Shown here: positions 1-64,000 of the stretch, piece by piece | How positions within the stretch are numbered: position 1 is the first letter of the stretch | Layout of the letters: every line of letters begins with the position of its first letter | Source of the DNA: a virus | Virus record (IMG/VR): IMGVR_UViG_3300002460_000003 | Location: 24,042-88,041 of that record | DNA: 64,000 nt | Direction: 5' to 3' (one strand) | The notes under the pieces: generated by a model | Seen by the model: the letters and a program-made list of their open reading frames with translations, nothing else | What the model was told of the DNA's origin: nothing | The model's database searches: none | Program-made: the position numbers and the translations under genes

Positions 1-44
1 ATACCGAGCGTAGGATTAGTGGTGGCTACGGTATCAATTATTCT

Positions 45-119
45 TGGTGAGTAGCTCAGAGGTAGAGCAGACGACTGTTAATCGTCCGGTCGGTGGTTCG
101 ATCCCACCCTTACCAGCCA
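45..119 (+). tRNA. tRNA-Asn (GTT)
   Basis: A full cloverleaf can be folded by eye. The acceptor stem TGGTGAG pairs with CTTACCA with one G-U pair. The anticodon loop CTGTTAA presents GTT, and the T-arm is GGTGG-TTCGATC-CCACC. The discriminator base G is followed by an encoded CCA, as is usual in gammaproteobacteria and their phages. It sits 5 bases ahead of a second tRNA, so both are probably processed from one transcript. Confidence 0.95.
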
Positions 120-124
120 GATTT

Positions 125-200
125 GCTGAGATACGCTAGTGGCCAAGTGGATTGCCTTGTAAGCAATAAGTCGTCAGTTCGACTCTGACTCTCAGCACCA
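125..200 (+). tRNA. tRNA-Thr (TGT)
   Basis: The acceptor stem GCTGAGA pairs perfectly with TCTCAGC. The anticodon loop CTTGTAA gives TGT, reading threonine ACA codons. The discriminator A and the CCA end are encoded. It probably helps translate the AT-rich phage genes, in which ACA is frequent by eye. Confidence 0.94.
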
Positions 201-255
201 CATAAACATCCCATTGTTAATACATGATGGTGAGTGTTATGAAAGAAAAATAATA

Positions 256-282
256 AAGGAGATTGGCTAGAGCCAACTTATG
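256..282 (+). promoter_or_regulatory. Ribosome binding site with a hairpin between Shine-Dalgarno and start
   Basis: AAGGAG at 256-261 lies 18 bases before the ATG at 280, which is too far for normal initiation. Between them TTGGC (263-267) and GCCAA (272-276) form a 5-bp stem with loop TAGA. Folding this stem would bring the Shine-Dalgarno close to the ATG. Spacer hairpins of this kind are known in T4-like phages; its function here is inferred. Confidence 0.5.
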
Positions 283-1122
283 TCAATATCCGTAGTCAAT
301 CTCCCCAGCCTAACAGAGTATGTAAACTTAGTTTCACTCTCTGGTTTAGATGAAGATGAAAGTTTAATTCTAAGAAACAACACGTCTACTACAGCCTTTA
401 TTATTCAAGCTGTATCTAAGCCAAGTGATAGTGCTGTAGGTTATCCTATCCTCCCCGGCGAAACTCTTTTAGTACATACCAACTTCACTCCTGTTTGGAT
501 TAAGGGTGGTACTGGCCCTTTCATTGTACAAGAGCTTACCAGTACTATCACACCCTTCACAGGTGTTGATCTTCCTGAGTCTGTCTACTCAAGTACAACA
601 GAAGCCCTTAGACGTGTCAAGGTTAGCTCAGAACCCTCTGTTGCAGCAGGTGTTCTGCATGGACTAACTTACGCTATCAGCGGTTCGTTCTCTGTAGCTG
701 CTGGTGATTTTATAGCAATGAATATCAGCCCAGCTTCTGATATCTTAGTTCACAAGATTACAACTAATCAAAATCTTGTATTCGATGTATATAATCAGCA
801 TGTTACAGGGACAGCAGATGGTATCTTCACAGCTAAGAACCTAAACCTTATTTCTGAGGATATCAGTCCAGCACAAGGGCAGTTATATACACCAGCAACA
901 CCTGTTGGTGATATTATCTTCTCAGGTATCTCTGAAGACAATCCTTATATCATTGCTAGCTTCCTGAAGAAGCCTTCTGTAGTTGTAAAGAATACTACTG
1001 GCGGAATAGCTACTATAAAAATAACAATTATATTCGAAGAGTTTGGTCCGAGGGAGGCATCATTCGGTTTGACAGCTTCAACCTTACTACTCTCAAATAC
1101 GGAGATGAGCACCTTTGGCTAG
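280..1122 (+). CDS. Putative virion structural protein
   Basis: This is a 280-residue protein rich in Ser, Thr, Val and Ile with predicted beta-strand character. It has no transmembrane segment and no recognised motif. It lies at the head of the late module, just before another beta-rich protein and the terminase, so a virion role (decoration, fibre or whisker) is inferred from position only. The start is preceded by the unusual spacer-hairpin ribosome site. Its last 8 bases overlap the next gene, suggesting translational coupling. Confidence 0.6.
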   Translation: MSISVVNLPSLTEYVNLVSLSGLDEDESLILRNNTSTTAFIIQAVSKPSDSAVGYPILPGETLLVHTNFTPVWIKGGTGPFIVQELTSTITPFTGVDLPESVYSSTTEALRRVKVSSEPSVAAGVLHGLTYAISGSFSVAAGDFIAMNISPASDILVHKITTNQNLVFDVYNQHVTGTADGIFTAKNLNLISEDISPAQGQLYTPATPVGDIIFSGISEDNPYIIASFLKKPSVVVKNTTGGIATIKITIIFEEFGPREASFGLTASTLLLSNTEMSTFG

Positions 1123-1693
1123 ACAAATAATTCCTAATAGTGGCCTTTGGTCATCTATTGCAGCTATCATTAACGCTAACGATGCTGAGCTTTATAATGA
1201 AGTGAAGGTTGGTGTTTATGATTACAATGACTTGGCTACAGCTACTACGCCAATTAGTATTGCAGTGGCTGGTACATATTATCCACTAACTAATGATGCT
1301 CTTGGTGCATTCACTAATCTCACTTATGCATTACCGGGTGTTCCTAATTTGTGGGATACTATTACTCAGTCATTTGATTTCACTGACCTAGCATTGGGTG
1401 ACACTGTAGATATTCGTTTGGATATCACTGTTACAAGTTCAGCTAACAACCAAGACTTCACTGTCACATTATTCCTTGCAGATGGTACAGGTGGTCAATA
1501 CGAACTACCATTAATCTCAGAGCGAAACTTCAAAGTAGCTGGCACAAGACAGCTTGTAGAGTTCACTGGTATTTATATGGGTGACACTAATACTTTGAAT
1601 AATCCTGCTAGATTTAAGATTAAGTCTTCTAACACAGGTAGTGTTATAGTCAATGGTTGGTATGTTCGTGCAATTAAACGGGTATTAGCTTAA
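1115..1693 (+). CDS. Putative virion structural protein, TTG start
   Basis: 192 residues. The start is TTG at 1115, chosen because GGAG at 1101-1104 is well placed and the reading frame opens with MARQIIPNSG; no nearby ATG fits. The sequence is beta-rich, with a stretch (FDFTDLALGDTVDIRLDITV) suggestive of a jelly-roll. It overlaps the end of the preceding gene and may be a partner of it. Function is not recognised. Confidence 0.6.
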   Translation: MARQIIPNSGLWSSIAAIINANDAELYNEVKVGVYDYNDLATATTPISIAVAGTYYPLTNDALGAFTNLTYALPGVPNLWDTITQSFDFTDLALGDTVDIRLDITVTSSANNQDFTVTLFLADGTGGQYELPLISERNFKVAGTRQLVEFTGIYMGDTNTLNNPARFKIKSSNTGSVIVNGWYVRAIKRVLA

Positions 1694-1710
1694 TTATTTT
1701 GTTATAGCTA

Positions 1711-1739
1711 TTGCTTTTAGAGAATTAAGTTGTTATAAT
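1711..1739 (+). promoter_or_regulatory. Sigma-70 type promoter before terL
   Basis: TTGCTT at 1711-1716 and a perfect TATAAT at 1734-1739 are separated by 17 bases. It lies in the only intergenic gap before the terminase gene and could drive terL and the head genes. Confidence 0.6.
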
Positions 1740-1777
1740 TAATAATCTGAGATAGAGAATAACAAATGGAATAAACA

Positions 1778-3462
1778 ATGAGTGATTTTAGTTTCTCACC
1801 AGCGTCTAAGAAACAAGAATGGTTCTTATCAAGTGACGCTAATATTATTGTATATGGTGGTAAATTTGTGCCTCCATTTAAAACTCTCTTAAACGGGGAA
1901 AGCTAAGGGTAGATTACTACCTATGCCAATCCCGTGCCAATGTTTAAAGACAGTGCGTAGAGGCCATCGAAAACACACAGCAATGTGGAAGTGAGTAGAG
2001 TAGGGGTCAAGTGACTCCCGAAACAGAGAGAATTCTTTGAATTAAGAGTTGGTCCGACAACACCTGAAAGGGTGGAAGAAGTTTAACGAACTTCAAAACT
2101 GATAAGGCAATGGGTGGTGGTAAGTCATATTGCGGCTTACTTCGCCATTTACGTTGGGTAGATGATCCACAATATCGTGGTTATGTAGTCCGTAAACAGC
2201 AAACAAGTATTATGGTTGCTGGTGGACTTTTTGACGAAGCTTATGGGTTATATAAAGCTTACGATCCAAATGTAAAACCAAATAAAAAAGCCATGACATT
2301 TACCTTCTCTTCCGGTGCGGTTGTGGCTATGGGTCACTGTGAAACCAATGAGGATGCTGAGAAATGGCGTGGTAGACAAGTATCGGCGTGCATGATCGAC
2401 GAGGCCACACAGCTTCTAGAAGACCATGTTTTGGTTATTCTTTCTCGCCTACGATCTAAAGCAAAAATGGTTCCAAACCTTTTCTTAACTTGCAACCCGA
2501 ACCCGGACAGTTTTGTTCGTCGTTGGATTGACTGGTGGATTATCCCTAAAGGTCAAGAGAATGCAGGAAGACCTGATCCAGAGCGTGATGGTAAGGTAAG
2601 ATGGTTTATTCGTCAAAATAACGAAATGATTTGGGCAGACACAAGGCAAGAGTTACTTGATACTTACGGAAGTCATGTACTCCCCCTCTCCTTACAATTC
2701 ATCTCAGCAACAATCTACGATAACCCACCACTAATTAAATCCAACCCTGGATATCTTGCAAACCTTCAAGGTCTTAAACGTGTAAAACAAGAACGCGACC
2801 TTTACGGAAACTGGGATATTCGTGAAGATGCTTCTGGTTATTGGAAAGCCGAATGGCTTGGTGAACCAGTTAATCCATGTGATTTAGAAATTGTTTCTTA
2901 CTGTAGAGCATGGGATATCGCTGGCTCGATCCCATCCGAATCCCTGCCAAATCCTGACTGGACTGCTGGAGTTTTAATAGGTAAAACAAAGACAGGGTTA
3001 TATGTCATCGAAGATGTTGTGAGATTCAGAGCAAGGTTTGGTGAAGTCTTACAGAGAATTATTGTTACCGCTAAATCTGATCCCGATGGTACTCAAATCA
3101 TACTCCCCCAGGAGCCTGGACAAGCAGGAAAAGCTGCTGGTCAAATGATGATTAAAGAGCTTATTGAGGAAGGGTTCTACGCAAGAATGCGCCCATCTAA
3201 TAAATCTAAAGTCATTCGTTTCCAACCTTTCGCAGCAGCAACAGAGGCTGGGTTAGTTAGATACGTGGCTGGTACTTGGAATGATGAGTATTTCTTTGAG
3301 CTAGAAGCATTCACTGGTGACAGAAAGAATAAGGATGACCAAGTGGACGCATCGTCTGATGCCTTCATAACACTGGCTCAGAAAATGAATATACCAAACT
3401 TCCTCACAGGATTAAAATCAGCCGATTCTATCCTAACAACTACTAACCCATTTGCCCGATAG
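1778..3462 (+). CDS. terL: Terminase large subunit, split by a group I intron: join(1778..1861, 2107..3462)
   Basis: This is the ATP-driven DNA packaging motor and headful or cos nuclease, acting at the portal vertex. Exon 1 (28 codons) ends in VYGG and exon 2 begins with the Ala codon GCA, restoring the Walker A sequence GGAMGGGKS at residues 27-35 of a 479-residue protein. The Walker B is CMIDEA (Asp126, Glu127), followed by the coupling motif LFLTCNPN and the RNase H-like nuclease with acidic residues in RAWDIAGS and DDQVDASSDAF. Without splicing, exon 1 reads 14 codons into the intron and stops at 1904-1906. Initiation at an ATG inside exon 2 (2110) would lose the P-loop beginning. The Shine-Dalgarno before 1778 is weak. 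No small terminase subunit was recognised upstream. Confidence 0.93.
1862..2106 (+). ncRNA. Group I intron (T4 td-like) in terL, without an internal ORF
   Basis: The 245-base insertion interrupts the terL P-loop. The 5' exon end ATGGTGGT pairs with the internal guide GCCTCCAT at 1870-1877, leaving one T-T mismatch and the diagnostic U-G pair at the splice site (T1861). The intron ends in G2106. Core blocks AAACGGGG (near 1890), AATCCCGTGC (near 1928) and GTCAAGTGACTC (near 2006) match the conserved core of the T4 td intron as I remember it. These blocks correspond to P4-P6 and the P7/P8 region. No homing endonuclease is encoded inside. Confidence 0.92.
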
Positions 3463-3470
3463 GAGGCTAT

Positions 3471-4958
3471 ATGGCTGAAACAGCCGTTGAGAGTGTTACT
3501 ACACTTTCCCAAGGCGCAGACTCAACTATACCTCGGCTTAAACTAGGGCAATCAAGTTACAACGGTCTTTGGACTCTCGGTGGTAACATCTTTGAAGAGT
3601 GCAATTCAGAACTACGTTGGCCCCGAGCAATTCATACTTATAAGAAGATGGCTAAAGATGCCACCATTGCTCCTGCTCTCAACTTAGTTGAAATGGCAAT
3701 TGCTCGTGTCCCTTGGAGCATTAAGATTCCAGAGGGTTATGAAGATCAGCTAAAAGATAAAGCTGTATTCCTTGAGCAAGTCATGGGTGATATGGAGGAT
3801 AGTTTTGGATCATTCATCAGACGTGCTGCTACATTCAATCGTTATGGCTTTGCTCCTATTGAAAAGGTGTATCGCAAGCGTTTAAAGGGTAATGGTAGTA
3901 AGTATGACGATGGGTTGATTGGTATTGAAAGTCTCCCTCTAATTGCACAGGATACTGTAGCCAGTTGGGATTGGGAAAAGAAAGGTCGTAAGTTATCAGG
4001 TCTTTGGCAATTCATTGTTGAACCATCAGGTAAGAGTAACGCTACGCTAGTAAATACGAATAGTGAAGAATTCATTCGTCGTAAGAAGTTTATGTTGTTT
4101 CGCAACAACCCTCTGAAAGATAACCCTGAAGGTGAGTCACCTCTTAAAGCCTGTTGGGCTGCTTGGAAGTATAAGACTTCTTTAGAAGAGTTTGAAGCAA
4201 TGGGTGTGTCAAGTGATATGCGAGGACTTAAAGTTCTTTATATCCCGCCACGCTACATGGCAGAGGATGCTAGTCCTGAAGATAAGGCTGTGTATGATTA
4301 TTATAAAAATATCATGCGGAACCTGCATATGAATGAACAGAGTGGTTTGATTCTTCCTCAAGTCCTAGATGACCAAGGTGAACAATACTTTAAGTTTGAT
4401 GTTATCTCTGTTACTGGTCAAAAGGCTCATGATGTAAACAAGATTATTGGTCGTTATAAGAATGAGATTATTTCTTCTCTTATGGCTTCTCAGCTTGTAC
4501 TAGGTCAAGAAGGTGGTGGTTCATTCAGTCTTGCTGAGTCCCTACAGGGTATCTCAGATATGGCTATTGAGTCAAAGTTGATTGAGATTCAAGACCAACT
4601 CAACCATGACCTTATTCCTCAGTTGTTTGCTCTTAATGGTTGGGATACATCAGTCACTCCTCATTTCACCTTTGGTGATCTTAAGACTCCAGACCTCGAT
4701 GTTCTATCTAAGTTTATTCAACGTGTTGGTGCGGCAGGAATGCTGAGTCAAGACCCACGTACAATTAACTGGATTGCTGAACAGGCGAACATGCCAGTTC
4801 CTTTTGATGACACTTCAATGGATATTGATGAAGGGCGTAAGCAACTGACAGGCTTCTCATCTAATGCTGGTGAAGGTATGCAGGAAGGTATGCCATCTGG
4901 AACAGGTAGTGCTACAGGCGGTGGTGATCAATCAACTGGCAACTCGGAGAACACATAA
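3471..4958 (+). CDS. Portal protein
   Basis: 495 residues, the usual size for a portal. It forms the dodecameric ring at the head vertex through which DNA is packaged and to which neck proteins attach. The N-terminal half contains the helical and wing pattern of the DUF935/Mu gp29-like family (for example RWPRAIHTYKKMAKDATIAP). It lies directly after terL. The start ATG follows a strong AGGAGG. The C-terminal 30 residues are Gly/Ser/Thr-rich and probably disordered. It overlaps the protease gene by one base. Confidence 0.88.
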   Translation: MAETAVESVTTLSQGADSTIPRLKLGQSSYNGLWTLGGNIFEECNSELRWPRAIHTYKKMAKDATIAPALNLVEMAIARVPWSIKIPEGYEDQLKDKAVFLEQVMGDMEDSFGSFIRRAATFNRYGFAPIEKVYRKRLKGNGSKYDDGLIGIESLPLIAQDTVASWDWEKKGRKLSGLWQFIVEPSGKSNATLVNTNSEEFIRRKKFMLFRNNPLKDNPEGESPLKACWAAWKYKTSLEEFEAMGVSSDMRGLKVLYIPPRYMAEDASPEDKAVYDYYKNIMRNLHMNEQSGLILPQVLDDQGEQYFKFDVISVTGQKAHDVNKIIGRYKNEIISSLMASQLVLGQEGGGSFSLAESLQGISDMAIESKLIEIQDQLNHDLIPQLFALNGWDTSVTPHFTFGDLKTPDLDVLSKFIQRVGAAGMLSQDPRTINWIAEQANMPVPFDDTSMDIDEGRKQLTGFSSNAGEGMQEGMPSGTGSATGGGDQSTGNSENT

Positions 4959-5590
4959 TGCCGTGGACGAAGAGTAAATTGCCGAACGCAGCAAAGAATC
5001 TCACAGACAAACAAAAAGAGATATTTGTAGCAGTGGCTAATAGCGTTCTAAAAGATACTGGGGATGAGGGGCAAGCAATTGCCTCTGGTCTTGCAGCAGC
5101 GAAAAAGGAAAAGGGTATGAAGAAAAGTTTCGCTGAATCTTTAGGCGAACTCATTGAGAAACATTTTGGTGGTAGTGAACAAGAAGCTGAAGCAGTTGAG
5201 CAAGTAACCAAGTCTGTTAATGAGGAGCAACGTTTAGCTCTATTCATTGTACTAGAACCACAAGATGGTGGCGATACTACTACAGACCTACATGGTGATA
5301 CTTACACTGTAGAAGAAGTTGAGAAAGCTTGTCATAACTTCAATCAACATTGCATGAAAGCTAATCTATTCCACAAAGTTGAAACAGAAGAAGCTAAGAT
5401 TGTTGAGAGTTATGTAGCCCCTGTTGATTTTGTTCTCGACGATAAAACAATTAAAAAAGGCACTTGGTTGCAAAGTTGGTACTTCCCAGAAACAGAAGTA
5501 GGTGAACTCCTATGGAAATCTGTTAAAGATGGGACTGTCAATGGAGTTTCAATCCAAGGTCGAGCCACTACGGAGAGATTGGATGACTAA
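4958..5590 (+). CDS. Prohead protease, XkdF-like with ChaB-like N-terminus
   Basis: 210 residues. Residues 1-50 (MPWTKSKLPNAAKNL and following helix) resemble the small ChaB-like domain often found at the start of phage maturation proteases. Residues about 70-210 resemble the XkdF-like putative serine protease domain, including HGDTYTVEEVEKACHNFN and the terminal GVSIQGRA. It is expected to process the scaffold and capsid during head maturation. Its position between portal and scaffold supports this. It ends by overlapping the next gene (ATGACTAA), implying translational coupling. Catalytic residues cannot be assigned with certainty by eye. Confidence 0.75.
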   Translation: MPWTKSKLPNAAKNLTDKQKEIFVAVANSVLKDTGDEGQAIASGLAAAKKEKGMKKSFAESLGELIEKHFGGSEQEAEAVEQVTKSVNEEQRLALFIVLEPQDGGDTTTDLHGDTYTVEEVEKACHNFNQHCMKANLFHKVETEEAKIVESYVAPVDFVLDDKTIKKGTWLQSWYFPETEVGELLWKSVKDGTVNGVSIQGRATTERLDD

Positions 5591-6566
5591 AGCTATTAAG
5601 GCAACACGAAAGTTGTCTAACTTTAACTTTGATTTTGAAGGTGCTGCTGTTGCCCTTGTTGGTCCCGCTGTAGGGGGAAGTGCAAATGGCCACACAACTT
5701 TACTAACCAAAAGCTTAGAGGGTATCACTGAAGAACAAGTAGATAAAGCTACAGAAGTACAAGTCACAATGAATATTGTTGATTTTCTCTGTAAGTTCTA
5801 CCATCTCTGGTATGAAGATGCCATTGTTCTAGCTACTGCTTTTGGATATGACGTTGGTGATGCAGGTTATTCTTTTGATGAATCTGCTTCTGAATATGAT
5901 GAATATATCCAAGAGAAAGTTGATGCTATCCAAGTAATGAAGTCATTGGTTCTTGATAAAGAGATTGATGACATTAAGAAAGCTGTTGCTGAGTTGTCAG
6001 CAGAAGATTACTTACTCATTCTTAAAGCACAAGAACAATTTGAAAAGAACTTTGAAGCTGCAACCCTAAAAGTTGAAGCTATCAAGAAGTCCTCTGGCAT
6101 TCCAGCCAAGGGCGTTAGTGTATCGGAAGATACAAAGTCTCCCTCCGTGGAAATTCAAAAACAAGAAGAGGACTCTATGTCTGAGTTTATTACAAAAGCT
6201 GCACACGAAGAAGCAGTGAGCAAGGCAATCGAAGTTGCCCTTGCCCCTGTACAAGAAGAACTAAAGAAAGCCAAGGAACAACTTGAAGTAGTTGAACTTG
6301 CTAAATTAGAAGCTGTAGCAAAAGCGCGTAAAGCTGCAATTGCTGAAGTAGAGAAAGATGAAGCAGCCGCTGAAGCACTCTACAAATCCCTTGAAGCTGT
6401 CTCCGATGAAAGCTTTGAAGTGATCGTTAAATCACTCAAAGCCAAAGAAGAAAAGCTAGAAGATTCCGACCTCTTCAAACAGAAGAGCAAGAATACCGAA
6501 GTTGAAGAGCCTGTTGCAGAGAACGCTACTTCTGCAATTCTTAAAGCAAAATATCAAAATCAATAA
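5583..6566 (+). CDS. Head maturation/scaffold precursor protein
   Basis: 327 residues. The ATG at 5583 is chosen because GGAGAG lies just upstream and it overlaps the protease stop; upstream in-frame ATGs lie inside the protease gene. The first 40 residues include VALVGPAVGGSANGH, a segment that in related phages continues the protease region. The remainder is highly charged and helical, as in scaffolds. A second start at 6177 would give a separate scaffold from the same frame. Confidence 0.75.
   Translation: MTKAIKATRKLSNFNFDFEGAAVALVGPAVGGSANGHTTLLTKSLEGITEEQVDKATEVQVTMNIVDFLCKFYHLWYEDAIVLATAFGYDVGDAGYSFDESASEYDEYIQEKVDAIQVMKSLVLDKEIDDIKKAVAELSAEDYLLILKAQEQFEKNFEAATLKVEAIKKSSGIPAKGVSVSEDTKSPSVEIQKQEEDSMSEFITKAAHEEAVSKAIEVALAPVQEELKKAKEQLEVVELAKLEAVAKARKAAIAEVEKDEAAAEALYKSLEAVSDESFEVIVKSLKAKEEKLEDSDLFKQKSKNTEVEEPVAENATSAILKAKYQNQ
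6177..6566 (+). CDS. Nested in-frame scaffold protein
   Basis: An internal ATG at 6177, in frame with the 5583 gene, is preceded by AGAGGA at 67-72 (6167-6172), a good Shine-Dalgarno at correct spacing. It would yield a 129-residue, Glu/Lys/Ala-rich, coiled-coil protein ending in ILKAKYQNQ. This mirrors lambda, where scaffold Nu3 is the C-terminal part of protease C made from an internal start. Expression from this start is inferred. Confidence 0.55.
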   Translation: MSEFITKAAHEEAVSKAIEVALAPVQEELKKAKEQLEVVELAKLEAVAKARKAAIAEVEKDEAAAEALYKSLEAVSDESFEVIVKSLKAKEEKLEDSDLFKQKSKNTEVEEPVAENATSAILKAKYQNQ

Positions 6567-6584
6567 TATCTCGGAGATATAAAT

Positions 6585-6983
6585 ATGCCCACTATTGCTA
6601 CTGACACTTTCCGTCTGAGCCACCTTGTAAAGAAAGAACTATGGCCAGAAAAAGGCTTCTGCCGTTTGGAAGTCACCGTAAACGAAGCCACTGCTAAAAC
6701 TTATGCTGTTGGTACTGTTCTAGGTAAAGTTACCGCTGACGGTAAGTACAAAATTGCCGTACAGACTGCCGTTGATGGTAGTGCTGTTGCCGCTGCAATC
6801 GTACTTGACGACCATTCCATTGCTGCCACCACCGACACTAAGATTGTCGTTCTTGTTAAAGGCCCAGCAGAAGTATCTAAGGGTGCGTTGGTACTCGATG
6901 CTACTTATGACCTCGATGCAGAAAAAGATGTTGTATATGCATCTCTAGAAGCCCTAAACATTAACGTCGCACCAACAGTATAA
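6585..6983 (+). CDS. Head decoration protein, lambda gpD-like
   Basis: 132 residues, in the size range of lambda gpD-type proteins that trimerise on and stabilise the expanded capsid. It shows the family's beta-rich pattern (AKTYAVGTVLGKVTADGKYKI) and lies immediately before the major capsid gene, as in lambda-type head modules. A GGAG lies before the ATG. Cysteine is nearly absent, typical of virion proteins. Confidence 0.8.
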   Translation: MPTIATDTFRLSHLVKKELWPEKGFCRLEVTVNEATAKTYAVGTVLGKVTADGKYKIAVQTAVDGSAVAAAIVLDDHSIAATTDTKIVVLVKGPAEVSKGALVLDATYDLDAEKDVVYASLEALNINVAPTV

Positions 6984-6997
6984 GGATTAAATAGAAT

Positions 6998-8026
6998 ATG
7001 GCTATTATTCGTAGTTTTGACAACCCGTTTGAACTAGTAGACTGGACCCAAGACCTCTTGGTCGTCCCCAACCTCTACGGTAAGATTCAAAACATGGGTC
7101 TGTTCGATGTTGAAAGTGTTTCACAGAACACCGTAACCTTCGAGAAAATCAACCAGTCTCTGGGTCTTGTTGGCGACCGTCCTCGTGGCGTCCGTAACAA
7201 CGTTTCCCAAGATTACCTTCGTGAACTGAAGAGCTATCCTGTTCCTCACTTCCCACTAGACGATGCTATCAAGCCTGAAGATATTCAGGGTAAAGCAGCC
7301 TACGGTGGTAGCGGTACTGGTCAACCAGAAGTTCTAGATATGGTTCGTGCCCGCAAGATTGAACGTATTCGTCGTTCACATGCACAAACCCTAGAAGTTG
7401 CTCGTGCTCAGATGCTAACTGCTGGTACTGTGTATGCTCCTAATGGTACTGTTGTTGTTGACGTTTACTCTGACTTCGGCATTACCCGTAAAGAAGTTGA
7501 CTTCGTACTCGGCACTGGCACCACTGAAGTTATCCTAAAGGGTGAGGAAGTAATTGCTCACATCCAAGATAACCTATTCACTGGTGACATCGTTACTGAA
7601 GTTGTGGCTCTTTGCCACCCAACCTTCTTCAACAAGCTGATCACCCAAGCTAACGTTAAGACTGCTTACCAGTATTACACTAGCACCCAAGAGCCTCTGC
7701 GTAACCGTCTGGGCACTGGTCTGGATCGTGAGTTTGTTTACGGTGGCATCCGTTATGTTGAGTATCGTGGTTATGCTCCAGATGGCGTTACCCCGCTAAT
7801 CACCGCTGGCGAAGCTCGTGCTTTCCCAATGGGTACTACTGATGTGTTCAAAACTTACTTTGGCCCAGCCAACCGTTTTGAATTCAGCAACACCCTAGGT
7901 CTAGAAGCATATATGTTTGAAGAACGTAATCCTTCAGATACTGAAATCACCCTTCAGTCTGAGTCTAACTTCATCAACCTGATGCGTCGTCCTCAAGTAG
8001 TAGTTCGTATGTTCAGCTCCAACTAA
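6998..8026 (+). CDS. Major capsid protein, lambda gpE-like (HK97 fold)
   Basis: 342 residues, matching the gpE-type capsid family. Recognisable stretches are SFDNPFELVDWT at the N-terminus, FEKINQSLGLVGDRPRG, the helix EVLDMVRARKIERIRRS and the terminal RRPQVVVRMFSSN. It forms the icosahedral shell. Codon use is visibly biased to C-ending codons compared with neighbours, consistent with very high expression. A GAAA-loop terminator-like hairpin follows at once. Confidence 0.92.
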   Translation: MAIIRSFDNPFELVDWTQDLLVVPNLYGKIQNMGLFDVESVSQNTVTFEKINQSLGLVGDRPRGVRNNVSQDYLRELKSYPVPHFPLDDAIKPEDIQGKAAYGGSGTGQPEVLDMVRARKIERIRRSHAQTLEVARAQMLTAGTVYAPNGTVVVDVYSDFGITRKEVDFVLGTGTTEVILKGEEVIAHIQDNLFTGDIVTEVVALCHPTFFNKLITQANVKTAYQYYTSTQEPLRNRLGTGLDREFVYGGIRYVEYRGYAPDGVTPLITAGEARAFPMGTTDVFKTYFGPANRFEFSNTLGLEAYMFEERNPSDTEITLQSESNFINLMRRPQVVVRMFSSN

Positions 8027-8045
8027 TAGTGGAGTCTATAGTGCT

Positions 8046-8069
8046 GGGGTCGAAAGACCCCTTGCATTT
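8046..8069 (+). terminator. Hairpin after the major capsid gene
   Basis: GGGGTC (8046-8051) and GACCCC (8056-8061) form a 6-bp stem closed by the stable GAAA tetraloop, followed by TTGCATTT. The tail is only moderately T-rich, so it may be a leaky terminator or a 3' stabiliser for the abundant capsid mRNA. Confidence 0.6.
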
Positions 8070-8087
8070 CCACTTTAAGGAGTTTTT

Positions 8088-8528
8088 ATGGCACTAACAC
8101 CCGTACAAACAGTAAGACTTCTTATTGGTGATACACCAACATCCCCATTCTATCAACTGTTCTCTGATGAAGAGATTCAACAGTTCCTAGATTTGAATGG
8201 ACAGAATATTATGCAAGCTGCTCGTTTGGCAGCTATCGCAGCAAGTATGCAATTAGCTGGTTACTCTTCAAGAGAGCGTACCGGAGATATTGAAGTCTGG
8301 TCTAACCTATCTACAGCATACTTAAAAGCACTAGAAAACTTCATTAATGACAGTAGTAGTGCAAACCTTCCTAATGGTTTGATGCCTTATGCATCTGGTA
8401 TTAGTTGGGCAGATTTCAACGCTAACAATGATAATCCAGATAATATTAGAAGCCCCCTTACACAAGTTAAGATTTGTGATACAGACTGGTGGAATGATAG
8501 TGATCCGTTCAACCTAACTACATTGTAA
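8088..8528 (+). CDS. Head-tail connector (adaptor) protein, putative
   Basis: 146 residues directly after the capsid gene. The N-terminal segment TPVQTVRLLIGDTPTSPFYQLFSDEEIQQFL followed by Ala-rich helices (part of it QAARLAAIAASMQLAG) is the pattern of phage head-completion adaptors that bind below the portal. The start has AAGGAG upstream. Assignment rests on pattern and gene order. Confidence 0.65.
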   Translation: MALTPVQTVRLLIGDTPTSPFYQLFSDEEIQQFLDLNGQNIMQAARLAAIAASMQLAGYSSRERTGDIEVWSNLSTAYLKALENFINDSSSANLPNGLMPYASGISWADFNANNDNPDNIRSPLTQVKICDTDWWNDSDPFNLTTL

Positions 8529-8538
8529 GGAGTAAGTT

Positions 8539-8907
8539 ATGTTAAAACCTACTTTCTTACTAACCAAAAGTATAGAACTAACTGTCTATAGAAAGACACA
8601 GGGTAGTTATGTAAATGGTGATTGGGTTGAGGGAGCTGAAGCTGAGATTATTAGAACAGTTAATATCCAACCACTAAAACCAAATGAAATACTTATGCTA
8701 CCAGAAGCTGAAAGAACACGGCAATGGTGGAAAGTATACTCAGATGAAGACCTTCGTACAGATAAAGAAGGTGCTAGTGGTTACTCTGCTGATGAGTTTA
8801 TTTATCAGGGAGAGCGCTACAAGGTTATGAAAGTTAGTAACTATGAGATGGGTATTTTAAATCATCACAAGGCTCTAGCTACAAGAATTGAGTTAACTCC
8901 AAACTGA
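8539..8907 (+). CDS. Head-tail joining (stopper-like) protein, putative
   Basis: 122 residues, beta-rich, with a Trp-rich centre (ARTRQWWKVYSD-like; the residues are ERTRQWWKVYSDEDL) and YQGERYKVMKV near the C-terminus. That is the usual form of small neck stopper proteins that close the head after packaging. GGAG precedes the ATG. The next gene starts 7 bases after its stop. Confidence 0.55.
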   Translation: MLKPTFLLTKSIELTVYRKTQGSYVNGDWVEGAEAEIIRTVNIQPLKPNEILMLPEAERTRQWWKVYSDEDLRTDKEGASGYSADEFIYQGERYKVMKVSNYEMGILNHHKALATRIELTPN

Positions 8908-8914
8908 GGTGTAT

Positions 8915-9409
8915 ATGGCTTTAGTTGATAAAGGGGGTTATCTAGTTGATGATGCTGTCTGGAAGAAGATGAGAAAGAACCTCGAAAGGGGTAATCATCT
9001 GGCAGCTAAGATTGGTTTCTTTCAAGATTCTACGTATGGTCCTGAGAACGACAACCTAACAGTTGCACAGGTTGCTCAGTGGCAAGAAGAGGGTAACGAT
9101 AAAATTCCAATGCGTCCATTCATCCGAAGTGGGTTTATGGAGAAGGTTCAACAAGAGAAGTGGATAACTCCTCAAGTGCTTGGTTGGATTGATGATATTG
9201 CAATGGGCAAGTCAACGTGGACTGCCATGTATAACAAATTAGGCCCAGTCTTTGTAAAGATGATGCAAGATGAGATTAGAGACTGGAAGATACCAATGAA
9301 CGCCCCACTCACTGTACAACTTAAGGGGTTCAACGATCCTCTTATTGATACAGGTAAGATGTTAGATAGTGTTGATTATCTATTAGGTCGTAAGTCTGGA
9401 GGACAGTAG
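8915..9409 (+). CDS. Neck/tail completion protein, putative
   Basis: 164 residues. The ATG at 8915 is preferred over the GTG at 8909 because GAGGT at 8906-8910 fits it as Shine-Dalgarno. The segment KIPMRPFIRSGF, then a long helix, then LIDTGKMLDSVDYLL is typical of HK97 gp10-like/Mu gpG-like neck proteins. It probably completes the tail-proximal neck ring. The stop overlaps the GTG start of the next gene. Confidence 0.6.
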   Translation: MALVDKGGYLVDDAVWKKMRKNLERGNHLAAKIGFFQDSTYGPENDNLTVAQVAQWQEEGNDKIPMRPFIRSGFMEKVQQEKWITPQVLGWIDDIAMGKSTWTAMYNKLGPVFVKMMQDEIRDWKIPMNAPLTVQLKGFNDPLIDTGKMLDSVDYLLGRKSGGQ

Positions 9410-9960
9410 TGTCTATATACTCAGATGTAAGAACTGCTGTTAGGTCAGGAGTATTAAAGGTCTTTGAAGGTAATGTCCCAGCAGTCGAGGTTATCTACTC
9501 ACACCTTAACGGTAATGAACCAGCTAATCCTTACGTTGTAGTTCAGATTGTAAATGTACAACAAAAGGGTAGAGTCCAGACAGCTACATTCACCGATGAT
9601 GGTGATGAATTTGGATTAAATAAGAACCTCTGGTTTAAGACCCATTATGAAGTCATGGTTCAGTTTAGCTTTTGTGGATCAACTGCTGGTGACTTAGCTT
9701 TTGAATTTAATAATGCAATCCTAAACAATATAGTGATAATAGAAGAATTCCAAAAAAGTAAACTATCACCTATTAGGAAAAGTCTTCTAAGACGAGCACC
9801 AATGCTACGTGACACACAGTGGATTGAATATCAAAACATGGATGTGACATTTAGTTATGCCGTACAAACCATTCAGCCGATTGATTGGGTGGAAAAGGTT
9901 GTATTGGTTGATGAAGTATCTGGTGAGATTTTCACCATCCCTGAAACACCTATTCCATAA
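9409..9960 (+). CDS. Neck terminator/tail terminator, gp12-like
   Basis: 183 residues, GTG start at 9409 overlapping the previous stop with GGAGG just upstream. The central segment NPYVVVQIVNVQQKGRV and the hydrophobic QTIQPIDWVEKV resemble the phage neck terminator gp12-like (LIC12616) family. That family caps the tail tube and sheath at the neck. Its place immediately before the sheath gene supports this. Confidence 0.65.
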   Translation: MSIYSDVRTAVRSGVLKVFEGNVPAVEVIYSHLNGNEPANPYVVVQIVNVQQKGRVQTATFTDDGDEFGLNKNLWFKTHYEVMVQFSFCGSTAGDLAFEFNNAILNNIVIIEEFQKSKLSPIRKSLLRRAPMLRDTQWIEYQNMDVTFSYAVQTIQPIDWVEKVVLVDEVSGEIFTIPETPIP

Positions 9961-9991
9961 ACAAAATAAGCTAATAAAAGAGGATACTCAA

Positions 9992-11287
9992 TTGGCCGAA
10001 TTAGACCAGATTGTACAAATTTTTATCACACGCGAAACGGCACAGATTGATACTGCCAGTTTCGACATCCCCGCTGTCCTTGCAACCTTTACCAACTTCT
10101 CAGAGCGTACCCGTACCTATACTAGCATTACTGGTGTTGCTGATGACTTCCCTTCAACTAGTAATGTTTACAAGATGGCATCTGCCCTGTTTGGTCAGAC
10201 ACTAAAGCCAACTAGCATTGTTGTTGGTCGTCGTCAAGTAGATGGTGTTGCTGGTTCAGTAGCCACTGTAGCCAATAGCACAACCTATACTGTAACCATT
10301 AATGGTACTATCTTTACTTTCACATCCGATGTTGATGCTACTGCTGTAGAGATTGTTGCTGGCCTTAAAGCTGCATATGACCTTGCTCCTATTTCAGGTA
10401 TCACTTTCGTTGATAACCTTGACGGTACTTTTGATGTATCCGTAGTCACTCCCGGTACTGCTTGGTCAATCGTAGCCTCTACTAATCTGACTCTGGTGAA
10501 TGATACTCCAACTGAGACTTGGACTGAAGCTCTTGAAGCAGTAGAAGACAGCAACAGCGTTTGGTATGCCCTAACTTGTGAATCACACGTTAAAGCAGAT
10601 ATCCTTGAACTGGCTGCTGCTATTCAGGCACGCCGTAAGATTTATGGTACATCTACTCAAGACACCGATGTCCCTACTGCTGCAATTACTGATGTTGCTA
10701 CTGCTCTTTCTGATGCAAACTATGATCGTACATTTATTGTATATCTACCAACCGCTGATGCTGACTATCCAGAGTGTGCTTGGATTGGTAGCCAACTTCC
10801 TGAAGTACCTGGTTCTAACACTTGGAACTTTAAATCAGTAAGTGGCCCAACTGTTAGTTCCCTGACTGATACTCAACGGGTTAACCTCCGTAGCAAGAAT
10901 TGCAATATGTACACTCGCGTAGCTGGTGTAGAAATCTTCCAAGATGGTGTTGTCTCTAGCTCAGAGTTCATTGACGTGATGATCTTTATTGACTGGGTAT
11001 ATGCCCGTCTACAAGAGGCCATCTTCTTCCGTCTAATCAATAGCAAGAAGATTCCATATACTCGTGTTGGTGCCACTATCATTGAAAACGAGATTCGTAC
11101 TGTACTCACCCAAGGTGTTACTAACGGTGGTATTGCACCTAATCCTGCCTTCACAGTAGAAGCTCCAGACCCATTGGCAATTTCCCCCACCCTCCGTGCT
11201 CAACGTACTATGGGTGATTTCCTGTTCAACTTCCGCTTGGCTGGTGCTGTGCATAAGGTTGTTGTTCGTGGCGTGGCTGGGGTTTAA
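9992..11287 (+). CDS. Tail sheath protein (DUF3383 family)
   Basis: 431 residues. The start is TTG at 9992, with AAGAGGA 8 bases upstream; the reading frame further upstream is shadow of the preceding gene. The N-terminal MAELDQIVQIFITRET and the body resemble DUF3383 contractile sheath subunits. The sheath surrounds the tube and drives injection, so this gene defines the phage as a myovirus. A long beta-rich insertion (about residues 90-170) probably forms an outer sheath domain. C-ending codons suggest high expression. Confidence 0.88.
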   Translation: MAELDQIVQIFITRETAQIDTASFDIPAVLATFTNFSERTRTYTSITGVADDFPSTSNVYKMASALFGQTLKPTSIVVGRRQVDGVAGSVATVANSTTYTVTINGTIFTFTSDVDATAVEIVAGLKAAYDLAPISGITFVDNLDGTFDVSVVTPGTAWSIVASTNLTLVNDTPTETWTEALEAVEDSNSVWYALTCESHVKADILELAAAIQARRKIYGTSTQDTDVPTAAITDVATALSDANYDRTFIVYLPTADADYPECAWIGSQLPEVPGSNTWNFKSVSGPTVSSLTDTQRVNLRSKNCNMYTRVAGVEIFQDGVVSSSEFIDVMIFIDWVYARLQEAIFFRLINSKKIPYTRVGATIIENEIRTVLTQGVTNGGIAPNPAFTVEAPDPLAISPTLRAQRTMGDFLFNFRLAGAVHKVVVRGVAGV

Positions 11288-11298
11288 GGAGAACTATT

Positions 11299-11823
11299 AT
11301 GGCAACTTCACAAACTCTAAAGTCCTACTCCCCTGAAGACATGACAATCATTCTGTCTAACAGCCAGTTTTCTCATGTTATTACTGGTTATGCAGATGGT
11401 TCGTTTCTGACTATCACTCGGGAAACTCCAGCTTCAACTCTCTACGTTGGTGCTGATCTAAGTAATGCTCGTGTTGTTCGTGCTAACAAAGCATCAACAA
11501 TCACACTGAGCCTTCACCAAGCTTCTGACTCAACTGATGTTCTTTCTCAGCTTCTAGCTAATGATGAAGAAACTCGTGATGAGACTTGGTTGTTCAGTGT
11601 AACTATCAAGGATAACATTGGTCGTAGTGTTTACTACAGCCCACAAGCTTTCATTGGTAATCATCCAGACGCTATGTATAGCACTGGTATTGAGAACCGT
11701 GATTGGGTAATTCAGTGTGTAAGTCTCTCCAACCTACAAGGCGGTAATGGCAAGTTCGATCCTGATACTTTGTCAACCCTTGAAGCTATTGGTGGTACTG
11801 TTGCTGATAAGTGGCGACCATAA
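11299..11823 (+). CDS. Tail tube protein, paralog 1 (DUF3277-like)
   Basis: 174 residues. It starts LKSYSPEDMTIIL and contains TITLSLHQASDSTDVLSQLL, SVTIKDNIGRSVYYS and a final DWVIQC strand, the pattern of DUF3277-like tail tube subunits. It lies next to the sheath and is followed by a terminator, so this copy is likely the abundant tube subunit. Two divergent copies follow. Confidence 0.8.
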   Translation: MATSQTLKSYSPEDMTIILSNSQFSHVITGYADGSFLTITRETPASTLYVGADLSNARVVRANKASTITLSLHQASDSTDVLSQLLANDEETRDETWLFSVTIKDNIGRSVYYSPQAFIGNHPDAMYSTGIENRDWVIQCVSLSNLQGGNGKFDPDTLSTLEAIGGTVADKWRP

Positions 11824-11839
11824 TAGTTCCTTTGTTTAT

Positions 11840-11867
11840 GGGGCTTGAAATATAGCCCCTATTTTAT
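11840..11867 (+). terminator. Rho-independent terminator after the first tube gene
   Basis: GGGGCT (11840-11845) and AGCCCC (11854-11859) form a 6-bp GC-rich stem with an 8-base loop, followed by TATTTTAT. It would cap the abundant sheath/tube transcript and let lower amounts through to the two downstream paralogs. Confidence 0.75.
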
Positions 11868-11878
11868 AAGGAATTTAT

Positions 11879-12385
11879 ATGTCTAATAGTTTGAATCACT
11901 ATTCACCTGAAGATATCACTGTACTGTTGTTTGGTGTTGTACCACTCACAGGCTTTATCTCAGGTACATTTGTAAACATCTCTAAAGACCTTGCCCCATA
12001 TAGTTCAGCTAGAACTAGTGATGGGCAAGTTGCAAGACTTTATAACAACGATCAAACTTATACTATTACCCTGACGTTACAAAATACGTCAGAAGGTAAT
12101 GAGATATTAAATAAGTTATTGTTGATTGATGAGATTACCCAACGTGGTAAGTTTCCTCTACTAATTAAAGACCAACTAGGTAGTAGCATATTCTTTAGTA
12201 CAACTAGTTGGATTGAAGGTGTCCCAGATGTTGGTTATGGGCCAGACATCTCAGAACGTACATGGAATATCAGAAGCAGTCAAGGTGTTAACTACATTGG
12301 TGGTAATGCTGATGCTAGTTCTCTTATTGATGACCTCTTAAATACTGTAGCCGCTGCTGCACCAATCTTAGAGGGACTTTTCTAA
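11879..12385 (+). CDS. Tail tube-like protein, paralog 2
   Basis: 168 residues. It shares the frame LNHYSPEDITVLL, YTITLTLQNTSEGNEILNKLL and LLIKDQLGSSIFFS with the first tube protein, then a similar TWNIRS strand. It has a hydrophobic Ala-rich C-terminus not present in paralog 1. It may form a special ring at the tube end or baseplate junction; this is inferred. The stop overlaps the ATG of paralog 3. Confidence 0.72.
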   Translation: MSNSLNHYSPEDITVLLFGVVPLTGFISGTFVNISKDLAPYSSARTSDGQVARLYNNDQTYTITLTLQNTSEGNEILNKLLLIDEITQRGKFPLLIKDQLGSSIFFSTTSWIEGVPDVGYGPDISERTWNIRSSQGVNYIGGNADASSLIDDLLNTVAAAAPILEGLF

Positions 12386-12873
12386 TGAGCTTTTCTGTAA
12401 ACACATATAGTCCTACGGATGTAACACTATCCTTTGGTGGTTATGTCCTTACTGGTTGGAACACAATTAATATCCAACGAGTATATGCTGGCATGACTGC
12501 TGTTGATGGTATCAATGGTAAGAACACCAGAGTACGAAATAACAATACAGCGGCAGTCATTAATTTCTCATGCCTACAGTCAGGTGAGTCTAATGACATT
12601 TTATCGCAGATTCACGCACTAGATTTACAAACAGGCTCTGCAAGGATTTCACTTACACTTAAAGATTTATCTGGTTCAAGTATATTTACTTCATCCGAAG
12701 CATATATCCTTCAATATCCAGAAGTGGTGTTTAGTGATTCCTTTGAGTACCGAGTTTGGTCGATACGTTGTAACACAAGTGATGGTTGGATTGTTGGGGG
12801 CAATTTGCGTCCGTCCACGTCACTCTTTGATTCAGCCCTCAGTACCATTTCTGATATTGCGGGTCTTATTTAA
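12385..12873 (+). CDS. Tail tube-like protein, paralog 3
   Basis: 162 residues. It has the same landmarks: VNTYSPTDVTLSF, INFSCLQSGESNDILSQI, ISLTLKDLSGSSIF and VWSIRC. Divergence between the three copies is large but order and spacing of motifs are kept. It starts on a TAATG overlap with paralog 2, so the two are made together. A role as tube initiator or terminator ring is inferred. Confidence 0.72.
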   Translation: MSFSVNTYSPTDVTLSFGGYVLTGWNTINIQRVYAGMTAVDGINGKNTRVRNNNTAAVINFSCLQSGESNDILSQIHALDLQTGSARISLTLKDLSGSSIFTSSEAYILQYPEVVFSDSFEYRVWSIRCNTSDGWIVGGNLRPSTSLFDSALSTISDIAGLI

Positions 12874-12891
12874 ATTCTGAGGAAATTGGTA

Positions 12892-13200
12892 ATGATTTTA
12901 GCACAAGTTGAAAAAGAAGTTGATGGTGAGAACTACATTCTCAAAACATTCCCTGCAATGGTTGGTCTTGGTATTCAACACAAGATGCAAACTGAAGGTA
13001 TGACCCCTGAACTAACTCGTGAAGTTATCTGTAAGGGAGCTTCCAAGGGTAGTATGGATATTGACGCAAAGTCTTTTGATAAGATGTTTGCTGGTCGTTA
13101 TGCTCATATGTTTAAACTCCTTAGTGAGATTATGAAGCATAACTTCGGTGACATGGAAGAAGAAGGCCCAAACGTCGAAAGCGATTCAAGCGAAGAATAA
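12892..13200 (+). CDS. Tail assembly chaperone, short form (G-like)
   Basis: 102 residues. The ATG at 12892 is preferred over TTG 12886 because TGAGGA (12878-12883) is correctly spaced only for the ATG. It lies between tube and tape measure genes, the fixed position of tail assembly chaperones. The C-terminus is acidic (MEEEGPNVESDSSEE). A slippery CCCAAAC near its end allows a longer fusion product. Confidence 0.8.
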   Translation: MILAQVEKEVDGENYILKTFPAMVGLGIQHKMQTEGMTPELTREVICKGASKGSMDIDAKSFDKMFAGRYAHMFKLLSEIMKHNFGDMEEEGPNVESDSSEE

Positions 13201-13442
13201 AAGCTAGTGAGTCGCAAGTACAAACAGCAGAAGTAAAAAGAATAGCAGAGGAGTTTAGTGGAAGCTTTGAAGTAATGCGTTTGTTAATGTATGAACCAAG
13301 GCTCTGCACTTTACATGAACTACAAACAATCTATAGCGTTGAAGATATGTATTTCATGCTAGAGATGATAGATGTACAAGATACACTGAAAGAAGAACAG
13401 AAGAAAGCATCAGCTCCAAAAGCCCAACCAAGGATAAGATAA
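12892..13442 (+). CDS. Tail assembly chaperone, -1 frameshift fusion (GT-like)
   Basis: Ribosomes slipping by -1 on CCCAAAC (13167-13173) leave the short frame and continue from CGT at 13173 to TAA at 13440-13442. The product is 183 residues, of which the last 89 come from the second frame. The extension starts with a strongly basic linker (RRKRFKRRIK), then helical VKRIAEEFSGSFEVMRLLMY and ending KAQPRIR. In lambda the G:GT ratio is set by such slippage and GT binds the tape measure. The second frame has no start of its own near the stop. Confidence 0.82.
13167..13173 (+). promoter_or_regulatory. Slippery heptamer CCCAAAC for -1 frameshifting
   Basis: In the zero frame the site reads GGC CCA AAC, exactly the X XXY YYZ pattern with X=C, Y=A, Z=C. 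After slipping, both tRNAs re-pair on CCC and AAA. The second frame is open from here to 13442. Confidence 0.82.
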
Positions 13443-13445
13443 TTT

Positions 13446-14429
13446 ATGCAAAAATCAGAGTTAGAAGATGATTTTGTCGGGCATGAGTTCGGTGTGGATA
13501 ATCAACTTGTAGTGATAGGTTGGTTTGGTGAGTTAGTGGGTAGTAACAGAAAGTATACAGTCAAATGTAATAAGTGCTCTGGCGATAGTGAACTATATGG
13601 CAATGGTGAATTTCTTATTACTAAGAGTAAAATACTTGACGGTAGGATGCCATGTGGTTGCTCAAAAGCTCCAAAGAGGACTAAAGAGCAATACGAGATT
13701 CTGATAAAAAGAGCTTGCTCGGAAGATAACTATAAGTTCATGGGTTGGGATGGAGAGTTTATTGGTGTAAAGTCAAGGGTGTTAATTGAATGTCCTTGCC
13801 ACAACATCTGTACATCTAAAGTGATTAATGACTTTCTTTCTGGTGGCAGGCGGTGCATAGAAGCTAGGCGAGATAAAGTTAAAAACACTTTACTCCAGTC
13901 TGAAGATGAAGTTATTAAAAGGTTTTTCGACACTGGTGCTTTCCATAAAGAAACAGTTTTTAAAAGAAGCGGTAGAATTGTTCCTTGTGAGAGGTACAGA
14001 GAAGGAGTCAAGCCTTATTGGTTTGTTACCTGTGGTGAATGCAAAGAAAGTTTTGAGACTTTATATAGTACACTTCTTAAAGGTGGAATGTCCTGTGGAT
14101 GCTTTCGACATAAACAAACATTGTCCTACATAAATGGACTGCATGATAAAGAAACTATTGTAGCAATTAAGATAGGCATAACATCCTCCATAATAAATAG
14201 AGAGAAACAACAAGCGCTTGCTTGTATATTTTCAATTAAATCGCTGGGTGTTTGGAAGTTTAGCACTGTCACAGATTGTAAGGCAGCAGAATCTGAGATT
14301 AAAACAACACTTCCTTGTGGGGTTATTAATAAGATTGAAATGAAAGATGGTCATACAGAAACTTTATCCACACTATACATTGATGAAGTTATTAATATTT
14401 ATGAAAAATATGGTGGAATTAAAGTATGA
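13446..14429 (+). CDS. Zinc-binding, GIY-YIG/T5orf172-like protein, probable free-standing homing endonuclease
   Basis: 327 residues of unusual composition for this region. It contains three Cys-rich modules: CNKC...CGC (about 42-75), CPC...C (about 118-137) and CGEC...CGC (about 199-222). Each has a LxxG..CGC-type end and they look like repeated treble-clef DNA-binding units. The C-terminal part has KIGIT...R...Q followed by a W and an AESEIK helix, resembling the T5orf172/MUG113 branch of GIY-YIG nucleases. It is wedged between the tail chaperone and tape measure, normally adjacent genes, so it appears to be a mobile insertion. It overlaps the tape measure start by 4 bases (ATGA). Confidence 0.65.
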   Translation: MQKSELEDDFVGHEFGVDNQLVVIGWFGELVGSNRKYTVKCNKCSGDSELYGNGEFLITKSKILDGRMPCGCSKAPKRTKEQYEILIKRACSEDNYKFMGWDGEFIGVKSRVLIECPCHNICTSKVINDFLSGGRRCIEARRDKVKNTLLQSEDEVIKRFFDTGAFHKETVFKRSGRIVPCERYREGVKPYWFVTCGECKESFETLYSTLLKGGMSCGCFRHKQTLSYINGLHDKETIVAIKIGITSSIINREKQQALACIFSIKSLGVWKFSTVTDCKAAESEIKTTLPCGVINKIEMKDGHTETLSTLYIDEVINIYEKYGGIKV

Positions 14430-16276
14430 CACAAATTTCAAGCTACTATGCTAAGGTTTCCTTGTCTACGGATATGGCTGCGCTTAAGAAGGTAGATAGG
14501 TATTTAAAACTATTAGAAGCTAAACTGGCTAAGTTCCATAAAAAAGGTAAGATTGGTAATGGTGTATTTAATATCAATTTTGCTTTTAATACTAATAGAC
14601 TTCAATTTGAAGTACAGAAAGCTTTCAATGATGTTAGTCGCAGGGTAATTTTTCCTGTAAATAGGTTCCAGATAGACCAGAGTAGACTGACCAGAGATAT
14701 TAATTCATCTATTCGTCAGGCTATGTTGGGCGTAAACAGGAATCTAACATTGAACCCTAGGGTAACACAGCCTAGAGGTGTTACTGGCAGAGCAGCAGCG
14801 TTAGGGCAACCAACTGGAGGTCTTTCAGCTCGTCAAGCTGGTCTTGCTGGTGGGTCTGCTGGAATCTTTAGTCGTTATGGTGGTCCTGCTATTCTTGGTG
14901 GTGCAACTCTTTATGGTGGGTCTGCACTTAATAGAGCTAACCAAGAAATCATTAGCGCTCAATTGACTACACAAGCCGTAGTTGAGGCGCAGGGTTTAAA
15001 GGGAGAAGGACCAGCAGCATTTGAATGGTTGAGAGGACAAGGTAATCGTATTGGTTTTAGTTATCTAGATCAAGCACAAGATTATAACAACTTCCTATCT
15101 AACAGCCTTGGTGCTGGTAGAACACTAGACCAAGCTCAGAACACATATCTTGGCTTTGCTGAGTATGCGAGAGCAATGGGTACATCGCCAGCTCGCCAAA
15201 AGTTAGTAATGAACGCACTATCTCAAATGGAGGCAAAAGGAACTGTCTCTATGGAGGAATTGCGTAGGCAAATGGCTGAATCAATGCCGGGCACTATGTC
15301 GGTATTCGCTGAAGCTTTGCAACGCCAAACAGGTGGAGGATTGCAAGGACAGGAGGCCATGCAAGCGCTTATGGAAGCAGTTCCAGAAGGTAGAGTTAAG
15401 TCTGATATCCTTCCTATTGTTTCTGAAATTCTGAGAGAGAGAGCAAAGCCTAAACTAGACATTGCTATGAAGACTTCTCAAGCTGAACAAGCAAGAGCCG
15501 TTAACCTCCTTACTGACTTCACTAATATTGCATCTAAGGCTGGTCTTGAGGAAGGTTTCTCACGAATCTTTAGAACATTCACAGATGGATTGAGTGAGTC
15601 TTCTGGATTAGTTGAAAGAATGGCTCGCGGATTTAATGAGCTAACAAAACACGCAAGAGACTTACTTCTATTCCCGGAATCTTTTGTAAGAGCATTAGAA
15701 GGGAGAGATAGCGTAATTGCTGATTGGTTAGGTGCTGATGTAAGTGCCCAGCTAGTTAAAGACTGGACAGAGATTAAGAATCTGTTTGGTGATATTATGG
15801 GATTTGAAACTCCATCTTGGCTCCCAACTCTAGAAGCAACAGCCAAAGAGATTGCTGGTATTATGAATCTAGTGGCTGAGTTTCAGCGTTGGAGAGAGGG
15901 AGCATTTCCCACAGTAGTTGCTCAAGATACATCAACCCCTGTTGCTGCTCTAAGTTCATTTGCAAATAATTCTCTTATGAATATTGGTGCTGCTAAGGCT
16001 AGGGGTCAAGCGGTCTATGGTGATCCTACATCTCCTTATTACAAAGACCCTGCTGGCTATGATACACAAATGCGGGAGAAAGCATTAGCTGAAATGCAAC
16101 CAAACAGCACTCAAAATACCATGAGTATTGGTTCTATTAATGTGGAAGTCAATGGGGGTGATTGGGCTGGTGAAAATCCTACTGAGTCCGCTCAACAACT
16201 TGCAGATAAAATTATATATCAAGTTAAAGAGCAACTTCTTGGCGAAGCATGGCAGATGTATCCACAAACCCAATAA
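14426..16276 (+). CDS. Tape measure protein
   Basis: 616 residues. The middle part (about 170-320), with IGFSYLDQAQDYNNFLSNSLGAG, AEYARAMGTSPARQKLVMNALSQM and VSMEELRRQMAESMPGTM, is the classic tape-measure domain. A Gly/Ala-rich hydrophobic stretch (about 145-175) may insert into membrane during ejection. The protein spans the tail tube and sets its length. At 616 residues it suggests a rather short tail. The C-terminal 60 residues are Asn/Gln-rich and end in helices. Confidence 0.9.
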   Translation: MTQISSYYAKVSLSTDMAALKKVDRYLKLLEAKLAKFHKKGKIGNGVFNINFAFNTNRLQFEVQKAFNDVSRRVIFPVNRFQIDQSRLTRDINSSIRQAMLGVNRNLTLNPRVTQPRGVTGRAAALGQPTGGLSARQAGLAGGSAGIFSRYGGPAILGGATLYGGSALNRANQEIISAQLTTQAVVEAQGLKGEGPAAFEWLRGQGNRIGFSYLDQAQDYNNFLSNSLGAGRTLDQAQNTYLGFAEYARAMGTSPARQKLVMNALSQMEAKGTVSMEELRRQMAESMPGTMSVFAEALQRQTGGGLQGQEAMQALMEAVPEGRVKSDILPIVSEILRERAKPKLDIAMKTSQAEQARAVNLLTDFTNIASKAGLEEGFSRIFRTFTDGLSESSGLVERMARGFNELTKHARDLLLFPESFVRALEGRDSVIADWLGADVSAQLVKDWTEIKNLFGDIMGFETPSWLPTLEATAKEIAGIMNLVAEFQRWREGAFPTVVAQDTSTPVAALSSFANNSLMNIGAAKARGQAVYGDPTSPYYKDPAGYDTQMREKALAEMQPNSTQNTMSIGSINVEVNGGDWAGENPTESAQQLADKIIYQVKEQLLGEAWQMYPQTQ

Positions 16277-16285
16277 GGAGGGTCT

Positions 16286-17098
16286 ATGAGTTTAGGCTTA
16301 CACTGGGGCAGCACAGAGCGCCCTGAAGACCCTTCGGGTTTTATTTACTTCGATGTTGTCACTGCATACTCACAAGATTATAAAGGTAAAGTAACTAGTC
16401 ACCCGGTAGACTCTGGGGCTAATATTACAGATCACTTCATTAGAGAGAATCCAACATTCTCTCTTTCTGGTGTTATCTCTGGTGTTGATATCTCCCCAAT
16501 CCCAAGTTTGATTAGAGACTTTCAAGGGTTGCAACCAAACAATGCTAACCCTCAACCTGAACCAATCTCAGTAAATAGTGGTACTTCTGGTCTTTTACAA
16601 TTTCTTCCTGATTCGATTGGTCAGTTTCTAAACCTTGGTAATCCAATTGCTGAACTTGGTAATAATGGTCTTAGGAATGACTTCACAGAAGAAGTTAGGG
16701 ATTCACTCATCGGCATCCTCTCTGGTGTTAAGTATAACCCTAAGACGGATAGGTATGATAGTTTCATCCAAACAGTAGAAATCTATGAGTTTGATGGTTA
16801 TAATATTAAGTCGATTGTCTTTGATCTAGTGTTAACCAACTTTAAGATTAGACAAGATGTCAATACTGGTGATGCACTTTATTTTGATTGCAGTCTAGAA
16901 CAAGTTACATTCGCTACTTTAGAAAAGACAGAACTACCGCAAGATGTTCAGAACGCACTAAAGAAGAAAGTTACACCAACAGCTAAGAAGGGTAAGAAAG
17001 GAAGTACACCTAAAGACTGTGCTGCTGCTCAAGAGGCAGGGGATACTACAGCGCCCGCTACCCCTGCTGAAGACCTTGATCCACTAAGAAAACAATAA
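16286..17098 (+). CDS. Distal tail (Dit)-like baseplate protein
   Basis: 270 residues. The N-terminal half, with FDVVTAYSQDYKGKVTSHPVDSGANITDH and then NPTFSLSGVISGV, is the Dit-like phage tail protein N-terminal domain (DUF6046-like). It is expected to form the hexameric collar joining tail tube and baseplate hub. The last 55 residues are Lys/Thr/Ala/Pro-rich and probably flexible. AAGGAGG precedes the start. Confidence 0.72.
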   Translation: MSLGLHWGSTERPEDPSGFIYFDVVTAYSQDYKGKVTSHPVDSGANITDHFIRENPTFSLSGVISGVDISPIPSLIRDFQGLQPNNANPQPEPISVNSGTSGLLQFLPDSIGQFLNLGNPIAELGNNGLRNDFTEEVRDSLIGILSGVKYNPKTDRYDSFIQTVEIYEFDGYNIKSIVFDLVLTNFKIRQDVNTGDALYFDCSLEQVTFATLEKTELPQDVQNALKKKVTPTAKKGKKGSTPKDCAAAQEAGDTTAPATPAEDLDPLRKQ

Positions 17099-17112
17099 GG
17101 AAGGAGATACAA

Positions 17113-17448
17113 ATGACTGTTCAATATGTACCACTTCCTCTATTCACTGATGCTGATTATAGTTACTCTATTGCATTAGAAGGTGAAGCATTTATTTTCA
17201 GAGCTTATTATAATGAAAGGGCTGCTCAGTGGTTCTTTGATTTAAACTTTGAAGATGGTACTCCACTTATCCTTGGTGTTGGTTTAGTCCCTTCTTATAT
17301 TATTGGCTTGGATTATGTACTGACCCCAATTACTGGTTATATTTGGTTAGAGCCTATCGGTACAATTAATACTGAGAAATATAAAGAGTTTCCTTTCGAG
17401 TTATCTGAATACTATAAGTGCTTTTATATCTATGATGATGGTGAATAA
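17113..17448 (+). CDS. Baseplate plug protein, Pam3 gp18-like (DUF6983)
   Basis: 111 residues. The pattern YSYSIALEGEAFIFRAYYNERAAQWFFDL, followed by a short beta-rich domain ending in an acidic tail, matches the small plug protein described for cyanophage Pam3. That protein sits inside the baseplate centre. Its position between the Dit-like and hub genes agrees. It is separated from the next gene by no spacer (ATAA then ATG). Confidence 0.7.
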   Translation: MTVQYVPLPLFTDADYSYSIALEGEAFIFRAYYNERAAQWFFDLNFEDGTPLILGVGLVPSYIIGLDYVLTPITGYIWLEPIGTINTEKYKEFPFELSEYYKCFYIYDDGE

Positions 17449-18330
17449 ATGGCTATCATCTACCAAAAGAATAGAGCATATTCGTTAATCATTGGTGATA
17501 TTGAAACAGGTGATGGATTTGAAGTCACTGAACTTAATATCTCCTTTGATGTTTCCAAGTCAAGTTCAAACAAAGACAAGACAAACAGTTGTGTAATTGA
17601 AGTTTATAATCTTTCTAAAGAGAAACAAAAGCTTTTAGAAAAAGATTATATTGCTGCTGTACTTAGTGCTGGTTATCATGACACTGCAATCAAAAGGTTG
17701 TTTGCTGGACAAGTAACAGAAGCCACTACACGCAAATCAGGTACAGATAGTATCACTCAGATTCGTATGGGTGCGGCTTATACAGAACTAAACCACTCAA
17801 CACTAAGTAAGTATGTAGCACCCGGTAAGACCTACAGAGACGTTCTTGAAGAGATTCGTAAAGAGCTTCCCGGTGTTTCTCGTGCGGTGTATAACGGAAC
17901 TAACCTAAACAATCCTGTGTTAGATGGTTATCCGCTCTCTGGTACAGCTAGAGAGCTGTTAGATGAGATTAGTGAAGCACAGCAAGTTGAGTGGCATGTT
18001 GATGATGGTGTTCTTTACGCTAATGATATGTCAGGCACATCAACAGATAACCTTGCAACATCATTTATAATTAACAAGACAACTGGTTTGATTGAACTTC
18101 CATATGCTGTTAGCGGTGATCATGCCAGAGCCAAGAAAGACCCAGTTAAAAAGACTGGTGTACAAATGAAGATTCTTCTCAATCCTGAGATACTTCCCGG
18201 TTCTATCATTCTCCTAGAAGATGATAACTTTGGTGGATACTACAAAGTAGAGTCCACCAGAACATATGGTCAATGGCGTGGTAATGATTGGTATACGGAT
18301 TTAAGATGTTCACAAAAGATTAAAGTATAA
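17449..18330 (+). CDS. Baseplate hub protein, gp27/gp44-like
   Basis: 293 residues. Motifs such as GFEVTELNISFDVSKSSS, KTNSCVIEVYNLSKEKQKLLEK, LFAGQVTEATTRKSG and AYTELNHS are those of baseplate hub subunits that form the trimeric adaptor under the tube. It lies just before the spike gene, as in many myoviruses. The C-terminal residues GYYKVESTRTYGQWRGNDWYT form the usual second hub lobe. Confidence 0.75.
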   Translation: MAIIYQKNRAYSLIIGDIETGDGFEVTELNISFDVSKSSSNKDKTNSCVIEVYNLSKEKQKLLEKDYIAAVLSAGYHDTAIKRLFAGQVTEATTRKSGTDSITQIRMGAAYTELNHSTLSKYVAPGKTYRDVLEEIRKELPGVSRAVYNGTNLNNPVLDGYPLSGTARELLDEISEAQQVEWHVDDGVLYANDMSGTSTDNLATSFIINKTTGLIELPYAVSGDHARAKKDPVKKTGVQMKILLNPEILPGSIILLEDDNFGGYYKVESTRTYGQWRGNDWYTDLRCSQKIKV

Positions 18331-18340
18331 GGAGCTAAGT

Positions 18341-19126
18341 GTGTCTCGTGAAAAAAGTATGCAAGAGCTTCTTAATAACTCTTTTAGTTATAACATGAAT
18401 AACATCCACACAGCTATTCCAGCTATTGTTGTGACTGTTCGTAATGACCTAGAAGATATGACGCTGGATGTTCAACCAACTTTAAATATTAAAAATAAAA
18501 ATGGTTCTATAGAAGAACGTCCAGTGGTACTTAATGTTCCATTTCAGTTCCCATCATCTAGTACAGCAGCTTTTACCTTTCCAATTAATGTAGGTGACTC
18601 TGTTCTGCTTATCTTCTCCATGAGGGGGTTGGATACATGGAAAAGGGGAACAGGTAGACAAGTAACACCAACAGATTTCAGGAAGTTTGATAAGAAAGAT
18701 TGTTTTGCCATTCCCGGCATCCATACTATTTCTAATTCAATCAATGACCCTCAAAAACGTTTCTGGCCTCATAGTACACTAGATGCTGTCTTAGTAAATA
18801 ACATCGGTACAGGTCAAGAAAACGAAGTAAGACTTAAGGCTTCTGGTGACGTTATCGTCAACACTCAACAGAATGTTGAAGTGAATTGCAATAATGCTAC
18901 TGTGACTGCTCAGGCTGATATAACAATGACTTGTGCTAACTTTAGTCTGGATGCCTCTACTTCTATTACTGTTACATCCCCAACTACAACTTGGATTGGT
19001 GACATTAATCAGACTGGTAATTACAACATCACTGGCTCTTATATCTTAACAGGTACAAGCACCTTTAATGGTATTGCCTTTGATACGCATGATCACATCC
19101 CTGGCCCTGGCCCATCTAATCCATAA
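18341..19126 (+). CDS. Central spike protein (Gp138-type N-terminus, HxH tip)
   Basis: 261 residues, GTG start at 18341 with GGAG upstream. Residues about 20-110 are an OB-fold type Gp138 N-terminal domain (PFQFPSSSTAAFTFPINVGDSVLLIF). Residues about 160-240 show short hydrophobic repeats (VNTQQNVEVNCNNATVTAQADI) of an intertwined beta-helix. The end FDTHDHIPGPG carries the HxH motif that binds iron at the apex of membrane-piercing spikes. The protein trimer tips the tail tube and pierces the outer membrane. Confidence 0.86.
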   Translation: MSREKSMQELLNNSFSYNMNNIHTAIPAIVVTVRNDLEDMTLDVQPTLNIKNKNGSIEERPVVLNVPFQFPSSSTAAFTFPINVGDSVLLIFSMRGLDTWKRGTGRQVTPTDFRKFDKKDCFAIPGIHTISNSINDPQKRFWPHSTLDAVLVNNIGTGQENEVRLKASGDVIVNTQQNVEVNCNNATVTAQADITMTCANFSLDASTSITVTSPTTTWIGDINQTGNYNITGSYILTGTSTFNGIAFDTHDHIPGPGPSNP

Positions 19127-19137
19127 GGAGAAGTATC

Positions 19138-19503
19138 ATTGATATTCTACTAGATGAAAGCACTCACGATGCTATATTCTTCAATGGGCCTCTTACAAAA
19201 GAGTATACCACTCAGCCGTATACTCAGACAACTGCACAACGACTTAAGATTCGTCTGCTAACTTTCCAAGAAGAGTATGTTTTTAATACAACATATGGTG
19301 TTCCCTACTGGCAACAGATTCTAGGTAAGAAGACAACTAAAGCAGCAGTTGACCTTTTGTTCCAACAACAAATCCTTCTAGAAACCGGTGTGAAAGAAAT
19401 CACATCCTTTTCTTCAACTCTAGTAAATAGAAATTACTCAATGACTTTCAGAGTGAAGGTTGTTAGCGGTGAAGAAACAACTCCAATTACAATCACCCTG
19501 TAG
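19138..19503 (+). CDS. Baseplate wedge protein, gp25-like (AUU start)
   Basis: 121 residues. No ATG, GTG or TTG starts this open frame near its beginning. The frame opens at ATT 19138-19140, exactly 7 bases after AAGGAG, reading IDILLDESTHDAIFFNGPL and ending TTPITITL. The overlapping TTG at 19139 is in another frame that stops after four codons. The family resemblance (LRIRLLTF-like core, here LKIRLLTFQEEYVFN, then GVPYWQQI) and its place before the J-like gene identify a gp25/gpW-type wedge protein. That protein normally starts the sheath. Automated callers are likely to miss it. Confidence 0.82.
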   Translation: MDILLDESTHDAIFFNGPLTKEYTTQPYTQTTAQRLKIRLLTFQEEYVFNTTYGVPYWQQILGKKTTKAAVDLLFQQQILLETGVKEITSFSSTLVNRNYSMTFRVKVVSGEETTPITITL

Positions 19504-19533
19504 TCAATCAGGGAAATATTCTGAGGAAATTAC

Positions 19534-20997
19534 ATGGCATTTGGCATAACTCCAGAAGGATTCGTCCTCAAACGCTTACAAGATATTCTAACAGAGCAAA
19601 GGGTGAAAGCAAGAGAGTTGTTTGGTGATCTGGTAGCCCCCGGCGATGTAGTGGACGTATCAGACAGCTCTGTACTTGGTCGTCTAATCAATATGGATGC
19701 CTTTGGTGATGCTGACCTTTGGGAAGTAGCCCAACAGTCCTACAGCGCTCTTGATCCTAATTCAGCCACTGGTATTGCTCTAGATAACATTGTTCAATAT
19801 GGCGGCATTAGTCGTCAAGGTGCTTCAGCTACAACAGCCATTGGTTTGTTTGCTGGTAGTAATGGTACTCTGATTCCAGCAGGTAATACAGTAGCAGCTC
19901 CAGTTACAGGTACTCAATTCACTGTAACGGACAGCGTTGCATTATCTCCATCGTTGGCTGCTGGTATCACCGTTGCTGTTCTGACTGTAACCGATAGTGT
20001 TAACTATACAATCAACTATACTGTCAGCACTACAACAACAAACACAGTTACCTACAACTCAGGTGTTGGTGCTACAACAGCCAACATCCTAGCTGGTTTA
20101 CAAGCTGAGATAACATCTTCACATCCTTTGCTAATTGCTACAGTTGTAGGAACTACTCTTGTTGTAGACAGAGTTGATGTATTTCAAGCAAGTACGTTCT
20201 CTACTGGTACTCGTTTAAACATTACTAAAGTGAAGAAGATTGGTAGTCTACAGGCAACCGCTGATGGTCCTCTAGAGCAAGAAGCTAACACAATCACGCA
20301 GATTATTACTCCTGTCCTTGGTTGGGATAGTGTTACAAACCCACTTGAAGCATCTGCCGGTACTCTTAAGGAAACTGATGAAGAGCTTCGCATTAGGTTT
20401 CGTAATACTAAACTAGAACGTTCAAGTAACATCCTAGACAGTCTGTACTCAGCACTACTTAATCTTACAGGTGTTGATGAAGTAGCTATCTACGAGAATG
20501 ACACTGACATCACAGACTCTAATGGTGTCCTTCCTCATAGTTTCCTTCCTATTGTACTTGGTGGTAGCTCTCAGTTAATTGCTGACACTATCTGGGAAAA
20601 TAAACCAATGGGCATTAGAAGTCAAGGTAACACAGTAATTAGTGTTACTGATACCCAAGGCTTCCCACATGACATTGGTTTTGAAAGACCAAACCCTGTG
20701 ACAATCTACATGATTATCAATTTAAGCTTGAACCCTGAAGACCCAACTACCTTCCCCGGTGATGGTGTAGCCCAGATTCAAAGTAATATTCAGTCTTATG
20801 CCGGTGACAATCTTGGTGTTGGTAGAGACGTTATTTTCTCTCGGCTATTTACTCCTGTTAACGAAGTTCCGGGACATCAGGTAGACAGTATGTTTATTGG
20901 TACATCCCCAGCGCCTGCAACTACTGCCAATATAATCGTTCCGTTCAATGGTATTGCCAGCTTTGAAACTGTAAATCTTATAATTAATGTGGCATAA
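19534..20997 (+). CDS. Baseplate wedge protein, gpJ/gp6-like
   Basis: 487 residues. The N-terminus (ITPEGFVLKRLQDILTEQRVKARELFG) and the core ETDEELRIRFRNTKLERSSNILDSLYSALLNLTGV are hallmarks of the baseplate J-like family (P2 gpJ, T4 gp6, Mu gp47). It forms the iris of the baseplate with the gp25-like protein. A Thr/Val-rich beta insertion at about residues 120-230 is extra to the family core. Confidence 0.87.
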   Translation: MAFGITPEGFVLKRLQDILTEQRVKARELFGDLVAPGDVVDVSDSSVLGRLINMDAFGDADLWEVAQQSYSALDPNSATGIALDNIVQYGGISRQGASATTAIGLFAGSNGTLIPAGNTVAAPVTGTQFTVTDSVALSPSLAAGITVAVLTVTDSVNYTINYTVSTTTTNTVTYNSGVGATTANILAGLQAEITSSHPLLIATVVGTTLVVDRVDVFQASTFSTGTRLNITKVKKIGSLQATADGPLEQEANTITQIITPVLGWDSVTNPLEASAGTLKETDEELRIRFRNTKLERSSNILDSLYSALLNLTGVDEVAIYENDTDITDSNGVLPHSFLPIVLGGSSQLIADTIWENKPMGIRSQGNTVISVTDTQGFPHDIGFERPNPVTIYMIINLSLNPEDPTTFPGDGVAQIQSNIQSYAGDNLGVGRDVIFSRLFTPVNEVPGHQVDSMFIGTSPAPATTANIIVPFNGIASFETVNLIINVA

Positions 20998-21006
20998 GGA
21001 GTAGAC

Positions 21007-21798
21007 ATGATTATTCCTTTTGATTCGGAGGATTATCTAGAGACAGCAAGAAGCCAAATCACTGAACAGTTCAAGGATAAAGATATCCTAGACCGTTACC
21101 TACAACTAATCATTGACCAACAATATACAATCCAAGAGGTATTCAAAGACTTACTTCAGAAAAGAAGTATTGATGAAGCTACTGGGGCAACACTAGATAT
21201 TATTGGGGAGATTGTTGGTCAACCAAGAGAACTAATCTCTGCTGATCTATTTGACTTCTTTGGTTTCCAAGGTGCGTTGAAAGCTGGTGGCTACGGGGAT
21301 TTTGGTAATCCGGCAGTTGGTAGTAGATGGTATGACTTTGGACAACCTCTTGGTGGCAACATTCTCCTTGATGATGAAACATATCGTCTGTTCATCAAAG
21401 CTAAGATTCTAAAGAATAATACAGCATCTACTCCTGAAGAATTTATTGCTTTCATTAACTTCTTGTTTGGTACAGCTACTACAGCGTATCTTGCAGAAGG
21501 CGAAGCAGAGTATACCATTCTATTTGGCAGAGAGCTTACAGCTTTCGAGCAGGTGTTGTTGAACTATACATCATCTAGTGCAGGGTATCCATCAAGACTT
21601 ATTCCAAAAACTGTTGGTGTTAGGGTTAATTTTGGTTACTTCCTAGCCGATGATTACTTTGGTTTCCAAGGTGCTCCAGGTGCTAAAGGTTATGGTGATT
21701 TGACAGGAACATATGGCTATGGACTTGGATATGGACTTGGTTACGGTGATTCAGATTTTGCAATTATAGGTGGCGGAACATACGCTACCTTATTTTAA
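21007..21798 (+). CDS. Baseplate/tail fibre connector, DUF2612-like
   Basis: 263 residues. The N-terminal helical part (DRYLQLIIDQQYTIQEVFKDLLQKRSI, then ATLDIIGEIVGQPR) is typical of gpI/DUF2612 wedge proteins, which follow gpJ and hold the fibres. A Gly/Tyr-rich motif occurs twice (DFFGFQGALKAGGYGDFG near 80 and DYFGFQGAPGAKGYGDL near 217). The end is low-complexity YGYGLGYGLGYGDSD. Confidence 0.72.
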   Translation: MIIPFDSEDYLETARSQITEQFKDKDILDRYLQLIIDQQYTIQEVFKDLLQKRSIDEATGATLDIIGEIVGQPRELISADLFDFFGFQGALKAGGYGDFGNPAVGSRWYDFGQPLGGNILLDDETYRLFIKAKILKNNTASTPEEFIAFINFLFGTATTAYLAEGEAEYTILFGRELTAFEQVLLNYTSSSAGYPSRLIPKTVGVRVNFGYFLADDYFGFQGAPGAKGYGDLTGTYGYGLGYGLGYGDSDFAIIGGGTYATLF

Positions 21799-21813
21799 CT
21801 TTGAGGATAAATA

Positions 21814-22668
21814 ATGGCTTTTAATTCAAAACCATCTGGCATGAATATCGTTTGGGCATCTGCCGGTGATATCCTTGATCCGGGTGATACAAAATATCAA
21901 ACTGGTTGGGGGGTTGAAATTCCACCACGCCAATGGGAAAACTACTCCCAGAATAAACAAGATGGCTTCATGGCTCATGCCAACCAACTCGGTATGGTAG
22001 ATTGGGATGCTGAGACTGAATATCAAGCAAATAAAAGCTATGTACAAGGCACAACTAATGGTACTGTCTACCGTTGTATTCTTACTCATACCAACCAAGA
22101 CCCAGAGCTGGATGTAACTAATACTTATTGGATTATTGCATTCGCTTCGGCTGGTGATTTCTACACTAAGACTGAGACAGATAGTCTTTATTTAGCTAAA
22201 GCTCAGAATCTTGCAGACCTTACAAACACAGCGACTGCTCGGACTAATCTAAGTGTATACTCTCAAGCACAGACTTATACCCAAGCAGAAGTTGATGCTA
22301 AAACAACTGTAGCATCAACAGCACAAGCACAATCATTTGTATCAAATACCACGTTAATTACACCACTAAGACTAAAAGAAGCTTTTCAAGGGTTAAATCA
22401 GAGTATTTCTACTAACGGCTTCCAAAAACTTCCGAATGGATTGATAATTCAATGGGGTGCCCATGTTACAGGAACAGCCCTCACAGAACAAACTGTAAGT
22501 TTTCCTTTAACCTTCCCAACATCAGTATTTTCTGTTGTATTTACAGGAGCATCCTCTGCTGCATCCTCTGCTGCTGTTTGGAGAACTGCTGTACCAACAA
22601 CTTCCGGTTTTAAATATTCAGCGGAGGTTGGGGGGAACACTGTTTTATATATGACCATAGGAATTTAA
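21814..22668 (+). CDS. Tail fibre protein with gp53-like tip domain
   Basis: 284 residues. The N-terminal 120 residues form an attachment domain that includes a carbohydrate-module-like stretch (TEYQANKSYVQGTTNGTVYRC). Then come a coiled Ala/Thr/Gln-rich shaft (AKAQNLADLTNTATARTNL) and a C-terminal domain beginning GFQKLPNGLIIQWG. That last domain is the mark of the putative tail fibre gp53-like C-terminal fold. It probably makes the first host contact. It is followed two bases later by a likely fibre chaperone. Confidence 0.78.
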   Translation: MAFNSKPSGMNIVWASAGDILDPGDTKYQTGWGVEIPPRQWENYSQNKQDGFMAHANQLGMVDWDAETEYQANKSYVQGTTNGTVYRCILTHTNQDPELDVTNTYWIIAFASAGDFYTKTETDSLYLAKAQNLADLTNTATARTNLSVYSQAQTYTQAEVDAKTTVASTAQAQSFVSNTTLITPLRLKEAFQGLNQSISTNGFQKLPNGLIIQWGAHVTGTALTEQTVSFPLTFPTSVFSVVFTGASSAASSAAVWRTAVPTTSGFKYSAEVGGNTVLYMTIGI

Positions 22669-22669
22669 T

Positions 22670-23056
22670 ATGCAATATTTTTTCAGTCAAAGTACAAACG
22701 GTTTTTACATCAAACCGTTTAATGAACAAATTCCGAAGGACGCCATTGAATTGTCTAAACTAGAGTATGAGGATGTCCTAGTAAAGCAAGGCAAAGGTTA
22801 TAAACTATCTACAAAAAATGGTAGCTTAGTCACAGAACAATATGACCAATCTGAGAATTACCAAGCCTTAGAGCGTAAATGGAGGAATTCGGAGCTTACC
22901 TATTGCGATATAGAGATATATAAACTACAAGATTCTGATTCTACTGCTAGAAGTTCTATAACAGAGTGGAGAACATATAGAAAACTACTAAGGCGGTGGC
23001 CTGAACACCCCAACTTTCCGGACACCAATTTCCGGCCAACACCACCAGACGCGTAA
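22670..23056 (+). CDS. Tail fibre assembly chaperone-like protein
   Basis: 128 residues with YFFSQSTNGFYIKP at the start and a C-terminal SSITEWRTYRKLLRRWPEHPNFPD, the WRxYRxxLR...HP pattern of phage tail fibre assembly proteins (Caudo_TAP-like). Such proteins help fibre trimers fold. Its position between two receptor-binding genes fits. Confidence 0.72.
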   Translation: MQYFFSQSTNGFYIKPFNEQIPKDAIELSKLEYEDVLVKQGKGYKLSTKNGSLVTEQYDQSENYQALERKWRNSELTYCDIEIYKLQDSDSTARSSITEWRTYRKLLRRWPEHPNFPDTNFRPTPPDA

Positions 23057-23066
23057 GGAGTTTTAA

Positions 23067-25481
23067 ATGTCACAACAACAATCCCCTTGGGTTGAGGGGG
23101 CATATGGTTGGAGTTTTGGAGAATCTGGCTGGAACCCTGGTATGGATCAGAACTTACTTAAGTTCTCTTTTCTTTTTGATCGTAATGTGGATAGTATTGT
23201 TGCATCCCTCCCTCCTGCTGTAAATGGGCAAGCACATTACAACACAGTAGATAACCGCCTATATTTTGCAGTAGGTACTACTTATTATAGTTGCCCTGTC
23301 CCTAAATGGTTTTCAGTTATTGTTAAGCCTAGTGGAGATGTCTGGCAATTTAATGGGGTAAATCTTGTACAAATAGATAGCCCATCAGACTTAGATATTA
23401 GATTAGATTCACTAGAATTAACAGCTTCCCAGCTTGGTACAGCAGCTTTTGAAGATGTTGCCTTTTTTGCTTCACAATCAGCACTAGATGTTGTAGAAGC
23501 TAACAGCCAAGCATATACTGATGTCTTGCGGACAGATTTAGCTGATAGTGTTGACCAGACAAAAGGTGCATCTCTCGTAGGTTTTGATCCTGCATTGATA
23601 TACCCAACAACTACTGTTGGGGGGTACTTGAATTACACTCCAAGTTTAAATCCAATCATTGTATATGATTGGGATGATTCTACTGGAACAGATAATTCTA
23701 CAGCATTACAGGCATATGTTGATTCTACATATGTATCCCCAACAGTAGTTGGGCGTGGCCGCATTGATCTGCTTAACGGCAGGGCTGCTGCTATCAGCTC
23801 AACTATCCAGATCCTTCAAAAAACCCTTGATCTGTCCGGCAGTGAAGGACTGCTTAAATGGACTGGGACAGCAGGTCTGCCGATGGTCCGGGTGGTCGAT
23901 TCTTCACGATGCCGTATCTCCGACATGATCCTGCTTGGAGATATCACTAACACCCCAAGCGCTGCGATCTATTTCGAAGCAGAGGCCCCACTTGCAACTT
24001 TAGGAACAAACGAAAACCACGTCGTCGAGCGGGTCATAATCGGCCGCAGATGGCTGACGGATACCACCACGGGTGGCAGCACGGACGCCACGCCAGCAGG
24101 AAAAATCACGAATGGCATCGTGATCGGAGGTGCGATTGACGGAAACAATGACGAGTACACAATTCGCAATTGTCAAATCCATTCCGCAGTTGATGCGGGT
24201 ATAGACTTCAAAAACTCTCAGTCAATCTGGTCAATGATTGATGGCGTTCTGACGAACGACTGCAATGTGGGAGTCCGTGTAGGCTGTAACATGAACGCCA
24301 CGCACCTTACCTTCAACCGGAACAAAGTTGCCGATCTAGAAGGGATCAGAAATACAGAAATGTGGATCAATGGTTTTGAATCTGAGAATGCAAAACTAGC
24401 AATATGGTCAAAGGGTGGGGCCAGCTTCTTTGTGCGCGGCGGCAAAATACTTATTAATCAGGCGACTCCCGGTAATTTCACTAGGACGGAAAACGGCGGA
24501 GTACTTTCGCTAAATGACATGCTGATAGTAAGCAGCGGGGCTGGGGCGCAAACATTTTATTTCCGTGCTGCATCCGTCAAGACTGGGGCGTTTCGGCTGC
24601 GCGGGTGTACTATCACTAATGGTAGCCAGCGCGATACATACGATATCGATACTGGAATCATAAGCTCGCAACAACATGAAATTGATATCGAGCACGGGGA
24701 GTTCATCTTTAAGACCCGCGCACCATATCTTGACCGGGCTGTTACCCCCGCGTCTGCCGCTGACGGTAGTTCTGCGTTGATTGGGTCGGGATCTGCAAAA
24801 ACACCGCTAACAAGTTTTTTCCAAGTCGCATATCAGACGGCTATCGGAAACCAGCACTTGACGGTGGCAACCGATGCTGCGACCCAGGTTCGTGCTAGGG
24901 TTTCGAATGTAAGTGGCGGGGCGTTACAGCTGGCTCCTGGGCGCATTCGCTGGATGGCAATGGATGACCATGTACAGTCTATCGGCAGCTTGGCAATTGA
25001 TGTCCCCTTGCTGGCTGCTGGAGCCGGTCAAACGGTAAACATACCGGTTGCAGGTGCACAAATTGGTGATTTCACACTTCACACAACAGATGTGTCGTAT
25101 ACAGGCCCCACTATTACCAGCTACGTGTCAGCGCCCGGGGTTGTATCCCTGCGGGTACAAAACCAATCTGGCGGACCTAGTGATCCGGCATCAGCAGTAT
25201 TAAGCGCTGCGGTTATCAGGCCATCTGGTAACTTTATGGGCGGATTGATAGACCCCGGTATTGTAGAAATGGCCGCAGGCTCTACTACGACACGATCCGT
25301 TACAGTAACGGGCGCACAACTCGGAGCGCATGCTCTAGTCGCATACACCGCAGATATTTTAGGGGTGACGATGACTGCTCATGTATCCGCAGCAAATACT
25401 GTAACGGTTGTTATTTCAAATCTAACGGCAGCGCCAGTGAATTTTCCGGCAGGTGGATTTAAAGTCATGGTTATGTTTTGA
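23067..25481 (+). CDS. Tailspike with beta-helix body
   Basis: 804 residues. Residues 1-130 are a head-binding/anchor part (MSQQQSPWVEGAYGWSFGESGW). Residues about 205-520 show the repeated short strands of a right-handed parallel beta-helix (DYDDSTGTDNSTALQAYVD-like opening at about 208-222, then NHVVERVIIGRRW, NEYTIRNCQIHSAVDAGID-type rungs). Such folds often degrade capsule or O-antigen, but no catalytic residues are assigned. The C-terminus has two similar domains (about 650-725 and 735-804). From about 23740 to 25480 base composition and codon use become clearly GC-richer than neighbours, suggesting a domain acquired by recombination. Confidence 0.8.
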   Translation: MSQQQSPWVEGAYGWSFGESGWNPGMDQNLLKFSFLFDRNVDSIVASLPPAVNGQAHYNTVDNRLYFAVGTTYYSCPVPKWFSVIVKPSGDVWQFNGVNLVQIDSPSDLDIRLDSLELTASQLGTAAFEDVAFFASQSALDVVEANSQAYTDVLRTDLADSVDQTKGASLVGFDPALIYPTTTVGGYLNYTPSLNPIIVYDWDDSTGTDNSTALQAYVDSTYVSPTVVGRGRIDLLNGRAAAISSTIQILQKTLDLSGSEGLLKWTGTAGLPMVRVVDSSRCRISDMILLGDITNTPSAAIYFEAEAPLATLGTNENHVVERVIIGRRWLTDTTTGGSTDATPAGKITNGIVIGGAIDGNNDEYTIRNCQIHSAVDAGIDFKNSQSIWSMIDGVLTNDCNVGVRVGCNMNATHLTFNRNKVADLEGIRNTEMWINGFESENAKLAIWSKGGASFFVRGGKILINQATPGNFTRTENGGVLSLNDMLIVSSGAGAQTFYFRAASVKTGAFRLRGCTITNGSQRDTYDIDTGIISSQQHEIDIEHGEFIFKTRAPYLDRAVTPASAADGSSALIGSGSAKTPLTSFFQVAYQTAIGNQHLTVATDAATQVRARVSNVSGGALQLAPGRIRWMAMDDHVQSIGSLAIDVPLLAAGAGQTVNIPVAGAQIGDFTLHTTDVSYTGPTITSYVSAPGVVSLRVQNQSGGPSDPASAVLSAAVIRPSGNFMGGLIDPGIVEMAAGSTTTRSVTVTGAQLGAHALVAYTADILGVTMTAHVSAANTVTVVISNLTAAPVNFPAGGFKVMVMF

Positions 25482-25491
25482 GAATAAATAG

Positions 25492-26064
25492 ATGAGTCCA
25501 ACCTTAAAACAAAAACTCATTGTTTCATTTATTGCTCTGGGGCTTAGTGCCCCAGCAGCATTCTTTGTTTACGATGTCACAATCCCCTCTGAAGGATTAT
25601 ACACTAGCGTGTATTTAGACCCAGTTCAACTCCCCACTGTTTGTGTTGGGAGGCTGGATAGGAAGTTGAAGCTTGGGCAAACATTTACTCTTGATGAATG
25701 TATGGAAATGTTAGCTCAAGATTGGAAAAAACACCAAGCTCAATTAGATAGGGTTGTCAAAGTACCTTACAAATCAGAGTGGCAACAACAAGCTCTTACT
25801 GATTTCACATTCAACCTTGGGATTGGTAATGTCCAGTCTTCAACACTTCTCAAGCTGCTGAATCAAGGGAAGCATGTTGAGGCCTGTAAACAACTTACAC
25901 GTTGGATTAAAGCAGGTGGTAAAACATTAGCTGGTCTTGTCAAACGTAGAAATAAAGAGATGCCATTTTGCATGGGCGAGTTGAGTTGGGATAAACAGCA
26001 ATCCTACAAAGAGTTTAAGAGAGAGTACGATGAAATTAATACCAAACAAAAAGAAGGTTCTTAA
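25492..26064 (+). CDS. SAR-type endolysin (GH24 lysozyme)
   Basis: 190 residues, cleaving glycan strands of peptidoglycan. The first 30 residues form a weakly hydrophobic, Ala/Gly/Ser-containing N-terminal segment (VSFIALGLSAPAAFFVYDV) like a signal-arrest-release domain. The catalytic triad is read as Glu34 (IPSEG), Asp43 and Thr49, with Cys51 next to it as in P1/21-type SAR lysozymes. The downstream TDFTFNLGIGN and RRNKEMPFCMG match the T4-lysozyme superfamily. The end overlaps the holin gene by 35 bases. Confidence 0.88.
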   Translation: MSPTLKQKLIVSFIALGLSAPAAFFVYDVTIPSEGLYTSVYLDPVQLPTVCVGRLDRKLKLGQTFTLDECMEMLAQDWKKHQAQLDRVVKVPYKSEWQQQALTDFTFNLGIGNVQSSTLLKLLNQGKHVEACKQLTRWIKAGGKTLAGLVKRRNKEMPFCMGELSWDKQQSYKEFKREYDEINTKQKEGS

Positions 26065-26272
26065 GTCTTATTCTTTCTTGAGTATGGCTGCTAATTTCCT
26101 AATTGCTTTATCCATCTCAGGTCTGTCTGTATTGGGAGTGTTATCAAGTGAGATTGCCCTTCCTCTCCTTTGTTGTCTTGCTATTGCCTTTGGTATGGCT
26201 GGGCTTGCTGGTCGTTTTGTGGATCAGAATATTGATGATGGCTTACTCGGGGATGAAAAAGATGTTCAGTAG
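26030..26272 (+). CDS. Putative holin/pinholin
   Basis: 80 residues with two probable membrane helices (about 17-37 and 42-60), a basic N-terminus (MKLIPNKKKVLKSY) and an acidic C-terminus. These features and its position between a SAR endolysin and spanins suggest a small holin, possibly a pinholin that only depolarises the membrane. The family was not identified with certainty. Confidence 0.65.
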   Translation: MKLIPNKKKVLKSYSFLSMAANFLIALSISGLSVLGVLSSEIALPLLCCLAIAFGMAGLAGRFVDQNIDDGLLGDEKDVQ

Positions 26273-26690
26273 TCTGACAGTCAAACCCCTCATCATAACT
26301 CTCTTAGCTTCCATAGCCTTAAATGGACTTATGTTGATGGTTTCTAAGCATTATTATGACGCTAGGGCCGAAGCAGTATATAGCCTCAAAGAAGCAGAGA
26401 AAACGATTCTAGAGCAGCTAAAGGCTAAGGAATTAGCCGATAAAGCTTGTGTTATAGCTGACAGTGTAGCCACATCTTTTCAGATTGAGAATAATCAGTC
26501 TGTAGAAGAAAGGGATAAGGAATTATCCTCCATACAAAGTATCCCAAGCACTCCTAAGAAAGTTGAGGTAACAGTTGATGATGTTAAAAGCAATGTTGCT
26601 GACGTTGATGATAGGCTGCCTAGTAGCATTATCAGCGTGCTCTCCTCAACAGATAATCGTGTACAGAGACAAACCAATCCTAACCCCTGA
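26253..26690 (+). CDS. Rz: Inner-membrane spanin subunit, Rz-like
   Basis: 145 residues from ATG 26253. There is one N-terminal membrane helix (PLIITLLASIALNGLMLMV) followed by a long charged helix (YDARAEAVYSLKEAEKTILEQLKAKELADKA) reaching into the periplasm. The Rz1-like gene starts inside it in another frame, the classical overlapped spanin arrangement. Together they fuse the membranes at the end of lysis. An upstream start at 26238 is possible. Confidence 0.78.
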   Translation: MKKMFSSLTVKPLIITLLASIALNGLMLMVSKHYYDARAEAVYSLKEAEKTILEQLKAKELADKACVIADSVATSFQIENNQSVEERDKELSSIQSIPSTPKKVEVTVDDVKSNVADVDDRLPSSIISVLSSTDNRVQRQTNPNP

Positions 26691-26871
26691 CAGCTTGCTT
26701 GTAGACCCTTGTGGACTAGCTACAGCAGGTGACACTGTTCGGAGTTTAGCTAGTGGATACATCTACAACACAAGCTGCCTTTCCCAATATAAACTTCTCC
26801 TTGAAAAACAGAGGGAGCATAAAAGAAAAGTAGTGGAGCTTTATAAGAATGACAACACAGACAGCAAATAG
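26578..26871 (+). CDS. Rz1: Outer-membrane spanin lipoprotein, Rz1-like
   Basis: 97 residues. The ATG at 26578 has GAGGTAA at good distance. A lipoprotein signal MLLTLMIGCLVALSAC has the lipobox LSAC, with Cys21 as lipidation site. The mature part is short, extending from the outer membrane to meet the Rz-like partner. It begins embedded in the Rz-like gene and extends past its end. It overlaps the next gene by 23 bases. Confidence 0.8.
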   Translation: MMLKAMLLTLMIGCLVALSACSPQQIIVYRDKPILTPDSLLVDPCGLATAGDTVRSLASGYIYNTSCLSQYKLLLEKQREHKRKVVELYKNDNTDSK

Positions 26872-27136
26872 TCGGTTAAATACCTACTGGGAAAAGTTTG
26901 GGTTATGGGCTTGTGGAGTTATTATTGCTCTTCTATGCCTTGCCTATAATGACCAGAAGGCTCAGATTGAAAAGATGGAAGAGAAAGTTCAATTCCTCTA
27001 CATCGACAAGGTGAACAAGTCTGATCTTAAAGACACTGAAGCTAGGATTATGAATCGGATTGAAGGGATGCAAACAGATATCCTGGCTCGTATGGATATT
27101 CTCTTTAATAAGATTGATAGCTCACCAAGACGATAA
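26849..27136 (+). CDS. Small membrane protein with coiled coil
   Basis: 95 residues. One membrane helix (about 16-31, LWACGVIIALLCLAY) is followed by a heptad-like charged helix (DQKAQIEKMEEKVQFLYIDKV). Its place straight after the spanins suggests an accessory lysis role such as antiholin or second holin; this is inferred from context. Confidence 0.55.
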   Translation: MTTQTANSRLNTYWEKFGLWACGVIIALLCLAYNDQKAQIEKMEEKVQFLYIDKVNKSDLKDTEARIMNRIEGMQTDILARMDILFNKIDSSPRR

Positions 27137-27186
27137 AATTAATAAAGGCCGGCGATGGCTACAGTTTTTAGCACAAGGAATGCAGT

Positions 27187-27552
27187 ATGCTAAGAAATAT
27201 CGTAGACCTTACATTTCTGTTACTGGCTGTTCTATTGATTACAATCTTATTGAGAGATATGAAAGTTTCAGACAATAATAATAACACTCAGTTGAACATA
27301 GAAGCTCTACGTCTTGAAGTAACCAAAGTCATGTCTACTAATATTCAATATATGGAAGGTAGAATTAATAAGCTTGGTGAAACACAAGACACATACCAAG
27401 TTAGTACAACTCATAAGGTTAACCTTCTAGAACAGAAAGTTGAGAAGTTAGAAAAAGATAATAAAAACACTAATAGAATTATAAACACTATCACCAATAA
27501 CAATACTAATATTGTGAACAGTGAAGATAGAAAATCTAATAACAATAAATAA
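27187..27552 (+). CDS. Membrane-anchored coiled-coil protein
   Basis: 121 residues with an N-terminal membrane helix (about 8-22, LTFLLLAVLLITILL), then long coiled coil (about 30-85) and an Asn-rich low-complexity tail (NTNRIINTITNNNTNIVNS). AAGGA precedes the ATG. It is the last gene before the late-region terminator and resembles the previous gene in layout, so the two may cooperate. Function unknown. Confidence 0.55.
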   Translation: MLRNIVDLTFLLLAVLLITILLRDMKVSDNNNNTQLNIEALRLEVTKVMSTNIQYMEGRINKLGETQDTYQVSTTHKVNLLEQKVEKLEKDNKNTNRIINTITNNNTNIVNSEDRKSNNNK

Positions 27553-27586
27553 TAAAAGGTGCGCCAACACCTAGCCTCAGAATATT

Positions 27587-27616
27587 GCCCCCTTCCTCAC
27601 GGTTGGGGGCTTTTTG
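27587..27616 (+). terminator. Strong rho-independent terminator ending the late region
   Basis: GCCCCC (27587-27592) and GGGGGC (27605-27610) form the outer stem, with CC/GG able to pair inside, followed by TTTTTG. It separates the plus-strand late genes from the convergent minus-strand module whose last stop codon is at 27617. Confidence 0.88.
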
Positions 27617-27871
27617 TTATTTGAAACTAATATAATCTGCCGGAGCTTGAAAGTACGTTAATATTTCATTATCTGAAACTAGTGGGTCAAATTTAACCTC
27701 CATCTCACGAAGAAATTCCATCACTTTCCACTCAACAGTCCCATGAACTACATCACTACTGACATTATTAAATACTACTGAAATTACATCTCCCAACATA
27801 TCTACTTCCTCCTGAGACTCAAGAGTAATAACAACTGGTTGGAATTCCTGTTTCTTTGTTTCAATTTTCAT
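27617..27871 (-). CDS. Hypothetical protein
   Basis: 84 residues, last gene of the minus-strand module. KKQEFQPVVITLESQEEVDMLGDVISVVF followed by acidic helices is a pattern seen in small phage proteins of unknown role. GGAGAA precedes the ATG. No membrane segment or cysteine motif. Confidence 0.6.
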   Translation of the reverse strand: MKIETKKQEFQPVVITLESQEEVDMLGDVISVVFNNVSSDVVHGTVEWKVMEFLREMEVKFDPLVSDNEILTYFQAPADYISFK

Positions 27872-27881
27872 TTTATTCTCC

Positions 27882-28823
27882 TTAATTATCCAAATGTTTT
27901 AGAAACTCTACACGTACTGTCTTACCAACTTCATTGGACAAGAGCTTATTGAATTGCTTCCAATTATCTTCTGCTTCCACTTTAGGTTCACGTTCAGTTT
28001 CCTTTGTAAAGTCTTCCAAGATATCTTGTACAGTAAGACCAAGAATCTTACCGAAGTCTTTGTTAGTCACTTGACCAAACTTACTGACTACATTGCACAC
28101 TCGTTGTTCTGTATTATACTCAAGGATACTGTTCAACAAGTCTGACAAGTCCTCAGACAATTCAAACACTTCATTCTTTGGTTTAGACTTCTTCTCACTA
28201 AAGCTTTCAGTCTTATTCTTGAAGTAAATACGATTACCGTTATCAAGCCAAGCTGGTTCTACAGGTTCAATTACCAATCCCTCAGACGTGTTATCTTCTT
28301 CATAACCTTCTGGTGTTAGCAGAGACTTAAACGTGTTTGGTAGAGCTAGACCCTCAGCGAAAGTGCCAGATGAGATGAACGGGACATTAGGAATTCCGAT
28401 ACCTTCACACATAGACCTCTGTTTAAGTTTGTTCTGTACCAAACCATTAAGTCTCATATCAAAGGCACGGAAGTCTTTTTCACCATACTCAACTTCTTTT
28501 TGGATGTTGCCGCCAAACAATTCACCATAAATAACTAGGGTCAGGTCTGTCCAATCTTCTGTTTTCGACAGTACTTCCCATAAAGACATAACCTTATCTT
28601 GATACTTATTAATTACAGCCTGACAGTTGAAGAACGTACCGTCAACAAACTGAGTACGACTAGCAACCTTCACTTCCGTACCATCACACCAAAAGCTAAA
28701 GTTAGCTCCGTGTAGTTTCTCAGTGGCAATCCACAGGCCGCCATCTTTCCCTTCATACTGAACCTTGTCAATCAGATTCTGACGATAAGTGTTTTCCAAG
28801 CTACTGAACTTCTGGAATTCCAT
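27882..28823 (-). CDS. rnl2: RNA ligase, T4 Rnl2-like
   Basis: 313 residues from the ATG at 28823; AGGAGAAAGAG lies just upstream and would be swallowed by the longer frame. It joins 3'-OH and 5'-phosphate RNA ends using ATP. Motif I is EKLHGAN with adenylated Lys36, motif III is YGELFGG, motif IV SEGLVIEP and motif V IYFKNKT. The start QKFSSLENTY and C-terminal RVCNVVSKFGQVTNKDFGKI align with T4 Rnl2 as I know it. It probably seals nicked RNA such as tRNA cut by host defence. No polynucleotide kinase was recognised. Confidence 0.9.
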   Translation of the reverse strand: MEFQKFSSLENTYRQNLIDKVQYEGKDGGLWIATEKLHGANFSFWCDGTEVKVASRTQFVDGTFFNCQAVINKYQDKVMSLWEVLSKTEDWTDLTLVIYGELFGGNIQKEVEYGEKDFRAFDMRLNGLVQNKLKQRSMCEGIGIPNVPFISSGTFAEGLALPNTFKSLLTPEGYEEDNTSEGLVIEPVEPAWLDNGNRIYFKNKTESFSEKKSKPKNEVFELSEDLSDLLNSILEYNTEQRVCNVVSKFGQVTNKDFGKILGLTVQDILEDFTKETEREPKVEAEDNWKQFNKLLSNEVGKTVRVEFLKHLDN

Positions 28824-28834
28824 TCTCTTTCTCC

Positions 28835-29068
28835 TCAATGAATTGTCTGTTGTGTAAATTCTGGTAAATCTTCTTTCCCATCAGCATCCATAAACTGTAA
28901 TTCACATACGTGATAGCTGATATAGGAATACATATTTGTGTGGTTAAGGTATTTCAGTTTAGCTTCCATTGCCTCCTTAGTGATGTAGTAACCACAATGG
29001 AATGTTCGTACATCATCAGGGTCTTCTTCGTATAGCTCATAGATGTGGTAGATTGTTGGGATAATCAT
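28835..29068 (-). CDS. Hypothetical protein
   Basis: 77 residues, aromatic-rich (HTNMYSYISYHVCELQFMDADG). It begins in ATGA overlap with the preceding gene and is followed closely by the RNA ligase. Soluble; no recognised domain. Confidence 0.55.
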   Translation of the reverse strand: MIIPTIYHIYELYEEDPDDVRTFHCGYYITKEAMEAKLKYLNHTNMYSYISYHVCELQFMDADGKEDLPEFTQQTIH

Positions 29069-29379
29069 TTATTATCCTCCGATAAAGCTCCAAAGTCAAT
29101 TATTGTATCCCAGTGTTTACCCCTCCGAATTTCGGATGCTCTATTATAATAATCACTTGCTAGCTTACTGAATTCAGATGAACAGAGTACAAGACGACTA
29201 ACTTCACGTTCAATGTAGTCTGGTAGCTTAACATACGGATACCTGCCTTCTAAATAGTCTTTGTATTTATCTTGTGTATCCGAATATTTATAGTTACCGC
29301 CATATCCAATAGCCAACTCGTACTGTTCAAAATATTCCTCTTGTCTGAACAACTCCTCGAACTCTTCTTTTGTCTTCAT
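29065..29379 (-). CDS. Hypothetical protein
   Basis: 104 residues. The ATG at 29379 is chosen because GGAGGATAA stands just before it; the longer frame runs into the upstream terminator. It is charged and Tyr-rich (KTKEEFEELFRQEEYFEQYELAIG). It overlaps the next gene by 4 bases. Unknown function. Confidence 0.55.
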   Translation of the reverse strand: MKTKEEFEELFRQEEYFEQYELAIGYGGNYKYSDTQDKYKDYLEGRYPYVKLPDYIEREVSRLVLCSSEFSKLASDYYNRASEIRRGKHWDTIIDFGALSEDNK

Positions 29380-29393
29380 AATATTTATCCTCC

Positions 29394-29433
29394 AGTAAAT
29401 AAAAACTCCACGACCCGTTAAGATCATGGAGTT
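29394..29433 (-). terminator. Terminator after the glutaredoxin gene (minus strand)
   Basis: On the minus strand AACTCCATGA pairs with TCGTGGAGTT (10 bp with one U-G), followed by TTTATTT. It would end transcripts from the nrd/glutaredoxin part before the RNA ligase subcluster. Confidence 0.72.
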
Positions 29434-29448
29434 AATGTTAAGCTAGAT

Positions 29449-29688
29449 TTAGGTGGCTGTCAAGCTTTCTTTAAGCTCTTTGAATCCACCTACGTACTGC
29501 TCTAGTTTAAAGATTTGAGGGACTGCCCTCGGCGCTGGTAAGTCTAGCTTTTCAAACAATAAAAAGAAATCCTCACGAGACACATCCTCACCCACCTTCT
29601 TGTATTCAAACAGCAACCCCCTAGATTCTAGCAGAGCAGTTGCTTGAACGCAATATGTACAATTTTCTTTCCCGTATACAACAAACAT
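29449..29688 (-). CDS. Glutaredoxin (NrdC-like)
   Basis: 79 residues. The redox centre is CTYC near residue 10 (VVYGKENCTYCVQA), and the glutathione-binding VPQIF with cis-Pro and the YVGGFKELKE helix follow. It most likely supplies electrons to the ribonucleotide reductase encoded immediately upstream. Confidence 0.9.
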   Translation of the reverse strand: MFVVYGKENCTYCVQATALLESRGLLFEYKKVGEDVSREDFFLLFEKLDLPAPRAVPQIFKLEQYVGGFKELKESLTAT

Positions 29689-29710
29689 TATTTTACCCTC
29701 AGATTTATAT

Positions 29711-30787
29711 TTAAAAGCCTAAGTCATCAAAGTCGATGTTATCAGTATCATCTTTCACAGACCCAACTTTGTAGGAGGTTAACTGAATCTCTTGTGGTGC
29801 AACCTGCATCTTTGAGCTGTCAATATACTTATCCATGTAAGAGCATGGATTCTTTTCAATCACTTGGAAATCAAATGGGATACCCAACGCATCATACAGG
29901 GGCTTAGCCATATAGAGTGTGTACTCTTGAAGTAATTCAGCAGTAAGGCCAATCACCTGCCTACCCTCACTGAAGAGATACTTTGCATTCTTTACTTCTT
30001 GTGCAGTGATTGCATCCAATACACCCTTAATCTCATCTTTAAGTTCAGAGAAAGTCTTCAACCACTCTTTGTCTTGTTTAAGGATGTTTAAGATTGCGTA
30101 GTCCATACGAGTATGCAAGACTTCATCACGAGCAATCAGGGTTACTAAAGAGCCAATGCCTTGAAAGATACCAGTCTCAGCAATAGCAAAAGTAACGGCG
30201 AAACTACTCATGAATGCAATTGCCTCAAGGGCAAACAGTGCAGTAAATGCAAGAGCAATAGCCTTACGTTTCTCTTCCAAGGTAGCCGTGGTTGGTAGTG
30301 ATTCAAGTTGATCAAATGCTCTAACAATGGCTTCGCTACGAGAGACAATATCTACGTTATTATAAGTATCACGTAGCACTTGGTTTGGGTTCAGAACAGT
30401 CTGTTTGACAATATGACTGTATGTCCGAGCATGGATTGTCTCAAAGAAACTCCATGCGTTAATCATACCCTCTAGTTCAGAGTTAGTCACATAACGCATC
30501 AACAGACCAGCAATAGACTTAGATGCCACAGAATCTGCAAGAAACTGCCACGAGATAGTTTTCACCATTAGGTCAACAACATCTTTTGGTGCATTGATCA
30601 TGTCTTGTTTATCTTGGCTAAGAGATACCTCATTCTCATTCCAGATTTGACTTACCTGTTTTTGGTACAGATCTTCAAGTTCTGGATAAGCCACATTGAT
30701 TGTATCAAACAGTCCTAAGTCTTCTCCAAGAAACAGCGGGTATTTGTTTGTTTCAAATCCTTTATTATTTACATTAAATACAGACAC
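29711..30787 (-). CDS. nrdB: Ribonucleotide reductase class I, small (beta) subunit
   Basis: 358 residues with the ferritin-like di-iron fold that generates the tyrosyl radical for dNTP synthesis. Ligand motifs are seen in SFFETIHARTYSH and in EAIAFMSSF, then ARDEVLHTRMDY. The start is GTG at 30787, with AGGAG 7 bases upstream; the overlapping ATG is in a wrong frame. It is separated from nrdA by a hairpin. Confidence 0.93.
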   Translation of the reverse strand: MSVFNVNNKGFETNKYPLFLGEDLGLFDTINVAYPELEDLYQKQVSQIWNENEVSLSQDKQDMINAPKDVVDLMVKTISWQFLADSVASKSIAGLLMRYVTNSELEGMINAWSFFETIHARTYSHIVKQTVLNPNQVLRDTYNNVDIVSRSEAIVRAFDQLESLPTTATLEEKRKAIALAFTALFALEAIAFMSSFAVTFAIAETGIFQGIGSLVTLIARDEVLHTRMDYAILNILKQDKEWLKTFSELKDEIKGVLDAITAQEVKNAKYLFSEGRQVIGLTAELLQEYTLYMAKPLYDALGIPFDFQVIEKNPCSYMDKYIDSSKMQVAPQEIQLTSYKVGSVKDDTDNIDFDDLGF

Positions 30788-30803
30788 ATTTATCTCCTAA
30801 AGA

Positions 30804-30821
30804 GGGCTACGTGTGTAGCCC
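30804..30821 (-). terminator. Hairpin between nrdA and nrdB
   Basis: On the minus strand GGGCTAC-ACAC-GTAGCCC makes a perfect 7-bp stem followed by TCTTTA, and the nrdB ribosome site begins directly after. The short T-tract suggests a leaky terminator or an mRNA processing/stabilising element setting the ratio of the two subunits. Confidence 0.6.
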
Positions 30822-30831
30822 TTGTAGTATA

Positions 30832-33015
30832 TTAAAGTTTGCAGCTTTCGCAAGCCTCTTCCTCTTCTTCAGCACCAAGAAGCTCTTGGATGCCACCGCC
30901 ATTGTAATCACGAGTATTCATGTAGTATTGGGTTTTGTTGCCAAGCTTAGCCTGAGCAACCCATTCTTTCATAAGTTCACTGAGTGGCTTCTTCTCATCC
31001 TCATATTTACTTGGGTCAAAGTAGTAATCTGCACTAATAGCCTGATCTGAGAAATCTTGAACTCGGGAATAATACTTTGCTAGCGTTGTGTTGTCAACAT
31101 CCCAAGCCAGTAGATTACCTTTCGACCACTCTTTACATATATATTGAATAACACCTTTACGGGACTTCTTATTAATTACAGGTTGACGAATCGGGTATAA
31201 ACTGTTTGGTGCATCACAGAACAAAGCACTTGACTCAGTAGGCATGTGAGCTACCAGCACTGAATGCTTACGCCCTTTACCCCTCAGCGATTCCCAATCA
31301 AGTACAGGAATATAACCCTTGTTGAATCTTGTGTCCATAGGGAGCCAATCTTTCTTAATACCTTCTACAACATAGCCACTCTCTTTACTCAATTGCTGTG
31401 AAGCTTTCAGTAAATAGAAGTAGTGATATTCTGCAAGCTTGCTTACGAAGTTGAAAGACTCTTCACTACCATCATAATCCAATCCATTCTTATACAAAGC
31501 AGATGCAAGCCCTGTGATACCAATACCCGCACTTCGTCGTTTCATAATGCTGGCTTTCATAGAGTTTGTCATCATTGGTGCTTTGTCAATCATCTTATCT
31601 ACAGCTTTCAGGGCAACACTTGCAATATGTTCATATTCGGCAAATGCAACCTTAGCAGCATTGATGGCGGCCAGTGTACAAAAAGCTGTCTCTCCGCTGG
31701 ACTGCTCTGCATAAAGGTCTTGCATATCTTTATAAGACTTTGTTACTAGACAAATTTCTTGGCACAAGTTAGACAGACGAACTATATCGATAAAAGGTGT
31801 ATGTTCATTTACACGAGTGACGTTAATTGAGTAGACGCGACCAGTCTCATTACGTGCAATCAATACACTCTTCAACAAGTCTCGTGCTTTAAGTTTCTTA
31901 AACTTCTTACCACAGGCGATGGCTTTATTTACAACTTCATTATATTCAACAGCTTTCAAGACATAGAAAGCATCGTGAGCTTCTGGGGCTTCAACTAGGT
32001 CAAACAAATACCAGTCTTCATTGTTAATTACAGCCTGTAAAAAAGCATCATTGTAAGCAAAACTATAGTCCATCTTATCCAGACGGGTTTCAATATCCAC
32101 TCGCTGAGTCTTCCACATTACAATGCTTTCAACTTCAGGATCAATACACTTAAACGTTACTGTTGCACTACCACCGCGAGAGACTTGAGTAAACATCTTA
32201 ACTGCTTTATCAAGTGTAGCGTAGATGCTATGTTTACCAAGATGCTCTACAGCACCACCCTTTACAGGGGAACCCTTAGAGCGTGTGTCAAACTCAATAC
32301 CAATACCAGCTTTCTTTGCTGTCATCTTATAGGCAATGTGTTCTGCAACACCAATACTGTCTACGGTATCTCCGCCTGTAATAATGCAGCAACTAATGGT
32401 GTCAAAGTCCCCTGTACGGATACCATTGAGTGCGGGTGTAGGGAGATTTACTTTACCCTCAATCAAAGCTTTAGCTAGATCAAAAGCATCCTTAGAGTCC
32501 CCATGTAATCCTAGTCCAATACCAAGACAACCAATATGAGGAGTCTCTACAGGTACACCACCTTTACGAATAGCATACTTATCCCCCCATTGAACAATCT
32601 GCCAGTATTCTAGATGATTCTGATAAACCTCTTTGTACCAACCCTCCCATACTGCGTTATATTGTGGCATTGTCTCCTTATCCCACACACCATTTTTAAT
32701 CATGGCATTGTAGATAGTTTCAAAGCTATCCTGATCACTCACTCCAAGTAACCGCTCCATATTCTTTCGCAGGCTGGCCTGTTCTAGACGTGCTGCAATA
32801 CGAGAGTAACCAATCTCTTCCTTGTCCAAACAAACATTAATCATTGTCTGGTGAATATCCGATGCTTTAGCTGTCTCTGGTAGACGTTTGTAAGTTGAGA
32901 GTGCAATCTCCGACCAGTCCCCTCCAGTCTTGGTTGCATATTGTGCCCACTTATTAAGCTTCTCTGCTCGAAACTCTTCAATACTCCCATCGTATTTGAT
33001 CACATTTTTTAACAA
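30832..33015 (-). CDS. nrdA: Ribonucleotide reductase class I, large (alpha) subunit
   Basis: 727 residues, usual for class Ia enzymes. It contains active-site Cys in DTISCCIITGGDT, the NLCQEICL radical-site region, the MPTESSALFCDAPNSLYP segment and the redox-active C-terminal CESCKL. It reduces ribonucleotides to deoxyribonucleotides. No intein or intron is visible in the frame. An ATP-cone-like region may be present at the N-terminus (MLKNVIKYDGSIEEFRAEKL). Confidence 0.94.
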   Translation of the reverse strand: MLKNVIKYDGSIEEFRAEKLNKWAQYATKTGGDWSEIALSTYKRLPETAKASDIHQTMINVCLDKEEIGYSRIAARLEQASLRKNMERLLGVSDQDSFETIYNAMIKNGVWDKETMPQYNAVWEGWYKEVYQNHLEYWQIVQWGDKYAIRKGGVPVETPHIGCLGIGLGLHGDSKDAFDLAKALIEGKVNLPTPALNGIRTGDFDTISCCIITGGDTVDSIGVAEHIAYKMTAKKAGIGIEFDTRSKGSPVKGGAVEHLGKHSIYATLDKAVKMFTQVSRGGSATVTFKCIDPEVESIVMWKTQRVDIETRLDKMDYSFAYNDAFLQAVINNEDWYLFDLVEAPEAHDAFYVLKAVEYNEVVNKAIACGKKFKKLKARDLLKSVLIARNETGRVYSINVTRVNEHTPFIDIVRLSNLCQEICLVTKSYKDMQDLYAEQSSGETAFCTLAAINAAKVAFAEYEHIASVALKAVDKMIDKAPMMTNSMKASIMKRRSAGIGITGLASALYKNGLDYDGSEESFNFVSKLAEYHYFYLLKASQQLSKESGYVVEGIKKDWLPMDTRFNKGYIPVLDWESLRGKGRKHSVLVAHMPTESSALFCDAPNSLYPIRQPVINKKSRKGVIQYICKEWSKGNLLAWDVDNTTLAKYYSRVQDFSDQAISADYYFDPSKYEDEKKPLSELMKEWVAQAKLGNKTQYYMNTRDYNGGGIQELLGAEEEEEACESCKL

Positions 33016-33033
33016 GTCCTACTCCTTATTTAC

Positions 33034-33435
33034 TCAGTTGTTTTTATTTCGTTCATTATTAACAGCAGACTTACCAGCTTTCTCATCAACAAAGGCTTTA
33101 TCAGCACTTCCTTGATTACCCATCATAATAAGTTCACTTCGTAGTTCAGGGTCACGGATACAAGCTACCTTACATTCCCATGACATATTACCAGACAACT
33201 CCCACTGACGATCAGTTCGCTCTACCCCGTTATACCGACCACCAAACCACGGTGTATTGTCTTTCTTTGTTAGTGGTCGATGGTTACATTCATCAATGTG
33301 GTAGGGTTGTTCAGTGTCTAGCCCAAGGGAATATAGAACAGCTTCTAGAGTTTTCTTATCTTCATTCAGGATTGCTTTCTTAGCTACATCGTATTGCATT
33401 AGGTCATACAACGAGATTGATCGTGGTGTACTCAT
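33034..33435 (-). CDS. Hypothetical protein
   Basis: 133 residues, basic-acidic mixed and soluble, with HIDECNHRPLTKKDNTPWFGGRYNGVER in the middle. It sits just upstream of nrdA in the same operon. The C-terminus is Lys/Asn-rich. No family recognised. Confidence 0.55.
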   Translation of the reverse strand: MSTPRSISLYDLMQYDVAKKAILNEDKKTLEAVLYSLGLDTEQPYHIDECNHRPLTKKDNTPWFGGRYNGVERTDRQWELSGNMSWECKVACIRDPELRSELIMMGNQGSADKAFVDEKAGKSAVNNERNKNN

Positions 33436-33445
33436 ATGTTACTCC

Positions 33446-33664
33446 TTATTCATCATTATTAAATTCTTCAATCGCTTCTCGTGGACTGTCGCCATTACAG
33501 TACATTTCCATAAACTCAGCAGCATTGTCGCAGAAGATGAGAAAGGCATCCTCTTTCTTAATGTTGAAGAAGCTGCGTTTCTTAATCAGGTTCATTAAGT
33601 CGTTGAGCCAGATATCAAGTGGATAATCAGCTAACTCTTTAAATGGGAAAGTTTGTTCTTTCAT
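33446..33664 (-). CDS. Hypothetical protein
   Basis: 72 residues, rich in Phe and acidic residues (KEQTFPFKELADYPLDIWLND). GGAGAA precedes the ATG. It lies between thyX and the 33034 gene with spacers of 1 and 10 bases. Function unknown. Confidence 0.55.
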   Translation of the reverse strand: MKEQTFPFKELADYPLDIWLNDLMNLIKKRSFFNIKKEDAFLIFCDNAAEFMEMYCNGDSPREAIEEFNNDE

Positions 33665-33665
33665 T

Positions 33666-34388
33666 TTAGTTCTCCTCTAGTAATGCTTTGTAACTAACAG
33701 GGAAAAGTTCTTTTACAATGTCAGCTACTTGTTCAGCCACAATTCTAGTTTCATATTGGGTATCTTTCTTTAAGCGTAGCTTGAGCATATCGCAGAACGC
33801 ACCAAGTGTACCACTCCATACCCAAGTCGTCATCATTGATTGTGGCAATACCATGCGTGCTTCCTCTGCACAAACGCCTAAATCAAGTAGTGTATTGTAT
33901 GTCTCTAGTGCTGCTTTGTTTACTTCTTCAGGACGATAGATGCAATTACCTTCAACGTTCTCAATATGATCAATTACACTAATATCCACAGCTTCTTCAG
34001 AACTACCTTGCTTTACATTCTCAGCAGCCTTACGCCATGACTCAGGTGTGTAGAACTCAGGGTCATCTTTTACATACCGACGACTAACTTCATTCCAAGG
34101 CATAAACTTATGCTTCACCAGTTGACGTGCTACAAACACTGGTGCTTTTACACGAACACTGATAAAGCTGTGGTTGAATGGGCTGAAGTGCTTGTGTTTG
34201 GCAAGGTAATTAATAAGCTTTACATCTGAAACCTTGAGGTGCCCCTTTTCATCCCAACAAAGCCCACCCTCCTCATCATAGTAATCATGCTCCAGCTCAC
34301 TCTGCTTATCAAAAGAAGTTCTTGCTGCATCAACCACCGAAAGATCGTCACCACAATGGTTAATATATTCCACTTTAATCTGACTCAT
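33666..34388 (-). CDS. thyX: Flavin-dependent thymidylate synthase ThyX
   Basis: 240 residues. It makes dTMP from dUMP using FAD and methylene-tetrahydrofolate. The ThyX signature appears as ARQLVKHKFMPWNEVSRRY, where the usual RHR is KHK. The C-terminal LPQSMMTTWVWSGTLGAFCDMLKLR holds the substrate-binding and catalytic residues (PQ.....W..). It completes a dNTP pathway with NrdAB. It starts on an ATGA overlap with the small gene upstream. Confidence 0.93.
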   Translation of the reverse strand: MSQIKVEYINHCGDDLSVVDAARTSFDKQSELEHDYYDEEGGLCWDEKGHLKVSDVKLINYLAKHKHFSPFNHSFISVRVKAPVFVARQLVKHKFMPWNEVSRRYVKDDPEFYTPESWRKAAENVKQGSSEEAVDISVIDHIENVEGNCIYRPEEVNKAALETYNTLLDLGVCAEEARMVLPQSMMTTWVWSGTLGAFCDMLKLRLKKDTQYETRIVAEQVADIVKELFPVSYKALLEEN

Positions 34389-34561
34389 TCTTCCTCTCCT
34401 TTATCTTCCAAATTCTTTTTGTATTCTAGCATCTCCAAGTGCTGTTGCCAAGTATCGGCTGCAAACACTTCTAGTTCATACATCATACCTGTAGCTTTAA
34501 AACTATTGAAGGTTTCCTCTGAATCAACCCAAAAGAAATATTTGTCACTTGGTAGTTTCAT
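34385..34561 (-). CDS. Small hypothetical protein
   Basis: 58 residues (MKLPSDKYFFWVDSEETFNS... ending GEEE). It sits between the MazG-like gene and thyX and overlaps both neighbours by 4 bases (ATGA), a strong sign of a true coupled gene despite its size. Unknown function. Confidence 0.62.
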   Translation of the reverse strand: MKLPSDKYFFWVDSEETFNSFKATGMMYELEVFAADTWQQHLEMLEYKKNLEDKGEEE

Positions 34562-35037
34562 TTGTAAACCTCTGGAACAAACTTGCCAATATCCGGTGAC
34601 TCATGATGCTTCAACTTCATTACCTTGTTATCTACATTACGTTTTACAGTGTAGTAAAGCTCTCCATCATACTGTACAGACTCAACATAACACTCTTCTC
34701 CTTTATCTGCAAGGCATTCCTTACTCTCAGCGGCATAAGTATAGCTTGTAGTGAACTTGCTATCATTGTTCTCACATACAGCGTCCCACGCTTTCTTAGT
34801 GTCTACTTCCCCAGCGATTAGCAAGTCTTCCATGTATTCATTAGTGTAGCGTACATCAAGGAATCCATCAAGTACAGCCTGCATGTTCTCTTCTTCACAA
34901 GCATCAAGAAGTTCTTTTGCCTCCTCATACACACGTTCTGCTTGATGCTTCAGTTGTTTCCAGTATTCATAATCAGCCCCCATGTGTGGTGCATTGCCGC
35001 TGATTACATTAAATTTAGTTACACGGTAGTTACTCAC
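34558..35037 (-). CDS. MazG-like nucleotide pyrophosphohydrolase
   Basis: 159 residues. The N-terminal part is an all-alpha NTP pyrophosphohydrolase: HQAERVYEEAKELLDA (the EExxE motif), then DGFLDVRYTNEYM (the ExxD-type second metal motif). It probably removes unwanted or modified nucleotides. The C-terminal 60 residues (YYTVKRNVDNKVMKLKHHESPDIGKF) are extra. It lies inside the nucleotide-metabolism cluster. Confidence 0.75.
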   Translation of the reverse strand: MSNYRVTKFNVISGNAPHMGADYEYWKQLKHQAERVYEEAKELLDACEEENMQAVLDGFLDVRYTNEYMEDLLIAGEVDTKKAWDAVCENNDSKFTTSYTYAAESKECLADKGEECYVESVQYDGELYYTVKRNVDNKVMKLKHHESPDIGKFVPEVYK

Positions 35038-35315
35038 TGTTTCTCCTTCAGTTTAATTTCAAATTCATTAATAACATCCGACAACTCATTCACTTCTTTA
35101 GTCATACTATCGAAAATATCCTGCCTCTTTTCATTCAGGTATTCTAGATACTCACCACCCAACTCAAGCATTCGCGTTCGGTACTCTTCAATTGGTTCCT
35201 CCCAAATCTGTACACCTTGCCCATTCCACATTGTACCACGAGCAAACTTAGCCTCTTTACTAAGCTTCTCTTTAATCTTAGAAATTGTCTCATGAATATC
35301 ATCAAACTCAGACAT
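35034..35315 (-). CDS. Coiled-coil protein
   Basis: 93 residues, almost wholly helical with heptads (DDIHETISKIKEKLSKEAKF, DSMTKEVNELSDVINEFEIKL). It overlaps the MazG-like gene by 4 bases. It may be an oligomerising accessory protein; no family recognised. Confidence 0.55.
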   Translation of the reverse strand: MSEFDDIHETISKIKEKLSKEAKFARGTMWNGQGVQIWEEPIEEYRTRMLELGGEYLEYLNEKRQDIFDSMTKEVNELSDVINEFEIKLKEKQ

Positions 35316-35324
35316 ACTCCCTCC

Positions 35325-35873
35325 TTATAAATATCGACTACAAATCTTATTAACAACTTCATCATCCCAAACACCAAATGACATTTCAACTTCACACTGA
35401 ACATCTTGTGTATATGGTGTATTAAACAGTATTCGCTTCTCTTTGTCAAACCCCTTTAATTGACTCATACGATCATCAATCATTGCTACAACAGAGCCAT
35501 TCATTCCCCACTTCTCTTTAGTGAGCATTACACCAGACTTAAAAGGAAACCACTCATCCAGCCAATAGTACTTAGTCTTGCTGTGCATTCCCTTGTGTTG
35601 GCTGATGAAGAAGATATCGAAGTGCTCAGAGAGCTTTTCAAGCGCTTCAACACTACCTTGTATCGGGGAAAACTGACTGTAATCAAGCGTTCTCCAGTAG
35701 TGCAATGGGTCAGCCACAGAGGGGAACAACTCACTTAAATTGTATGGTAATTCCCCGACGATTTCTACTTCATTCTCAAATCCATTGTGGTATTGAAGGT
35801 ACTGTATCCACCCCTCATCAGAGGGGCAAACACAGAGGTCAACATCGCACCCCAAGATGGGCTTAGTCACCAT
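35325..35873 (-). CDS. HAD-family 5'(3')-deoxyribonucleotidase-like protein
   Basis: 182 residues. HAD motif I is LGCDVDLCVC (nucleophile Asp and acid Asp two residues later), motif II FFISQHKG, a Lys in LTKEKWGM, and motif IV VAMIDDRMSQL. The layout resembles phage 5'-nucleotidases/deoxyribonucleotidases that recycle nucleotides. It overlaps the upstream gene by 11 bases. Substrate is inferred from family and context. Confidence 0.72.
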   Translation of the reverse strand: MVTKPILGCDVDLCVCPSDEGWIQYLQYHNGFENEVEIVGELPYNLSELFPSVADPLHYWRTLDYSQFSPIQGSVEALEKLSEHFDIFFISQHKGMHSKTKYYWLDEWFPFKSGVMLTKEKWGMNGSVVAMIDDRMSQLKGFDKEKRILFNTPYTQDVQCEVEMSFGVWDDEVVNKICSRYL

Positions 35874-36351
35874 ACTGTAGTTCCAAGATCAGTTCAAGGT
35901 AGTGAATTGCCTTTTCAATATCAGCCTTACCATTCTTCAGCTTGTGGCGAGTTGTGTATTTAATCACATTCCCTTGGAAGTAATCAAGACCGTTAGCTTG
36001 AATATACTCAACTGGTTGAATCTTACAACCTTTGTAATGGCCCCCACTCACTTGCTTGTCTAGTGCCGATAGTGGGTTGGTTGTGTAAACCTCAACACTG
36101 TCTTCTTTAGTATTCAGAAGGACTAGTGGGTTTGTACCAAAACTTTCAACACCAATATAACCCTCTGCATTCCCGGGCTTACTAGTCCACAATCCAGAGT
36201 CGTAGGCTTTGATAGTCCAACCCGGTTCCCCATAGTATCCCTCATCAGTAAAAGAAATAAGTTCTACATATTTAGAACAATCCTGCTCTAATAAACCCCA
36301 ACCAGTCTCTTTAATCAAAACAACATCACCAGATTTCAAATCACTATTCAT
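35863..36351 (-). CDS. DUF3310 domain protein
   Basis: 162 residues. The C-terminal part VSGGHYKGCKIQPVEYIQANGLDYFQGNVIKY then DIEKAIHYLELILEL is the DUF3310 domain common in phages and related to T7 gp1.7-type nucleotide kinase regions. The N-terminal 90 residues look like a small beta-barrel (SGDVVLIKETGWGLL). Role in nucleotide metabolism is probable. Confidence 0.72.
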   Translation of the reverse strand: MNSDLKSGDVVLIKETGWGLLEQDCSKYVELISFTDEGYYGEPGWTIKAYDSGLWTSKPGNAEGYIGVESFGTNPLVLLNTKEDSVEVYTTNPLSALDKQVSGGHYKGCKIQPVEYIQANGLDYFQGNVIKYTTRHKLKNGKADIEKAIHYLELILELQYGD

Positions 36352-36360
36352 ATTTACTCC

Positions 36361-37140
36361 TTACAAATATTTTTCTAATAGGTATTTAAGAGAAACAAAA
36401 CAAGGATCATATTTACCCTCGCTCACTTGGTTCTTCATGACAACACCACGCCAGTGAGACTTATTCCCTTGGCTTCCCATGTAACCTTCATCATGCATAT
36501 AAAATGCACCAGCTACAAGCCCTTGTCGTGCCTCACCATCTGGTAGGAACTGAATACCGTATTGCAGCGTTTGTTGATGGCCCATGCTGAATGACCAACC
36601 CAAGTTCTTCAACTTAGCATCAATATTACCACCTACACAGTTTTTCAGCAAGCTATTTGGATTAACAAAGTAATGACTATACCGAATACCATCGATATTG
36701 ACAATCTCTAGAAAATCATGACACTCCCAGCCTGCTTCAGCAAAGCCAAGGTCATCAACTGAAATAAGACCTTCTAGTTTACGATCATTCTCAATAGCCC
36801 GCTCAATCCGCGCCTGGTCATGATTTCCGTAGCACATAACCATTCGTGGTTTATACTGCTTCTTACGGTTCAATGCTTGCCGCATGTTGTATTCTTTGAG
36901 TGGACCTAGTAAAACATCCATTGCTTTACGTGAAGATTCAATATCTTTCGTATACATACGACCCTCGAAAGACTTCTTACCCACATCATAGGAACTTAAA
37001 CTAGGCATATCTGCCCAATCGCCGATCATTACAATAACTTCTGGTTGTTTTTTAACGATGTAATTTCCCAATGCTTCAAGATGCTGAAGTGGTACACCAT
37101 CTTTTGCTTGTACATCTGGAATAAACAAATGTCGAGTCAA
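36361..37140 (-). CDS. Calcineurin-like metallophosphoesterase
   Basis: 259 residues. Metal-binding motifs appear in order: FIPDVQAKDG (Asp, with Gln in place of His), MIGDWADMP, YGNHDQARIE and later GHQQTLQYG. Phage members act on nucleic acid ends or nucleotides; the substrate here is unknown. It is followed by the DUF3310 gene 9 bases later. Confidence 0.78.
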   Translation of the reverse strand: MTRHLFIPDVQAKDGVPLQHLEALGNYIVKKQPEVIVMIGDWADMPSLSSYDVGKKSFEGRMYTKDIESSRKAMDVLLGPLKEYNMRQALNRKKQYKPRMVMCYGNHDQARIERAIENDRKLEGLISVDDLGFAEAGWECHDFLEIVNIDGIRYSHYFVNPNSLLKNCVGGNIDAKLKNLGWSFSMGHQQTLQYGIQFLPDGEARQGLVAGAFYMHDEGYMGSQGNKSHWRGVVMKNQVSEGKYDPCFVSLKYLLEKYL

Positions 37141-37141
37141 C

Positions 37142-37393
37142 TTATTCTCCTTTCAATTTAAGATATGATTCTAAACTCACATGACTAAACTCAACTAACG
37201 TAGCGTAAAGATTGTACTTCTCTGCCGCATTAAGAGTTTGAAAGCTATCAAGACTAGCATCAAGCGTGCCAAGAAAGAACTCAAAGTGTGCTCTCAAACT
37301 CTGCTCACTGATATGTACATCACCAGATGATACTTTGTGTGGAGTGTTTTCTCTACTTGGGAATTGATATATATTGTCATCTTTATCAGTCAT
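37142..37393 (-). CDS. Hypothetical protein
   Basis: 83 residues. The ATG at 37393 fits GGAGG better than the TTG one codon upstream. Charged, helical C-terminus (LNAAEKYNLYATLVEFSHVSLESYLKL). The start overlaps the stop of the preceding 34-codon gene (TGATG). Unknown function. Confidence 0.55.
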   Translation of the reverse strand: MTDKDDNIYQFPSRENTPHKVSSGDVHISEQSLRAHFEFFLGTLDASLDSFQTLNAAEKYNLYATLVEFSHVSLESYLKLKGE

Positions 37394-37497
37394 CAAATAC
37401 CTCCAGTAATCTGAGTTAACCAGATATTGGCAAACACTCCCACTTGCACAAGAAGTGAGTAGTTGCTATAGCTCCAATAAAGCTCTTCACTATTCAT
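37393..37497 (-). CDS. Very small membrane-type protein
   Basis: 34 residues, ending QITGGI, with a hydrophobic stretch SLLVQVGVFANIWLTQI. A strong GGAGG stands 9 bases before the ATG, and both ends overlap neighbours (4 bases upstream; TGATG downstream). These features support translation even though the product is tiny. Confidence 0.5.
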   Translation of the reverse strand: MNSEELYWSYSNYSLLVQVGVFANIWLTQITGGI

Positions 37498-37856
37498 TTC
37501 TTTTTACCTCCAATATATTCAGTAGTTGGTGGTATTGGGAGATAAGTAGTAGAAACACAATCTGCAAGCTTAGTATTCATACTATAAGGTGTACATTTAG
37601 GACAACCACACGACAATCCCATAGGCTTCATTCTATCTTCTGGTGGCAGTGAATCAAATGCACAGGTGCTTGTAATAGAGCCACCTTTACCTAAGTTTCT
37701 ATCTCCCCATAGAGGTTCAGTTTGCCAGTAACTGGGGTCAACTTGGATATGATATTTATTCCTAAGTTGTGTATCAATATACCTGTTCACGATGAAAAGC
37801 TCTTTCTCAAGAGCATCAACTCTCTTCACTAAGGCATCCAAATCAATATCTGTCAT
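37494..37856 (-). CDS. Hypothetical Cys-containing protein
   Basis: 120 residues from ATG 37856, chosen for GGAGGAGA upstream. The N-terminus is a coiled helix (DIDLDALVKRVDALEKELFIVN). The C-terminal half contains LSCGCPKCTPYS, a possible half zinc site. Unknown function. Confidence 0.55.
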   Translation of the reverse strand: MTDIDLDALVKRVDALEKELFIVNRYIDTQLRNKYHIQVDPSYWQTEPLWGDRNLGKGGSITSTCAFDSLPPEDRMKPMGLSCGCPKCTPYSMNTKLADCVSTTYLPIPPTTEYIGGKKK

Positions 37857-37998
37857 TTGTCTCCTCCTTATAAAACTCAAGAGCCAATTCATCTAACTCT
37901 CTACCAAAAGCATTAACATCTGCTTCTAATTGCTTTAGTCTGTCTTCAAAGTCAAGCATCTTTCGTGTTAGGATTTGGTAATCAATATCATCTATCAT
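37843..37998 (-). CDS. Small coiled-coil protein
   Basis: 51 residues, helical (RKMLDFEDRLKQLEADVNAF). It overlaps the next gene by 14 bases and the previous one by 4 bases (ATGA), so it fits the tightly coupled operon. Unknown function. Confidence 0.55.
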   Translation of the reverse strand: MIDDIDYQILTRKMLDFEDRLKQLEADVNAFGRELDELALEFYKEETNDRY

Positions 37999-38210
37999 TC
38001 TTCGTCCCTCAGAATCTTTAAACCCATCACTTTAGTGAAATCGGGAATCATATTCCCATTATAGATTAATCGCCATGTACCGTCTGGTAGTTGATCAAGA
38101 TGAATCATATTCTGTTTAGTTTTTACTGCTGTGGCTTTAGACAGCACAAGCACCTCACCAGTTCCCTCTAGCTCGATAGCTCGATAAGTGTCACCCTTCA
38201 TTTTGCTCAT
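37995..38210 (-). CDS. Hypothetical protein
   Basis: 71 residues, beta-rich (YRAIELEGTGEVLVLSKATAV, then DGTWRLIYNGNMIPDFTKVM). GAGAGG precedes the ATG. It overlaps the HNH gene by 20 bases. Unknown function. Confidence 0.55.
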   Translation of the reverse strand: MSKMKGDTYRAIELEGTGEVLVLSKATAVKTKQNMIHLDQLPDGTWRLIYNGNMIPDFTKVMGLKILRDEE

Positions 38211-38733
38211 TCTTCAACACCTCTCTAATCAAATTACGTCGAGTTTCAGCATTCTTACTATAACCTGAAATACCATTTTTAGCTAGGAATTTATCTTGAT
38301 CTGATGCTTTTTGTTTACATAGGGCAATGACTTCACTTTCAATGATCGCATCAGCCAGTGGAATGTTCAGCTTCTGTGATAATGTAACGTGGGAATGGCA
38401 TGTATGGCACAACTCCCTAATGTCATCAAACGTCACCCATAGAATCATTTTAGCCCATTCTGTGAATGTTTGCCAATCTTTAAATCCGTAACCGCCCTCC
38501 AAATGATCAACCTCGCAAGTGCGTGACTGTTGCCCACACATCTCACAGTCACTACACCATACCTCTTTACCCTTCACACCAATAGGTGCTTTGTAACGTC
38601 TCTGTTGTTTGTAAGCAATTTTCACCGGATGGCGGGACCAGATGCGGCGGATTGAACCTCTTAGCCAATTGAAGTAGGCTTTCTCATCCTTCCAAGGTGA
38701 GTTTGGAATTTTCCATGGTTCTTTCATTCCCAT
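38191..38733 (-). CDS. HNH-like nuclease
   Basis: 180 residues. A zinc-binding HNH-type core is seen: CSDCEMCGQQSRTCEVDHLEGG (central DH), followed about 30 residues later by ELCHTCHSHVTLSQKL. It may process replication or recombination intermediates in the same way as phage endonuclease VII-like proteins, or be a homing enzyme. Its setting next to the 5'-3' exonuclease favours the first. Basic N-terminus (IRRIWSRHPVKIAYKQQRRYK) suits DNA binding. Confidence 0.7.
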   Translation of the reverse strand: MGMKEPWKIPNSPWKDEKAYFNWLRGSIRRIWSRHPVKIAYKQQRRYKAPIGVKGKEVWCSDCEMCGQQSRTCEVDHLEGGYGFKDWQTFTEWAKMILWVTFDDIRELCHTCHSHVTLSQKLNIPLADAIIESEVIALCKQKASDQDKFLAKNGISGYSKNAETRRNLIREVLKNEQNEG

Positions 38734-39062
38734 GCTGGTACGAACTTTTCTGTCTTCTGCTTCGTAACGTAATGAGCAGGGATGACTTGTTCAGGGACAA
38801 GCTCTTGATACTCTTCTACCTTGCAGTAGTCAACATCGTCCCACTCACAGCCCCAGTCATCGCTCCATGTACCATTTAGGGTGACACAAACCCCTAGGAA
38901 ATCAGAGGCATCAATATCATCATTCTTTAATTCCTCTACATCTGTTTGAGTGAATGTATGGCTCACCCATGCATAGAATGACGAACCTTTACGGTGCTCT
39001 TTCTCAAACTCACCGGCCTCTGCCACATAGTCTTGCAACTGTTCTTTAGTAATTTTATTCAT
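38724..39062 (-). CDS. Hypothetical acidic protein
   Basis: 112 residues, strongly acidic and Trp-rich (TWSDDWGCEWDDVDYC). It overlaps the genes on both sides by 8-10 bases. The charge could suit DNA mimicry, but nothing in the sequence proves it. Confidence 0.55.
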   Translation of the reverse strand: MNKITKEQLQDYVAEAGEFEKEHRKGSSFYAWVSHTFTQTDVEELKNDDIDASDFLGVCVTLNGTWSDDWGCEWDDVDYCKVEEYQELVPEQVIPAHYVTKQKTEKFVPAWE

Positions 39063-40140
39063 AATCCACCTCCATAGCTTTTAAAAAATCACGAACATGA
39101 CCAACATCTTTAGTAACATCTGTTCGCATCCTCAACAACCTAAACTGTTCGTTCAAATGGTCAAGCCAATTACGTTCGGATACATCACCCCTGAAAGATT
39201 TAAATGGTTGTTTCTCATCTCCGTAGAACGCTCTATAAGCCTCTACAACACGTTCAAATACTTCTTTAGGGCTTTGTGCATCTCCAACTAAAGCTCTTGC
39301 TGTCTTCTCTCCTAAACCCTTTCCTGAGCGCCTAATTGCATACTTCTTATGTAGTTCATCAGTAAGCTTTGGTAAGCCCGGAATTGAGTCAATTGTATCT
39401 CCGCTGAGGTGCTGACTTGCCAAGTTCTTAATAGCTTCAAGTGGTGTTATCTCAACTAATCCAAGTTCAGGTTTATCGAAGTTGTAGTGGATTTGTGGAT
39501 ATTGTCCTAAATCTTTATCACACCAAACCCCAACAACACTGAGCTTATCAAAGTCCCTCTTAGCTTTAATCCAACCTTTCCAAAGCTCCTGAGTTACAAT
39601 CTCATCTGTCTCAACACCTTCTGCTATAACCATATGTGCTTTGTATTTAGTCAACATGTATTCTTTGACAACATCATACAACAAAGGTTTACTTGGTCGT
39701 TCATTTTTATATGGTTGGGTCTGAGCAATATCATAACGGAAATTCTCACCAACACCAAAACAAATCTTGAAGTCTTTACACCAAGGCTGGTTTGTGATTA
39801 CCTCAATCTTAGATTTGAATCGCCCTTTAACAATTTGCTCTGGTGTTACAACAGCACCACTATAGTTAGTAGTCCCTGTAAGCAAACGAACACCAGCAAC
39901 AACTTCAAAAGCATCTGGTGAAACTTTATCCAATCCTTTCTCAATCTTTTTAGCATTCACTTCAGCAAGCCAACCACCTTCTTTTTTCCAGTGATCACCA
40001 AAGAAAGCTGTCTGGTTTTTAAACTCCCTAGTCCAGTTGGTTTCTTTGTGTGTGACAGTGACGAATGTTTCTTGAGCTGCTAGGGCAGCATGAATGATGA
40101 GAGTATCAACGTCAATTATTGCTGTGTATTGTTTAGTCAT
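39055..40140 (-). CDS. 5'-3' exonuclease, T7 gp6-like (PIN/FEN family)
   Basis: 361 residues. Acidic metal ligands occur in AIIDVDTLI, in VIAEGVETDEIVTQ and in VGVWCDKDLGQ. The helix-hairpin part appears as LSGDTIDSIPGLPKLT and GLGEKTARALVGD. The basic QPYKNERPSKP matches the substrate-binding helix of T7 gp6 and T5 exonucleases. It removes RNA primers and degrades host DNA. Confidence 0.88.
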   Translation of the reverse strand: MTKQYTAIIDVDTLIIHAALAAQETFVTVTHKETNWTREFKNQTAFFGDHWKKEGGWLAEVNAKKIEKGLDKVSPDAFEVVAGVRLLTGTTNYSGAVVTPEQIVKGRFKSKIEVITNQPWCKDFKICFGVGENFRYDIAQTQPYKNERPSKPLLYDVVKEYMLTKYKAHMVIAEGVETDEIVTQELWKGWIKAKRDFDKLSVVGVWCDKDLGQYPQIHYNFDKPELGLVEITPLEAIKNLASQHLSGDTIDSIPGLPKLTDELHKKYAIRRSGKGLGEKTARALVGDAQSPKEVFERVVEAYRAFYGDEKQPFKSFRGDVSERNWLDHLNEQFRLLRMRTDVTKDVGHVRDFLKAMEVDYE

Positions 40141-40146
40141 AATACC

Positions 40147-40467
40147 TCACCAGACATGAGCACCACCACGAACACGAGGTTTAACTCCAGTTAGTTCTTC
40201 AAAGCTATTGGCAGCAGCTTGTACTTCTGCAAACCATTGTTCATTAATCTCGTGATAGTTTGGAATCTTAAATCCAATAAACCAACTCTCAGAGGGAGAA
40301 TCATAATACGGACTTGCGGTTTCAAAGTAACACTCAATCACTTCATGCGGGTCTTCACAAGCTTCATGTTTAACTGTTTCACCACCTTCAATAATCTTTT
40401 CAAAGAAGTCCTCTAACTCATCATAAGAGCAGCCAACAAGCAAACTGTGGTCTACATCAATACCCAT
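40147..40467 (-). CDS. Hypothetical protein
   Basis: 106 residues. The ATG at 40467 is preferred because GGAGGTAGAT precedes it. Acidic first half (YDELEDFFEKIIEGGETVKHEACED) and PRVRGGAHVW at the end. It lies one short gap from the exonuclease gene. Unknown function. Confidence 0.55.
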   Translation of the reverse strand: MGIDVDHSLLVGCSYDELEDFFEKIIEGGETVKHEACEDPHEVIECYFETASPYYDSPSESWFIGFKIPNYHEINEQWFAEVQAAANSFEELTGVKPRVRGGAHVW

Positions 40468-40512
40468 ATCTACCTCCAAAGAATAAGGAGCATATTTCAG
40501 CTCCTATTTATA

Positions 40513-40761
40513 TTAACTATACATCTCTTGAATTTCTTGAAGCTTCTTCAGCTTATCTGCCTTACCCTGCAAATCATCAGATTTAGCTTTAGCTACAGCA
40601 GCATTGATAATCTCTTTTACACTATCCTTCTCAAAACCCTCAGTGTTGTATTCTTTATCGTAAGTAAACTCCCCAATTAGCTCCTTCATATCTTCCTTGT
40701 TGGTGATAGCTTCTTGAGCCAGTTGGTATGCACGGTTGTAAAGTGATTGAAGTTCTTTCAT
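40513..40761 (-). CDS. Hypothetical helical protein
   Basis: 82 residues, mostly charged helix (ELQSLYNRAYQLAQEAITNKEDMKELIGE). AGGAG precedes the ATG. It is separated from the ssDNA-binding protein gene by a hairpin. Unknown function. Confidence 0.58.
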   Translation of the reverse strand: MKELQSLYNRAYQLAQEAITNKEDMKELIGEFTYDKEYNTEGFEKDSVKEIINAAVAKAKSDDLQGKADKLKKLQEIQEMYS

Positions 40762-40797
40762 TATTTATTTCTCCTCAGTTTGTTTAAGTTTTATAAT

Positions 40798-40830
40798 GCC
40801 CATTACTTTGAAATACTCTCCATAATGGGC
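40798..40830 (-). terminator. Hairpin after the ssDNA-binding protein gene
   Basis: On the minus strand GCCCATTA (40830-40823) pairs perfectly with TAATGGGC (40805-40798), followed by ATTATAAAAC. The 8-bp stem with a 17-base loop lacks a true T-run. It is more likely a stabiliser or weak attenuator of the ssb transcript. Confidence 0.45.
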
Positions 40831-40847
40831 AAGTTATTGCTTATTGA

Positions 40848-41528
40848 TCAGAACGGCAGTGGATCGGCGTTATCATCTTCAGGTTCTTGTTCTGGTGCAG
40901 CTTTGGCTGGAACGTCTTGTTCAGCAGCCTTTCCTTCAACCTTCTTCACCTTGTAAGACACACCAAGTACATCATCCTCAACACTATCAGCAGCGGCTTT
41001 CTGTTCATAAGGAACATGCTCAAGCACTTGCAGAGTATCCAGAGTGACAACCACCTGATTGTCTTGGTTACGATAGCCAAACAGTTTCAGTGTACAAACA
41101 GAACCATTACCTACGTTCTCAGTGAAGGCAGAACCATCAGCACCAATCACATTGACGGTCATTGGATTCCCTTTTTTACTGAACTCAGGCTTGGCTACAG
41201 TGAAGCCGTACATACCCTCAACAGCATCATAATTTACTTTCCCCTCCTCAACTTGGGAAGACAGTGGATATTTGATTCGACGTGGTGGCTTAGAGGTTTT
41301 ATCCTTACCAACAAGTGCAAAACTCTTATTCACCATCACTTCATCAAGCAGCTTATCTTTAGTCTCTTCATCAACAAACACAGTCACACTGTATTCACGA
41401 TCATCAGATTGATACTTCTTCTTAGGATCATGAACTGTAGCATAGAATACTGAAGCATCTTTGATATAGAGATTCACAGTTTCCAGACCACCAGTTTTAG
41501 GCAGTTCACGAATTACGATACTAGTCAT
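40848..41528 (-). CDS. Single-stranded DNA-binding protein, T7 gp2.5-like
   Basis: 226 residues. A beta-rich OB-fold body (NLYIKDASVFYATVHDPKKKYQ, EYSVTVFVDEETKDKLL) is followed by an acidic tail ending EPEDDNADPLPF. Acidic tail plus terminal Phe is how T7 gp2.5 and bacterial SSB contact polymerase and helicase. It protects ssDNA and coordinates the replisome. The family is inferred from length, tail and position. Confidence 0.8.
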   Translation of the reverse strand: MTSIVIRELPKTGGLETVNLYIKDASVFYATVHDPKKKYQSDDREYSVTVFVDEETKDKLLDEVMVNKSFALVGKDKTSKPPRRIKYPLSSQVEEGKVNYDAVEGMYGFTVAKPEFSKKGNPMTVNVIGADGSAFTENVGNGSVCTLKLFGYRNQDNQVVVTLDTLQVLEHVPYEQKAAADSVEDDVLGVSYKVKKVEGKAAEQDVPAKAAPEQEPEDDNADPLPF

Positions 41529-41623
41529 ATTTATTTCCTCTTTCGGTTGTGTATAATTTAGTCACTTAAAGTTGAGACTATTACATTTGCCTTTCGGCTG
41601 TTACTTGTGTTTCCACAAATTCA

Positions 41624-41815
41624 TCAAATCTTCCCAGTCTCAGCAATAATCTCTAGTGCTTGGAAGCTAGGGACTACTTGTCGGATACCACTATACTCGT
41701 TTACATCAGCAGTTGCAAGTAGTTGTAGAATTTTATACATACCACTCCATGAGCTTGCAGACCGTTGTAGTGCTTTACCTTTTCGAGCTAGACGCTTTTT
41801 AGTTTTCAGTTTCAT
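41624..41815 (-). CDS. Small basic protein
   Basis: 63 residues with a Lys/Arg-rich N-terminus (MKLKTKKRLARKGKALQRSA). AAGGAGAAACAA precedes the ATG. The basic start may bind nucleic acid. Unknown function. Confidence 0.55.
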   Translation of the reverse strand: MKLKTKKRLARKGKALQRSASSWSGMYKILQLLATADVNEYSGIRQVVPSFQALEIIAETGKI

Positions 41816-41825
41816 TTGTTTCTCC

Positions 41826-42026
41826 TTAGATTACTTGATTACATAGACGAACAGCTTGGTTTAGGGATTCTTCACTGGCTAGCTCACTTTCAATTGATAC
41901 CTCATCCAGCTCAAAGTCTCCCTTATTAACATTTTCCCATGCAAGTTCCAGAGCTTCGTCTTCATTTTCCGCATCTTGAACCACAACAGAACAATACGCT
42001 TTAACTAACACCTCATACGATGGCAT
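41826..42026 (-). CDS. Small acidic protein
   Basis: 66 residues from ATG 42026, chosen for AGAGGAGAAGC upstream. PSYEVLVKAYCSVVVQDAENEDEALELAWENVN is a pattern frequent in small phage proteins related to beta-alpha folds. Unknown function. Confidence 0.58.
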   Translation of the reverse strand: MPSYEVLVKAYCSVVVQDAENEDEALELAWENVNKGDFELDEVSIESELASEESLNQAVRLCNQVI

Positions 42027-42039
42027 GTTGCTTCTCCTC

Positions 42040-42255
42040 TTATTTACTAAACAGTTTAACAAGACCTAGGAATACTAGTGCAATACCAGCTAGACTCAGT
42101 ACAAAAGCAATTGGTAGCCACAATGGACTAAGTACCCACCACCAACTCCAAGCAGCTACAGCACCAATCCCAGCAAGCTTTAGAGTGATGAACACAATAG
42201 CCAGCAAACCACAGAAACCAATACCACCAGTTGAAGCTTCAGATTTGTTACTCAT
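42040..42255 (-). CDS. Small membrane protein, fragile-X-F-associated-like
   Basis: 71 residues with two membrane helices (about 15-33 and 42-66). The stretch IVFITLKLAGIGAVAAWSWWWVL with SPLWLP is the phage form of the transmembrane Fragile-X-F family. Role in infection unknown. Confidence 0.7.
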   Translation of the reverse strand: MSNKSEASTGGIGFCGLLAIVFITLKLAGIGAVAAWSWWWVLSPLWLPIAFVLSLAGIALVFLGLVKLFSK

Positions 42256-42266
42256 CAGTGTACTCC

Positions 42267-42560
42267 TTATTTAAGTTTAGATTCATCAAAAGCTTCAAAT
42301 GTAATGATAGCTTTACATGACTGCATCTTACCATTTTTGTAGTAACTTTTCCACTGGTCGCCTTGCTCCTCACCATCCCCTTCAACAACGATCAGTTGGT
42401 CAGGGAACATTTTACTTACCTCTTTGCAATGTTCGTCACAACCATACCACTTGGCATTCATAGTACCATTGTACCAGCCACCGTAGCCGGAAGCCTCCTC
42501 AATAGCTGTAATAACTTCAGGGCTGTTACTGGAAATATCAAAGTCTGTGTAATAACCCAT
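42267..42560 (-). CDS. Hypothetical protein
   Basis: 97 residues from ATG 42560 (AAGGAGGTACG just upstream). GYYTDFDISSNSPEVITAIEEASGYGG, NAKWYGCDEHCKEVSKMFPDQ and GDQWKSYYKNGKMQ form a compact alpha/beta pattern seen in phage hypothetical proteins. Unknown function. Confidence 0.6.
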   Translation of the reverse strand: MGYYTDFDISSNSPEVITAIEEASGYGGWYNGTMNAKWYGCDEHCKEVSKMFPDQLIVVEGDGEEQGDQWKSYYKNGKMQSCKAIITFEAFDESKLK

Positions 42561-42561
42561 C

Positions 42562-42729
42562 CTAACGTACCTCCTTGACAGCTTCCAATACAAAGCGCTT
42601 CTGGATAATCTTAGCATTAATATTACTTTCTTTCCAATACTTTTTCTCTGCTCTCGCCTCACTCCGAGTAAAGCACTTATAAGACGGACCATTCTCTGTT
42701 ACAACAAGGTACTCATATTTTGTAGTCAT
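42562..42729 (-). CDS. Small hypothetical protein
   Basis: 55 residues (MTTKYEYLVVTENGPSYKCF... ending VKEVR), basic. The stop lies one base before the next ATG, whose ribosome site is inside this gene. AGGAGATTTAAA precedes the start. Unknown function. Confidence 0.58.
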   Translation of the reverse strand: MTTKYEYLVVTENGPSYKCFTRSEARAEKKYWKESNINAKIIQKRFVLEAVKEVR

Positions 42730-42743
42730 TTTAAATCTCCTCT

Positions 42744-42986
42744 TTAAACATAGCCAATTTGATAGAACTCGTCAAGTGCAGTAATGACGTTTGTATATGC
42801 TTGTGCACATAGAGGACCACTTGCATCCTTCTCAAGACTTTCAAGAAGCTTCTTCACCACATCCATAGTAAACGTCACATCAGCGACAGCTAAATCTACA
42901 TCAAGAATTAGCTCAAGGGATTCATCCCATGTTAGATGACTAATCATATCTCTAACATCGATCTCCACATTTGTTAATACATTCAT
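42744..42986 (-). CDS. Hypothetical protein
   Basis: 80 residues, acidic helical (VRDMISHLTWDESLELILDVDLAVADV). It is the first gene behind the minus-strand promoter at 43041-43069. Unknown function. Confidence 0.58.
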   Translation of the reverse strand: MNVLTNVEIDVRDMISHLTWDESLELILDVDLAVADVTFTMDVVKKLLESLEKDASGPLCAQAYTNVITALDEFYQIGYV

Positions 42987-43040
42987 TCATCCTCTCCTCA
43001 TTCAATTTATCAATGCCCTTTATCTCTTGAGCTGGTATGT

Positions 43041-43069
43041 ATTATTTCAGATTTACAGGGTTGTGTCAA
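43041..43069 (-). promoter_or_regulatory. Sigma-70 promoter, minus strand, after the polymerase gene
   Basis: On the minus strand TTGACA (43069-43064) is followed 17 bases later by AATAAT (43046-43041). It lies in the gap behind the polymerase gene and would drive the 42986 gene and those downstream including the SSB and exonuclease. Confidence 0.72.
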
Positions 43070-43089
43070 GGGAATATTTGGTTATTTTA

Positions 43090-45234
43090 TCAGTGAATGT
43101 CTGAATACCTATAACCATATTGCGTGTCACACCCAAGCTTCCTACGTAGTTTATACTTTTCATTCACAATGTCAATAGATGATAGAATAATTTCCTTAAA
43201 CTCCTCCTTATACTTCGGTAAGTCCTTGATTACTAAGACATTCTCATCATGAAAGGATGCTGTCAAGGTCTTCTTGCCATACTTAGCCTGCATTTGGTCT
43301 AGGATAGCATCTACCCACATATCAAAGAAATAGCTGCCTGTACCTTGGGCAAGTGTAGAGAACCTATCAGACTCTTTTCGTAATGCATAAGCGAACCCGT
43401 TAACTGGGTTGACAAGCCACTTGTTACCCTTGCTGTCACGGATTACAACCTGTTCTTCTGCAATAGCTTTTACAGACCAGTTTAGCTTCCAGTAAGCCTC
43501 ATGTAGAGCTTTACCTTCTGCAAGACTTACACCTGCTGCCTGAGCAATCTTGGCAGCCCCAGCATTATACACAGAAGCATAGTTAGTTGTCTTACCTTTC
43601 TTACGTGCTGCCTTTGCATTAGCCGATTTATAACCACGCTTGAAGTCTTCAAACTCTTTCTGTGTAACCATTCTAGCAGTGAGTGCCATCAAAATGTGTG
43701 GGTCAAAGTCATCCTCCTGCATTGTTGCAACATAATCAGGGTCATGAGCCAACATGAAGTGATGCTTGCAACGGTCTTCAAGGCTGCTAAGGTCAGAGCC
43801 TACACTTGTTTTACCTTTGCCAGCAATCAGCACACCACGAATGTCTTTACCATATGCTTTATCTACTCCGGGCAGATTAACCAACTCTCGATGCTGAACC
43901 CTGAGTGTATTAGTGAAGCCACCAATACGGGCTTGTAACCATTTACCATCCTTCAAGTCACGGATGAAACCCTTAACCAACCCTAAGCGGTGCTTTGCTA
44001 CGTTGTAGGCTGCATACTTACGAATCTCTGGTACTTGTTCAGCCAGCTCTAGTACAGACTCACACAACTCCTTACCATCGTCACCACCTACTGTTATCTG
44101 TGGAATAGCACGTTCCTCTGGACGACACTCTTTCCACTCATTCCACTTGCTATGATGTGACCCTTCCTTTGGTTTCTTAGCAATCCAAGCATTAAATTTA
44201 TCTTCGTCTTTCTCATATTTGAAAGATATTGGTTCCCAGCCATAGGAGTAAAGCAGGCTTTTAACCTGAATAGGTGATGATGCACTTGGTTCTTCATAAC
44301 CAGTGAGCACCTTAAACACACCTTTTACATCTGTTTCTTCAACCTTCAGTGTACCATTTTCATCCACTTCCTTAGCTTTAAAAGTCTCCATCAACTCTTT
44401 CCACTTAACACCGATAACAGAAAGGGTTCCATCCTTCTTGAATGACTTCTTTGGGGCTTCCTTCTTAGAATACTGAGGAACTCTTGGCATAACGCTTTCA
44501 AGTTCATCCTTTGCAGCATTACATATTACTTCAAGCTTGGCCTCTGTTTCAAGTAGAAGATCAACATCAACTTCCCACATTGTTTTCTCTTGTAGCCGAG
44601 CGCAGTCCATCTTGAACATCAAAAATGTCAGCAGGCGGTTGATGTGATCTTCAACAGACAAACCAACAAGATCATCAATAGCTAAAGATTCATCATCAGA
44701 AATCCGCTTACCACCAACTGCCCCAGCATCAATCTCAACCTTAACAGTTGTGTAGATTTCTATTAGGCGTTGTTTTAAGTCTTTCCACAAAGCTTGGTTG
44801 ATCTTAACGTCTTCTTTTACACGATTCTCATACACTTCATAAGGCTGTTCAGACCAATCATCTACGGCAGGTTTCTCAATACCATAGTCTTCATGGAATG
44901 AACCCAAACCATGTACACGACGATTAAAATTGAGATACCAGCTTACAGCCAACGTATCAATTAGCATCAAACGTGACAAATCAATATTAAACAGCTTCTC
45001 CATAAGTGGAATATCAAATGATATACCGTTATGCATGACCATTGGAATTTCATTATCCATGTGGTATAGAAAGCACTTAACGATTCTGTCTGACTGAGTG
45101 CTACCGTTAAATGTAGAGACTCCCTTACCATCTAACTGATAACCCAATACATGCAGCTTTGTGGCTACATCTAGGAGTCCATCAGATTCTAGGTCAGCCA
45201 CAGTGGCCTTTTTCCAGTTGTAAATCTTTTTCAT
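43090..45234 (-). CDS. DNA polymerase, family A (T7-like)
   Basis: 714 residues, close to T7 gp5. The 3'-5' exonuclease begins with VADLESDGLLD. Polymerase motif A is GSDLSSLEDR, motif B KAARKKGKTTNYASVYNAG and motif C TASFHDENVLV. It replicates the phage genome, probably with a host processivity factor as in T7; that factor is not seen here. Start ATG follows AGGAGGGCAA. Confidence 0.94.
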   Translation of the reverse strand: MKKIYNWKKATVADLESDGLLDVATKLHVLGYQLDGKGVSTFNGSTQSDRIVKCFLYHMDNEIPMVMHNGISFDIPLMEKLFNIDLSRLMLIDTLAVSWYLNFNRRVHGLGSFHEDYGIEKPAVDDWSEQPYEVYENRVKEDVKINQALWKDLKQRLIEIYTTVKVEIDAGAVGGKRISDDESLAIDDLVGLSVEDHINRLLTFLMFKMDCARLQEKTMWEVDVDLLLETEAKLEVICNAAKDELESVMPRVPQYSKKEAPKKSFKKDGTLSVIGVKWKELMETFKAKEVDENGTLKVEETDVKGVFKVLTGYEEPSASSPIQVKSLLYSYGWEPISFKYEKDEDKFNAWIAKKPKEGSHHSKWNEWKECRPEERAIPQITVGGDDGKELCESVLELAEQVPEIRKYAAYNVAKHRLGLVKGFIRDLKDGKWLQARIGGFTNTLRVQHRELVNLPGVDKAYGKDIRGVLIAGKGKTSVGSDLSSLEDRCKHHFMLAHDPDYVATMQEDDFDPHILMALTARMVTQKEFEDFKRGYKSANAKAARKKGKTTNYASVYNAGAAKIAQAAGVSLAEGKALHEAYWKLNWSVKAIAEEQVVIRDSKGNKWLVNPVNGFAYALRKESDRFSTLAQGTGSYFFDMWVDAILDQMQAKYGKKTLTASFHDENVLVIKDLPKYKEEFKEIILSSIDIVNEKYKLRRKLGCDTQYGYRYSDIH

Positions 45235-45291
45235 TTGCCCTCCTGTGTTGTGTCAGCAACAATACCACAAATAACTGACCAAGTAAATAGC

Positions 45292-47010
45292 TTAGAGTGA
45301 ATCTCCTTCCCACTCATACTGTAGGAGGAGTCCTGTTGCTTGGTCATAACGTGTCTTAAATTTATCTTCGCCACCAAACATGCGATTTTTGATACAACCC
45401 AAGAAGCTGTTAGCTTTTAGGTCTCCCTGTGCATGTTTGTTACGTTCAAAGCTCATAATCAATGGGAAAGCACGCATGATACCACGACTGCCTGTAAGCT
45501 GACTAGCAAGCACTTCACCGCCATTCTCATGGTCTTTCATATCCTTACCCTTTGGTGGGTTAAGGTGACTATAGAGGTCAATGTGGACATCCAGTTCTGC
45601 TGCAAGGTTAGCCAGCTCACTAGACCACTTATTAATAAACTCATTAGCTTCACCACTTGATAGATGGTCAACTAGTCGTGTCATGTTATCAATAGCATGA
45701 AAGCGTACACCATACTCCATTGTATTGTAGCGGATTGCTTTTACAATTTCTTCAATGTCAAATCTGTTTTGTGCTGCTTGTCCATCAGACTCCCATAGGA
45801 ATAGTTTACCCTCTAGGCTATAAGCTGTCTCTAGATACTGCTCTCGGTGACGTTCATGAATATTTGGTACGTGGTATGGGATACCATCAATTTTACCAGC
45901 AATGTTATACAAAGTGGAGCGGTTAGGTTCTTCAAGCAAGGCAACAAACACTTTTTCATTGTGTTGTGTGATGTTGTGTGCGTGCTTCATGTGTGCGATC
46001 AGTGTTTTACCTAAACCAACACCTGCTGCTGTACAAGTAGCCTCTCCCATACGCTGAGTACAGTTCATATCTGTAAACGCCTGCCAAGGATAAGCAAAGC
46101 CGGGCTTAGGTGGCTCAGAGTCACGAGACAAGACAGTAGACACGCCAACAACACCTTCAGTAACAGGCTTTGCACTCTTCCAAATACAGAAGTCTGCAAA
46201 CAAGTCACTATCCCCACGTTGTAGGGCTTCATTAGCATCCTTGGCGTTAGTTGGGTAAGTGTTCACTTTAACGTCTGGCATAATCTTCTGTACATCTTTT
46301 ACAGCTTTCTTACCAGCCTCATCGTTATCAAAAACAAGAACAATTTCAGTGAAGAATTTGTTAATCTCCTTACGCATACGTCCTAGAGTAGTAACAGCAC
46401 TACCCACACCATGAGGCAGACTTACCACAGAGAACTTGTTGTAAGAGCTTTTACGCTTCTCTGCATGAGCCTCAAGCATCTGCTCTAGTGCCCGACAATC
46501 CCACTCACCTTCTGTGATGTATAGGCGAGGCTTAGGGCCATTAGCATTCTTCTTTGCAATCTCCCAATTGAATAGGTCAGCACCTTTGATATCACCAACA
46601 GACCACATTGCTTTCTTATCAAGCATGATGGCTTTATAGCCAAGTAGTTTACCCTCAAGTGTATAAGGGAAGTTAAAGGTAAAAGGTGTTACGCCATCAA
46701 ACTCGCTGTAAGCCAGCTTAATACCAGATTTAGCAAAGTATTCAGGGTTAATGCCCCGATGAACAAACTTAGGAGCTTTTAGGTTACGAATCTCTTGGAT
46801 TTCTTCGTTGATTTCATCCTCTGATTTTCGCTTAGGTGGCTTTGGTAGCTTACCATTATAAGGGTCTTCTATATATGCCTCAAGACCTTTTGCAGCACAG
46901 CTAAAGCAATAACCAGAGAACGTATTTTTACCGTCATCATAGAACACTTGCAGGCTGTTCTCAGACTTACAATGTTCAACAGCATGTTTAATCTTTTCTA
47001 CGCAGCTAAT
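45292..47010 (-). CDS. Primase-helicase, T7 gp4-like (probable AUU start)
   Basis: 572 residues if begun at ATT 47010, six bases after GGAGG. The usual choice, GTG at 46947, would remove a Cys-containing N-terminus (SCVEKIKHAVEHCKSENSL) that with GYCFSC forms the primase zinc domain. The first zinc ligand is not certain. Toprim motifs are YITEGEWDCRALE and IVLVFDNDEAGKK. The helicase Walker A is AGVGLGKTLIAH, followed by DnaB-type motifs (DVHIDLYSHLNPPKGK). It unwinds DNA and makes primers at the fork. Confidence 0.88.
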   Translation of the reverse strand: MSCVEKIKHAVEHCKSENSLQVFYDDGKNTFSGYCFSCAAKGLEAYIEDPYNGKLPKPPKRKSEDEINEEIQEIRNLKAPKFVHRGINPEYFAKSGIKLAYSEFDGVTPFTFNFPYTLEGKLLGYKAIMLDKKAMWSVGDIKGADLFNWEIAKKNANGPKPRLYITEGEWDCRALEQMLEAHAEKRKSSYNKFSVVSLPHGVGSAVTTLGRMRKEINKFFTEIVLVFDNDEAGKKAVKDVQKIMPDVKVNTYPTNAKDANEALQRGDSDLFADFCIWKSAKPVTEGVVGVSTVLSRDSEPPKPGFAYPWQAFTDMNCTQRMGEATCTAAGVGLGKTLIAHMKHAHNITQHNEKVFVALLEEPNRSTLYNIAGKIDGIPYHVPNIHERHREQYLETAYSLEGKLFLWESDGQAAQNRFDIEEIVKAIRYNTMEYGVRFHAIDNMTRLVDHLSSGEANEFINKWSSELANLAAELDVHIDLYSHLNPPKGKDMKDHENGGEVLASQLTGSRGIMRAFPLIMSFERNKHAQGDLKANSFLGCIKNRMFGGEDKFKTRYDQATGLLLQYEWEGDSL

Positions 47011-47046
47011 GATACACCTCCAAATTTAGTTGTCTCTTTATTGAGA

Positions 47047-47346
47047 TTAATACTCACAATCATTCTTCATTTCTTCCAGCTCAACCATCACCTTCTCTTC
47101 AAGCAATTCAGCATACTCATCAGCAAGGTCTTGAGCTTCTAGGTCAAACCACTCTCGATCACTACCATCCTCATACTCTTCATAAACATGACCACAAACC
47201 CACTCAAGCTCAGTGTAACCAAAAGCATCTTCTGGTGTATCTGCTCTCATCCCCATAGGTTTCTGAACATACAGGTAAGTGATTGTAATGTCAAATACAT
47301 AGCTGTCAATACAGATTTCTAGGTCAAACGGAGTGAATTTAGACAT
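47047..47346 (-). CDS. Hypothetical acidic protein
   Basis: 99 residues. ATG 47346 is preferred, as GGAG precedes it. Acidic, Tyr/Trp-rich (YTELEWVCGHVYEEYEDGSDREWFD). It overlaps the upstream gene by 8 bases. Unknown function. Confidence 0.57.
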   Translation of the reverse strand: MSKFTPFDLEICIDSYVFDITITYLYVQKPMGMRADTPEDAFGYTELEWVCGHVYEEYEDGSDREWFDLEAQDLADEYAELLEEKVMVELEEMKNDCEY

Positions 47347-47611
47347 TGGGGTTCTCCAGACTATACTTGGCAACTCTGCGCATTTCTATCGCATCATTTG
47401 ATGGATATTCTACAATCTCTTTTAAGACTTCACGAAACCGTTCAGTTTCAACCTCAGTTTCTATCAACAATGATAAAATCTCTATGTGTTCTGCTACTCT
47501 GATGGTTAGTCGATCTTTTAGAAATTCAACTTCTTTTTGAAGTTCCTCAATAGCATCCAATAACGTACCAGCTTCAATACCACCCTCTGCCCACTCCTGA
47601 CGATAATTCAT
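47339..47611 (-). CDS. Coiled-coil protein
   Basis: 90 residues from ATG 47611, with GGAGGAATGAA before it. Nearly all helix (LLDAIEELQKEVEFLKDRL, TEVETERFREVLKEIV). Unknown function; may oligomerise. Confidence 0.57.
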   Translation of the reverse strand: MNYRQEWAEGGIEAGTLLDAIEELQKEVEFLKDRLTIRVAEHIEILSLLIETEVETERFREVLKEIVEYPSNDAIEMRRVAKYSLENPNV

Positions 47612-47612
47612 T

Positions 47613-48014
47613 TCATTCCTCCAATTCTTCATTCCAAGACTCAGCTTGTTCAAACAACTGCTGAGCATCATAGAAGATGCTTCCAGCTTCGTCAACAGAA
47701 TCTATTGATGTGTAATAGCTATCACCATCATGATCATAATCCCACCCAAGCTGGTAACTACAAACCTCACCTGTTTTGAAAGCAATGTGAGCATTAAAAT
47801 AACTTACATAGCTATGACAGTCAAAGTGAGGTTGATCCCACATGCCGCCATCTCGATTAAACCGGGAGAATGCAGGGTGCTTCGGGTAGATGTAAAGGTA
47901 AACACACCACTTATTATCTCCATCATACCCAATATGTTTAGTCACTGAAACAAGAAAGTTCTTACCCTCTTTCTTCCATTCAAGCTTTGGTTTCCATCCT
48001 TCTAAATTAGCCAT
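47613..48014 (-). CDS. Hypothetical protein
   Basis: 133 residues. KHIGYDGDNKWCVYLYIYPKHPAFSRF, HFDCHSYVSYFN and LGWDYDHDGDSYYT suggest a compact beta-rich domain with several His/Asp, possibly metal binding. GGGGAG precedes the ATG. Unknown function. Confidence 0.6.
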   Translation of the reverse strand: MANLEGWKPKLEWKKEGKNFLVSVTKHIGYDGDNKWCVYLYIYPKHPAFSRFNRDGGMWDQPHFDCHSYVSYFNAHIAFKTGEVCSYQLGWDYDHDGDSYYTSIDSVDEAGSIFYDAQQLFEQAESWNEELEE

Positions 48015-48015
48015 T

Positions 48016-48219
48016 TTAACTCCCCTTACAATCTGCTAGGATTTCTTCAATATATACTGCTTCATTATCCATGTTAGCCTCACTATTCCACATAGCGGTT
48101 GCAGCTTTCTCCAGTGCTTCTCGTAAGCGCTCAATTTCAGCGGATAAAGCAATGGCATATTGACGTACCTCTTCTAGAGAGCCAAAATCCACACTGTTTG
48201 AGTCAGGCGCTTCACTCAT
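48016..48219 (-). CDS. Small helical protein
   Basis: 67 residues; the ATG at 48219 has the right spacing (7 bases) from GGAGG, the ATG two codons upstream does not. VRQYAIALSAEIERLREALEKAATAM resembles small phage coiled-coil proteins. Unknown function. Confidence 0.57.
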   Translation of the reverse strand: MSEAPDSNSVDFGSLEEVRQYAIALSAEIERLREALEKAATAMWNSEANMDNEAVYIEEILADCKGS

Positions 48220-48221
48220 TT

Positions 48222-48359
48222 TCATTCCTCCAATTCATTAGTTTCAAGATTAGATTCTACACCCTCTCCACAACCACTGTCAAACATCAATTCAATAGCC
48301 TCTTTCCCTTGTGTATCTGACCCCTCAGAAGCGTTTTCTAGGTCATCTAGGGCTACCAT
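48222..48359 (-). CDS. Possible small acidic protein
   Basis: 45 residues (MVALDDLENASEGS... ending ETNELEE). No clear Shine-Dalgarno; support is only that it fills the gap, and its end carries the ribosome site of the next gene. Confidence 0.35.
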   Translation of the reverse strand: MVALDDLENASEGSDTQGKEAIELMFDSGCGEGVESNLETNELEE

Positions 48360-48404
48360 ACTAGGTAGGTCTTGTCGTCCTTCTATTGTCCCTTCTAAAA
48401 GGCT

Positions 48405-48476
48405 CTATAATCGACGACAAGATTTGTGCATGTGGTGGGCTACTGGATTACGAGATAGACCCGCTTTGTTTTTCAT
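48405..48476 (-). CDS. Tiny basic protein
   Basis: 23 residues (MKNKAGLSRNPVAHHMHK...). The RNPVA-H pattern recalls small basic phage proteins that are usually longer, so it may be truncated. The ATG overlaps the preceding stop (ATGA). Low certainty. Confidence 0.35.
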   Translation of the reverse strand: MKNKAGLSRNPVAHHMHKSCRRL

Positions 48477-48832
48477 TTTGGTACAGGTACGTTAGAAATC
48501 CACTCAGCCACATCATAGTGTTCAGAGTAACACTTCCTATCTCCAAACACCCTCACGACAAACTGATCATTCAGATGGATGAGAGTTGGTGAGTTATTTC
48601 TATTGAACATCCTAACCCAATAATAGCCGGGAAGGTCTGGAGTTTTGTTGCTGTCGATCAAACCTTCGTATTCCTCTGGTGACATATACCAAGAGGAGCC
48701 TTCATCATCAACAAAACCTAAACACATTTCTGAATGCTCTTCCTCTAGGTATTTTCGCATGACTACCTCACCAATGTCAAATTCATGACCTGTGAAGCAA
48801 GCTGTGACTTTAACCTTTGTGCCTTCTTTCAT
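48473..48832 (-). CDS. Hypothetical protein, first gene of the minus-strand module
   Basis: 119 residues from ATG 48832; GAGGAGAGATGAG is just upstream and the promoter lies about 35 bases behind it. The first part (KVKVTACFTGHEFDIGEVVMRKYL) looks like a small SH3-like barrel, followed by YYWVRMFNRNNSPTLIHL. Unknown function. Confidence 0.6.
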   Translation of the reverse strand: MKEGTKVKVTACFTGHEFDIGEVVMRKYLEEEHSEMCLGFVDDEGSSWYMSPEEYEGLIDSNKTPDLPGYYWVRMFNRNNSPTLIHLNDQFVVRVFGDRKCYSEHYDVAEWISNVPVPK

Positions 48833-48866
48833 CTCATCTCTCCTCTGTTTTGTTCCGATGTGCCCT

Positions 48867-48894
48867 ATCATACCAGCTTTACACCCATTGTCAA
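48867..48894 (-). promoter_or_regulatory. Sigma-70 promoter for the minus-strand module
   Basis: On the minus strand TTGACA (48894-48889), 16 bases, then TATGAT (48872-48867), with an extended TGG before the -10 box. It is placed back-to-back with a plus-strand promoter 36 bases away. Confidence 0.82.
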
Positions 48895-48929
48895 CAGGTT
48901 CTTCTCTAAAATCTTTTCTATTGAAACAC

Positions 48930-48957
48930 TTGACTCTGAGATTTCTAGGTGTATAAT
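48930..48957 (+). promoter_or_regulatory. Sigma-70 promoter for the early plus-strand arm
   Basis: TTGACT (48930-48935), 16 bases, then a perfect TATAAT (48952-48957). It is divergent to the promoter at 48867-48894, making this the early control switch point of the genome. Confidence 0.82.
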
Positions 48958-48959
48958 AG

Positions 48960-49431
48960 CTCACTTACCTTTTGGTATAGGCGTTCCGATGGTTCCCTTG
49001 GCTAGCAGCCTAAAGCAAACCTGTCAATTTGTCGTTGTGGAGGAATTGTAGCGAACAATCTCCTGTGAAGCAAGCGATTCATGACTCTAATGAAGAGTAA
49101 GTGGTGGCAACATCGTCCCCTGATGACCTCCGACTGTGGCAACACACGCAAGCCCGACACGCTTAGATATGAATGAGAATTTATTTTCTCCTAGTGGTTG
49201 ACACTAGCCTATGATAGTCGTAGTATCTGAGCCATAGAGGGTTAAGTCTATGAAGGAATGCACCTACGGGAATGGTGCTAGGGCATAGCTAAAGGCCCAA
49301 GAGATTGAATCTGTATCCTCTTGCTCTATTACTAGAGAGCAGTGGTTTCCACCCTAACCTCAGAGATGCTGAGGGGGAGGCCACAGGATATAGAGGGGGA
49401 AAGAACAACTTAAATTTGAGGAGATGGTGAA
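48960..49431 (+). other. Long leader without a credible gene
   Basis: About 470 bases with no frame having a good ribosome site. Local hairpins are visible: GGAG-ATTGT with ACAAT-CTCC near 49035-49065, CTCT-AATGA-AGAG near 49085, and CCTCAG-AGATG-CTGAGG at 49358-49374. The last is G-rich downstream and not a standard terminator. It may be a 5' leader, a small RNA or a packaging or replication signal. Confidence 0.5.
49198..49226 (+). promoter_or_regulatory. Second early promoter inside the leader
   Basis: TTGACA (49198-49203), 17 bases, then TAGTAT (49221-49226). It would start transcripts for the gene cluster beginning at 49432. Confidence 0.68.
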
Positions 49432-49585
49432 ATGATCTACGCAATCTACATAAATGGTGTTTACAAACGATGCTCGGGGGGGTGATACTAAATCTCAAGC
49501 ACTGAATGCAGCTCTCAACGAAGGAATGCATTTGTTGATTAGTGATAAGGTGCATCTAGTACAGACTAAGATAGGAGGGAGTACG
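49432..49585 (+). pseudogene. Frameshifted early gene (G7 run)
   Basis: ATG 49432 has GAGGAG at good spacing and reads MIYAIYINGVYKRCSGG, then stops right after a run of seven G (49476-49482). With six G the frame would continue with DTKSQALNAALNEGMHLLIS and join the next gene without a stop. The continued sequence resembles the intact 49-residue protein at 59544. Either a mutation, a slippery or phase-variable site, or a sequence error. Confidence 0.5.
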
Positions 49586-49801
49586 ATGAAAATTTACGAT
49601 GTATTTGTTGATCAAGTGCATATCGACAAGAAAGAGACTCGTATCAAAAATTATCAGGTGGTTGGTTGTGACCTTTATCAAGCCGTATTCTGTGCTGGTC
49701 AGCGATTCCATGATAATACTGACTGGGTAACAGAAAAACTCAAAGTCGGCTCATTAGATGGTAAAGAGTTTTACGAGACAGTTTTTGAGGGCGGGGAATG
49801 A
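49586..49801 (+). CDS. Small hypothetical protein
   Basis: 71 residues (MKIYDVFVDQVHIDKKETRI...). ATAGGAGGGAGTACG gives the ATG its own strong ribosome site. If the upstream G-run lost one base it would be the C-terminal half of a longer protein. Its stop overlaps the next ATG. Confidence 0.6.
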   Translation: MKIYDVFVDQVHIDKKETRIKNYQVVGCDLYQAVFCAGQRFHDNTDWVTEKLKVGSLDGKEFYETVFEGGE

Positions 49802-50010
49802 AAACAATCCAAACAGATGAACTAACATTCTATACAATCATCGGTAAATCTGGTGCTAAAATCACTGGTGTTGATGTAGGGCGTACTCATGGTATTAATC
49901 AATACACAAGGAATGGTAGATTTGTTGGTGTACATTCTTGGACAGGTAGTGGTGCATTACGTGAGAGTTATTTTGAAATTGCTAGCTATCTAATGGAGGC
50001 TTATAAATGA
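49798..50010 (+). CDS. Small hypothetical protein
   Basis: 70 residues, with TFYTIIGKSGAKITGVDVGRTHGIN and LRESYFEIASYLMEAYK. It overlaps both neighbours by 4 bases. Unknown function. Confidence 0.57.
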   Translation: MKTIQTDELTFYTIIGKSGAKITGVDVGRTHGINQYTRNGRFVGVHSWTGSGALRESYFEIASYLMEAYK

Positions 50011-50252
50011 TCACATACAAAAACGTTACACTAGTAAAATCATCTGATGGTGATTGGGAAGGGCTTTATATTGATAGTGAACTGTATTGTGAAAATCATA
50101 GTGTAGAAGTTCAAGATGTACTTGACTTGATTAACAACCATCACTTGAAAGAGGCATTTAGTTTTGAAGTGAGCTGTGATTGGCTGATTGATGAAATGGG
50201 TGGGCTTCTACCTCATTCTCTCAGTGATATTCCTGAAGGTGCTAGAGTGTGA
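50007..50252 (+). CDS. Small hypothetical protein
   Basis: 81 residues, acidic (YIDSELYCENHSVEVQDVLDLINNH). The start overlaps the previous stop by 4 bases; GGAGG is upstream. Unknown function. Confidence 0.57.
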   Translation: MITYKNVTLVKSSDGDWEGLYIDSELYCENHSVEVQDVLDLINNHHLKEAFSFEVSCDWLIDEMGGLLPHSLSDIPEGARV

Positions 50253-50270
50253 GAGTTTGGAATAAACAGC

Positions 50271-50298
50271 TTGACAACCTCACAACATAATGTAATCA
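50271..50298 (+). promoter_or_regulatory. Early promoter
   Basis: TTGACA (50271-50276), 16 bases, TAATCA (50293-50298). It lies just before the 50333 gene, whose leader contains AAAGGAG. Confidence 0.58.
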
Positions 50299-50332
50299 TA
50301 GCTGCACACACCGAGATTAAAGGAGTAGAGAA

Positions 50333-50836
50333 ATGAACATCTTCGCATCTGATAAATGCCCAATCAAGTCAGCACAGAACCTAGCTAATGTCCATGTGGT
50401 GAAAATGCTAAGTGAAGGAATTCAAATTTTGTCAACTGCTCATTATATCCTAGACGGTAATCAGGTAGGAATGAAACCTACCCACCAAAACCATCCTGCT
50501 AACATTTGGTGCCGTACTAATAAAGCTAATTACTCTTGGCTTTTAGAGCATACAAAAGCGCTTTGTGATGAATACACACATCGATATGGGAAAGTGCATA
50601 AGTCTTCAATTCACCTACTGAGCCTAAGCAAGCATCCTGTTTCGATTGAAGATGGAGAGCTATTAGAGTTTGTACGCTGTATGCCTGACGAATTTAAGCT
50701 AGCTTCTCTGCTCGACCCTTGCAAAAGCTATCAATTATACCTTAAGTCTAAGTATAATGACTGGACAACACGAACTGAGAAGCGTAGGATGAAGGTTGAG
50801 TGGACAGGGCGGAATAAACCGCACTGGATTGATTGA
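50333..50836 (+). CDS. Pyrimidine dimer DNA glycosylase-like phage protein
   Basis: 167 residues. NVHVVKMLSEGIQILSTAHYIL, THQNHPANIWCRTNKANYSWL, CDEYTHRYGKVH and YLKSKYNDWTTRTEKR reproduce the landmarks of a widespread phage family annotated as pyrimidine dimer DNA glycosylase-related. Repair of UV damage is the annotated role, but activity for this branch is uncertain. Confidence 0.72.
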   Translation: MNIFASDKCPIKSAQNLANVHVVKMLSEGIQILSTAHYILDGNQVGMKPTHQNHPANIWCRTNKANYSWLLEHTKALCDEYTHRYGKVHKSSIHLLSLSKHPVSIEDGELLEFVRCMPDEFKLASLLDPCKSYQLYLKSKYNDWTTRTEKRRMKVEWTGRNKPHWID

Positions 50837-50847
50837 GGAGGATTAAA

Positions 50848-51318
50848 ATGAAAGAAGGTATTTCCATTCGGGAAGGTGACGTGTTTCGTTGGTACTACAA
50901 AAACGACACAGAATATCGTGCTAGCTGTGGAGGTGGCACAGCTTACTGGTGTATGGATAATCAAGCCATCGTTCGTAATGGTGAGCTTGTCGATACTTAT
51001 TGGGATGGTATCCAGATGGATAGACTACCTTCAAATTCAACATATCTTAAACTTGGTAAAGTTGATCTAGAATTTGTCTGTAATGTAAACGATGTAAAAT
51101 TTATTGAAAAGTGGCAAACAGAGGACTATGATACAGTTTATAACCTCAGCCACCAAAAAGGCAGTTATGTGTGTTATGCTGTTGACAAGAATGCAAATGT
51201 GAGTACCAAAGCTTTACGCATTAAATACCAACTAAAACTTGAGGAGGCTGAGAGTGATAAGCGATGTGCTGAATGGGATATTGAACGGTATACTAAATTG
51301 CTTTCTGAACTCCAATGA
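50848..51318 (+). CDS. Hypothetical protein
   Basis: 156 residues from ATG 50848 (GAGGAGGATTAAA upstream). Trp/Tyr-rich N-terminal part (DVFRWYYKNDTEYRASCGGGTAYWC) and a C-terminal helical tail (LKLEEAESDKRCAEWDIERYTKLL). Overlaps the next gene by 4 bases. Unknown function. Confidence 0.58.
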   Translation: MKEGISIREGDVFRWYYKNDTEYRASCGGGTAYWCMDNQAIVRNGELVDTYWDGIQMDRLPSNSTYLKLGKVDLEFVCNVNDVKFIEKWQTEDYDTVYNLSHQKGSYVCYAVDKNANVSTKALRIKYQLKLEEAESDKRCAEWDIERYTKLLSELQ

Positions 51319-51452
51319 CCATAACCAAACTCACAGGTTCTCTGTCCTCTTATTACAAAGCATCATATAAGAATTATGAGTCTTATGCATTGACAGAGAA
51401 AGAAGCTTGTGGTATGCTTCAGACATTGATAAACAAGAGAGGAGTTAAGTGA
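51315..51452 (+). CDS. Small hypothetical protein
   Basis: 45 residues (MTITKLTGSLSSYYKASYKN... ending NKRGVK), basic and Tyr/Ser-rich. ATGA overlap with the previous stop and one-base overlap with the next ATG support it. Confidence 0.5.
   Translation: MTITKLTGSLSSYYKASYKNYESYALTEKEACGMLQTLINKRGVK
51390..51418 (+). promoter_or_regulatory. Promoter inside the 51315 gene
   Basis: TTGACA (51390-51395), 17 bases, TATGCT (51413-51418), with an extended TGG before the -10. It would express the gene at 51452. Confidence 0.58.
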
Positions 51453-51703
51453 TGGATATTGATAACGGAGGCCCAGCATTTCCAATAACACTGCCGCATG
51501 GAGAGCAGTATAAAGTTCATTTAGAGTTTGATGGTATGACTTTACGTGACTACTTTGCAGCTAAAGCTATGGCAGCACTCATGCTTGTATACTGGGAGGC
51601 TCAAGATGAATATGCAGACGCTACCTCACTTTTGAGGTGTCAAGCTACATCCGCTTATGAGTATGCAGATGCCATGATCGCAGAACGGAATAAAACAAAA
51701 TGA
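51452..51703 (+). CDS. Hypothetical phage protein with GGPAFP motif
   Basis: 83 residues. NGGPAFPITLP, then GMTLRDYFAAKAMAAL and AYEYADAMIAERN, is a frequent small phage family of unknown role. The ATG at 51452 fits GAGGAG better than GTG 51449. Confidence 0.65.
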   Translation: MDIDNGGPAFPITLPHGEQYKVHLEFDGMTLRDYFAAKAMAALMLVYWEAQDEYADATSLLRCQATSAYEYADAMIAERNKTK

Positions 51704-51894
51704 CTTCACAACAACTATTTGAACAATTCATTTCTTCTAGACAACTTGACCCTAATTACGCTGCTATGTTTACCAAATGTAAAGATAAACAAGGGAATGA
51801 ATTAGAAGAATATGCTTGTCATCGTATACAGCAAGACTATATACTGTGGCAGAGGGCTGTAGAGGTAGCGTTAATTATTGAAGAGGAGATTTAA
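51700..51894 (+). CDS. Small hypothetical protein
   Basis: 64 residues (SQQLFEQFISSRQLDP and ACHRIQQDYILWQRAVEVAL). It resembles small phage proteins of unknown role. 4-base overlap with the previous gene. Confidence 0.6.
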   Translation: MTSQQLFEQFISSRQLDPNYAAMFTKCKDKQGNELEEYACHRIQQDYILWQRAVEVALIIEEEI

Positions 51895-51895
51895 T

Positions 51896-52237
51896 ATGAA
51901 AGACTTTCTTATCAAGAATAATTATAAGCTTTATGGTGAAGAGAAAGATGAGTTTGGCATAACTCAGAAGTATCAAAAGAGGGTCGACGCAGATTACCCC
52001 GAGTATCCATTATGTGCCTGTAATGATAAACTCTTCATTAATATTGATTTCTATGCTTTTACAATTGGAGATATAAACAGTAGATCAGCGTCAATCTTTC
52101 TAGTGCATGGAAATAATAAAGGCGAGTGGTGTGATATTAAAATTTATGGATTGAAAGAGACAGATGTATTAAGTAAACTTTACCGTCTTGAACTTAAAGT
52201 CATGGATATGTGGAAAGTATTCTACGAGGGAATCTAA
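51896..52237 (+). CDS. Hypothetical protein
   Basis: 113 residues from ATG 51896 (GAAGAGGAGATTTA upstream). An alternation of beta and charged residues (YAFTIGDINSRSASIFLVHG, WCDIKIYGLKETDVL). Unknown function. Confidence 0.57.
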   Translation: MKDFLIKNNYKLYGEEKDEFGITQKYQKRVDADYPEYPLCACNDKLFINIDFYAFTIGDINSRSASIFLVHGNNKGEWCDIKIYGLKETDVLSKLYRLELKVMDMWKVFYEGI

Positions 52238-52429
52238 ATGAACTCTAAACTAGCTTCTCGTAAATTCATCCTCTCCTGTTCGATGATAATTATATTGACA
52301 GGTGTTCTATGTTTTGATAAGATTTCAGAAGATAACTATTCGTATTTGATTACGTTGATTATCTCGGGTTATTTAATTTCTAATGTTTCTCAATCAGCTT
52401 TACTTAAGAAGGAGAATAAAGATGTCTAA
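52238..52429 (+). CDS. Small membrane protein
   Basis: 63 residues with two hydrophobic helices (about 9-26 and 34-50). It starts directly after the previous stop. May act at the host inner membrane; unknown role. Confidence 0.58.
   Translation: MNSKLASRKFILSCSMIIILTGVLCFDKISEDNYSYLITLIISGYLISNVSQSALLKKENKDV
52295..52323 (+). promoter_or_regulatory. Promoter inside the 52238 gene
   Basis: TTGACA (52295-52300), 17 bases, TAAGAT (52318-52323). It would drive the 52422 gene and onward. Confidence 0.55.
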
Positions 52430-52799
52430 AGATAAACCAGTTGTGAACTATGAGCGCATAGAACGTTTCATTCAAGCGGAATGCGAATGGCCCAATGGGA
52501 CACCAGATGAAATTATCTCTCAGATGCTAGAGATTAAAAAGCAATACGCTGATTGGGGTAATTTGAATATTAGTTATGAGTGGAGCGGGTATGAGGATTG
52601 TGAATATTATGTTAGCGGAACTCGGTTGGAAAATGACGATGAATATAACTGTCGTATTGAACAAGAAGAGGATAAACTGTCCTTTTGGGAAGAAAAAGAA
52701 TCAGAGCGTATTGCTAAAGAAATATTAGAGAATCAAATACAAATGCAGGCAGATTTAAAAGAGCTTGCACGACTGAAAGCTAAGTACGGAGAAAAGTAA
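52422..52799 (+). CDS. Acidic helical protein
   Basis: 125 residues from ATG 52422 (AAGGAGAATAAAG upstream). RIERFIQAECEWPNGTPDEIISQMLEI followed by WSGYEDCEYYVSGTRLENDDEYNCRIE and a Lys-rich end. A similar pattern occurs in phage proteins of unknown role. Confidence 0.58.
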   Translation: MSKDKPVVNYERIERFIQAECEWPNGTPDEIISQMLEIKKQYADWGNLNISYEWSGYEDCEYYVSGTRLENDDEYNCRIEQEEDKLSFWEEKESERIAKEILENQIQMQADLKELARLKAKYGEK

Positions 52800-52800
52800 T

Positions 52801-53025
52801 ATGGAAATTAAACGTAGTGAAGAGTGGGATAAATGGTGTAAGAGTGGTGAAGTTTTTAATAGGTATAAACATGTTAAACTTCACAAGAAAATGATGGATA
52901 AAGTAGATGCAGATAACCTCGATATTGAGTCTATGCGTGAAATTTTAAAGGAGATTATTAAAGTTACCTTTCCAGTGTCAGAAAGTGAACTTGAAACTAT
53001 AAACAAGATTCTAGAGGAAAAGTAA
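52801..53025 (+). CDS. Small hypothetical protein
   Basis: 74 residues, charged helices (KHVKLHKKMMDKVDADNLD, ESMREILKEII as part of the C-terminal half). Unknown function. Confidence 0.57.
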   Translation: MEIKRSEEWDKWCKSGEVFNRYKHVKLHKKMMDKVDADNLDIESMREILKEIIKVTFPVSESELETINKILEEK

Positions 53026-53385
53026 ATGCTTGAGTACGTATTGCGCTGTGCTAGAAAACTTCCTTATAAACGAGGACAACAGCGTGTGTATTCTGTTATA
53101 ACAGATTCTAGAGGTCGTGTTGTTGCAGAAAGTGCTTGCTATTACCTGAAGTCTCACCCTAAACAGAAAGAGTATTCTATTAAAGCAGGATTCGATGAAG
53201 CTCGTTGCATGATGCATGCAGAGCTTAGAGCCTGTATCTTGTCAAAGGGGAAAGGTGTTAAGATTACAGTGGCTCGGGTTGCTGCTGATGGACGACCACT
53301 AGACGCAATTCCTTGCCCATCTTGCCGCTTGTGTATCGCTGATCATGGTGGTATAAAGGAAATCAGCTACAGCACAGGAAGCTAA
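53026..53385 (+). CDS. Cytidine deaminase-like protein
   Basis: 119 residues. The zinc/catalytic signature HAE is in CMMHAELRAC and PCxxC in IPCPSCRLCIADHG. It could deaminate (d)CMP or cytidine, or a nucleic acid base. The fold length fits a minimal deaminase. It sits directly after the 52801 gene with no spacer. Confidence 0.78.
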   Translation: MLEYVLRCARKLPYKRGQQRVYSVITDSRGRVVAESACYYLKSHPKQKEYSIKAGFDEARCMMHAELRACILSKGKGVKITVARVAADGRPLDAIPCPSCRLCIADHGGIKEISYSTGS

Positions 53386-53403
53386 AAGAATTTAAAATAA
53401 AGC

Positions 53404-53431
53404 TTGACGTGTTGGTAGGATGGTGTAGAAT
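53404..53431 (+). promoter_or_regulatory. Promoter before tRNA-Arg
   Basis: TTGACG (53404-53409), 16 bases, TAGAAT (53426-53431), preceded by AAATAAAGC, which recurs before other early promoters. Transcript would start about 35 bases before the tRNA. Confidence 0.7.
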
Positions 53432-53468
53432 TAGGGCTAACAGAGTTACTAACACAAAGCAAGATCAT

Positions 53469-53545
53469 CGAGCGTTGGCGCAACTGGATAGCGCAAGGGA
53501 TTTCTACTCCCTAGGTTAAAGGTTTGAATCCTTTACGCTCGACCA
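53469..53545 (+). tRNA. tRNA-Arg (TCT)
   Basis: Acceptor stem CGAGCGT pairs with ACGCTCG; anticodon loop TTTCTAC gives TCT, reading AGA. T-arm is AAAGG-TTTGAAT-CCTTT; discriminator A and CCA are encoded. AGA is a rare host codon in many gammaproteobacteria and frequent here. Confidence 0.94.
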
Positions 53546-53572
53546 AATTCGTAACAAGAGAGGACAAACCTA

Positions 53573-53725
53573 ATGAGTGACTACAAAAATTGTGTGATTA
53601 AAGACATCCGTAAATTCCCCGGAAAAGGTGATACACTTTATGCGTGTTTGTATTCTATTGAGGGTGATCTTATAATCTCTGCTACTTTAGATTATATTGT
53701 ACAAGCACTGAAAGAGAGGGTGTGA
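53573..53725 (+). CDS. Small hypothetical protein
   Basis: 50 residues (MSDYKNCVIKDIRKFPGKGD... ending LKERV), cotranscribed with tRNA-Arg. AGAGAGGACAAA precedes the ATG. Unknown function. Confidence 0.52.
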   Translation: MSDYKNCVIKDIRKFPGKGDTLYACLYSIEGDLIISATLDYIVQALKERV

Positions 53726-53726
53726 C

Positions 53727-53963
53727 ATGATCCACTACAACAAGCAATCTAAATATAAATACCTTTACAGTATGCTAGAAAACCTATCTCTAGCGTGTTC
53801 TCTAAAGAGTCTTTATTTTCAGCACGGGTCTGCTGTTGGTTGGACTTGTGCTCATTATATAGTACAATTTAATAATGAAGAGTTGGTGAGGTTTGACAAT
53901 CTTGTAAAAGAGATTGTCAGAATTAAAGAGAAAGAACTAATTGCAAATAAGTGGACTAATTAA
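53727..53963 (+). CDS. Small hypothetical protein
   Basis: 78 residues, Tyr/Leu-rich N-terminus and basic helical C-terminus (LVKEIVRIKEKELIANKWTN). GAGAGG upstream. Unknown function. Confidence 0.55.
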   Translation: MIHYNKQSKYKYLYSMLENLSLACSLKSLYFQHGSAVGWTCAHYIVQFNNEELVRFDNLVKEIVRIKEKELIANKWTN

Positions 53964-53974
53964 AGGAGAATATT

Positions 53975-54541
53975 ATGTTTAAAGTAGGTGATAAAGTTGA
54001 GTGTATTAGAATGCAATCAGCAGGAAACTACGTGATGAATACTGGATACATTGGTTATGTGACACATGTAAAGGGTTTATCTCTTGCTGTAGATGGTCTA
54101 CTTCATGCGGGACACACTGTGATGTCTTATCAAGCTTTTAAGCTTGTAGAAGAAAAGCCACAATTCGATCTTAAAAAGAATCCTTGGTTTATCCGTACAG
54201 GAACTAAAGAGAAATCAGAAGCTGCACAGAAATGGTTGTTTGAACACGGGATGAGTTGGTCTGGGGCTAGGGGAAATGTAATCCTGAACTTTGGTGAAGA
54301 TTATCTTGTTAATGTAAGTGGTAATGGGTATGTAGGAGAGTATGTAATGTGGTGTTCGGATAGTTCACCACATGCATCAGCTAAAGAAATCATCATGGAG
54401 TTTGAGACTGTTGTAAAATCTGTAACCTATCCAGTCCTAGAGACTGAGTCTGCTAAGAAAGCACAAGACAAGAAGATTAAAGAACTGAAGGAGACAATTG
54501 ACAAGGCTCAACAACAACTAGAAGAAATGATGGGTAAATAG
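53975..54541 (+). CDS. SH3-like and coiled-coil protein
   Basis: 188 residues. N-terminal barrel-like segment (FKVGDKVECIRMQSAGNYV, GYIGYVTHVKGLSLAVDG), a middle domain beginning NPWFIRTGTKEKSEAAQKWLF, and a C-terminal coiled coil (QDKKIKELKETIDKAQQQLE). AAAGGAG upstream. It ends just before a terminator. Unknown function. Confidence 0.6.
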   Translation: MFKVGDKVECIRMQSAGNYVMNTGYIGYVTHVKGLSLAVDGLLHAGHTVMSYQAFKLVEEKPQFDLKKNPWFIRTGTKEKSEAAQKWLFEHGMSWSGARGNVILNFGEDYLVNVSGNGYVGEYVMWCSDSSPHASAKEIIMEFETVVKSVTYPVLETESAKKAQDKKIKELKETIDKAQQQLEEMMGK

Positions 54542-54554
54542 CTAAAATTTATGA

Positions 54555-54604
54555 GGGGTTGTCTGGGGATTGAAAGATTCTATTAGACAATCCCTTTTCT
54601 TTTG
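54555..54604 (+). terminator. Terminator overlapping the next promoter (module 1)
   Basis: GGGGTTGTCT (54555-54564) pairs with AGACAATCCC (54585-54594), 10 bp with one G-U, followed by TTTTCTTTTG. The right arm contains the -35 box of the next promoter. Confidence 0.75.
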
Positions 54605-54612
54605 TCTAGAAT
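54584..54612 (+). promoter_or_regulatory. Promoter embedded in terminator (module 1)
   Basis: TAGACA (54584-54589), 17 bases, TAGAAT (54607-54612). The -35 box lies in the right arm of the terminator, so the new transcript starts beyond the hairpin. Confidence 0.55.
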
Positions 54613-54645
54613 AAGCACATACCAAACAAATGAGAGGATAAACAA

Positions 54646-54816
54646 ATGCGAGCTACTAGTCACTTCGTACATTTCGTACTAACAATCCTATTCTTTCCGT
54701 GGATTATCGTCTGGGTGTTGTGTGCTAGCATGAACTCACGACACAACCAAAAAGAACTTTACAAGCTACAGAAAGAACAGGTAGAATTGCTAAAACAACG
54801 TAAGTATTGGAATTAA
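54646..54816 (+). CDS. Small membrane protein
   Basis: 56 residues; one membrane helix (FVLTILFFPWIIVWVLCAS) and a charged helix (KELYKLQKEQVELLKQRK). GAGAGGATAAACAA upstream. Its own promoter precedes it. Unknown function. Confidence 0.58.
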   Translation: MRATSHFVHFVLTILFFPWIIVWVLCASMNSRHNQKELYKLQKEQVELLKQRKYWN

Positions 54817-54826
54817 GGAGAAGATT

Positions 54827-55030
54827 ATGAAACCTGAATTTTATAGAGTACCTAGTGACATCTTTGATATCAAAGTTATTAAAGTCCACGACAAGTATTA
54901 TAGTTTTGGTTTCACTTGCAGAAGCTTTAGCGGTATTTGGGAGGAAGTTAAGGATAAGCTTGATACATTAGAAACTTGTGACTTAACTGACGAAGATATG
55001 AATGAATTTTTGGTGGAGGATGTAGAATGA
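54827..55030 (+). CDS. Small hypothetical protein
   Basis: 67 residues with acidic end (DLTDEDMNEFLVEDVE). AAGGAGAAG upstream; overlaps the next gene by 4 bases. Unknown function. Confidence 0.57.
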   Translation: MKPEFYRVPSDIFDIKVIKVHDKYYSFGFTCRSFSGIWEEVKDKLDTLETCDLTDEDMNEFLVEDVE

Positions 55031-55644
55031 AACTTGTAGAAATTTTGGCTAAAGAGTTGAAAGAGTGGCCTATTAATACAGATTCAATCTGGCAAGACTA
55101 TGACGGCGAATTGAGGTTTTTTAGAGACAGGGGTACAAGCTTTACAGGTATTTACCTTTCAGAGATATGTGACGACTGTTTACGAGAGAGATACGACAGT
55201 TCGCCGGTAAATAAAGTCACTAAATATATGTGGGAGGCAGAGAAAGCTAAGCTGAATGCGCAGAACACGTCAATGGAAGCTGAAAACTTCAACCCAATCT
55301 ATTGCCGGGATCGTATCAAAGAGATTGATAGTGTCGTAGAAAGTCTAGAGGAAGAACGTGTGTCACTTGTTCAAGCTCTTGAGGATGAGGGCTTCGCACT
55401 AGTAAGTGCTGTGCTTATCAATGCAACACCAGTTGAGGATATGAGTGATTGGAAGAACTGGAAAGAAGGTGACTTGCTCACATTCTCTGAAAGGGGATCG
55501 GATTATGATTTTACAGTAGGTAAAAATTACGGATTTATCAAAGTTGATGAGGATGACGATATTCTCGTGCTAGATGACAGTGGTGAAGAAAACGGATACC
55601 AAGTTACAGCAGAAATGTTTAAATGGCACTCACGCCCACAATAA
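55027..55644 (+). CDS. Hypothetical acidic protein
   Basis: 205 residues. Central helical part (RDRIKEIDSVVESLEEERVSL) and a C-terminal barrel-like part (WKEGDLLTFSERGSDYDFTVGK, FIKVDEDDDILVLDDSG). Probably two domains. Unknown function. Confidence 0.58.
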   Translation: MKLVEILAKELKEWPINTDSIWQDYDGELRFFRDRGTSFTGIYLSEICDDCLRERYDSSPVNKVTKYMWEAEKAKLNAQNTSMEAENFNPIYCRDRIKEIDSVVESLEEERVSLVQALEDEGFALVSAVLINATPVEDMSDWKNWKEGDLLTFSERGSDYDFTVGKNYGFIKVDEDDDILVLDDSGEENGYQVTAEMFKWHSRPQ

Positions 55645-55650
55645 GGGGAC

Positions 55651-55679
55651 TTGACATGTTTGCTCTATTGCTCTATTGT
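55651..55679 (+). promoter_or_regulatory. Early promoter
   Basis: TTGACA (55651-55656), 17 bases, TATTGT (55674-55679). No gene with a good ribosome site lies between this and the next module; it may make a short untranslated RNA ending at 55765-55802. Confidence 0.5.
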
Positions 55680-55755
55680 TCTATATTCAGTTGGTGGTGA
55701 GGGCTAATAAGCCAACTAAAAGTAAAGTAACGACTTATCATAATGAAAATAAAGC

Positions 55756-55784
55756 TTGACACACAGACGCTCTAGGATTACTCT
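55756..55784 (+). promoter_or_regulatory. Promoter overlapping terminator (module 2)
   Basis: TTGACA (55756-55761), 17 bases, TACTCT (55779-55784). The -10 box falls in the loop of the hairpin at 55765-55794. AAATAAAGC precedes the -35. Confidence 0.6.
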
Positions 55785-55802
55785 TAGGGCGTCTTCTGTT
55801 TA
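55765..55802 (+). terminator. Terminator overlapping promoter (module 2)
   Basis: AGACGCTCTA (55765-55774) pairs with TAGGGCGTCT (55785-55794), 10 bp with one U-G pair, followed by TCTGTTTA. It can act on upstream transcripts only, since the new start is inside the right arm. Confidence 0.62.
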
Positions 55803-55816
55803 ATTGGAGAGAGAAA

Positions 55817-56218
55817 ATGAAGAAAGTGATCGTGTTACTTGGAGAACAAGTCTCTGCTTTAGACTTCCAATGTGGGGGTAGTAATGTATCTGGCTTAAAA
55901 GGTGGTAAGTGGGTTCATTACGTTGAGTCTACTTCTAGAAAGTGTCCAGAGAACGACAAGCACCCTAAGATCTATAAAGAGTGGCTTGTTAGTGAATTAG
56001 ATTATGTGTTAAAGTGTTGGAATATTATTGTAACTACAAATTCAATGCACACAATCAACATCCTTTCTGATATGATTAGGTGCGATGTGCTATTATCTGA
56101 ACAGGTAGAGATTAACATTCTGTCAGAAGATAACTCAAAAATTAATCATGTTGTGAGTATTGACAGTATGGGTTACTTATCAGATAATTGGCCTGTAGGA
56201 TTTCTTAGCAGTTGGTGA
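55817..56218 (+). CDS. Hypothetical protein
   Basis: 133 residues. KKVIVLLGEQVSALDFQCGG and LDYVLKCWNIIVTTNSMHTINIL, then VEINILSEDNSKINHVVSID, suggest an alpha/beta fold similar in pattern to a Rossmann-type domain, including possible TNS of an ATPase-like motif. No Walker A is visible. Unknown function. Confidence 0.58.
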   Translation: MKKVIVLLGEQVSALDFQCGGSNVSGLKGGKWVHYVESTSRKCPENDKHPKIYKEWLVSELDYVLKCWNIIVTTNSMHTINILSDMIRCDVLLSEQVEINILSEDNSKINHVVSIDSMGYLSDNWPVGFLSSW

Positions 56219-56226
56219 GGTGATTT

Positions 56227-56805
56227 ATGTCTGGTTCAATTGGTCGCAGTTACTTAATTCAAAGCTGGAATGGTGCTGCTGAGTATTCAGGTGAACAAAT
56301 TGGTAACAGGCTTAAAGAAAGTACAGAGCTATTCTTAAAGAATGGTCAGGCTAATACTGCCCTATTTGCAGAGCCTGAAGCACCAAAGAAAACTAAAAAG
56401 CCTATCCCTATTGCACACCAGATCACACCACAGCAGCGCTCGCTTGACAAACTAGACCAACAAGAGCTATCCTTACACAAAGCATATAAGAATGAGGAAG
56501 TAAGCCTAGAGGAATACGAAGAGCTTCTGTACGCCTTAGACCAAAAACGAGAGAGAGCGTTCAAATCTCTTTGTAAGGCTTTAGGGAGGCAAGAAACGAA
56601 CGATAGTGACTACCCTGTGGGTCAGGGTGGGTATGACGATAAAACCCTAAATACATATGATAAAGCATTGACTAAGAGTGGATTCAAGCGTAATGTAGGT
56701 GGTGTTGAGGTTGTAAACACAAACAGCTTTGCAAAAGATGTAAAAATCCTGTTGACAGGTTCTACAATTGGCCTTATAATCCTGCTAACACTAATAAACA
56801 TATGA
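56227..56805 (+). CDS. Tail-anchored membrane protein
   Basis: 192 residues. Soluble charged helical body (DKLDQQELSLHKAYKNEEVSLEEYEELLY) and a single C-terminal membrane helix (ILLTGSTIGLIILLTLINI). Such tail-anchored proteins may dock on the host inner membrane. GAGG upstream. Unknown function. Confidence 0.6.
   Translation: MSGSIGRSYLIQSWNGAAEYSGEQIGNRLKESTELFLKNGQANTALFAEPEAPKKTKKPIPIAHQITPQQRSLDKLDQQELSLHKAYKNEEVSLEEYEELLYALDQKRERAFKSLCKALGRQETNDSDYPVGQGGYDDKTLNTYDKALTKSGFKRNVGGVEVVNTNSFAKDVKILLTGSTIGLIILLTLINI
56752..56780 (+). promoter_or_regulatory. Perfect consensus sigma-70 promoter
   Basis: TTGACA (56752-56757), 17 bases, TATAAT (56775-56780), both perfect. It is buried in the end of the 56227 gene and would drive the 56816 gene cluster. 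Confidence 0.82.
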
Positions 56806-56815
56806 GGAGAAACAA

Positions 56816-57004
56816 ATGAATCTTTACGTATTAGTTCGGCAGAACAAAGATAATCCTGATGATGTGGGTCTGTGTGCTACGACCAGTAATGAAACCTTCC
56901 ACTATACTGACCTGAATCTGGCCATAAAAGACAAGAGGAATATTGAGGAAATTTATGGCGATGAAGAACAATATTGTATTGCAAAACTCGTCTTTCTAGA
57001 CTAA
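56816..57004 (+). CDS. Small protein, paralog A
   Basis: 62 residues (NLYVLVRQNKDNPDD... ending YCIAKLVFLD). The next gene shows the same beginning (YVVV) and the ending IAKLTYLD, indicating a tandem duplication. AGGAG upstream. Unknown function. Confidence 0.6.
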   Translation: MNLYVLVRQNKDNPDDVGLCATTSNETFHYTDLNLAIKDKRNIEEIYGDEEQYCIAKLVFLD

Positions 57005-57017
57005 AAAGGTGTATAGC

Positions 57018-57203
57018 ATGGAACAGTTTTATGTGGTAGTGTGTACAGACATGGACGATTTAGCTTCTCGCTTGTGTAGGACAGCTACAAAGCAGAATCT
57101 ATTTAAATCGGAAGAAGAAGCACAATATTGTATTGACGATGCTTTAGATTGGGGATACACTGAGTTCAAATACAGAATTGCAAAGCTAACATACCTTGAT
57201 TGA
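57018..57203 (+). CDS. Small protein, paralog B
   Basis: 61 residues from ATG 57018; AAAGG is 8 bases before it, while the GTG at 57009 overlaps that site. It shares the plan of the preceding gene, including EEAQYCIDD near the middle and final RIAKLTYLD. Confidence 0.6.
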   Translation: MEQFYVVVCTDMDDLASRLCRTATKQNLFKSEEEAQYCIDDALDWGYTEFKYRIAKLTYLD

Positions 57204-57218
57204 CACTGGAGAGATAAG

Positions 57219-57521
57219 ATGAAAGTTAATATGAATAAAGACAAGGACACGCTACTCAATTGGTTTATTGTCTGTGGTGTTAGTACGGATAAAGAACAGT
57301 TTAACAAACTTGTAGAGTCAGAGGGTTTTGATTCCGAGGCAGTCGATTTAAAGATTGTTGTAAATGGTTTTGAGTTCACTAACATTGAAGATTTGTTTGA
57401 ACGCATGGAAAAACATATTGACGAACAAGTGGAAAAGCGCTATAAATATGATGAAGAGATTGCAGGTAAGCTTGAAAAGATTCAAAGTGTTATTAATGGT
57501 AACTACGACGAGGAAGATTGA
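57219..57521 (+). CDS. Hypothetical protein
   Basis: 100 residues, acidic helical (FERMEKHIDEQVEKRYKYDEE). GGAGAGA upstream. It ends DEED; the end holds the ribosome site of the next gene. Unknown function. Confidence 0.57.
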   Translation: MKVNMNKDKDTLLNWFIVCGVSTDKEQFNKLVESEGFDSEAVDLKIVVNGFEFTNIEDLFERMEKHIDEQVEKRYKYDEEIAGKLEKIQSVINGNYDEED

Positions 57522-57522
57522 A

Positions 57523-57723
57523 ATGGGTTTTAAACCAGAAGCAGGACAAAGTATATACAATGCAACAAAAGCTGCGATTGTATATTGTGCTGAAAATAAC
57601 TGTACACAAGTTCAATTTAGCTTCAATGAAATTATGTTGGCTGTAAGTTATAATTCAAATGCAACTGACATCTGTGAAATCTACTCACTTAAGCACTCAC
57701 TTCGCCAGAAGAATGGAAACTAA
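57523..57723 (+). CDS. Small hypothetical protein
   Basis: 66 residues from ATG 57523 (GAGGAAGATTGAA upstream); upstream codons in this frame are shadow. SIYNATKAAIVYCAENNCTQVQFSFNEIMLAV resembles small phage alpha/beta proteins. Unknown function. Confidence 0.57.
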   Translation: MGFKPEAGQSIYNATKAAIVYCAENNCTQVQFSFNEIMLAVSYNSNATDICEIYSLKHSLRQKNGN

Positions 57724-57724
57724 A

Positions 57725-57925
57725 ATGAAAACCACTACTAACATTAAATTTGAGGCTAACAACATGAACCATAACATGAACCATAACATGAACCATAACA
57801 TGAACACTAAATCTTACACTTACGAGCAGCAGAAGCGCCAAGAACGAAAAGAGGATAAGAACCTGCGGAGTTTGCGTAAGTCTCGCAAAGGTTTGTGGAT
57901 TGCTCATTCTGAACGTGCTGAATAA
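57725..57925 (+). CDS. Small basic protein with Asn-His repeat
   Basis: 66 residues. The repeat NHNM occurs three times in MNHNMNHNMNHNMN, encoded by 12-base repeats. The rest is strongly basic (EQQKRQERKEDKNLRSLRKS). It overlaps no neighbour but starts one base after the previous stop. May bind nucleic acid; unknown. Confidence 0.57.
   Translation: MKTTTNIKFEANNMNHNMNHNMNHNMNTKSYTYEQQKRQERKEDKNLRSLRKSRKGLWIAHSERAE
57761..57808 (+). repeat. Tandem 12-base repeat, four units
   Basis: AACATGAACCAT is repeated exactly three times (57761-57796) and a fourth unit (57797-57808) differs at two positions. It lies in frame, so copy-number change would only add or remove NHNM units. Confidence 0.88.
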
Positions 57926-57936
57926 GGGGAAATATT

Positions 57937-58131
57937 ATGGGTTATTTTCTAGGTCTGGCTCTTGGTGCTTTTATGGGTGTTTTCTGGATGTTTATCACTG
58001 TGAGTCCTGAAGACTTGAATCAGATCAATACAGTATGTATTAACAATAAAGGTGTTGAGAAAGTATTTGTAGAGGTCGGGCGGATTCGTGTATACTGTAA
58101 GGATGGTGCTGAGTTCACATTGAAAGACTAA
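57937..58131 (+). CDS. Small membrane protein
   Basis: 64 residues; N-terminal hydrophobic helix (YFLGLALGAFMGVFWMFITV) and a soluble beta-like tail (VEKVFVEVGRIRVYCKDG). AAGGGG upstream. Unknown function. Confidence 0.57.
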   Translation: MGYFLGLALGAFMGVFWMFITVSPEDLNQINTVCINNKGVEKVFVEVGRIRVYCKDGAEFTLKD

Positions 58132-58143
58132 GAGGCTTAAATC

Positions 58144-58245
58144 ATGTGGTGCGTCTTATCAATTCTTTTGCTTGCATGTCTAGGATTGTTCTGCTATCTT
58201 GTTTGTAAAGCATGGCAACGAGAGGGGTTTAAAGATGAAAAATAG
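58144..58245 (+). CDS. Very small membrane protein
   Basis: 33 residues, one membrane helix rich in Leu and Cys (VLSILLLACLGLFCYLVC). It overlaps the next gene by 11 bases and carries its ribosome site (GAGAGGGG). Its own Shine-Dalgarno is weak. Confidence 0.45.
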   Translation: MWCVLSILLLACLGLFCYLVCKAWQREGFKDEK

Positions 58246-58408
58246 TTTTGTTCAAGTGATTATTGGTGTTATAATCCTAGCTGTGATTACAGGATACCTA
58301 GCACACATTGGCAGCATGGCCGTAGTTGTGTCTGGTTCTCTACTGTTGTTTAGTGTTTTAGCAGCACCGTATCTAGCTGGATTTTTAGACTCCTTTGATA
58401 AGGGTTAG
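58235..58408 (+). CDS. Small membrane protein
   Basis: 57 residues from ATG 58235, two membrane helices (about 5-23 and 26-48). GAGAGGGG upstream. Unknown function; the run of three membrane proteins may change the host envelope. Confidence 0.57.
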   Translation: MKNSFVQVIIGVIILAVITGYLAHIGSMAVVVSGSLLLFSVLAAPYLAGFLDSFDKG

Positions 58409-58413
58409 ACAAT

Positions 58414-58551
58414 ATGAACAGCCTACTAAAGATGTACAGCAAACAAAGAGACAAAGCATTCATTAGACAAGATGGAGAGCGCTTCCTGTTCTGGTGTGCT
58501 AGAGTGGCAGAGTGTTTAGAATTGATGGAAGCCCGCCAACAAAATGCTTGA
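58414..58551 (+). CDS. Small basic protein
   Basis: 45 residues (MNSLLKMYSKQRDKAFIRQD... ending EARQQNA). AGGG upstream. The stop TGA lies inside the -35 box of the next promoter. Unknown function. Confidence 0.5.
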   Translation: MNSLLKMYSKQRDKAFIRQDGERFLFWCARVAECLELMEARQQNA

Positions 58552-58576
58552 CAATGTGAATGGTATCAACTAAGAT
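58548..58576 (+). promoter_or_regulatory. Early promoter
   Basis: TTGACA (58548-58553), 17 bases, TAAGAT (58571-58576). It serves the 58630 gene. Confidence 0.7.
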
Positions 58577-58629
58577 TGCTTCAACGGTGGTTTGCCACTA
58601 AATAATTTCTTTATAGAAAGGTGATTTAA

Positions 58630-58950
58630 ATGAGCTTAGATGTCTACCTAAAAACTGAAGAAGGTTATGTGTTTGATTGGAACATAACCCATAATCTCGC
58701 TAAGATGGCAAGTGAAGCAGGTCTGTATAACGCCCTTTGGAACCCAGAGAAAGTTGAGTCAACAAAGGCAGAACATCTGACGGAAGTATTAAAAGAAGGC
58801 TTACTAGAGCTGGTTTGTAATGAAGAATACTATAAGACTTTAAACCCTTCAAATGGTTGGGGCAGCTATGAGGGATTGGTAAAGTTTGTCTCTAAATACT
58901 TGATTGCTTGCACACAATATCCGAATGCCGATATAGAAGTCAGTCGGTGA
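58630..58950 (+). CDS. Conserved phage hypothetical protein
   Basis: 106 residues. MSLDVYLKTEE, FDWNITHNLAKMASEAGLYNALW and NGWGSYEGLVKFVSKYL are the landmarks of a frequent phage family of unknown function. AAAGGTGA upstream. Confidence 0.7.
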   Translation: MSLDVYLKTEEGYVFDWNITHNLAKMASEAGLYNALWNPEKVESTKAEHLTEVLKEGLLELVCNEEYYKTLNPSNGWGSYEGLVKFVSKYLIACTQYPNADIEVSR

Positions 58951-59095
58951 TAAATAAAGAATCTATCGAACAAGAGTAGTTAATAGAAATATTCAGTTGT
59001 ACAAACACAAGCTTGTCGGTTATTCTTAAAACATCAACAATACGTTGATGAGTATTGGAGGCAACAAGTCTCCTTAATAGAAAGAGGATTACAAA

Positions 59096-59218
59096 ATGTT
59101 CGCATGTCAAGTTAATGGTCGCAGGATCAAATTTGAAACCCTAGCACTTGCTAGTAAGTTTGCAAGCGAAGTCTTTAACAAGACAGGAATTATCCTTGGC
59201 ATTGAGAAGGTAAATTAA
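59096..59218 (+). CDS. Small hypothetical protein
   Basis: 40 residues (MFACQVNGRRIKFETLALAS... ending GIEKVN). AGAGGA stands upstream. The 145 bases before it hold a 7-bp hairpin (CATCAAC with GTTGATG, 59032-59050) but no gene. Unknown function. Confidence 0.5.
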   Translation: MFACQVNGRRIKFETLALASKFASEVFNKTGIILGIEKVN

Positions 59219-59386
59219 ATGTACGGCATGATACTAGTTATGTGTTTACTCGATGGACATTGCTATGAAACAATACCTGCTGTATACTCTACAAAAGAAG
59301 AATGTATTGCAGAAGTAGCACACCAACGAGTGCAGGGAATGCCTAAACAGATGCTTTATTGTGATGAATTGAAGGAAGGAGAGTAA
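59219..59386 (+). CDS. Small Cys-containing protein
   Basis: 55 residues with hydrophobic start (MYGMILVMCLLDGHCYETI) and TKEECIAEVAHQRV. It starts on the last base of the previous stop codon's flank. The pattern resembles small secreted or membrane-edge phage proteins. Unknown. Confidence 0.5.
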   Translation: MYGMILVMCLLDGHCYETIPAVYSTKEECIAEVAHQRVQGMPKQMLYCDELKEGE

Positions 59387-59388
59387 CA

Positions 59389-59463
59389 ATGAACCCTCAC
59401 ACTCTGATTAATGCTTGTCTATTCTCTATTGGGCTGGGTGTTGGGTTGTTGTGTTTTATGTGA
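59389..59463 (+). CDS. Very small membrane peptide
   Basis: 24 residues, almost wholly hydrophobic (INACLFSIGLGVGLLCFM). AAGGAGAGTAAC precedes the ATG. Good ribosome site but minimal length. Confidence 0.42.
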   Translation: MNPHTLINACLFSIGLGVGLLCFM

Positions 59464-59482
59464 AAAGAATTTAAAAATATTG

Positions 59483-59511
59483 TTGACAGGCTGTTGAAGC
59501 TGGCTTAGAAT
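59483..59511 (+). promoter_or_regulatory. Early promoter
   Basis: TTGACA (59483-59488), 17 bases, TAGAAT (59506-59511). It serves the 59544 gene. Confidence 0.75.
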
Positions 59512-59543
59512 CTGTACATAGAAAACAAACAGAGGGTTGAATA

Positions 59544-59693
59544 ATGATCTATATAGAAATTACTCTTAACAACGTGGTCTGTGCCAAGCGTTGTCCTAAG
59601 TTCGTAGACGACCACGGCATGGTTAATACACAAGCCATTAGGAATTATTTCTGTAGTTTAGGGTATGAGGTAGGGCACATTCGGTTGTGCTAG
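59544..59693 (+). CDS. Small hypothetical protein, intact relative of the 49432 frameshifted gene
   Basis: 49 residues (MIYIEITLNNVVCAKRCPKF... ending HIRLC). It shares MIY-I, N-V--KRC and NTQAIRN/LNAALNE-like spacing with the frameshifted gene at 49432. AGAGGG upstream. Unknown function. Confidence 0.55.
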   Translation: MIYIEITLNNVVCAKRCPKFVDDHGMVNTQAIRNYFCSLGYEVGHIRLC

Positions 59694-59708
59694 CTTTAAA
59701 ATAAACCC

Positions 59709-59736
59709 TTGACAGCCCCACTCAACCTGCTAAACT
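59709..59736 (+). promoter_or_regulatory. Early promoter
   Basis: TTGACA (59709-59714), 16 bases, TAAACT (59731-59736). Its leader contains AGAAGCAAAAC, found behind other early promoters. Confidence 0.65.
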
Positions 59737-59778
59737 TACACCTACAGAAGCAAAACACTCACTAAAAGGATACAGAAA

Positions 59779-59982
59779 ATGAAGATTAATATTAACGGTA
59801 AGACTGTAAACGTGATAAAAGTCAAGGCCATTCAAAACAATGGTGCGTGGTTGAATGTTTATGTTGATAATGCAGACAACCACGGAATTCCAGTAGCTTG
59901 CCACTCCGTTCCTAAACAGTGGTTCGACAGTAAAGAACAAGCAGTGATAAAAACAGGCGGTAATGTGTATAAACACATCTAA
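59779..59982 (+). CDS. Small hypothetical protein
   Basis: 67 residues, beta-rich (KININGKTVNVIKVKAIQNNGAWLNVYV). The leader AAAAGGATACAGAAA is shared with the 60070 gene, so both have the same start context. Unknown function. Confidence 0.6.
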   Translation: MKININGKTVNVIKVKAIQNNGAWLNVYVDNADNHGIPVACHSVPKQWFDSKEQAVIKTGGNVYKHI

Positions 59983-59990
59983 ATAAATTC

Positions 59991-60018
59991 TTGACATAGA
60001 ATTTTAGCGGCTTATACT
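59991..60018 (+). promoter_or_regulatory. Early promoter
   Basis: TTGACA (59991-59996), 16 bases, TATACT (60013-60018), preceded by AAATAAA. It serves the 60070 gene. Confidence 0.75.
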
Positions 60019-60069
60019 AGAAACAAGCCAGAGCAATTAAGCAAAGGCAACCTAAAAAGGATACAGAAA

Positions 60070-60336
60070 ATGAACAGCATCCATGAAGTCCTCACCTACG
60101 GTTCGGTCGTAGCATCCAACGAAGACATGGACATTCTGATCACTGTAAATGGGGCTTACTTTAATATCTGGTGTGGTGACTACTCGGGTAAGTATCAAAA
60201 CACCGATTGCCGTGCAACTAGCTTTGAAAATGGTCTGTATGGCCAGGATATGGTGAAAGTGGTAGAGAAGGCCGAAGCAATCCTAGAAGAAATACTGTCT
60301 AGCGACAACGGTGACTCTGAAGAGGATGAAGAATAA
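60070..60336 (+). CDS. Small acidic protein
   Basis: 88 residues. DILITVNGAYFNIWCGDYSGKYQ, then a helix (VKVVEKAEAILEEIL) and the very acidic end DNGDSEEDEE. Start context AAAAGGATACAGAAA identical to the 59779 gene. Small acidic early proteins often inhibit host enzymes; this is only a guess. Confidence 0.6.
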   Translation: MNSIHEVLTYGSVVASNEDMDILITVNGAYFNIWCGDYSGKYQNTDCRATSFENGLYGQDMVKVVEKAEAILEEILSSDNGDSEEDEE

Positions 60337-60344
60337 ATAATCCC

Positions 60345-60374
60345 AAAAAGCCCTTGCATAGTCTTGGGCTTTTT
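60345..60374 (+). terminator. Terminator overlapping promoter (module 3)
   Basis: AAAAAGCCC (60345-60353) pairs with GGGCTTTTT (60366-60374), 9 bp, symmetric A/T flanks so that it can end transcription in both directions. The loop contains a -35-like box. Confidence 0.86.
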
Positions 60375-60382
60375 GCTATTCT
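60354..60382 (+). promoter_or_regulatory. Promoter embedded in terminator (module 3)
   Basis: TTGCAT (60354-60359) directly after the left arm, 17 bases, TATTCT (60377-60382) just after the right arm. Transcription would start near 60389. No clear gene follows before the next promoter at 60481. Confidence 0.52.
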
Positions 60383-60480
60383 GAGCTTACACAAACAAAG
60401 CAGAACATAGGCTAATGACTCTTCTGAAGCTCTTCCTAATGACTCATCACATACCTGTGAAAATATCTACAAATGAGGGC

Positions 60481-60509
60481 TTGACATACTACAAAACAGT
60501 GTCTAAGAT
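60481..60509 (+). promoter_or_regulatory. Early promoter
   Basis: TTGACA (60481-60486), 17 bases, TAAGAT (60504-60509). It serves the 60571 gene. Confidence 0.7.
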
Positions 60510-60570
60510 GGTAGGTAGGAAGTTGGAACATAGTCTTTATGGTTTTATTATTAATTGAAAGGTGATCCTC

Positions 60571-60780
60571 ATGTACAAACTAACTGTTATCCGCACTGGC
60601 TCAACATATGTACACACTAGTGAACACTCTACAATTGCAGAAGCCGTTGATGAATTGAGTGGAAGGGTTATTATGCGGATCACCAAACGTCAAGCGGACA
60701 AGATTGCAGATGATGTTAGGCTTTACGATGATTGTCAATGGAAGCATAAAAACTTCATGATGGTTTTGGAGATTGTATAA
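60571..60780 (+). CDS. Small hypothetical protein
   Basis: 69 residues from ATG 60571 (AAAGGTGATC upstream). YKLTVIRTGSTYVHTSEHSTIAEAVDEL suggests a small beta-alpha fold. Unknown function. Confidence 0.58.
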   Translation: MYKLTVIRTGSTYVHTSEHSTIAEAVDELSGRVIMRITKRQADKIADDVRLYDDCQWKHKNFMMVLEIV

Positions 60781-60781
60781 C

Positions 60782-60937
60782 ATGAAAAAGCAATTAAGCT
60801 TCGCACAGCGTCTAGCTCTTCAAGTACACTCTGCCAGTACAATGACAAAGGGTGTGACAACACCATACGGCTTTGAAGCTTATGCAAAGATAGCTGCTAG
60901 CTGTCAGGGTAAGAGGCTGGTTAGAGATTGGCGATAA
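60782..60937 (+). CDS. Small basic protein
   Basis: 51 residues (MKKQLSFAQRLALQVHSAST... ending LVRDWR). It starts right after the previous stop. Unknown function. Confidence 0.52.
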   Translation: MKKQLSFAQRLALQVHSASTMTKGVTTPYGFEAYAKIAASCQGKRLVRDWR

Positions 60938-60956
60938 AATAAATTGAAAATAGTGG

Positions 60957-60984
60957 TTGACTTCGATTCTAGCTGTGCCATAAT
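60957..60984 (+). promoter_or_regulatory. Early promoter
   Basis: TTGACT (60957-60962), 16 bases, CATAAT (60979-60984). It serves the 61029 gene. Confidence 0.65.
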
Positions 60985-61028
60985 TACCCAACGAAACGCA
61001 AACACACCTGCACAACGGAGTAAGACAG

Positions 61029-61199
61029 ATGACCAAGAATCAAGCAGAGTGGGCGAGCAATCACGACTGGTTTACTAGCTATTATGAAGACCTAGACGGC
61101 GTGTGGGTTGTTGTAGTCAAAGACCCGATTGAAGGTGGCGAACTCCATCGCTCTCAATTCATTAGCCTTGTAGAGTTGAAAGCATGGGCAGGCTACTAA
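61029..61199 (+). CDS. Small acidic protein
   Basis: 56 residues (MTKNQAEWASNHDWFTSYYE... ending ELKAWAGY), Trp-rich. Its leader has CGGAG. Unknown function. Confidence 0.54.
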   Translation: MTKNQAEWASNHDWFTSYYEDLDGVWVVVVKDPIEGGELHRSQFISLVELKAWAGY

Positions 61200-61218
61200 A
61201 ATAAATCAACAAAAGCTG

Positions 61219-61246
61219 TTGACAAGCTAGCTGGATGCTGTAGACT
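61219..61246 (+). promoter_or_regulatory. Early promoter
   Basis: TTGACA (61219-61224), 16 bases, TAGACT (61241-61246). It serves the 61310 gene. Confidence 0.68.
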
Positions 61247-61309
61247 GATAAACAAGAAAGGCGAATTGGTGACCTAATAAATGGGTCTGTTGCCTACTGG
61301 AGAGATGAT

Positions 61310-61492
61310 ATGATTTTTATTGAAGGTTGTGGCTCACATGGTGACGATTTTATGTTCAAGATTGAACAGCACAACGAACACAAGAAATTTTGTATCCAAG
61401 TCAACCGATTTGGTGAACGTGCAGAATGGTTTGGCTGGTGTGAAGATATTGAAACCTGTAAAAAGTGGTTGGATTCTAAAATAAAAGCTTGA
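61310..61492 (+). CDS. Small hypothetical protein
   Basis: 60 residues, Phe/Trp/Cys-containing (EQHNEHKKFCIQVNRFGERAEWFGWCED). GGAGAGATGAT upstream. Its stop overlaps the next promoter's -35 box. Unknown function. Confidence 0.57.
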   Translation: MIFIEGCGSHGDDFMFKIEQHNEHKKFCIQVNRFGERAEWFGWCEDIETCKKWLDSKIKA

Positions 61493-61516
61493 CACCATAT
61501 CCTGACAGGCTATACT
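61489..61516 (+). promoter_or_regulatory. Early promoter
   Basis: TTGACA (61489-61494), 16 bases, TATACT (61511-61516), preceded by AAATAAAAGC. It serves the 61574 gene. Confidence 0.75.
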
Positions 61517-61573
61517 AGACACAACAGAGCAAGAAACCTAACCAAGTAAAAGACGTAATCGGAGATTACCACC

Positions 61574-61867
61574 ATGACCAACACTATCAGCTTCACTCGC
61601 ATCAAGAATGACATCAACGGCAATCCTCGTTATGTTTGCCACTTCTTGACTCTGAATACTCAAGAAGAGTTGGATGCTATCGGCGATGCTTGGATTAGTG
61701 ACAAATACGCTATTGCTTGTGGTCGTGCCAAGTCTATCGGTGGTAAGCGCTTCCATAACAAGCAATATGGTGGTGGTATTGTGTTTCAGTCTTACAACCT
61801 CGATTGTGAGGTTGAGGCAATTAATCGGGCGACTGGCAAGGCATACACTGGATACGTTTGTAACTAA
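61574..61867 (+). CDS. Hypothetical protein
   Basis: 97 residues. NPRYVCHFLTLNTQEELDAIGD, then ACGRAKSIGGKRFHNKQYGGGIVFQSYNLD. A similar pattern occurs in small phage early proteins of unknown role. C-ending codons are more frequent than in neighbours. Confidence 0.6.
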   Translation: MTNTISFTRIKNDINGNPRYVCHFLTLNTQEELDAIGDAWISDKYAIACGRAKSIGGKRFHNKQYGGGIVFQSYNLDCEVEAINRATGKAYTGYVCN

Positions 61868-61883
61868 TTCAAATTCTTTTCAA

Positions 61884-61911
61884 AAAGCCCTTGACTGACA
61901 TCAAGGGCTTT
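61884..61911 (+). terminator. Terminator overlapping promoter (module 4)
   Basis: AAAGCCCTTGA (61884-61894) pairs perfectly with TCAAGGGCTTT (61901-61911), 11 bp with a 6-base loop CTGACA. The left arm contains most of the next -35 box. Confidence 0.86.
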
Positions 61912-61919
61912 GCCATAAT
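61891..61919 (+). promoter_or_regulatory. Promoter embedded in terminator (module 4)
   Basis: TTGACT (61891-61896), 17 bases, CATAAT (61914-61919). It serves the 61958 gene; the transcript would begin near 61926, after the hairpin. Confidence 0.65.
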
Positions 61920-61957
61920 AGTCCTACTGAGAAGCAAACCACAGAAGAGAAAAGAAA

Positions 61958-62119
61958 ATGACTTACACACTGATGACTCAAGAACACGCCACTACAGAAC
62001 AAGAATACCGCACCATTGAATCAGTAACCTTTGCTCATAAGATGGGTGAGAATGGCGGATTCTATAAAGTACAGCTGATTGACGAAAGCGGTATCATCAT
62101 TACAGAATGGAAGGCATAG
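61958..62119 (+). CDS. Small hypothetical protein
   Basis: 53 residues (MTYTLMTQEHATTEQEYRTI... ending ITEWKA). The leader has AGAAGCAAACC and AGAAGAGAAAAG. It is followed two bases after its stop by the next gene. Unknown function. Confidence 0.54.
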   Translation: MTYTLMTQEHATTEQEYRTIESVTFAHKMGENGGFYKVQLIDESGIIITEWKA

Positions 62120-62120
62120 T

Positions 62121-62345
62121 ATGTGGATTAGTACAGACAAAGAGCTACCAGACGAATTATTTAGCTATGGTTGTGAGTCTGTTGATGTTATGGTTGCAGC
62201 TAAACCATACAATGTGTGGGAGTACGGCATCGCCTATTGTGTACGCCATAAAGATGGCGTGTCATGGGTCAGCTCAAACGAAAGGATTTTAAATAAACCG
62301 CTTTATTGGTCATACATTAATCCTCCTGAAATTGAGGTTTTATAA
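62121..62345 (+). CDS. DUF551-like small protein
   Basis: 74 residues from ATG 62121. MWISTDKELPDE, YGCESVDVMVAAKP and WSYINPP resemble the short DUF551 family (W.....P) of phage proteins. One-base overlap with the next gene. Function unknown. Confidence 0.58.
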   Translation: MWISTDKELPDELFSYGCESVDVMVAAKPYNVWEYGIAYCVRHKDGVSWVSSNERILNKPLYWSYINPPEIEVL

Positions 62346-62581
62346 TGCAAACAGTAAAACTGAAAGGTATTGAAGGCGACTTCCACATACAACAAGAACA
62401 AGGTGTTTTTGTCACCCTTCTAGCCATGCAATGGCAAAACATTGATGGCAACCTATTCTATATGCCTACAAAGATAGGTTTTAAAGAATGGCAAGCAATG
62501 GGTGGCAGTCTAAGTAGTGAAGCTAAAATCAAATACAGCTATGGTGAGCTGTCATGCCATAAGAATCAGATTGTCGATTAA
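62345..62581 (+). CDS. Small hypothetical protein
   Basis: 78 residues, beta-rich (GDFHIQQEQGVFVTLLAMQWQNIDGN). Starts on the last base of the previous stop codon (TAATG). Unknown function. Confidence 0.57.
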   Translation: MQTVKLKGIEGDFHIQQEQGVFVTLLAMQWQNIDGNLFYMPTKIGFKEWQAMGGSLSSEAKIKYSYGELSCHKNQIVD

Positions 62582-62596
62582 GTAGTAAAATAAAGC

Positions 62597-62625
62597 TTTA
62601 CATGCCTTCAATCCTTTGCTATTCT
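62597..62625 (+). promoter_or_regulatory. Early promoter
   Basis: TTTACA (62597-62602), 17 bases, TATTCT (62620-62625), preceded by AAATAAAGC. Its leader repeats GAGAAGCAAAAC. Confidence 0.65.
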
Positions 62626-62670
62626 TTAATCACTGAGAAGCAAAACGCTTCCAGATGAGGAGTAACAGAC

Positions 62671-62826
62671 ATGATTTATAAGACTTTCACCATTTGGGTT
62701 AGCTTCGACAACGGCCAATCTTCTAAAGACTTTCAAGTAGTGGCAATCGATGCTAAATCAGCAATTCAAGACATTACAGAAGCTTATGGTGAGTGTCTGG
62801 TCATTAATCATGATATGGGTGTTTAG
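62671..62826 (+). CDS. Small hypothetical protein
   Basis: 51 residues (MIYKTFTIWVSFDNGQSSKD... ending NHDMGV), beta-alpha-beta pattern. GAGGAGTAACAGAC upstream. Unknown function. Confidence 0.56.
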   Translation: MIYKTFTIWVSFDNGQSSKDFQVVAIDAKSAIQDITEAYGECLVINHDMGV

Positions 62827-62828
62827 AC

Positions 62829-63071
62829 ATGAAAGAACAAATTAATTTCCGTAAAGCTTGGAACACTTACAATGTAGAGGCAAACGCTAAGCTACCTAAA
62901 AACATTACCAAAGAATATGCCTTTGTTCTAAAGTGTCACTATTGTTTAGGTCAGGCAACTAAACAAGGTCTTGAAGTTAAGGATGAGGTGTCGGTACTTA
63001 AAGCGCTTAATGATATGGAGAACAAAAACATTCCGTTAAACATCACAAGATTACTGACGTACATTAAGTAA
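62829..63071 (+). CDS. Small basic helical protein
   Basis: 80 residues (INFRKAWNTYNVEANAKLPKNI, FVLKCHYCLGQATKQGLEV). One CHYC pair. Starts two bases after the previous stop. Unknown function. Confidence 0.57.
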   Translation: MKEQINFRKAWNTYNVEANAKLPKNITKEYAFVLKCHYCLGQATKQGLEVKDEVSVLKALNDMENKNIPLNITRLLTYIK

Positions 63072-63083
63072 GTAGGAGGTACT

Positions 63084-63335
63084 ATGAAAACAGTTGTTTT
63101 ATATAAGTCAATTATAAATGACGATGAGTGTGAATATTATATCTTTTATCACTGGGAAGAGTTTAAAGGTGAAATGGTGTGGATTTGTGATGAATTGGAA
63201 CGATGGACGTATGATGAGGCATGTTTAAAGTACCCTGTTGATGAATATCGTTGGAGGCAAGCAGACCGCGACATTGAAGACATTTTAGAGGATGATAGAA
63301 TTAATACTTATAGTGCATTAAACCTAAACCAATGA
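63084..63335 (+). CDS. Small acidic protein
   Basis: 83 residues, rich in Glu, Asp, Trp and Tyr (DDECEYYIFYHWEEFKGEMVWICDELERW). AGGAGG upstream. It overlaps the next gene by 4 bases. The strong negative charge would suit a host-protein or DNA-mimic inhibitor, but there is no direct sign. Confidence 0.57.
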   Translation: MKTVVLYKSIINDDECEYYIFYHWEEFKGEMVWICDELERWTYDEACLKYPVDEYRWRQADRDIEDILEDDRINTYSALNLNQ

Positions 63336-63529
63336 AACGGTATTCAATACGTAGTACAATTGGTTATGCTTATGCACAATTCCCAGCAAACAACAAAGCT
63401 GAAGCTTTAGAGTGTGCTGTAAGACATGCAAACCACATGGATATTGAATATTACACAGTGGCTTATGTAGGTAAGTGGTACGGAGACGATAACCCGCAAG
63501 AGTACCACGTTAAAATTACTACCAATTAG
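63332..63529 (+). CDS. Small hypothetical protein, last gene of the arm
   Basis: 65 residues (KRYSIRSTIGYAYAQFPANNKAEALEC, YTVAYVGKWYGDDNPQ). 4-base overlap with the previous gene, followed by a terminator. Unknown function. Confidence 0.57.
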   Translation: MKRYSIRSTIGYAYAQFPANNKAEALECAVRHANHMDIEYYTVAYVGKWYGDDNPQEYHVKITTN

Positions 63530-63538
63530 CAACAAAAC

Positions 63539-63559
63539 AGGCCGCTTTATGCGGCCTTT
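63539..63559 (+). terminator. Terminator at the end of the early arm
   Basis: AGGCCGC (63539-63545) pairs with GCGGCCT (63551-63557), loop TTTAT, then TTC. GC-rich stem with a short T-run; partly symmetric. Confidence 0.72.
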
Positions 63560-64000
63560 CACATACCCTATACAACCCCACTCCCTACACTCTAAAGCAT
63601 CTAAAACAACGCTGTACTATAGGATAATAGACAATATCAGGCTATCTATCAAGTCACTCTCTGCTAGCCTTCTAAATACCCTTCAAAGCCTTATGAATAC
63701 TTATCCACAGACTTATCCACAACCTCTAAGCTATTACTTAAAATAGTACATACCTGTGGATAACCTGTGGATAACTTTAATCACTGTAAGAGTGTATCGA
63801 ATTAGTGACAATGTCCTTCCTCCCTATCACATCCTTTAAAACCCTTTATGGGTTAAGCACACTAACATCCCACTATCAACCCTTTTCTCATCTTATTTAC
63901 AAATTTCTTTTCTCTATCACCTTCTACCAATCGATTAATACATTCAATTGTACAGATAGCTGCTGCTGACAGATAATAAACCCATCGAAGTAAACAACCA
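63560..64000. other. Non-coding region, probable origin
   Basis: About 440 bases without a gene having a ribosome site. It contains the DnaA-box cluster, a short hairpin AACCC-TTTAT-GGGTT near 63831-63845 and AT-rich, pyrimidine-rich DNA from about 63870 on that could unwind easily. Confidence 0.55.
63701..63774. repeat. Four perfect DnaA boxes
   Basis: TTATCCACA occurs at 63701-63709 and 63713-63721 in direct orientation. Its reverse complement TGTGGATAA occurs at 63755-63763 and 63766-63774. Start-to-start distances are 12 and 11 bases, about one helical turn, so bound DnaA would line up on one face in each pair. Confidence 0.9.

What the first reader, a model, noticed from the sequence alone, without database searches (positions are those of the whole stretch)
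1862..2106. Group I intron placed inside the Walker A motif of the packaging ATPase
Removing 245 bases joins VYGG to AMGGGKS, restoring a perfect P-loop. The guide sequence 1870-1877 pairs with the exon end through a U-G splice pair, and three core blocks match the T4 td intron core from memory. The intron has no endonuclease gene. Insertion at the most conserved codons of terL makes splicing essential and could delay terminase production until late infection.
Basis: partly seen in the sequence, partly recalled or inferred. Interest (0 to 1): 0.82.

Follow-up and report, generated by a model that had tools for sequence, protein, structure and literature searches.

The report
Self-splicing intron inside phage terminase P-loop
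A 245-base self-splicing RNA intron with no genes of its own sits inside the ATP-binding motif of this phage's DNA-packaging enzyme; it is real and mobile between phages, but introns at this spot are already known, including one in cholera phage ICP1 whose splicing has been shown by experiment.

Summary
Window 1862-2106 is a complete, ORF-less group I intron, and removing it joins VYGG to AMGGGKS of TerL. Relatives carry close copies at exactly this point, while other relatives have an uninterrupted gene. Across 28 related introns the proposed helices (P1, P3, P4, P5, P6, P7, P8, P9.1) are 98.4% paired, and 33 of 43 pairs show compensatory double changes. Rfam scores the window copy at 40.4 bits, below its cut-off of 50; sister introns score 59-73. 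The intron's history does not follow that of its gene: a TerL only 57% identical carries an intron 93.5% identical, while TerLs 76-80% identical carry introns only 68-73% identical. It therefore spreads horizontally. Free-standing homing endonuclease genes abut terL in 23 of 28 intron-bearing relatives, but also in 7 of 11 intronless ones, so dependence on them is not shown. The window copy has no adjacent endonuclease gene. Related introns lie 3 or 6 bases further along the same motif. One of them, in Vibrio phage ICP1, is experimentally proven to splice. The conserved site is best explained by homing. Nothing found here supports a role in delaying terminase. This is a new member of a known kind.

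The parts
1778..1861 (+). terL exon 1: 28 codons ending in VYGG, the first part of Walker A
   Evidence: aligns with the N-terminus of uninterrupted TerLs L010, L019; pooled pN/pS about 0.26 over its last 20 codons
1862..2106 (+). group I intron, 245 nt, no ORF, ends in G
2107..3462 (+). terL exon 2, starting AMGGGKS; ATPase remainder and nuclease domain
1854..1877 (+). P1: exon end 1854-1861 paired with guide 1870-1877; U1861-G1870 wobble at the 5' splice site, U-U mismatch at 1858/1873
   Evidence: the splice-site wobble is U-G in 24 of 26 countable rows of 28 introns
1866..1869 (+). P10 guide half (UUGU), pairs with 2107-2110 (GCAA)
   Evidence: 4/4 pairs in 15 of 20 same-site introns; the intron base changes with the third base of the exon codon (GCA/GCU)
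1884..1889 (+). P3 5' strand CUCUCU, pairs with 2025-2030 AGAGAG
   Evidence: 5 of 6 pairs with compensatory changes, 100% paired
1893..1935 (+). P4 (1893-1898 with 1930-1935) enclosing P5
   Evidence: 99.4% paired, 5 of 6 pairs with compensatory changes
1936..1956 (+). P6 and P6a
1962..1966 (+). P7 5' strand GGCCA, pairs with 2050-2054 UGGUC; pseudoknotted with P3
   Evidence: three covarying forms, GGCCA/UGGUC, GACUA/UAGUC and GAUCA/UGAUC (the last in ICP1)
2031..2043 (+). P8 hairpin
   Evidence: all 5 pairs with compensatory changes
2061..2074 (+). P9 hairpin
   Evidence: fold; not in the covariation count
2078..2094 (+). P9.1 hairpin
   Evidence: all 5 pairs with compensatory changes
2110..2112 (+). 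in-frame ATG 3 nt after the 3' splice site; ORF finders start a truncated 450-aa TerL here

Best explanation
This is a compact, ORF-less, self-splicing group I intron with P7.1/P7.2-type inserts (probably subgroup IA), lying between the second Gly and the Ala codon of the TerL P-loop. The unspliced RNA folds so that the guide binds the end of exon 1 (P1), guanosine attack and exon ligation follow, and P10 aligns exon 2. The product encodes intact TerL. At the DNA level the intron is a mobile element that spreads between phage terL genes by double-strand-break repair at this highly conserved sequence. It carries no endonuclease, so homing is probably driven in trans by free-standing homing endonucleases encoded next to terL in most relatives (collaborative homing); the window copy has lost or never acquired that neighbour. 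Shown here: anatomy, compensatory structure, exact empty sites, horizontal inheritance. Inferred: splicing of this copy, and collaborative homing. Not supported: a regulatory purpose.
For: Spliced ORF and restored P-loop. 43 helix pairs: 99.6% paired in 11 same-site introns and 98.4% in 28 introns, 33 pairs with double changes, 0 of 500 shuffles as high, and sliding the partners by 1-3 columns drops pairing to 38-46%. P7 and P10 covary. Rfam RF00028: window 40.4 bits, and 59.0, 71.5 and 72.8 bits for L020, L012 and L024, above the cut-off of 50. Empty alleles at the exact junction in L010, L011, L015, L019, L021. A model built from same-site introns finds the experimentally spliced ICP1 terL intron at 83.6 bits, E about 3e-26 (PMC10448857). 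Intron versus gene identity. TerL tree: type 1/type 2 introns need 4 changes, presence/absence 5-6 changes, with sisters L047/L069 and near-identical TerLs L018 (intron) and L019 (empty). L018/L019 differences concentrate within 12 nt of the site, 6/24 versus 6/126, p=0.004. HEGs abut terL in 23 of 28 intron-bearing loci.
Against: There are no RNA data for this phage. The Rfam score of this copy is below the gathering cut-off. P1 has an internal U-U mismatch. The HEG neighbourhood is not specific to intron carriers (7 of 11 empty loci have one too; Fisher p=0.24) and is absent in the window, so the trans-homing part is a plausible extension, not a demonstration.
Confidence: 0.93

Rival explanations
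1. Adaptive timer: the intron is kept because slow or late splicing delays TerL until procapsids are ready.
For: The gene is essential and the unspliced message cannot make an intact P-loop. In type 1 introns, including this one, the in-frame stop lies 15 codons into the intron (1904-1906), so ribosomes leaving exon 1 would run through P1, P3 and P4 before stopping.
Against: Close relatives have no intron: L010 (TerL about 80% identical) and L019 versus L018, which are near-identical TerLs. Related introns at the other two positions stop translation within a few codons. Presence and type scatter over the TerL tree.
Confidence: 0.05
2. No splicing: the 450-aa ORF from ATG 2110 is the real TerL, and the upstream 42-aa ORF is a separate small gene or debris.
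For: An ATG lies 3 nt after the predicted 3' splice site, and ORF finders start there.
Against: That product lacks the first Gly of the P-loop. The only ribosome-binding-like stretch (AAGG) is too close to 2110. Exon 1 is continuous with exon 2 in uninterrupted homologues and looks under purifying selection (pN/pS about 0.26). ICP1, with the same layout, was shown to splice (PMC10448857).
Confidence: 0.02
3. A passive, vertically inherited intron that entered terL once and is now only being lost.
For: The window copy has no adjacent endonuclease gene. The HEG association is not intron-specific.
Against: Type 1 and type 2 introns alternate within TerL clades. Intron identity of 93.5% with TerL identity of 57% (L072), versus 68-73% with 76-80%, is not vertical. 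Vertical inheritance would need repeated convergence.
Confidence: 0.05

Closest known systems
Vibrio phage ICP1 terL intron (PMC10448857; L039)
   Same: ORF-less group I intron inside the terL Walker A motif after a short N-terminal exon; related core (model R1: 83.6 bits); a T5orf172/CapR-type HEG lies directly upstream; splicing shown by RNA-seq, RT-PCR and Sanger sequencing
   Different: Inserted 3 nt further along the motif (GGA/AGGGKS instead of GG/AMGGGKS); 262 nt; the window has no HEG next to terL; ICP1 TerL is only about 30-33% identical
terL introns of Rheinheimera Barba phages (L042) and Pseudoalteromonas phage PH357 (L040), unannotated in GenBank
   Same: Barba32A is at exactly the same position as the window (VIGG/AAGSGKS), 237 nt, same core; PH357 uses the ICP1 position
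   Different: Distant TerL (33-37% identity); no HEG was recognised upstream in Barba32A
Collaborative homing loci (cyanophage psbA with F-CphI, T3/T7-like phages; PMC3984707, PMC10448857)
   Same: ORF-less group I intron in a conserved gene with free-standing HEGs next to it in relatives
   Different: Cleavage at the insertion site is untested here, and the window lacks the neighbouring HEG
TerL P-loop inteins of mycobacteriophages (PMC5050341)
   Same: Mobile self-splicing elements at the same P-loop of the same enzyme class
   Different: They splice at protein level; the commonest sits between the Lys and Thr of the motif, a few residues downstream
Bastillevirinae terL group I introns (SIOphi, PMC11878797)
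   Same: Group I introns in phage terL, self-splicing in vitro
   Different: Mostly larger and HEG-bearing; insertion at Walker A was not stated in the passages read

Membership tests
Group I self-splicing intron | Conserved core helices P3, P4, P6, P7, P8, with P3/P7 pseudoknot | tested here: met
   98.4% paired, compensatory changes in P3, P4, P7 and P8
Group I self-splicing intron | 5' exon ends in U pairing with G of the guide (P1) | tested here: met
   U-G in all 11 same-site introns and in 24 of 26 countable rows of 28
Group I self-splicing intron | Intron ends in G; P10 with the 3' exon | tested here: met
   All listed introns end in G; P10 4/4 in 15 of 20
Group I self-splicing intron | Curated Rfam RF00028 score above gathering cut-off (50 bits) | tested here: inconclusive
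   Window 40.4 bits, E=5.3e-9, not met by this copy; sister introns 59.0, 71.5, 72.8 bits
Group I self-splicing intron | Excision and exon ligation in vitro or in vivo | not testable with these tools
   No RNA data; a relative in ICP1 was shown to splice (PMC10448857)
Subgroup IA (phage type) | Extra hairpins P7.1/P7.2 between P7 and the P3 3' strand | tested here: inconclusive
   About 60 nt with hairpins lie there, but no subgroup model was run
Collaborative homing system | ORF-less intron | tested here: met
   introns of 220-262 nt
Collaborative homing system | Free-standing HEG adjacent to the intron-bearing gene | tested here: not met
   Not met in the window; met in 23 of 28 intron-bearing loci
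Collaborative homing system | The endonuclease cuts intronless DNA at the insertion site | not testable with these tools
   Needs a cleavage assay

The most novel reading that the evidence does not exclude
The TerL P-loop is a shared docking site where related tiny ORF-less introns have been re-seated at three positions 3 nt apart, re-tuning their guides to the local codons, while unrelated free-standing endonuclease genes replace one another just upstream. It would be a modular homing system in which intron and endonuclease are interchangeable partners.
Probability: 0.4. Interest if true: 0.55.

Novelty: new member of a known kind. Interest (0 to 1): 0.36.

Why it matters
It corrects the TerL annotation of this phage and, by extension, of records in which terL is called from inside exon 2 and loses the start of the P-loop (Barba phages, PH357). 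It shows that an ORF-less intron can spread between phages whose TerLs share only about half their residues. It also gives natural intron-plus and intron-minus terL pairs, with and without neighbouring endonucleases, for testing collaborative homing. The curated Rfam threshold misses this sub-type, so such introns are probably under-counted.

Tried and rejected
Rfam at gathering threshold and at whole-window E-value settings: no intron hit. The Rfam alignment placed P7 wrongly (in AAAGACAG); the covarying P7 is 1962-1966/2050-2054. Single-sequence folding is only mildly unusual (z -1.7), so it was not used as evidence. HEG presence as a predictor of the intron: tested and not significant. HEG inside the intron or beside terL in the window: none found. 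Other introns of this family in the 88-kb genome: none. T5orf172 family in the genome: none. Literature searches for an earlier report of a Walker A group I intron found only the ICP1 case; the passages read do not name the motif, and the position was derived here from its sequence.

Full report
The observation. The window is part of an 88,041-base virus record, positions 24,042-88,041. An ATG ORF from 1778 reads MSDFSFSPASKKQEWFLSSDANIIVYGG and then runs into sequence closed in all forward frames. Deleting 1862-2106 joins it in frame to AMGGGKSYCG... and gives a 479-aa large terminase subunit. The downstream part matches both terminase_6 domains. The 245-nt insert changes the frame and contains no gene.

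It is a group I intron. Rfam's group I model matches at 40.4 bits (E=5.3e-9, region alone), under the curated cut-off of 50, and is lost in whole-window scans. I therefore tested the structure through relatives. A scan of viral contigs with TerL exon 2, two intron-pattern scans of viral contigs and one of genome contigs gave loci with introns at the same nucleotide position. On 11 same-site introns, 43 proposed pairs are 99.6% formed and 19 pairs have compensatory changes. On 28 introns the figures are 98.4% and 33 pairs, against 77.3% in shuffles and 38-46% when partners are slid (that alignment was fitted to a model built from the first set, so it leans towards the structure, whereas one search used a plain MAFFT alignment). 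P3 appears as CUCUCU/AGAGAG or CCCCUC/GGGGGG, and P7 as GGCCA/UGGUC, GACUA/UAGUC or GAUCA/UGAUC. The guide follows the host codons: P10 is UUGC against GCAA but UAGC against GCUA, fully paired in 15 of 20. Sister introns L012, L020 and L024 do pass the Rfam cut-off.

The junctions are exact. L010, L011, L015, L019 and L021 carry uninterrupted terL with GGAMGGGK(S/T) read straight through, at about 73-83% TerL identity. All occupied alleles at this site end exon 1 in GGT, as the U-G splice pair requires. The empty ones have GGA, GGG or GGT.

It is mobile. Intron and gene identities do not track each other: L072 has an intron 93.5% identical with TerL 57%, while L012, L014 and L020 have introns 68-73% identical with TerL 76-80%. 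On the TerL tree intron presence needs 5-6 changes and intron type 4, with type 1 L047 sister to type 2 L069. L016 shares exon 2 with L017 and L018 but has a very different exon 1, so a recombination boundary sits at or near the intron. L018 and L019 differ more within 12 nt of the site than just beyond it (6/24 versus 6/126, p=0.004), which fits a short co-converted tract but could also be later adaptation of the exon to the guide.

The neighbourhood. In 23 of 28 intron-bearing loci the gene immediately upstream of terL is a homing endonuclease of one of several unrelated families (HNH_3/AP2, HNH/NUMOD, T5orf172 and others). Seven of 11 empty loci have one too (Fisher p=0.24). The locus is thus a homing-endonuclease hot spot, as reported for terminase genes generally (PMC10448857), and a specific partnership with the intron is inferred, not shown. 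The window has no such gene beside terL. Its genome has two endonuclease-like genes elsewhere.

What is known. In Vibrio phage ICP1 terL is spliced (RNA-seq, RT-PCR, Sanger) and a T5orf172 HEG lies next to the N-terminal exon; the authors discuss collaborative homing (PMC10448857). Its sequence puts the intron inside Walker A, after GGA, 3 nt further along than here, and the model built from same-site introns finds it. PH357 uses the ICP1 position; Barba32A uses the window's position. L024, L025, L031-L033 and L057 use a third position, GGAA/GS. Inteins also occupy the TerL P-loop in mycobacteriophages (PMC5050341). Group I introns and inteins prefer conserved motifs in general (PMC2814812). 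The placement is therefore expected and is not evidence of regulation.

Verdict. The intron is real and the anatomy is right. It is an unannotated new member of a known kind. The delay hypothesis is unsupported. The most interesting residue is the modular pattern of three adjacent insertion points and exchangeable upstream endonucleases.

Noticed in passing
L008 4231-4495, L023 4273-5038, L031-L034, L071: A second intron site in terL near residue 439/440; in L023 the insert holds an HNH endonuclease gene (4366-4878).
   Followed up: partly
L005 2878-3170 and 3789-4030: Pseudomonas phage KIL1 terL has an annotated intron near residue 231, and model R1 finds a second group I-like element at the 3' end of the gene.
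   Followed up: partly
L002 2962-3256: Acinetobacter phage ME3 DNA polymerase gene is split by an intron of the same lineage (77% identical over 125 nt; 107 bits).
   Followed up: partly
window 13446-14426: Gene among the structural genes with two CapR domains and a phrog_681 endonuclease match, the type of HEG found beside terL in some other phages.
   Followed up: partly
L042 2534, L040 2522: GenBank terL annotations of Barba32A and PH357 begin inside exon 2 and so miss the start of the P-loop.
   Followed up: partly
L072: A near-identical intron (93.5%) and terL lie in a contig binned as a Bacteroidota MAG; possibly a phage contig or prophage.
   Followed up: no
L016 2738-2998: terL exon 1 comes from a different lineage than intron and exon 2: a mosaic boundary at or near the intron.
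   Followed up: partly

Follow-up and report, generated by a model that had tools for sequence, protein, structure and literature searches.

The 64,000-nucleotide stretch of viral DNA analyzed here (the window) carries four exact copies of the DnaA box TTATCCACA between positions 63701 and 63774, two on the plus strand facing two on the minus strand within 74 bp of non-coding DNA. On the full record the array occupies contig 87742-87815. DnaA is the protein that bacteria use to begin chromosome copying. We read the array as a predicted functional site for capture of host DnaA, added to a gap at the genome end. Capture or sequestration of DnaA is suggested as its leading role, with a probability of roughly 0.4.

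The array and its phage

A stretch of 101 bases is duplicated at the termini of the 88,041-base record (G000), and the right end of the window (contig base 101) joins contig base 102. Due to the duplication the record closes to an 87,940-base circle, representing a complete genome. Besides a family A DNA polymerase and a T7-like primase-helicase (Table 1), the phage encodes ribonucleotide reductase, ThyX and RNA ligase. By protein comparison the nearest isolates are Otagovirus phiPsa374 and Nankokuvirus phages, with TerL identities of about 44-46% and a PolA identity of 58% to phiPsa374. Searches of the genome for integrase, Rep_3, ParA, DnaA C-terminal and IstB/DnaC-like families gave zero matches. 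From these absences and from its relatives the phage is apparently virulent, in agreement with the first-pass annotation, which had described a lytic phage with its own T7-like replisome.

Origins of the P1 oriR type have clusters of DnaA boxes that flank a short segment on both sides. The window differs from such phage-plasmid and plasmid origins in having no Rep_3 (PF01051), ParA (PF13614) or integrase match, and a phage-plasmid or temperate origin was rejected on the lack of matches to these three families.

Table 1. Positions of the DnaA boxes, of elements in the surrounding gap and of genes used for comparison.
Feature	Window position	Strand	Remarks
Terminase large subunit (TerL)	2110..3462	+	anchor of synteny comparison
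Family A DNA polymerase (PolA)	43090..45234	-	58% to phiPsa374
T7-like primase-helicase	45292..46947	-	phrog_239
Last plus-strand small gene before gap	63332..63529	+	65 aa, no family match
Left part of ~0.9-kb convergent non-coding gap	63530..64000		continues to contig base 537
Terminator-like hairpin GGCCGC TTTAT GCGGCC	63539..63560		closes plus-strand gene block; scan scored minus strand
Array as imperfect inverted repeat	63700..63775		10 bp + 9 bp box stems + 6-bp inner stem
DnaA box 1	63701..63709	+	exact TTATCCACA
DnaA box 2	63713..63721	+	exact TTATCCACA; starts 12 bp after box 1
DnaA box 3	63755..63763	-	exact, inverted; box 1-box 3 span 63 bp
DnaA box 4	63766..63774	-	exact, inverted; starts 11 bp after box 3
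Nearest AT-rich tract	about 63882..63913		80% AT over 30 bp, genome top 1%, ~110 bp from array; weak, possible unwinding element

The exact positions of the four boxes and their arrangement as two inverted pairs, both proposed in the first-pass annotation, were confirmed. Start-to-start distances along the array are 12, 42 and 11 bp, so that the helical-turn spacing also noted there holds within both pairs. The whole 88,041-base record contains six exact boxes, the remaining two (at 13493 and 14364) lying within one structural-region ORF. First-order Markov simulation of the genome gave an expectation of 1.2 ± 1.1 exact boxes; the densest simulated 80 bp held two, a value reached in 1 of 150 simulations and never exceeded. 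The estimated rate for four boxes in 74 bp is about 1 × 10−10. A chance cluster of a common 9-mer could draw on the two further exact copies and on a surplus of matches with at most one mismatch (35 observed against 20.7 expected in the genome). Set against that rate, the simulated maximum and the recurrence of a fixed arrangement across viruses, its likelihood is negligible, and as far as sequence allows the simulation rules it out.

The array separates two convergent gene blocks: the small-gene block on the plus strand stops at 63529, the minus-strand block ends at contig 538, and ~0.9 kb lies between them. The boxes are in practice outside genes, as originally described. The only overlap, of the first box pair with a mechanical 65-aa ORF (63549-63746), is not credible because the start of this ORF lies within the terminator hairpin. 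The neighborhood of the gap consists of fast-changing small genes. Among the genes checked beside it, PHROGs identified solely an HNH nuclease, and most small genes had no match. The HNH endonuclease gene (L126:538-1680, minus strand) adjoins the genome-end gap. Just past the window end (L126:116-196) is a hydrophobic ORF of 26 aa, accompanied by a ribosome-binding-like site and by a hairpin resembling a terminator, possibly a unit for a small membrane peptide.

DnaA could act here on transcription, as a roadblock or repressor between the convergent blocks or on the small unit to the right of the array. DnaA is a known transcription factor (PMC8203912), an activity that would suit such control, and the array is placed between the terminator-like hairpin and the small ORF unit with promoter-like sequence. 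We nevertheless consider control of transcription improbable, since the 7 promoter-like matches in the gap exceed the shuffle mean of 4.0 ± 1.8 only modestly and each block already has a terminator-like hairpin of its own.

The symmetry of the array also allows folding of a single strand, with a predicted energy of −15.8 kcal/mol (z −7.4). Priming hairpins of the ABC-primosome kind are known from plasmid R6K, and the sequence might work as such a priming site, or as a terminator, in single-stranded DNA or RNA rather than as boxes in duplex DNA. Inverted boxes pair automatically, though, and the arm spacing is off by 1 bp (12 against 11). The phased spans found in other viruses favor duplex binding. 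A hairpin as the main function is disfavored by this helical phasing and seems still less probable than control of transcription.

The corresponding junction in related phages

In phiPsa374 convergent gene blocks flank an annotated direct terminal repeat of 526 bp. TerL lies about 26 kb from the gap in this genome and about 29 kb from the left end in Otagovirus M5.1. In view of the matching gene order and TerL distance the gap was taken to correspond to the genome ends; on gene order rather than mapped termini, it would be the physical end of the genome. The likeness to phiPsa374 and the Nankokuvirus phages covers the convergent blocks around a terminal repeat and the similar distance to TerL. 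In two respects phiPsa374 differs from the window: its ends are free of boxes, and its replication block is opposite in strand relative to the structural genes. The replication block of the window (27882-46947) is on the minus strand. In Pseudomonas phage PseuGes_254 this block is likewise on the minus strand (PMC11512268), unlike in phiPsa374, and the block therefore appears inverted between related phages.

No box cluster was found in relatives. The genome ends of phiPsa374 and UAVern contain no DnaA boxes, and viral contigs retrieved by TerL (50-100% identical) have zero to three scattered boxes each, without a cluster. In three complete relatives (G003, G006 and G010; TerL 72-80%) the gene blocks converge on an equivalent gap, located 22-26 kb upstream of TerL, and it is free of boxes. 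As G002, the long contig nearest to this genome (TerL 90%), seems not to reach the junction, absence at the junction applies to those three genomes. A search for near relatives via the gene next to the gap returned nothing, nor did blastn of the region against isolates. Because the same gap is without boxes in relatives, the array is not an ancestral obligatory origin, and a conserved replication origin of the group is ruled out. The array looks like an optional, lineage-specific addition to a region that otherwise holds other conserved elements, as judged from these sequence comparisons.

Two of the relatives, G003 and G006, have common non-coding junction blocks 21-25 kb upstream of TerL (94% over 158 bp and 83.5% over 382 bp). 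These blocks (within L184-L188 and L179-L183) are conserved although the adjoining genes diverged, and perhaps represent terminal-repeat or packaging signals. The block with 94% identity over 158 bp is missing from the genome studied here.

In E. coli, oriC and datA/DARS have clustered boxes, with opposed arrays about one helical turn apart, and the oriC arrays consist mostly of weak sites. The array in the window has an opposed, helically phased layout that resembles oriC, which would fit an auxiliary start of replication where DnaA on the facing pairs opens the AT tract and loads host DnaB for early rounds before the phage replisome takes over. This possibility, which we place second to capture but rate as rather unlikely, would also agree with the frequent position of direct pairs elsewhere beside primase, helicase or replication initiation genes and with the 80% AT tract at ~110 bp. 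Unlike oriC, all four boxes are perfect, and there is neither a strong unwinding element next to them nor an IHF site, no IHF consensus having been found across the gap. The AT-rich setting that the first-pass annotation had reported is weakly expressed (61-63% AT in the gap against 60% genome-wide) apart from that single 30-bp tract. GC skew turns at the gap, placing the array at a transcription-convergent skew maximum, which speaks against a start there; since skew tracks gene direction throughout the genome, the turn is no origin marker. Further arguments against an auxiliary start are the missing site in relatives of the same layout and the predicted origin of a related phage, which is placed where the inverted replication block ends (PMC11512268). 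The proposal that the array recruits or titrates DnaA stays the natural reading, whereas its origin half is weakened by the box-free relatives and by the lack of a strong unwinding element.

Phased arrays in other viruses

A search of viral contigs for a direct pair of boxes, 11-12 bp apart, facing an inverted box gave at least 119 matching stretches, and a reversed-letter control pattern gave 0 matches in the same search. The first three boxes in these sets are exact by search design, so that box identity is no evidence of selection. Of the 84 non-redundant arrays among the matches listed, 70 have 2-3 bp between the paired boxes. Across all 84 the total span peaks near 44, 54 and 64 bp, with a Rayleigh nR2 of 24 at 10.5 bp. 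The phasing persisted after lineage thinning to one array per cluster (n = 35; median nR2 8.4, simulated P 2 × 10−4). The array in the window follows the same spacing, with pairs of 12 and 11 bp and a span of 63 bp within the 62-65 bp peak. The claim that such clusters are rare in phages is less supported, as at least 119 viral contigs and T5-like phages have them. The literature searched, of which coverage was partial, contained no account of a phased grammar of this kind in viral contigs.

Intergenic gaps with arrays are larger (median 407 bp) than the other gaps of these loci (median 180 bp), and 15 of the 84 arrays fall inside a mechanical ORF of at least 100 aa. The orientation of flanking genes showed no clear preference across the 84 arrays. 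A rule that arrays adjoin terminase genes was weakened, the excess in the first array set being largely due to a few related lineages (several with a TerL of ~619 aa); the second set leans towards primase and replication genes. Three stretches (L030, L063 and L084) gave matches on each strand, with gaps that differ slightly from those of the window. The exact arrangement of two direct and two inverted boxes with these narrow gaps had no further viral match; four MAG contigs match it.

One lineage (L011, L013, L017, L038, L066 and L125) carries two direct and two inverted boxes between the Rz spanin and TerS genes. The array of this lineage falls in the cos neighborhood of its relatives, and 5 of the 6 members retain the fourth box, which lies outside the search pattern, while the spacers have diverged.

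DnaA boxes in phage terminal repeats are already known from T5. The T5-like phages (Demerecviridae, BF23, ESCO30) resemble the window in having perfect TTATCCACA in non-coding DNA at the genome end (a predicted position in the window), facing an inverted cluster, and the GAC spacer of their direct pair is identical to that in the window. In the terminal repeat of BF23 boxes occur at 5377, 5438 and 5450 on the plus strand and at 8994 and 9055 on the minus strand. They are spread over ~3.7 kb of a 9.7-kb repeat around the pre-early genes, whereas the four boxes of the window are confined to 74 bp of a ~0.9-kb gap. The array shares the 21-mer pair TTATCCACAGACTTATCCACA with the BF23 left terminal repeat, a 21-mer that is in turn widespread in viral contigs. 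Blast with the array gave similar pieces in 280 of 50,697 phage records and in 114 of 72,556 plasmid records.

By analogy with T5, the array could be an element for DNA entry or for the genome ends, with DnaA pausing or anchoring incoming DNA in the style of the T5 injection stop, or protecting or processing the ends. DnaA boxes are listed among the features of the T5 injection stop signal (2026 paper, PMC13250531). The correspondence of the gap to the 526-bp repeat of phiPsa374 by gene order, the boxes of the BF23 left repeat including the shared 21-mer pair, and the arrays that adjoin TerS/cos or TerL in other lineages are in line with such an element. We regard it as unlikely, since the ends of phiPsa374 and UAVern lack such boxes and no pre-early A1/A2 genes in the style of T5 appeared beside the gap among the PHROGs matches of the genes checked. 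Location is weak proof because non-coding room concentrates at genome ends, and the 21-mer pair is widespread in viruses.

In Lactococcus phage 949 (L216:3504-3524) a 1-kb gap where two gene blocks converge contains two exact boxes on the reverse strand, at a distance of 12 bp.

Proposed capture of host DnaA

Perfect boxes in phased pairs point to host DnaA binding cooperatively to duplex DNA. A direct pair and its inverted partner would bring the bound DnaA molecules to the same face of the helix; we propose that this would allow cooperative binding and a compact DnaA-DNA complex. Once the phage has reached tens or hundreds of copies, its four sites per genome would amount to hundreds of strong sites, a number comparable to that of the host, which would draw DnaA away from oriC. 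Binding, cooperativity and sequestration at the array are all inferred. Capture of host DnaA is probably also the purpose of the recurring arrays, going by their sequence pattern.

In favor of capture are the clustering beyond chance, the recurrence with helical phasing, the phage's own replisome and the absence of the array in relatives. Several points stand against it. E. coli has hundreds of high-affinity boxes (PMC12371093). In a host with such numbers, four sites would count only after phage DNA has accumulated or if they act locally, and the four sites added by a single incoming genome are negligible. Stopping host initiation may be unnecessary for virulent phages of this type. An origin, too, would show helical phasing, and arrays elsewhere occur in varied contexts, on the terminase side and on the primase side, so that a single role may not apply to all of them.

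It is doubtful whether many unrelated phages independently place compact, phased, inward-facing arrays in the gap at their genome ends, be it a terminal repeat, cos or the flank of terminase, as a general device for capturing DnaA during takeover. On such a general reading, which we hold with reserve, the window would be an example, from a group of phages not known to carry such arrays. If true, virulent phages would act on the host replication initiator via DNA sites instead of proteins, a takeover device easily missed by gene-based annotation. It would be relevant to the DnaA boxes, as yet unexplained, close to the T5 injection stop signal, and it would provide simple search rules: paired boxes, 11-12 bp apart, with a phased span.

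Array-like DnaA sequence was also present in non-coding DNA of four Microviridae records (H41, H47, H62 and H63), where a role in single-strand priming is conceivable.
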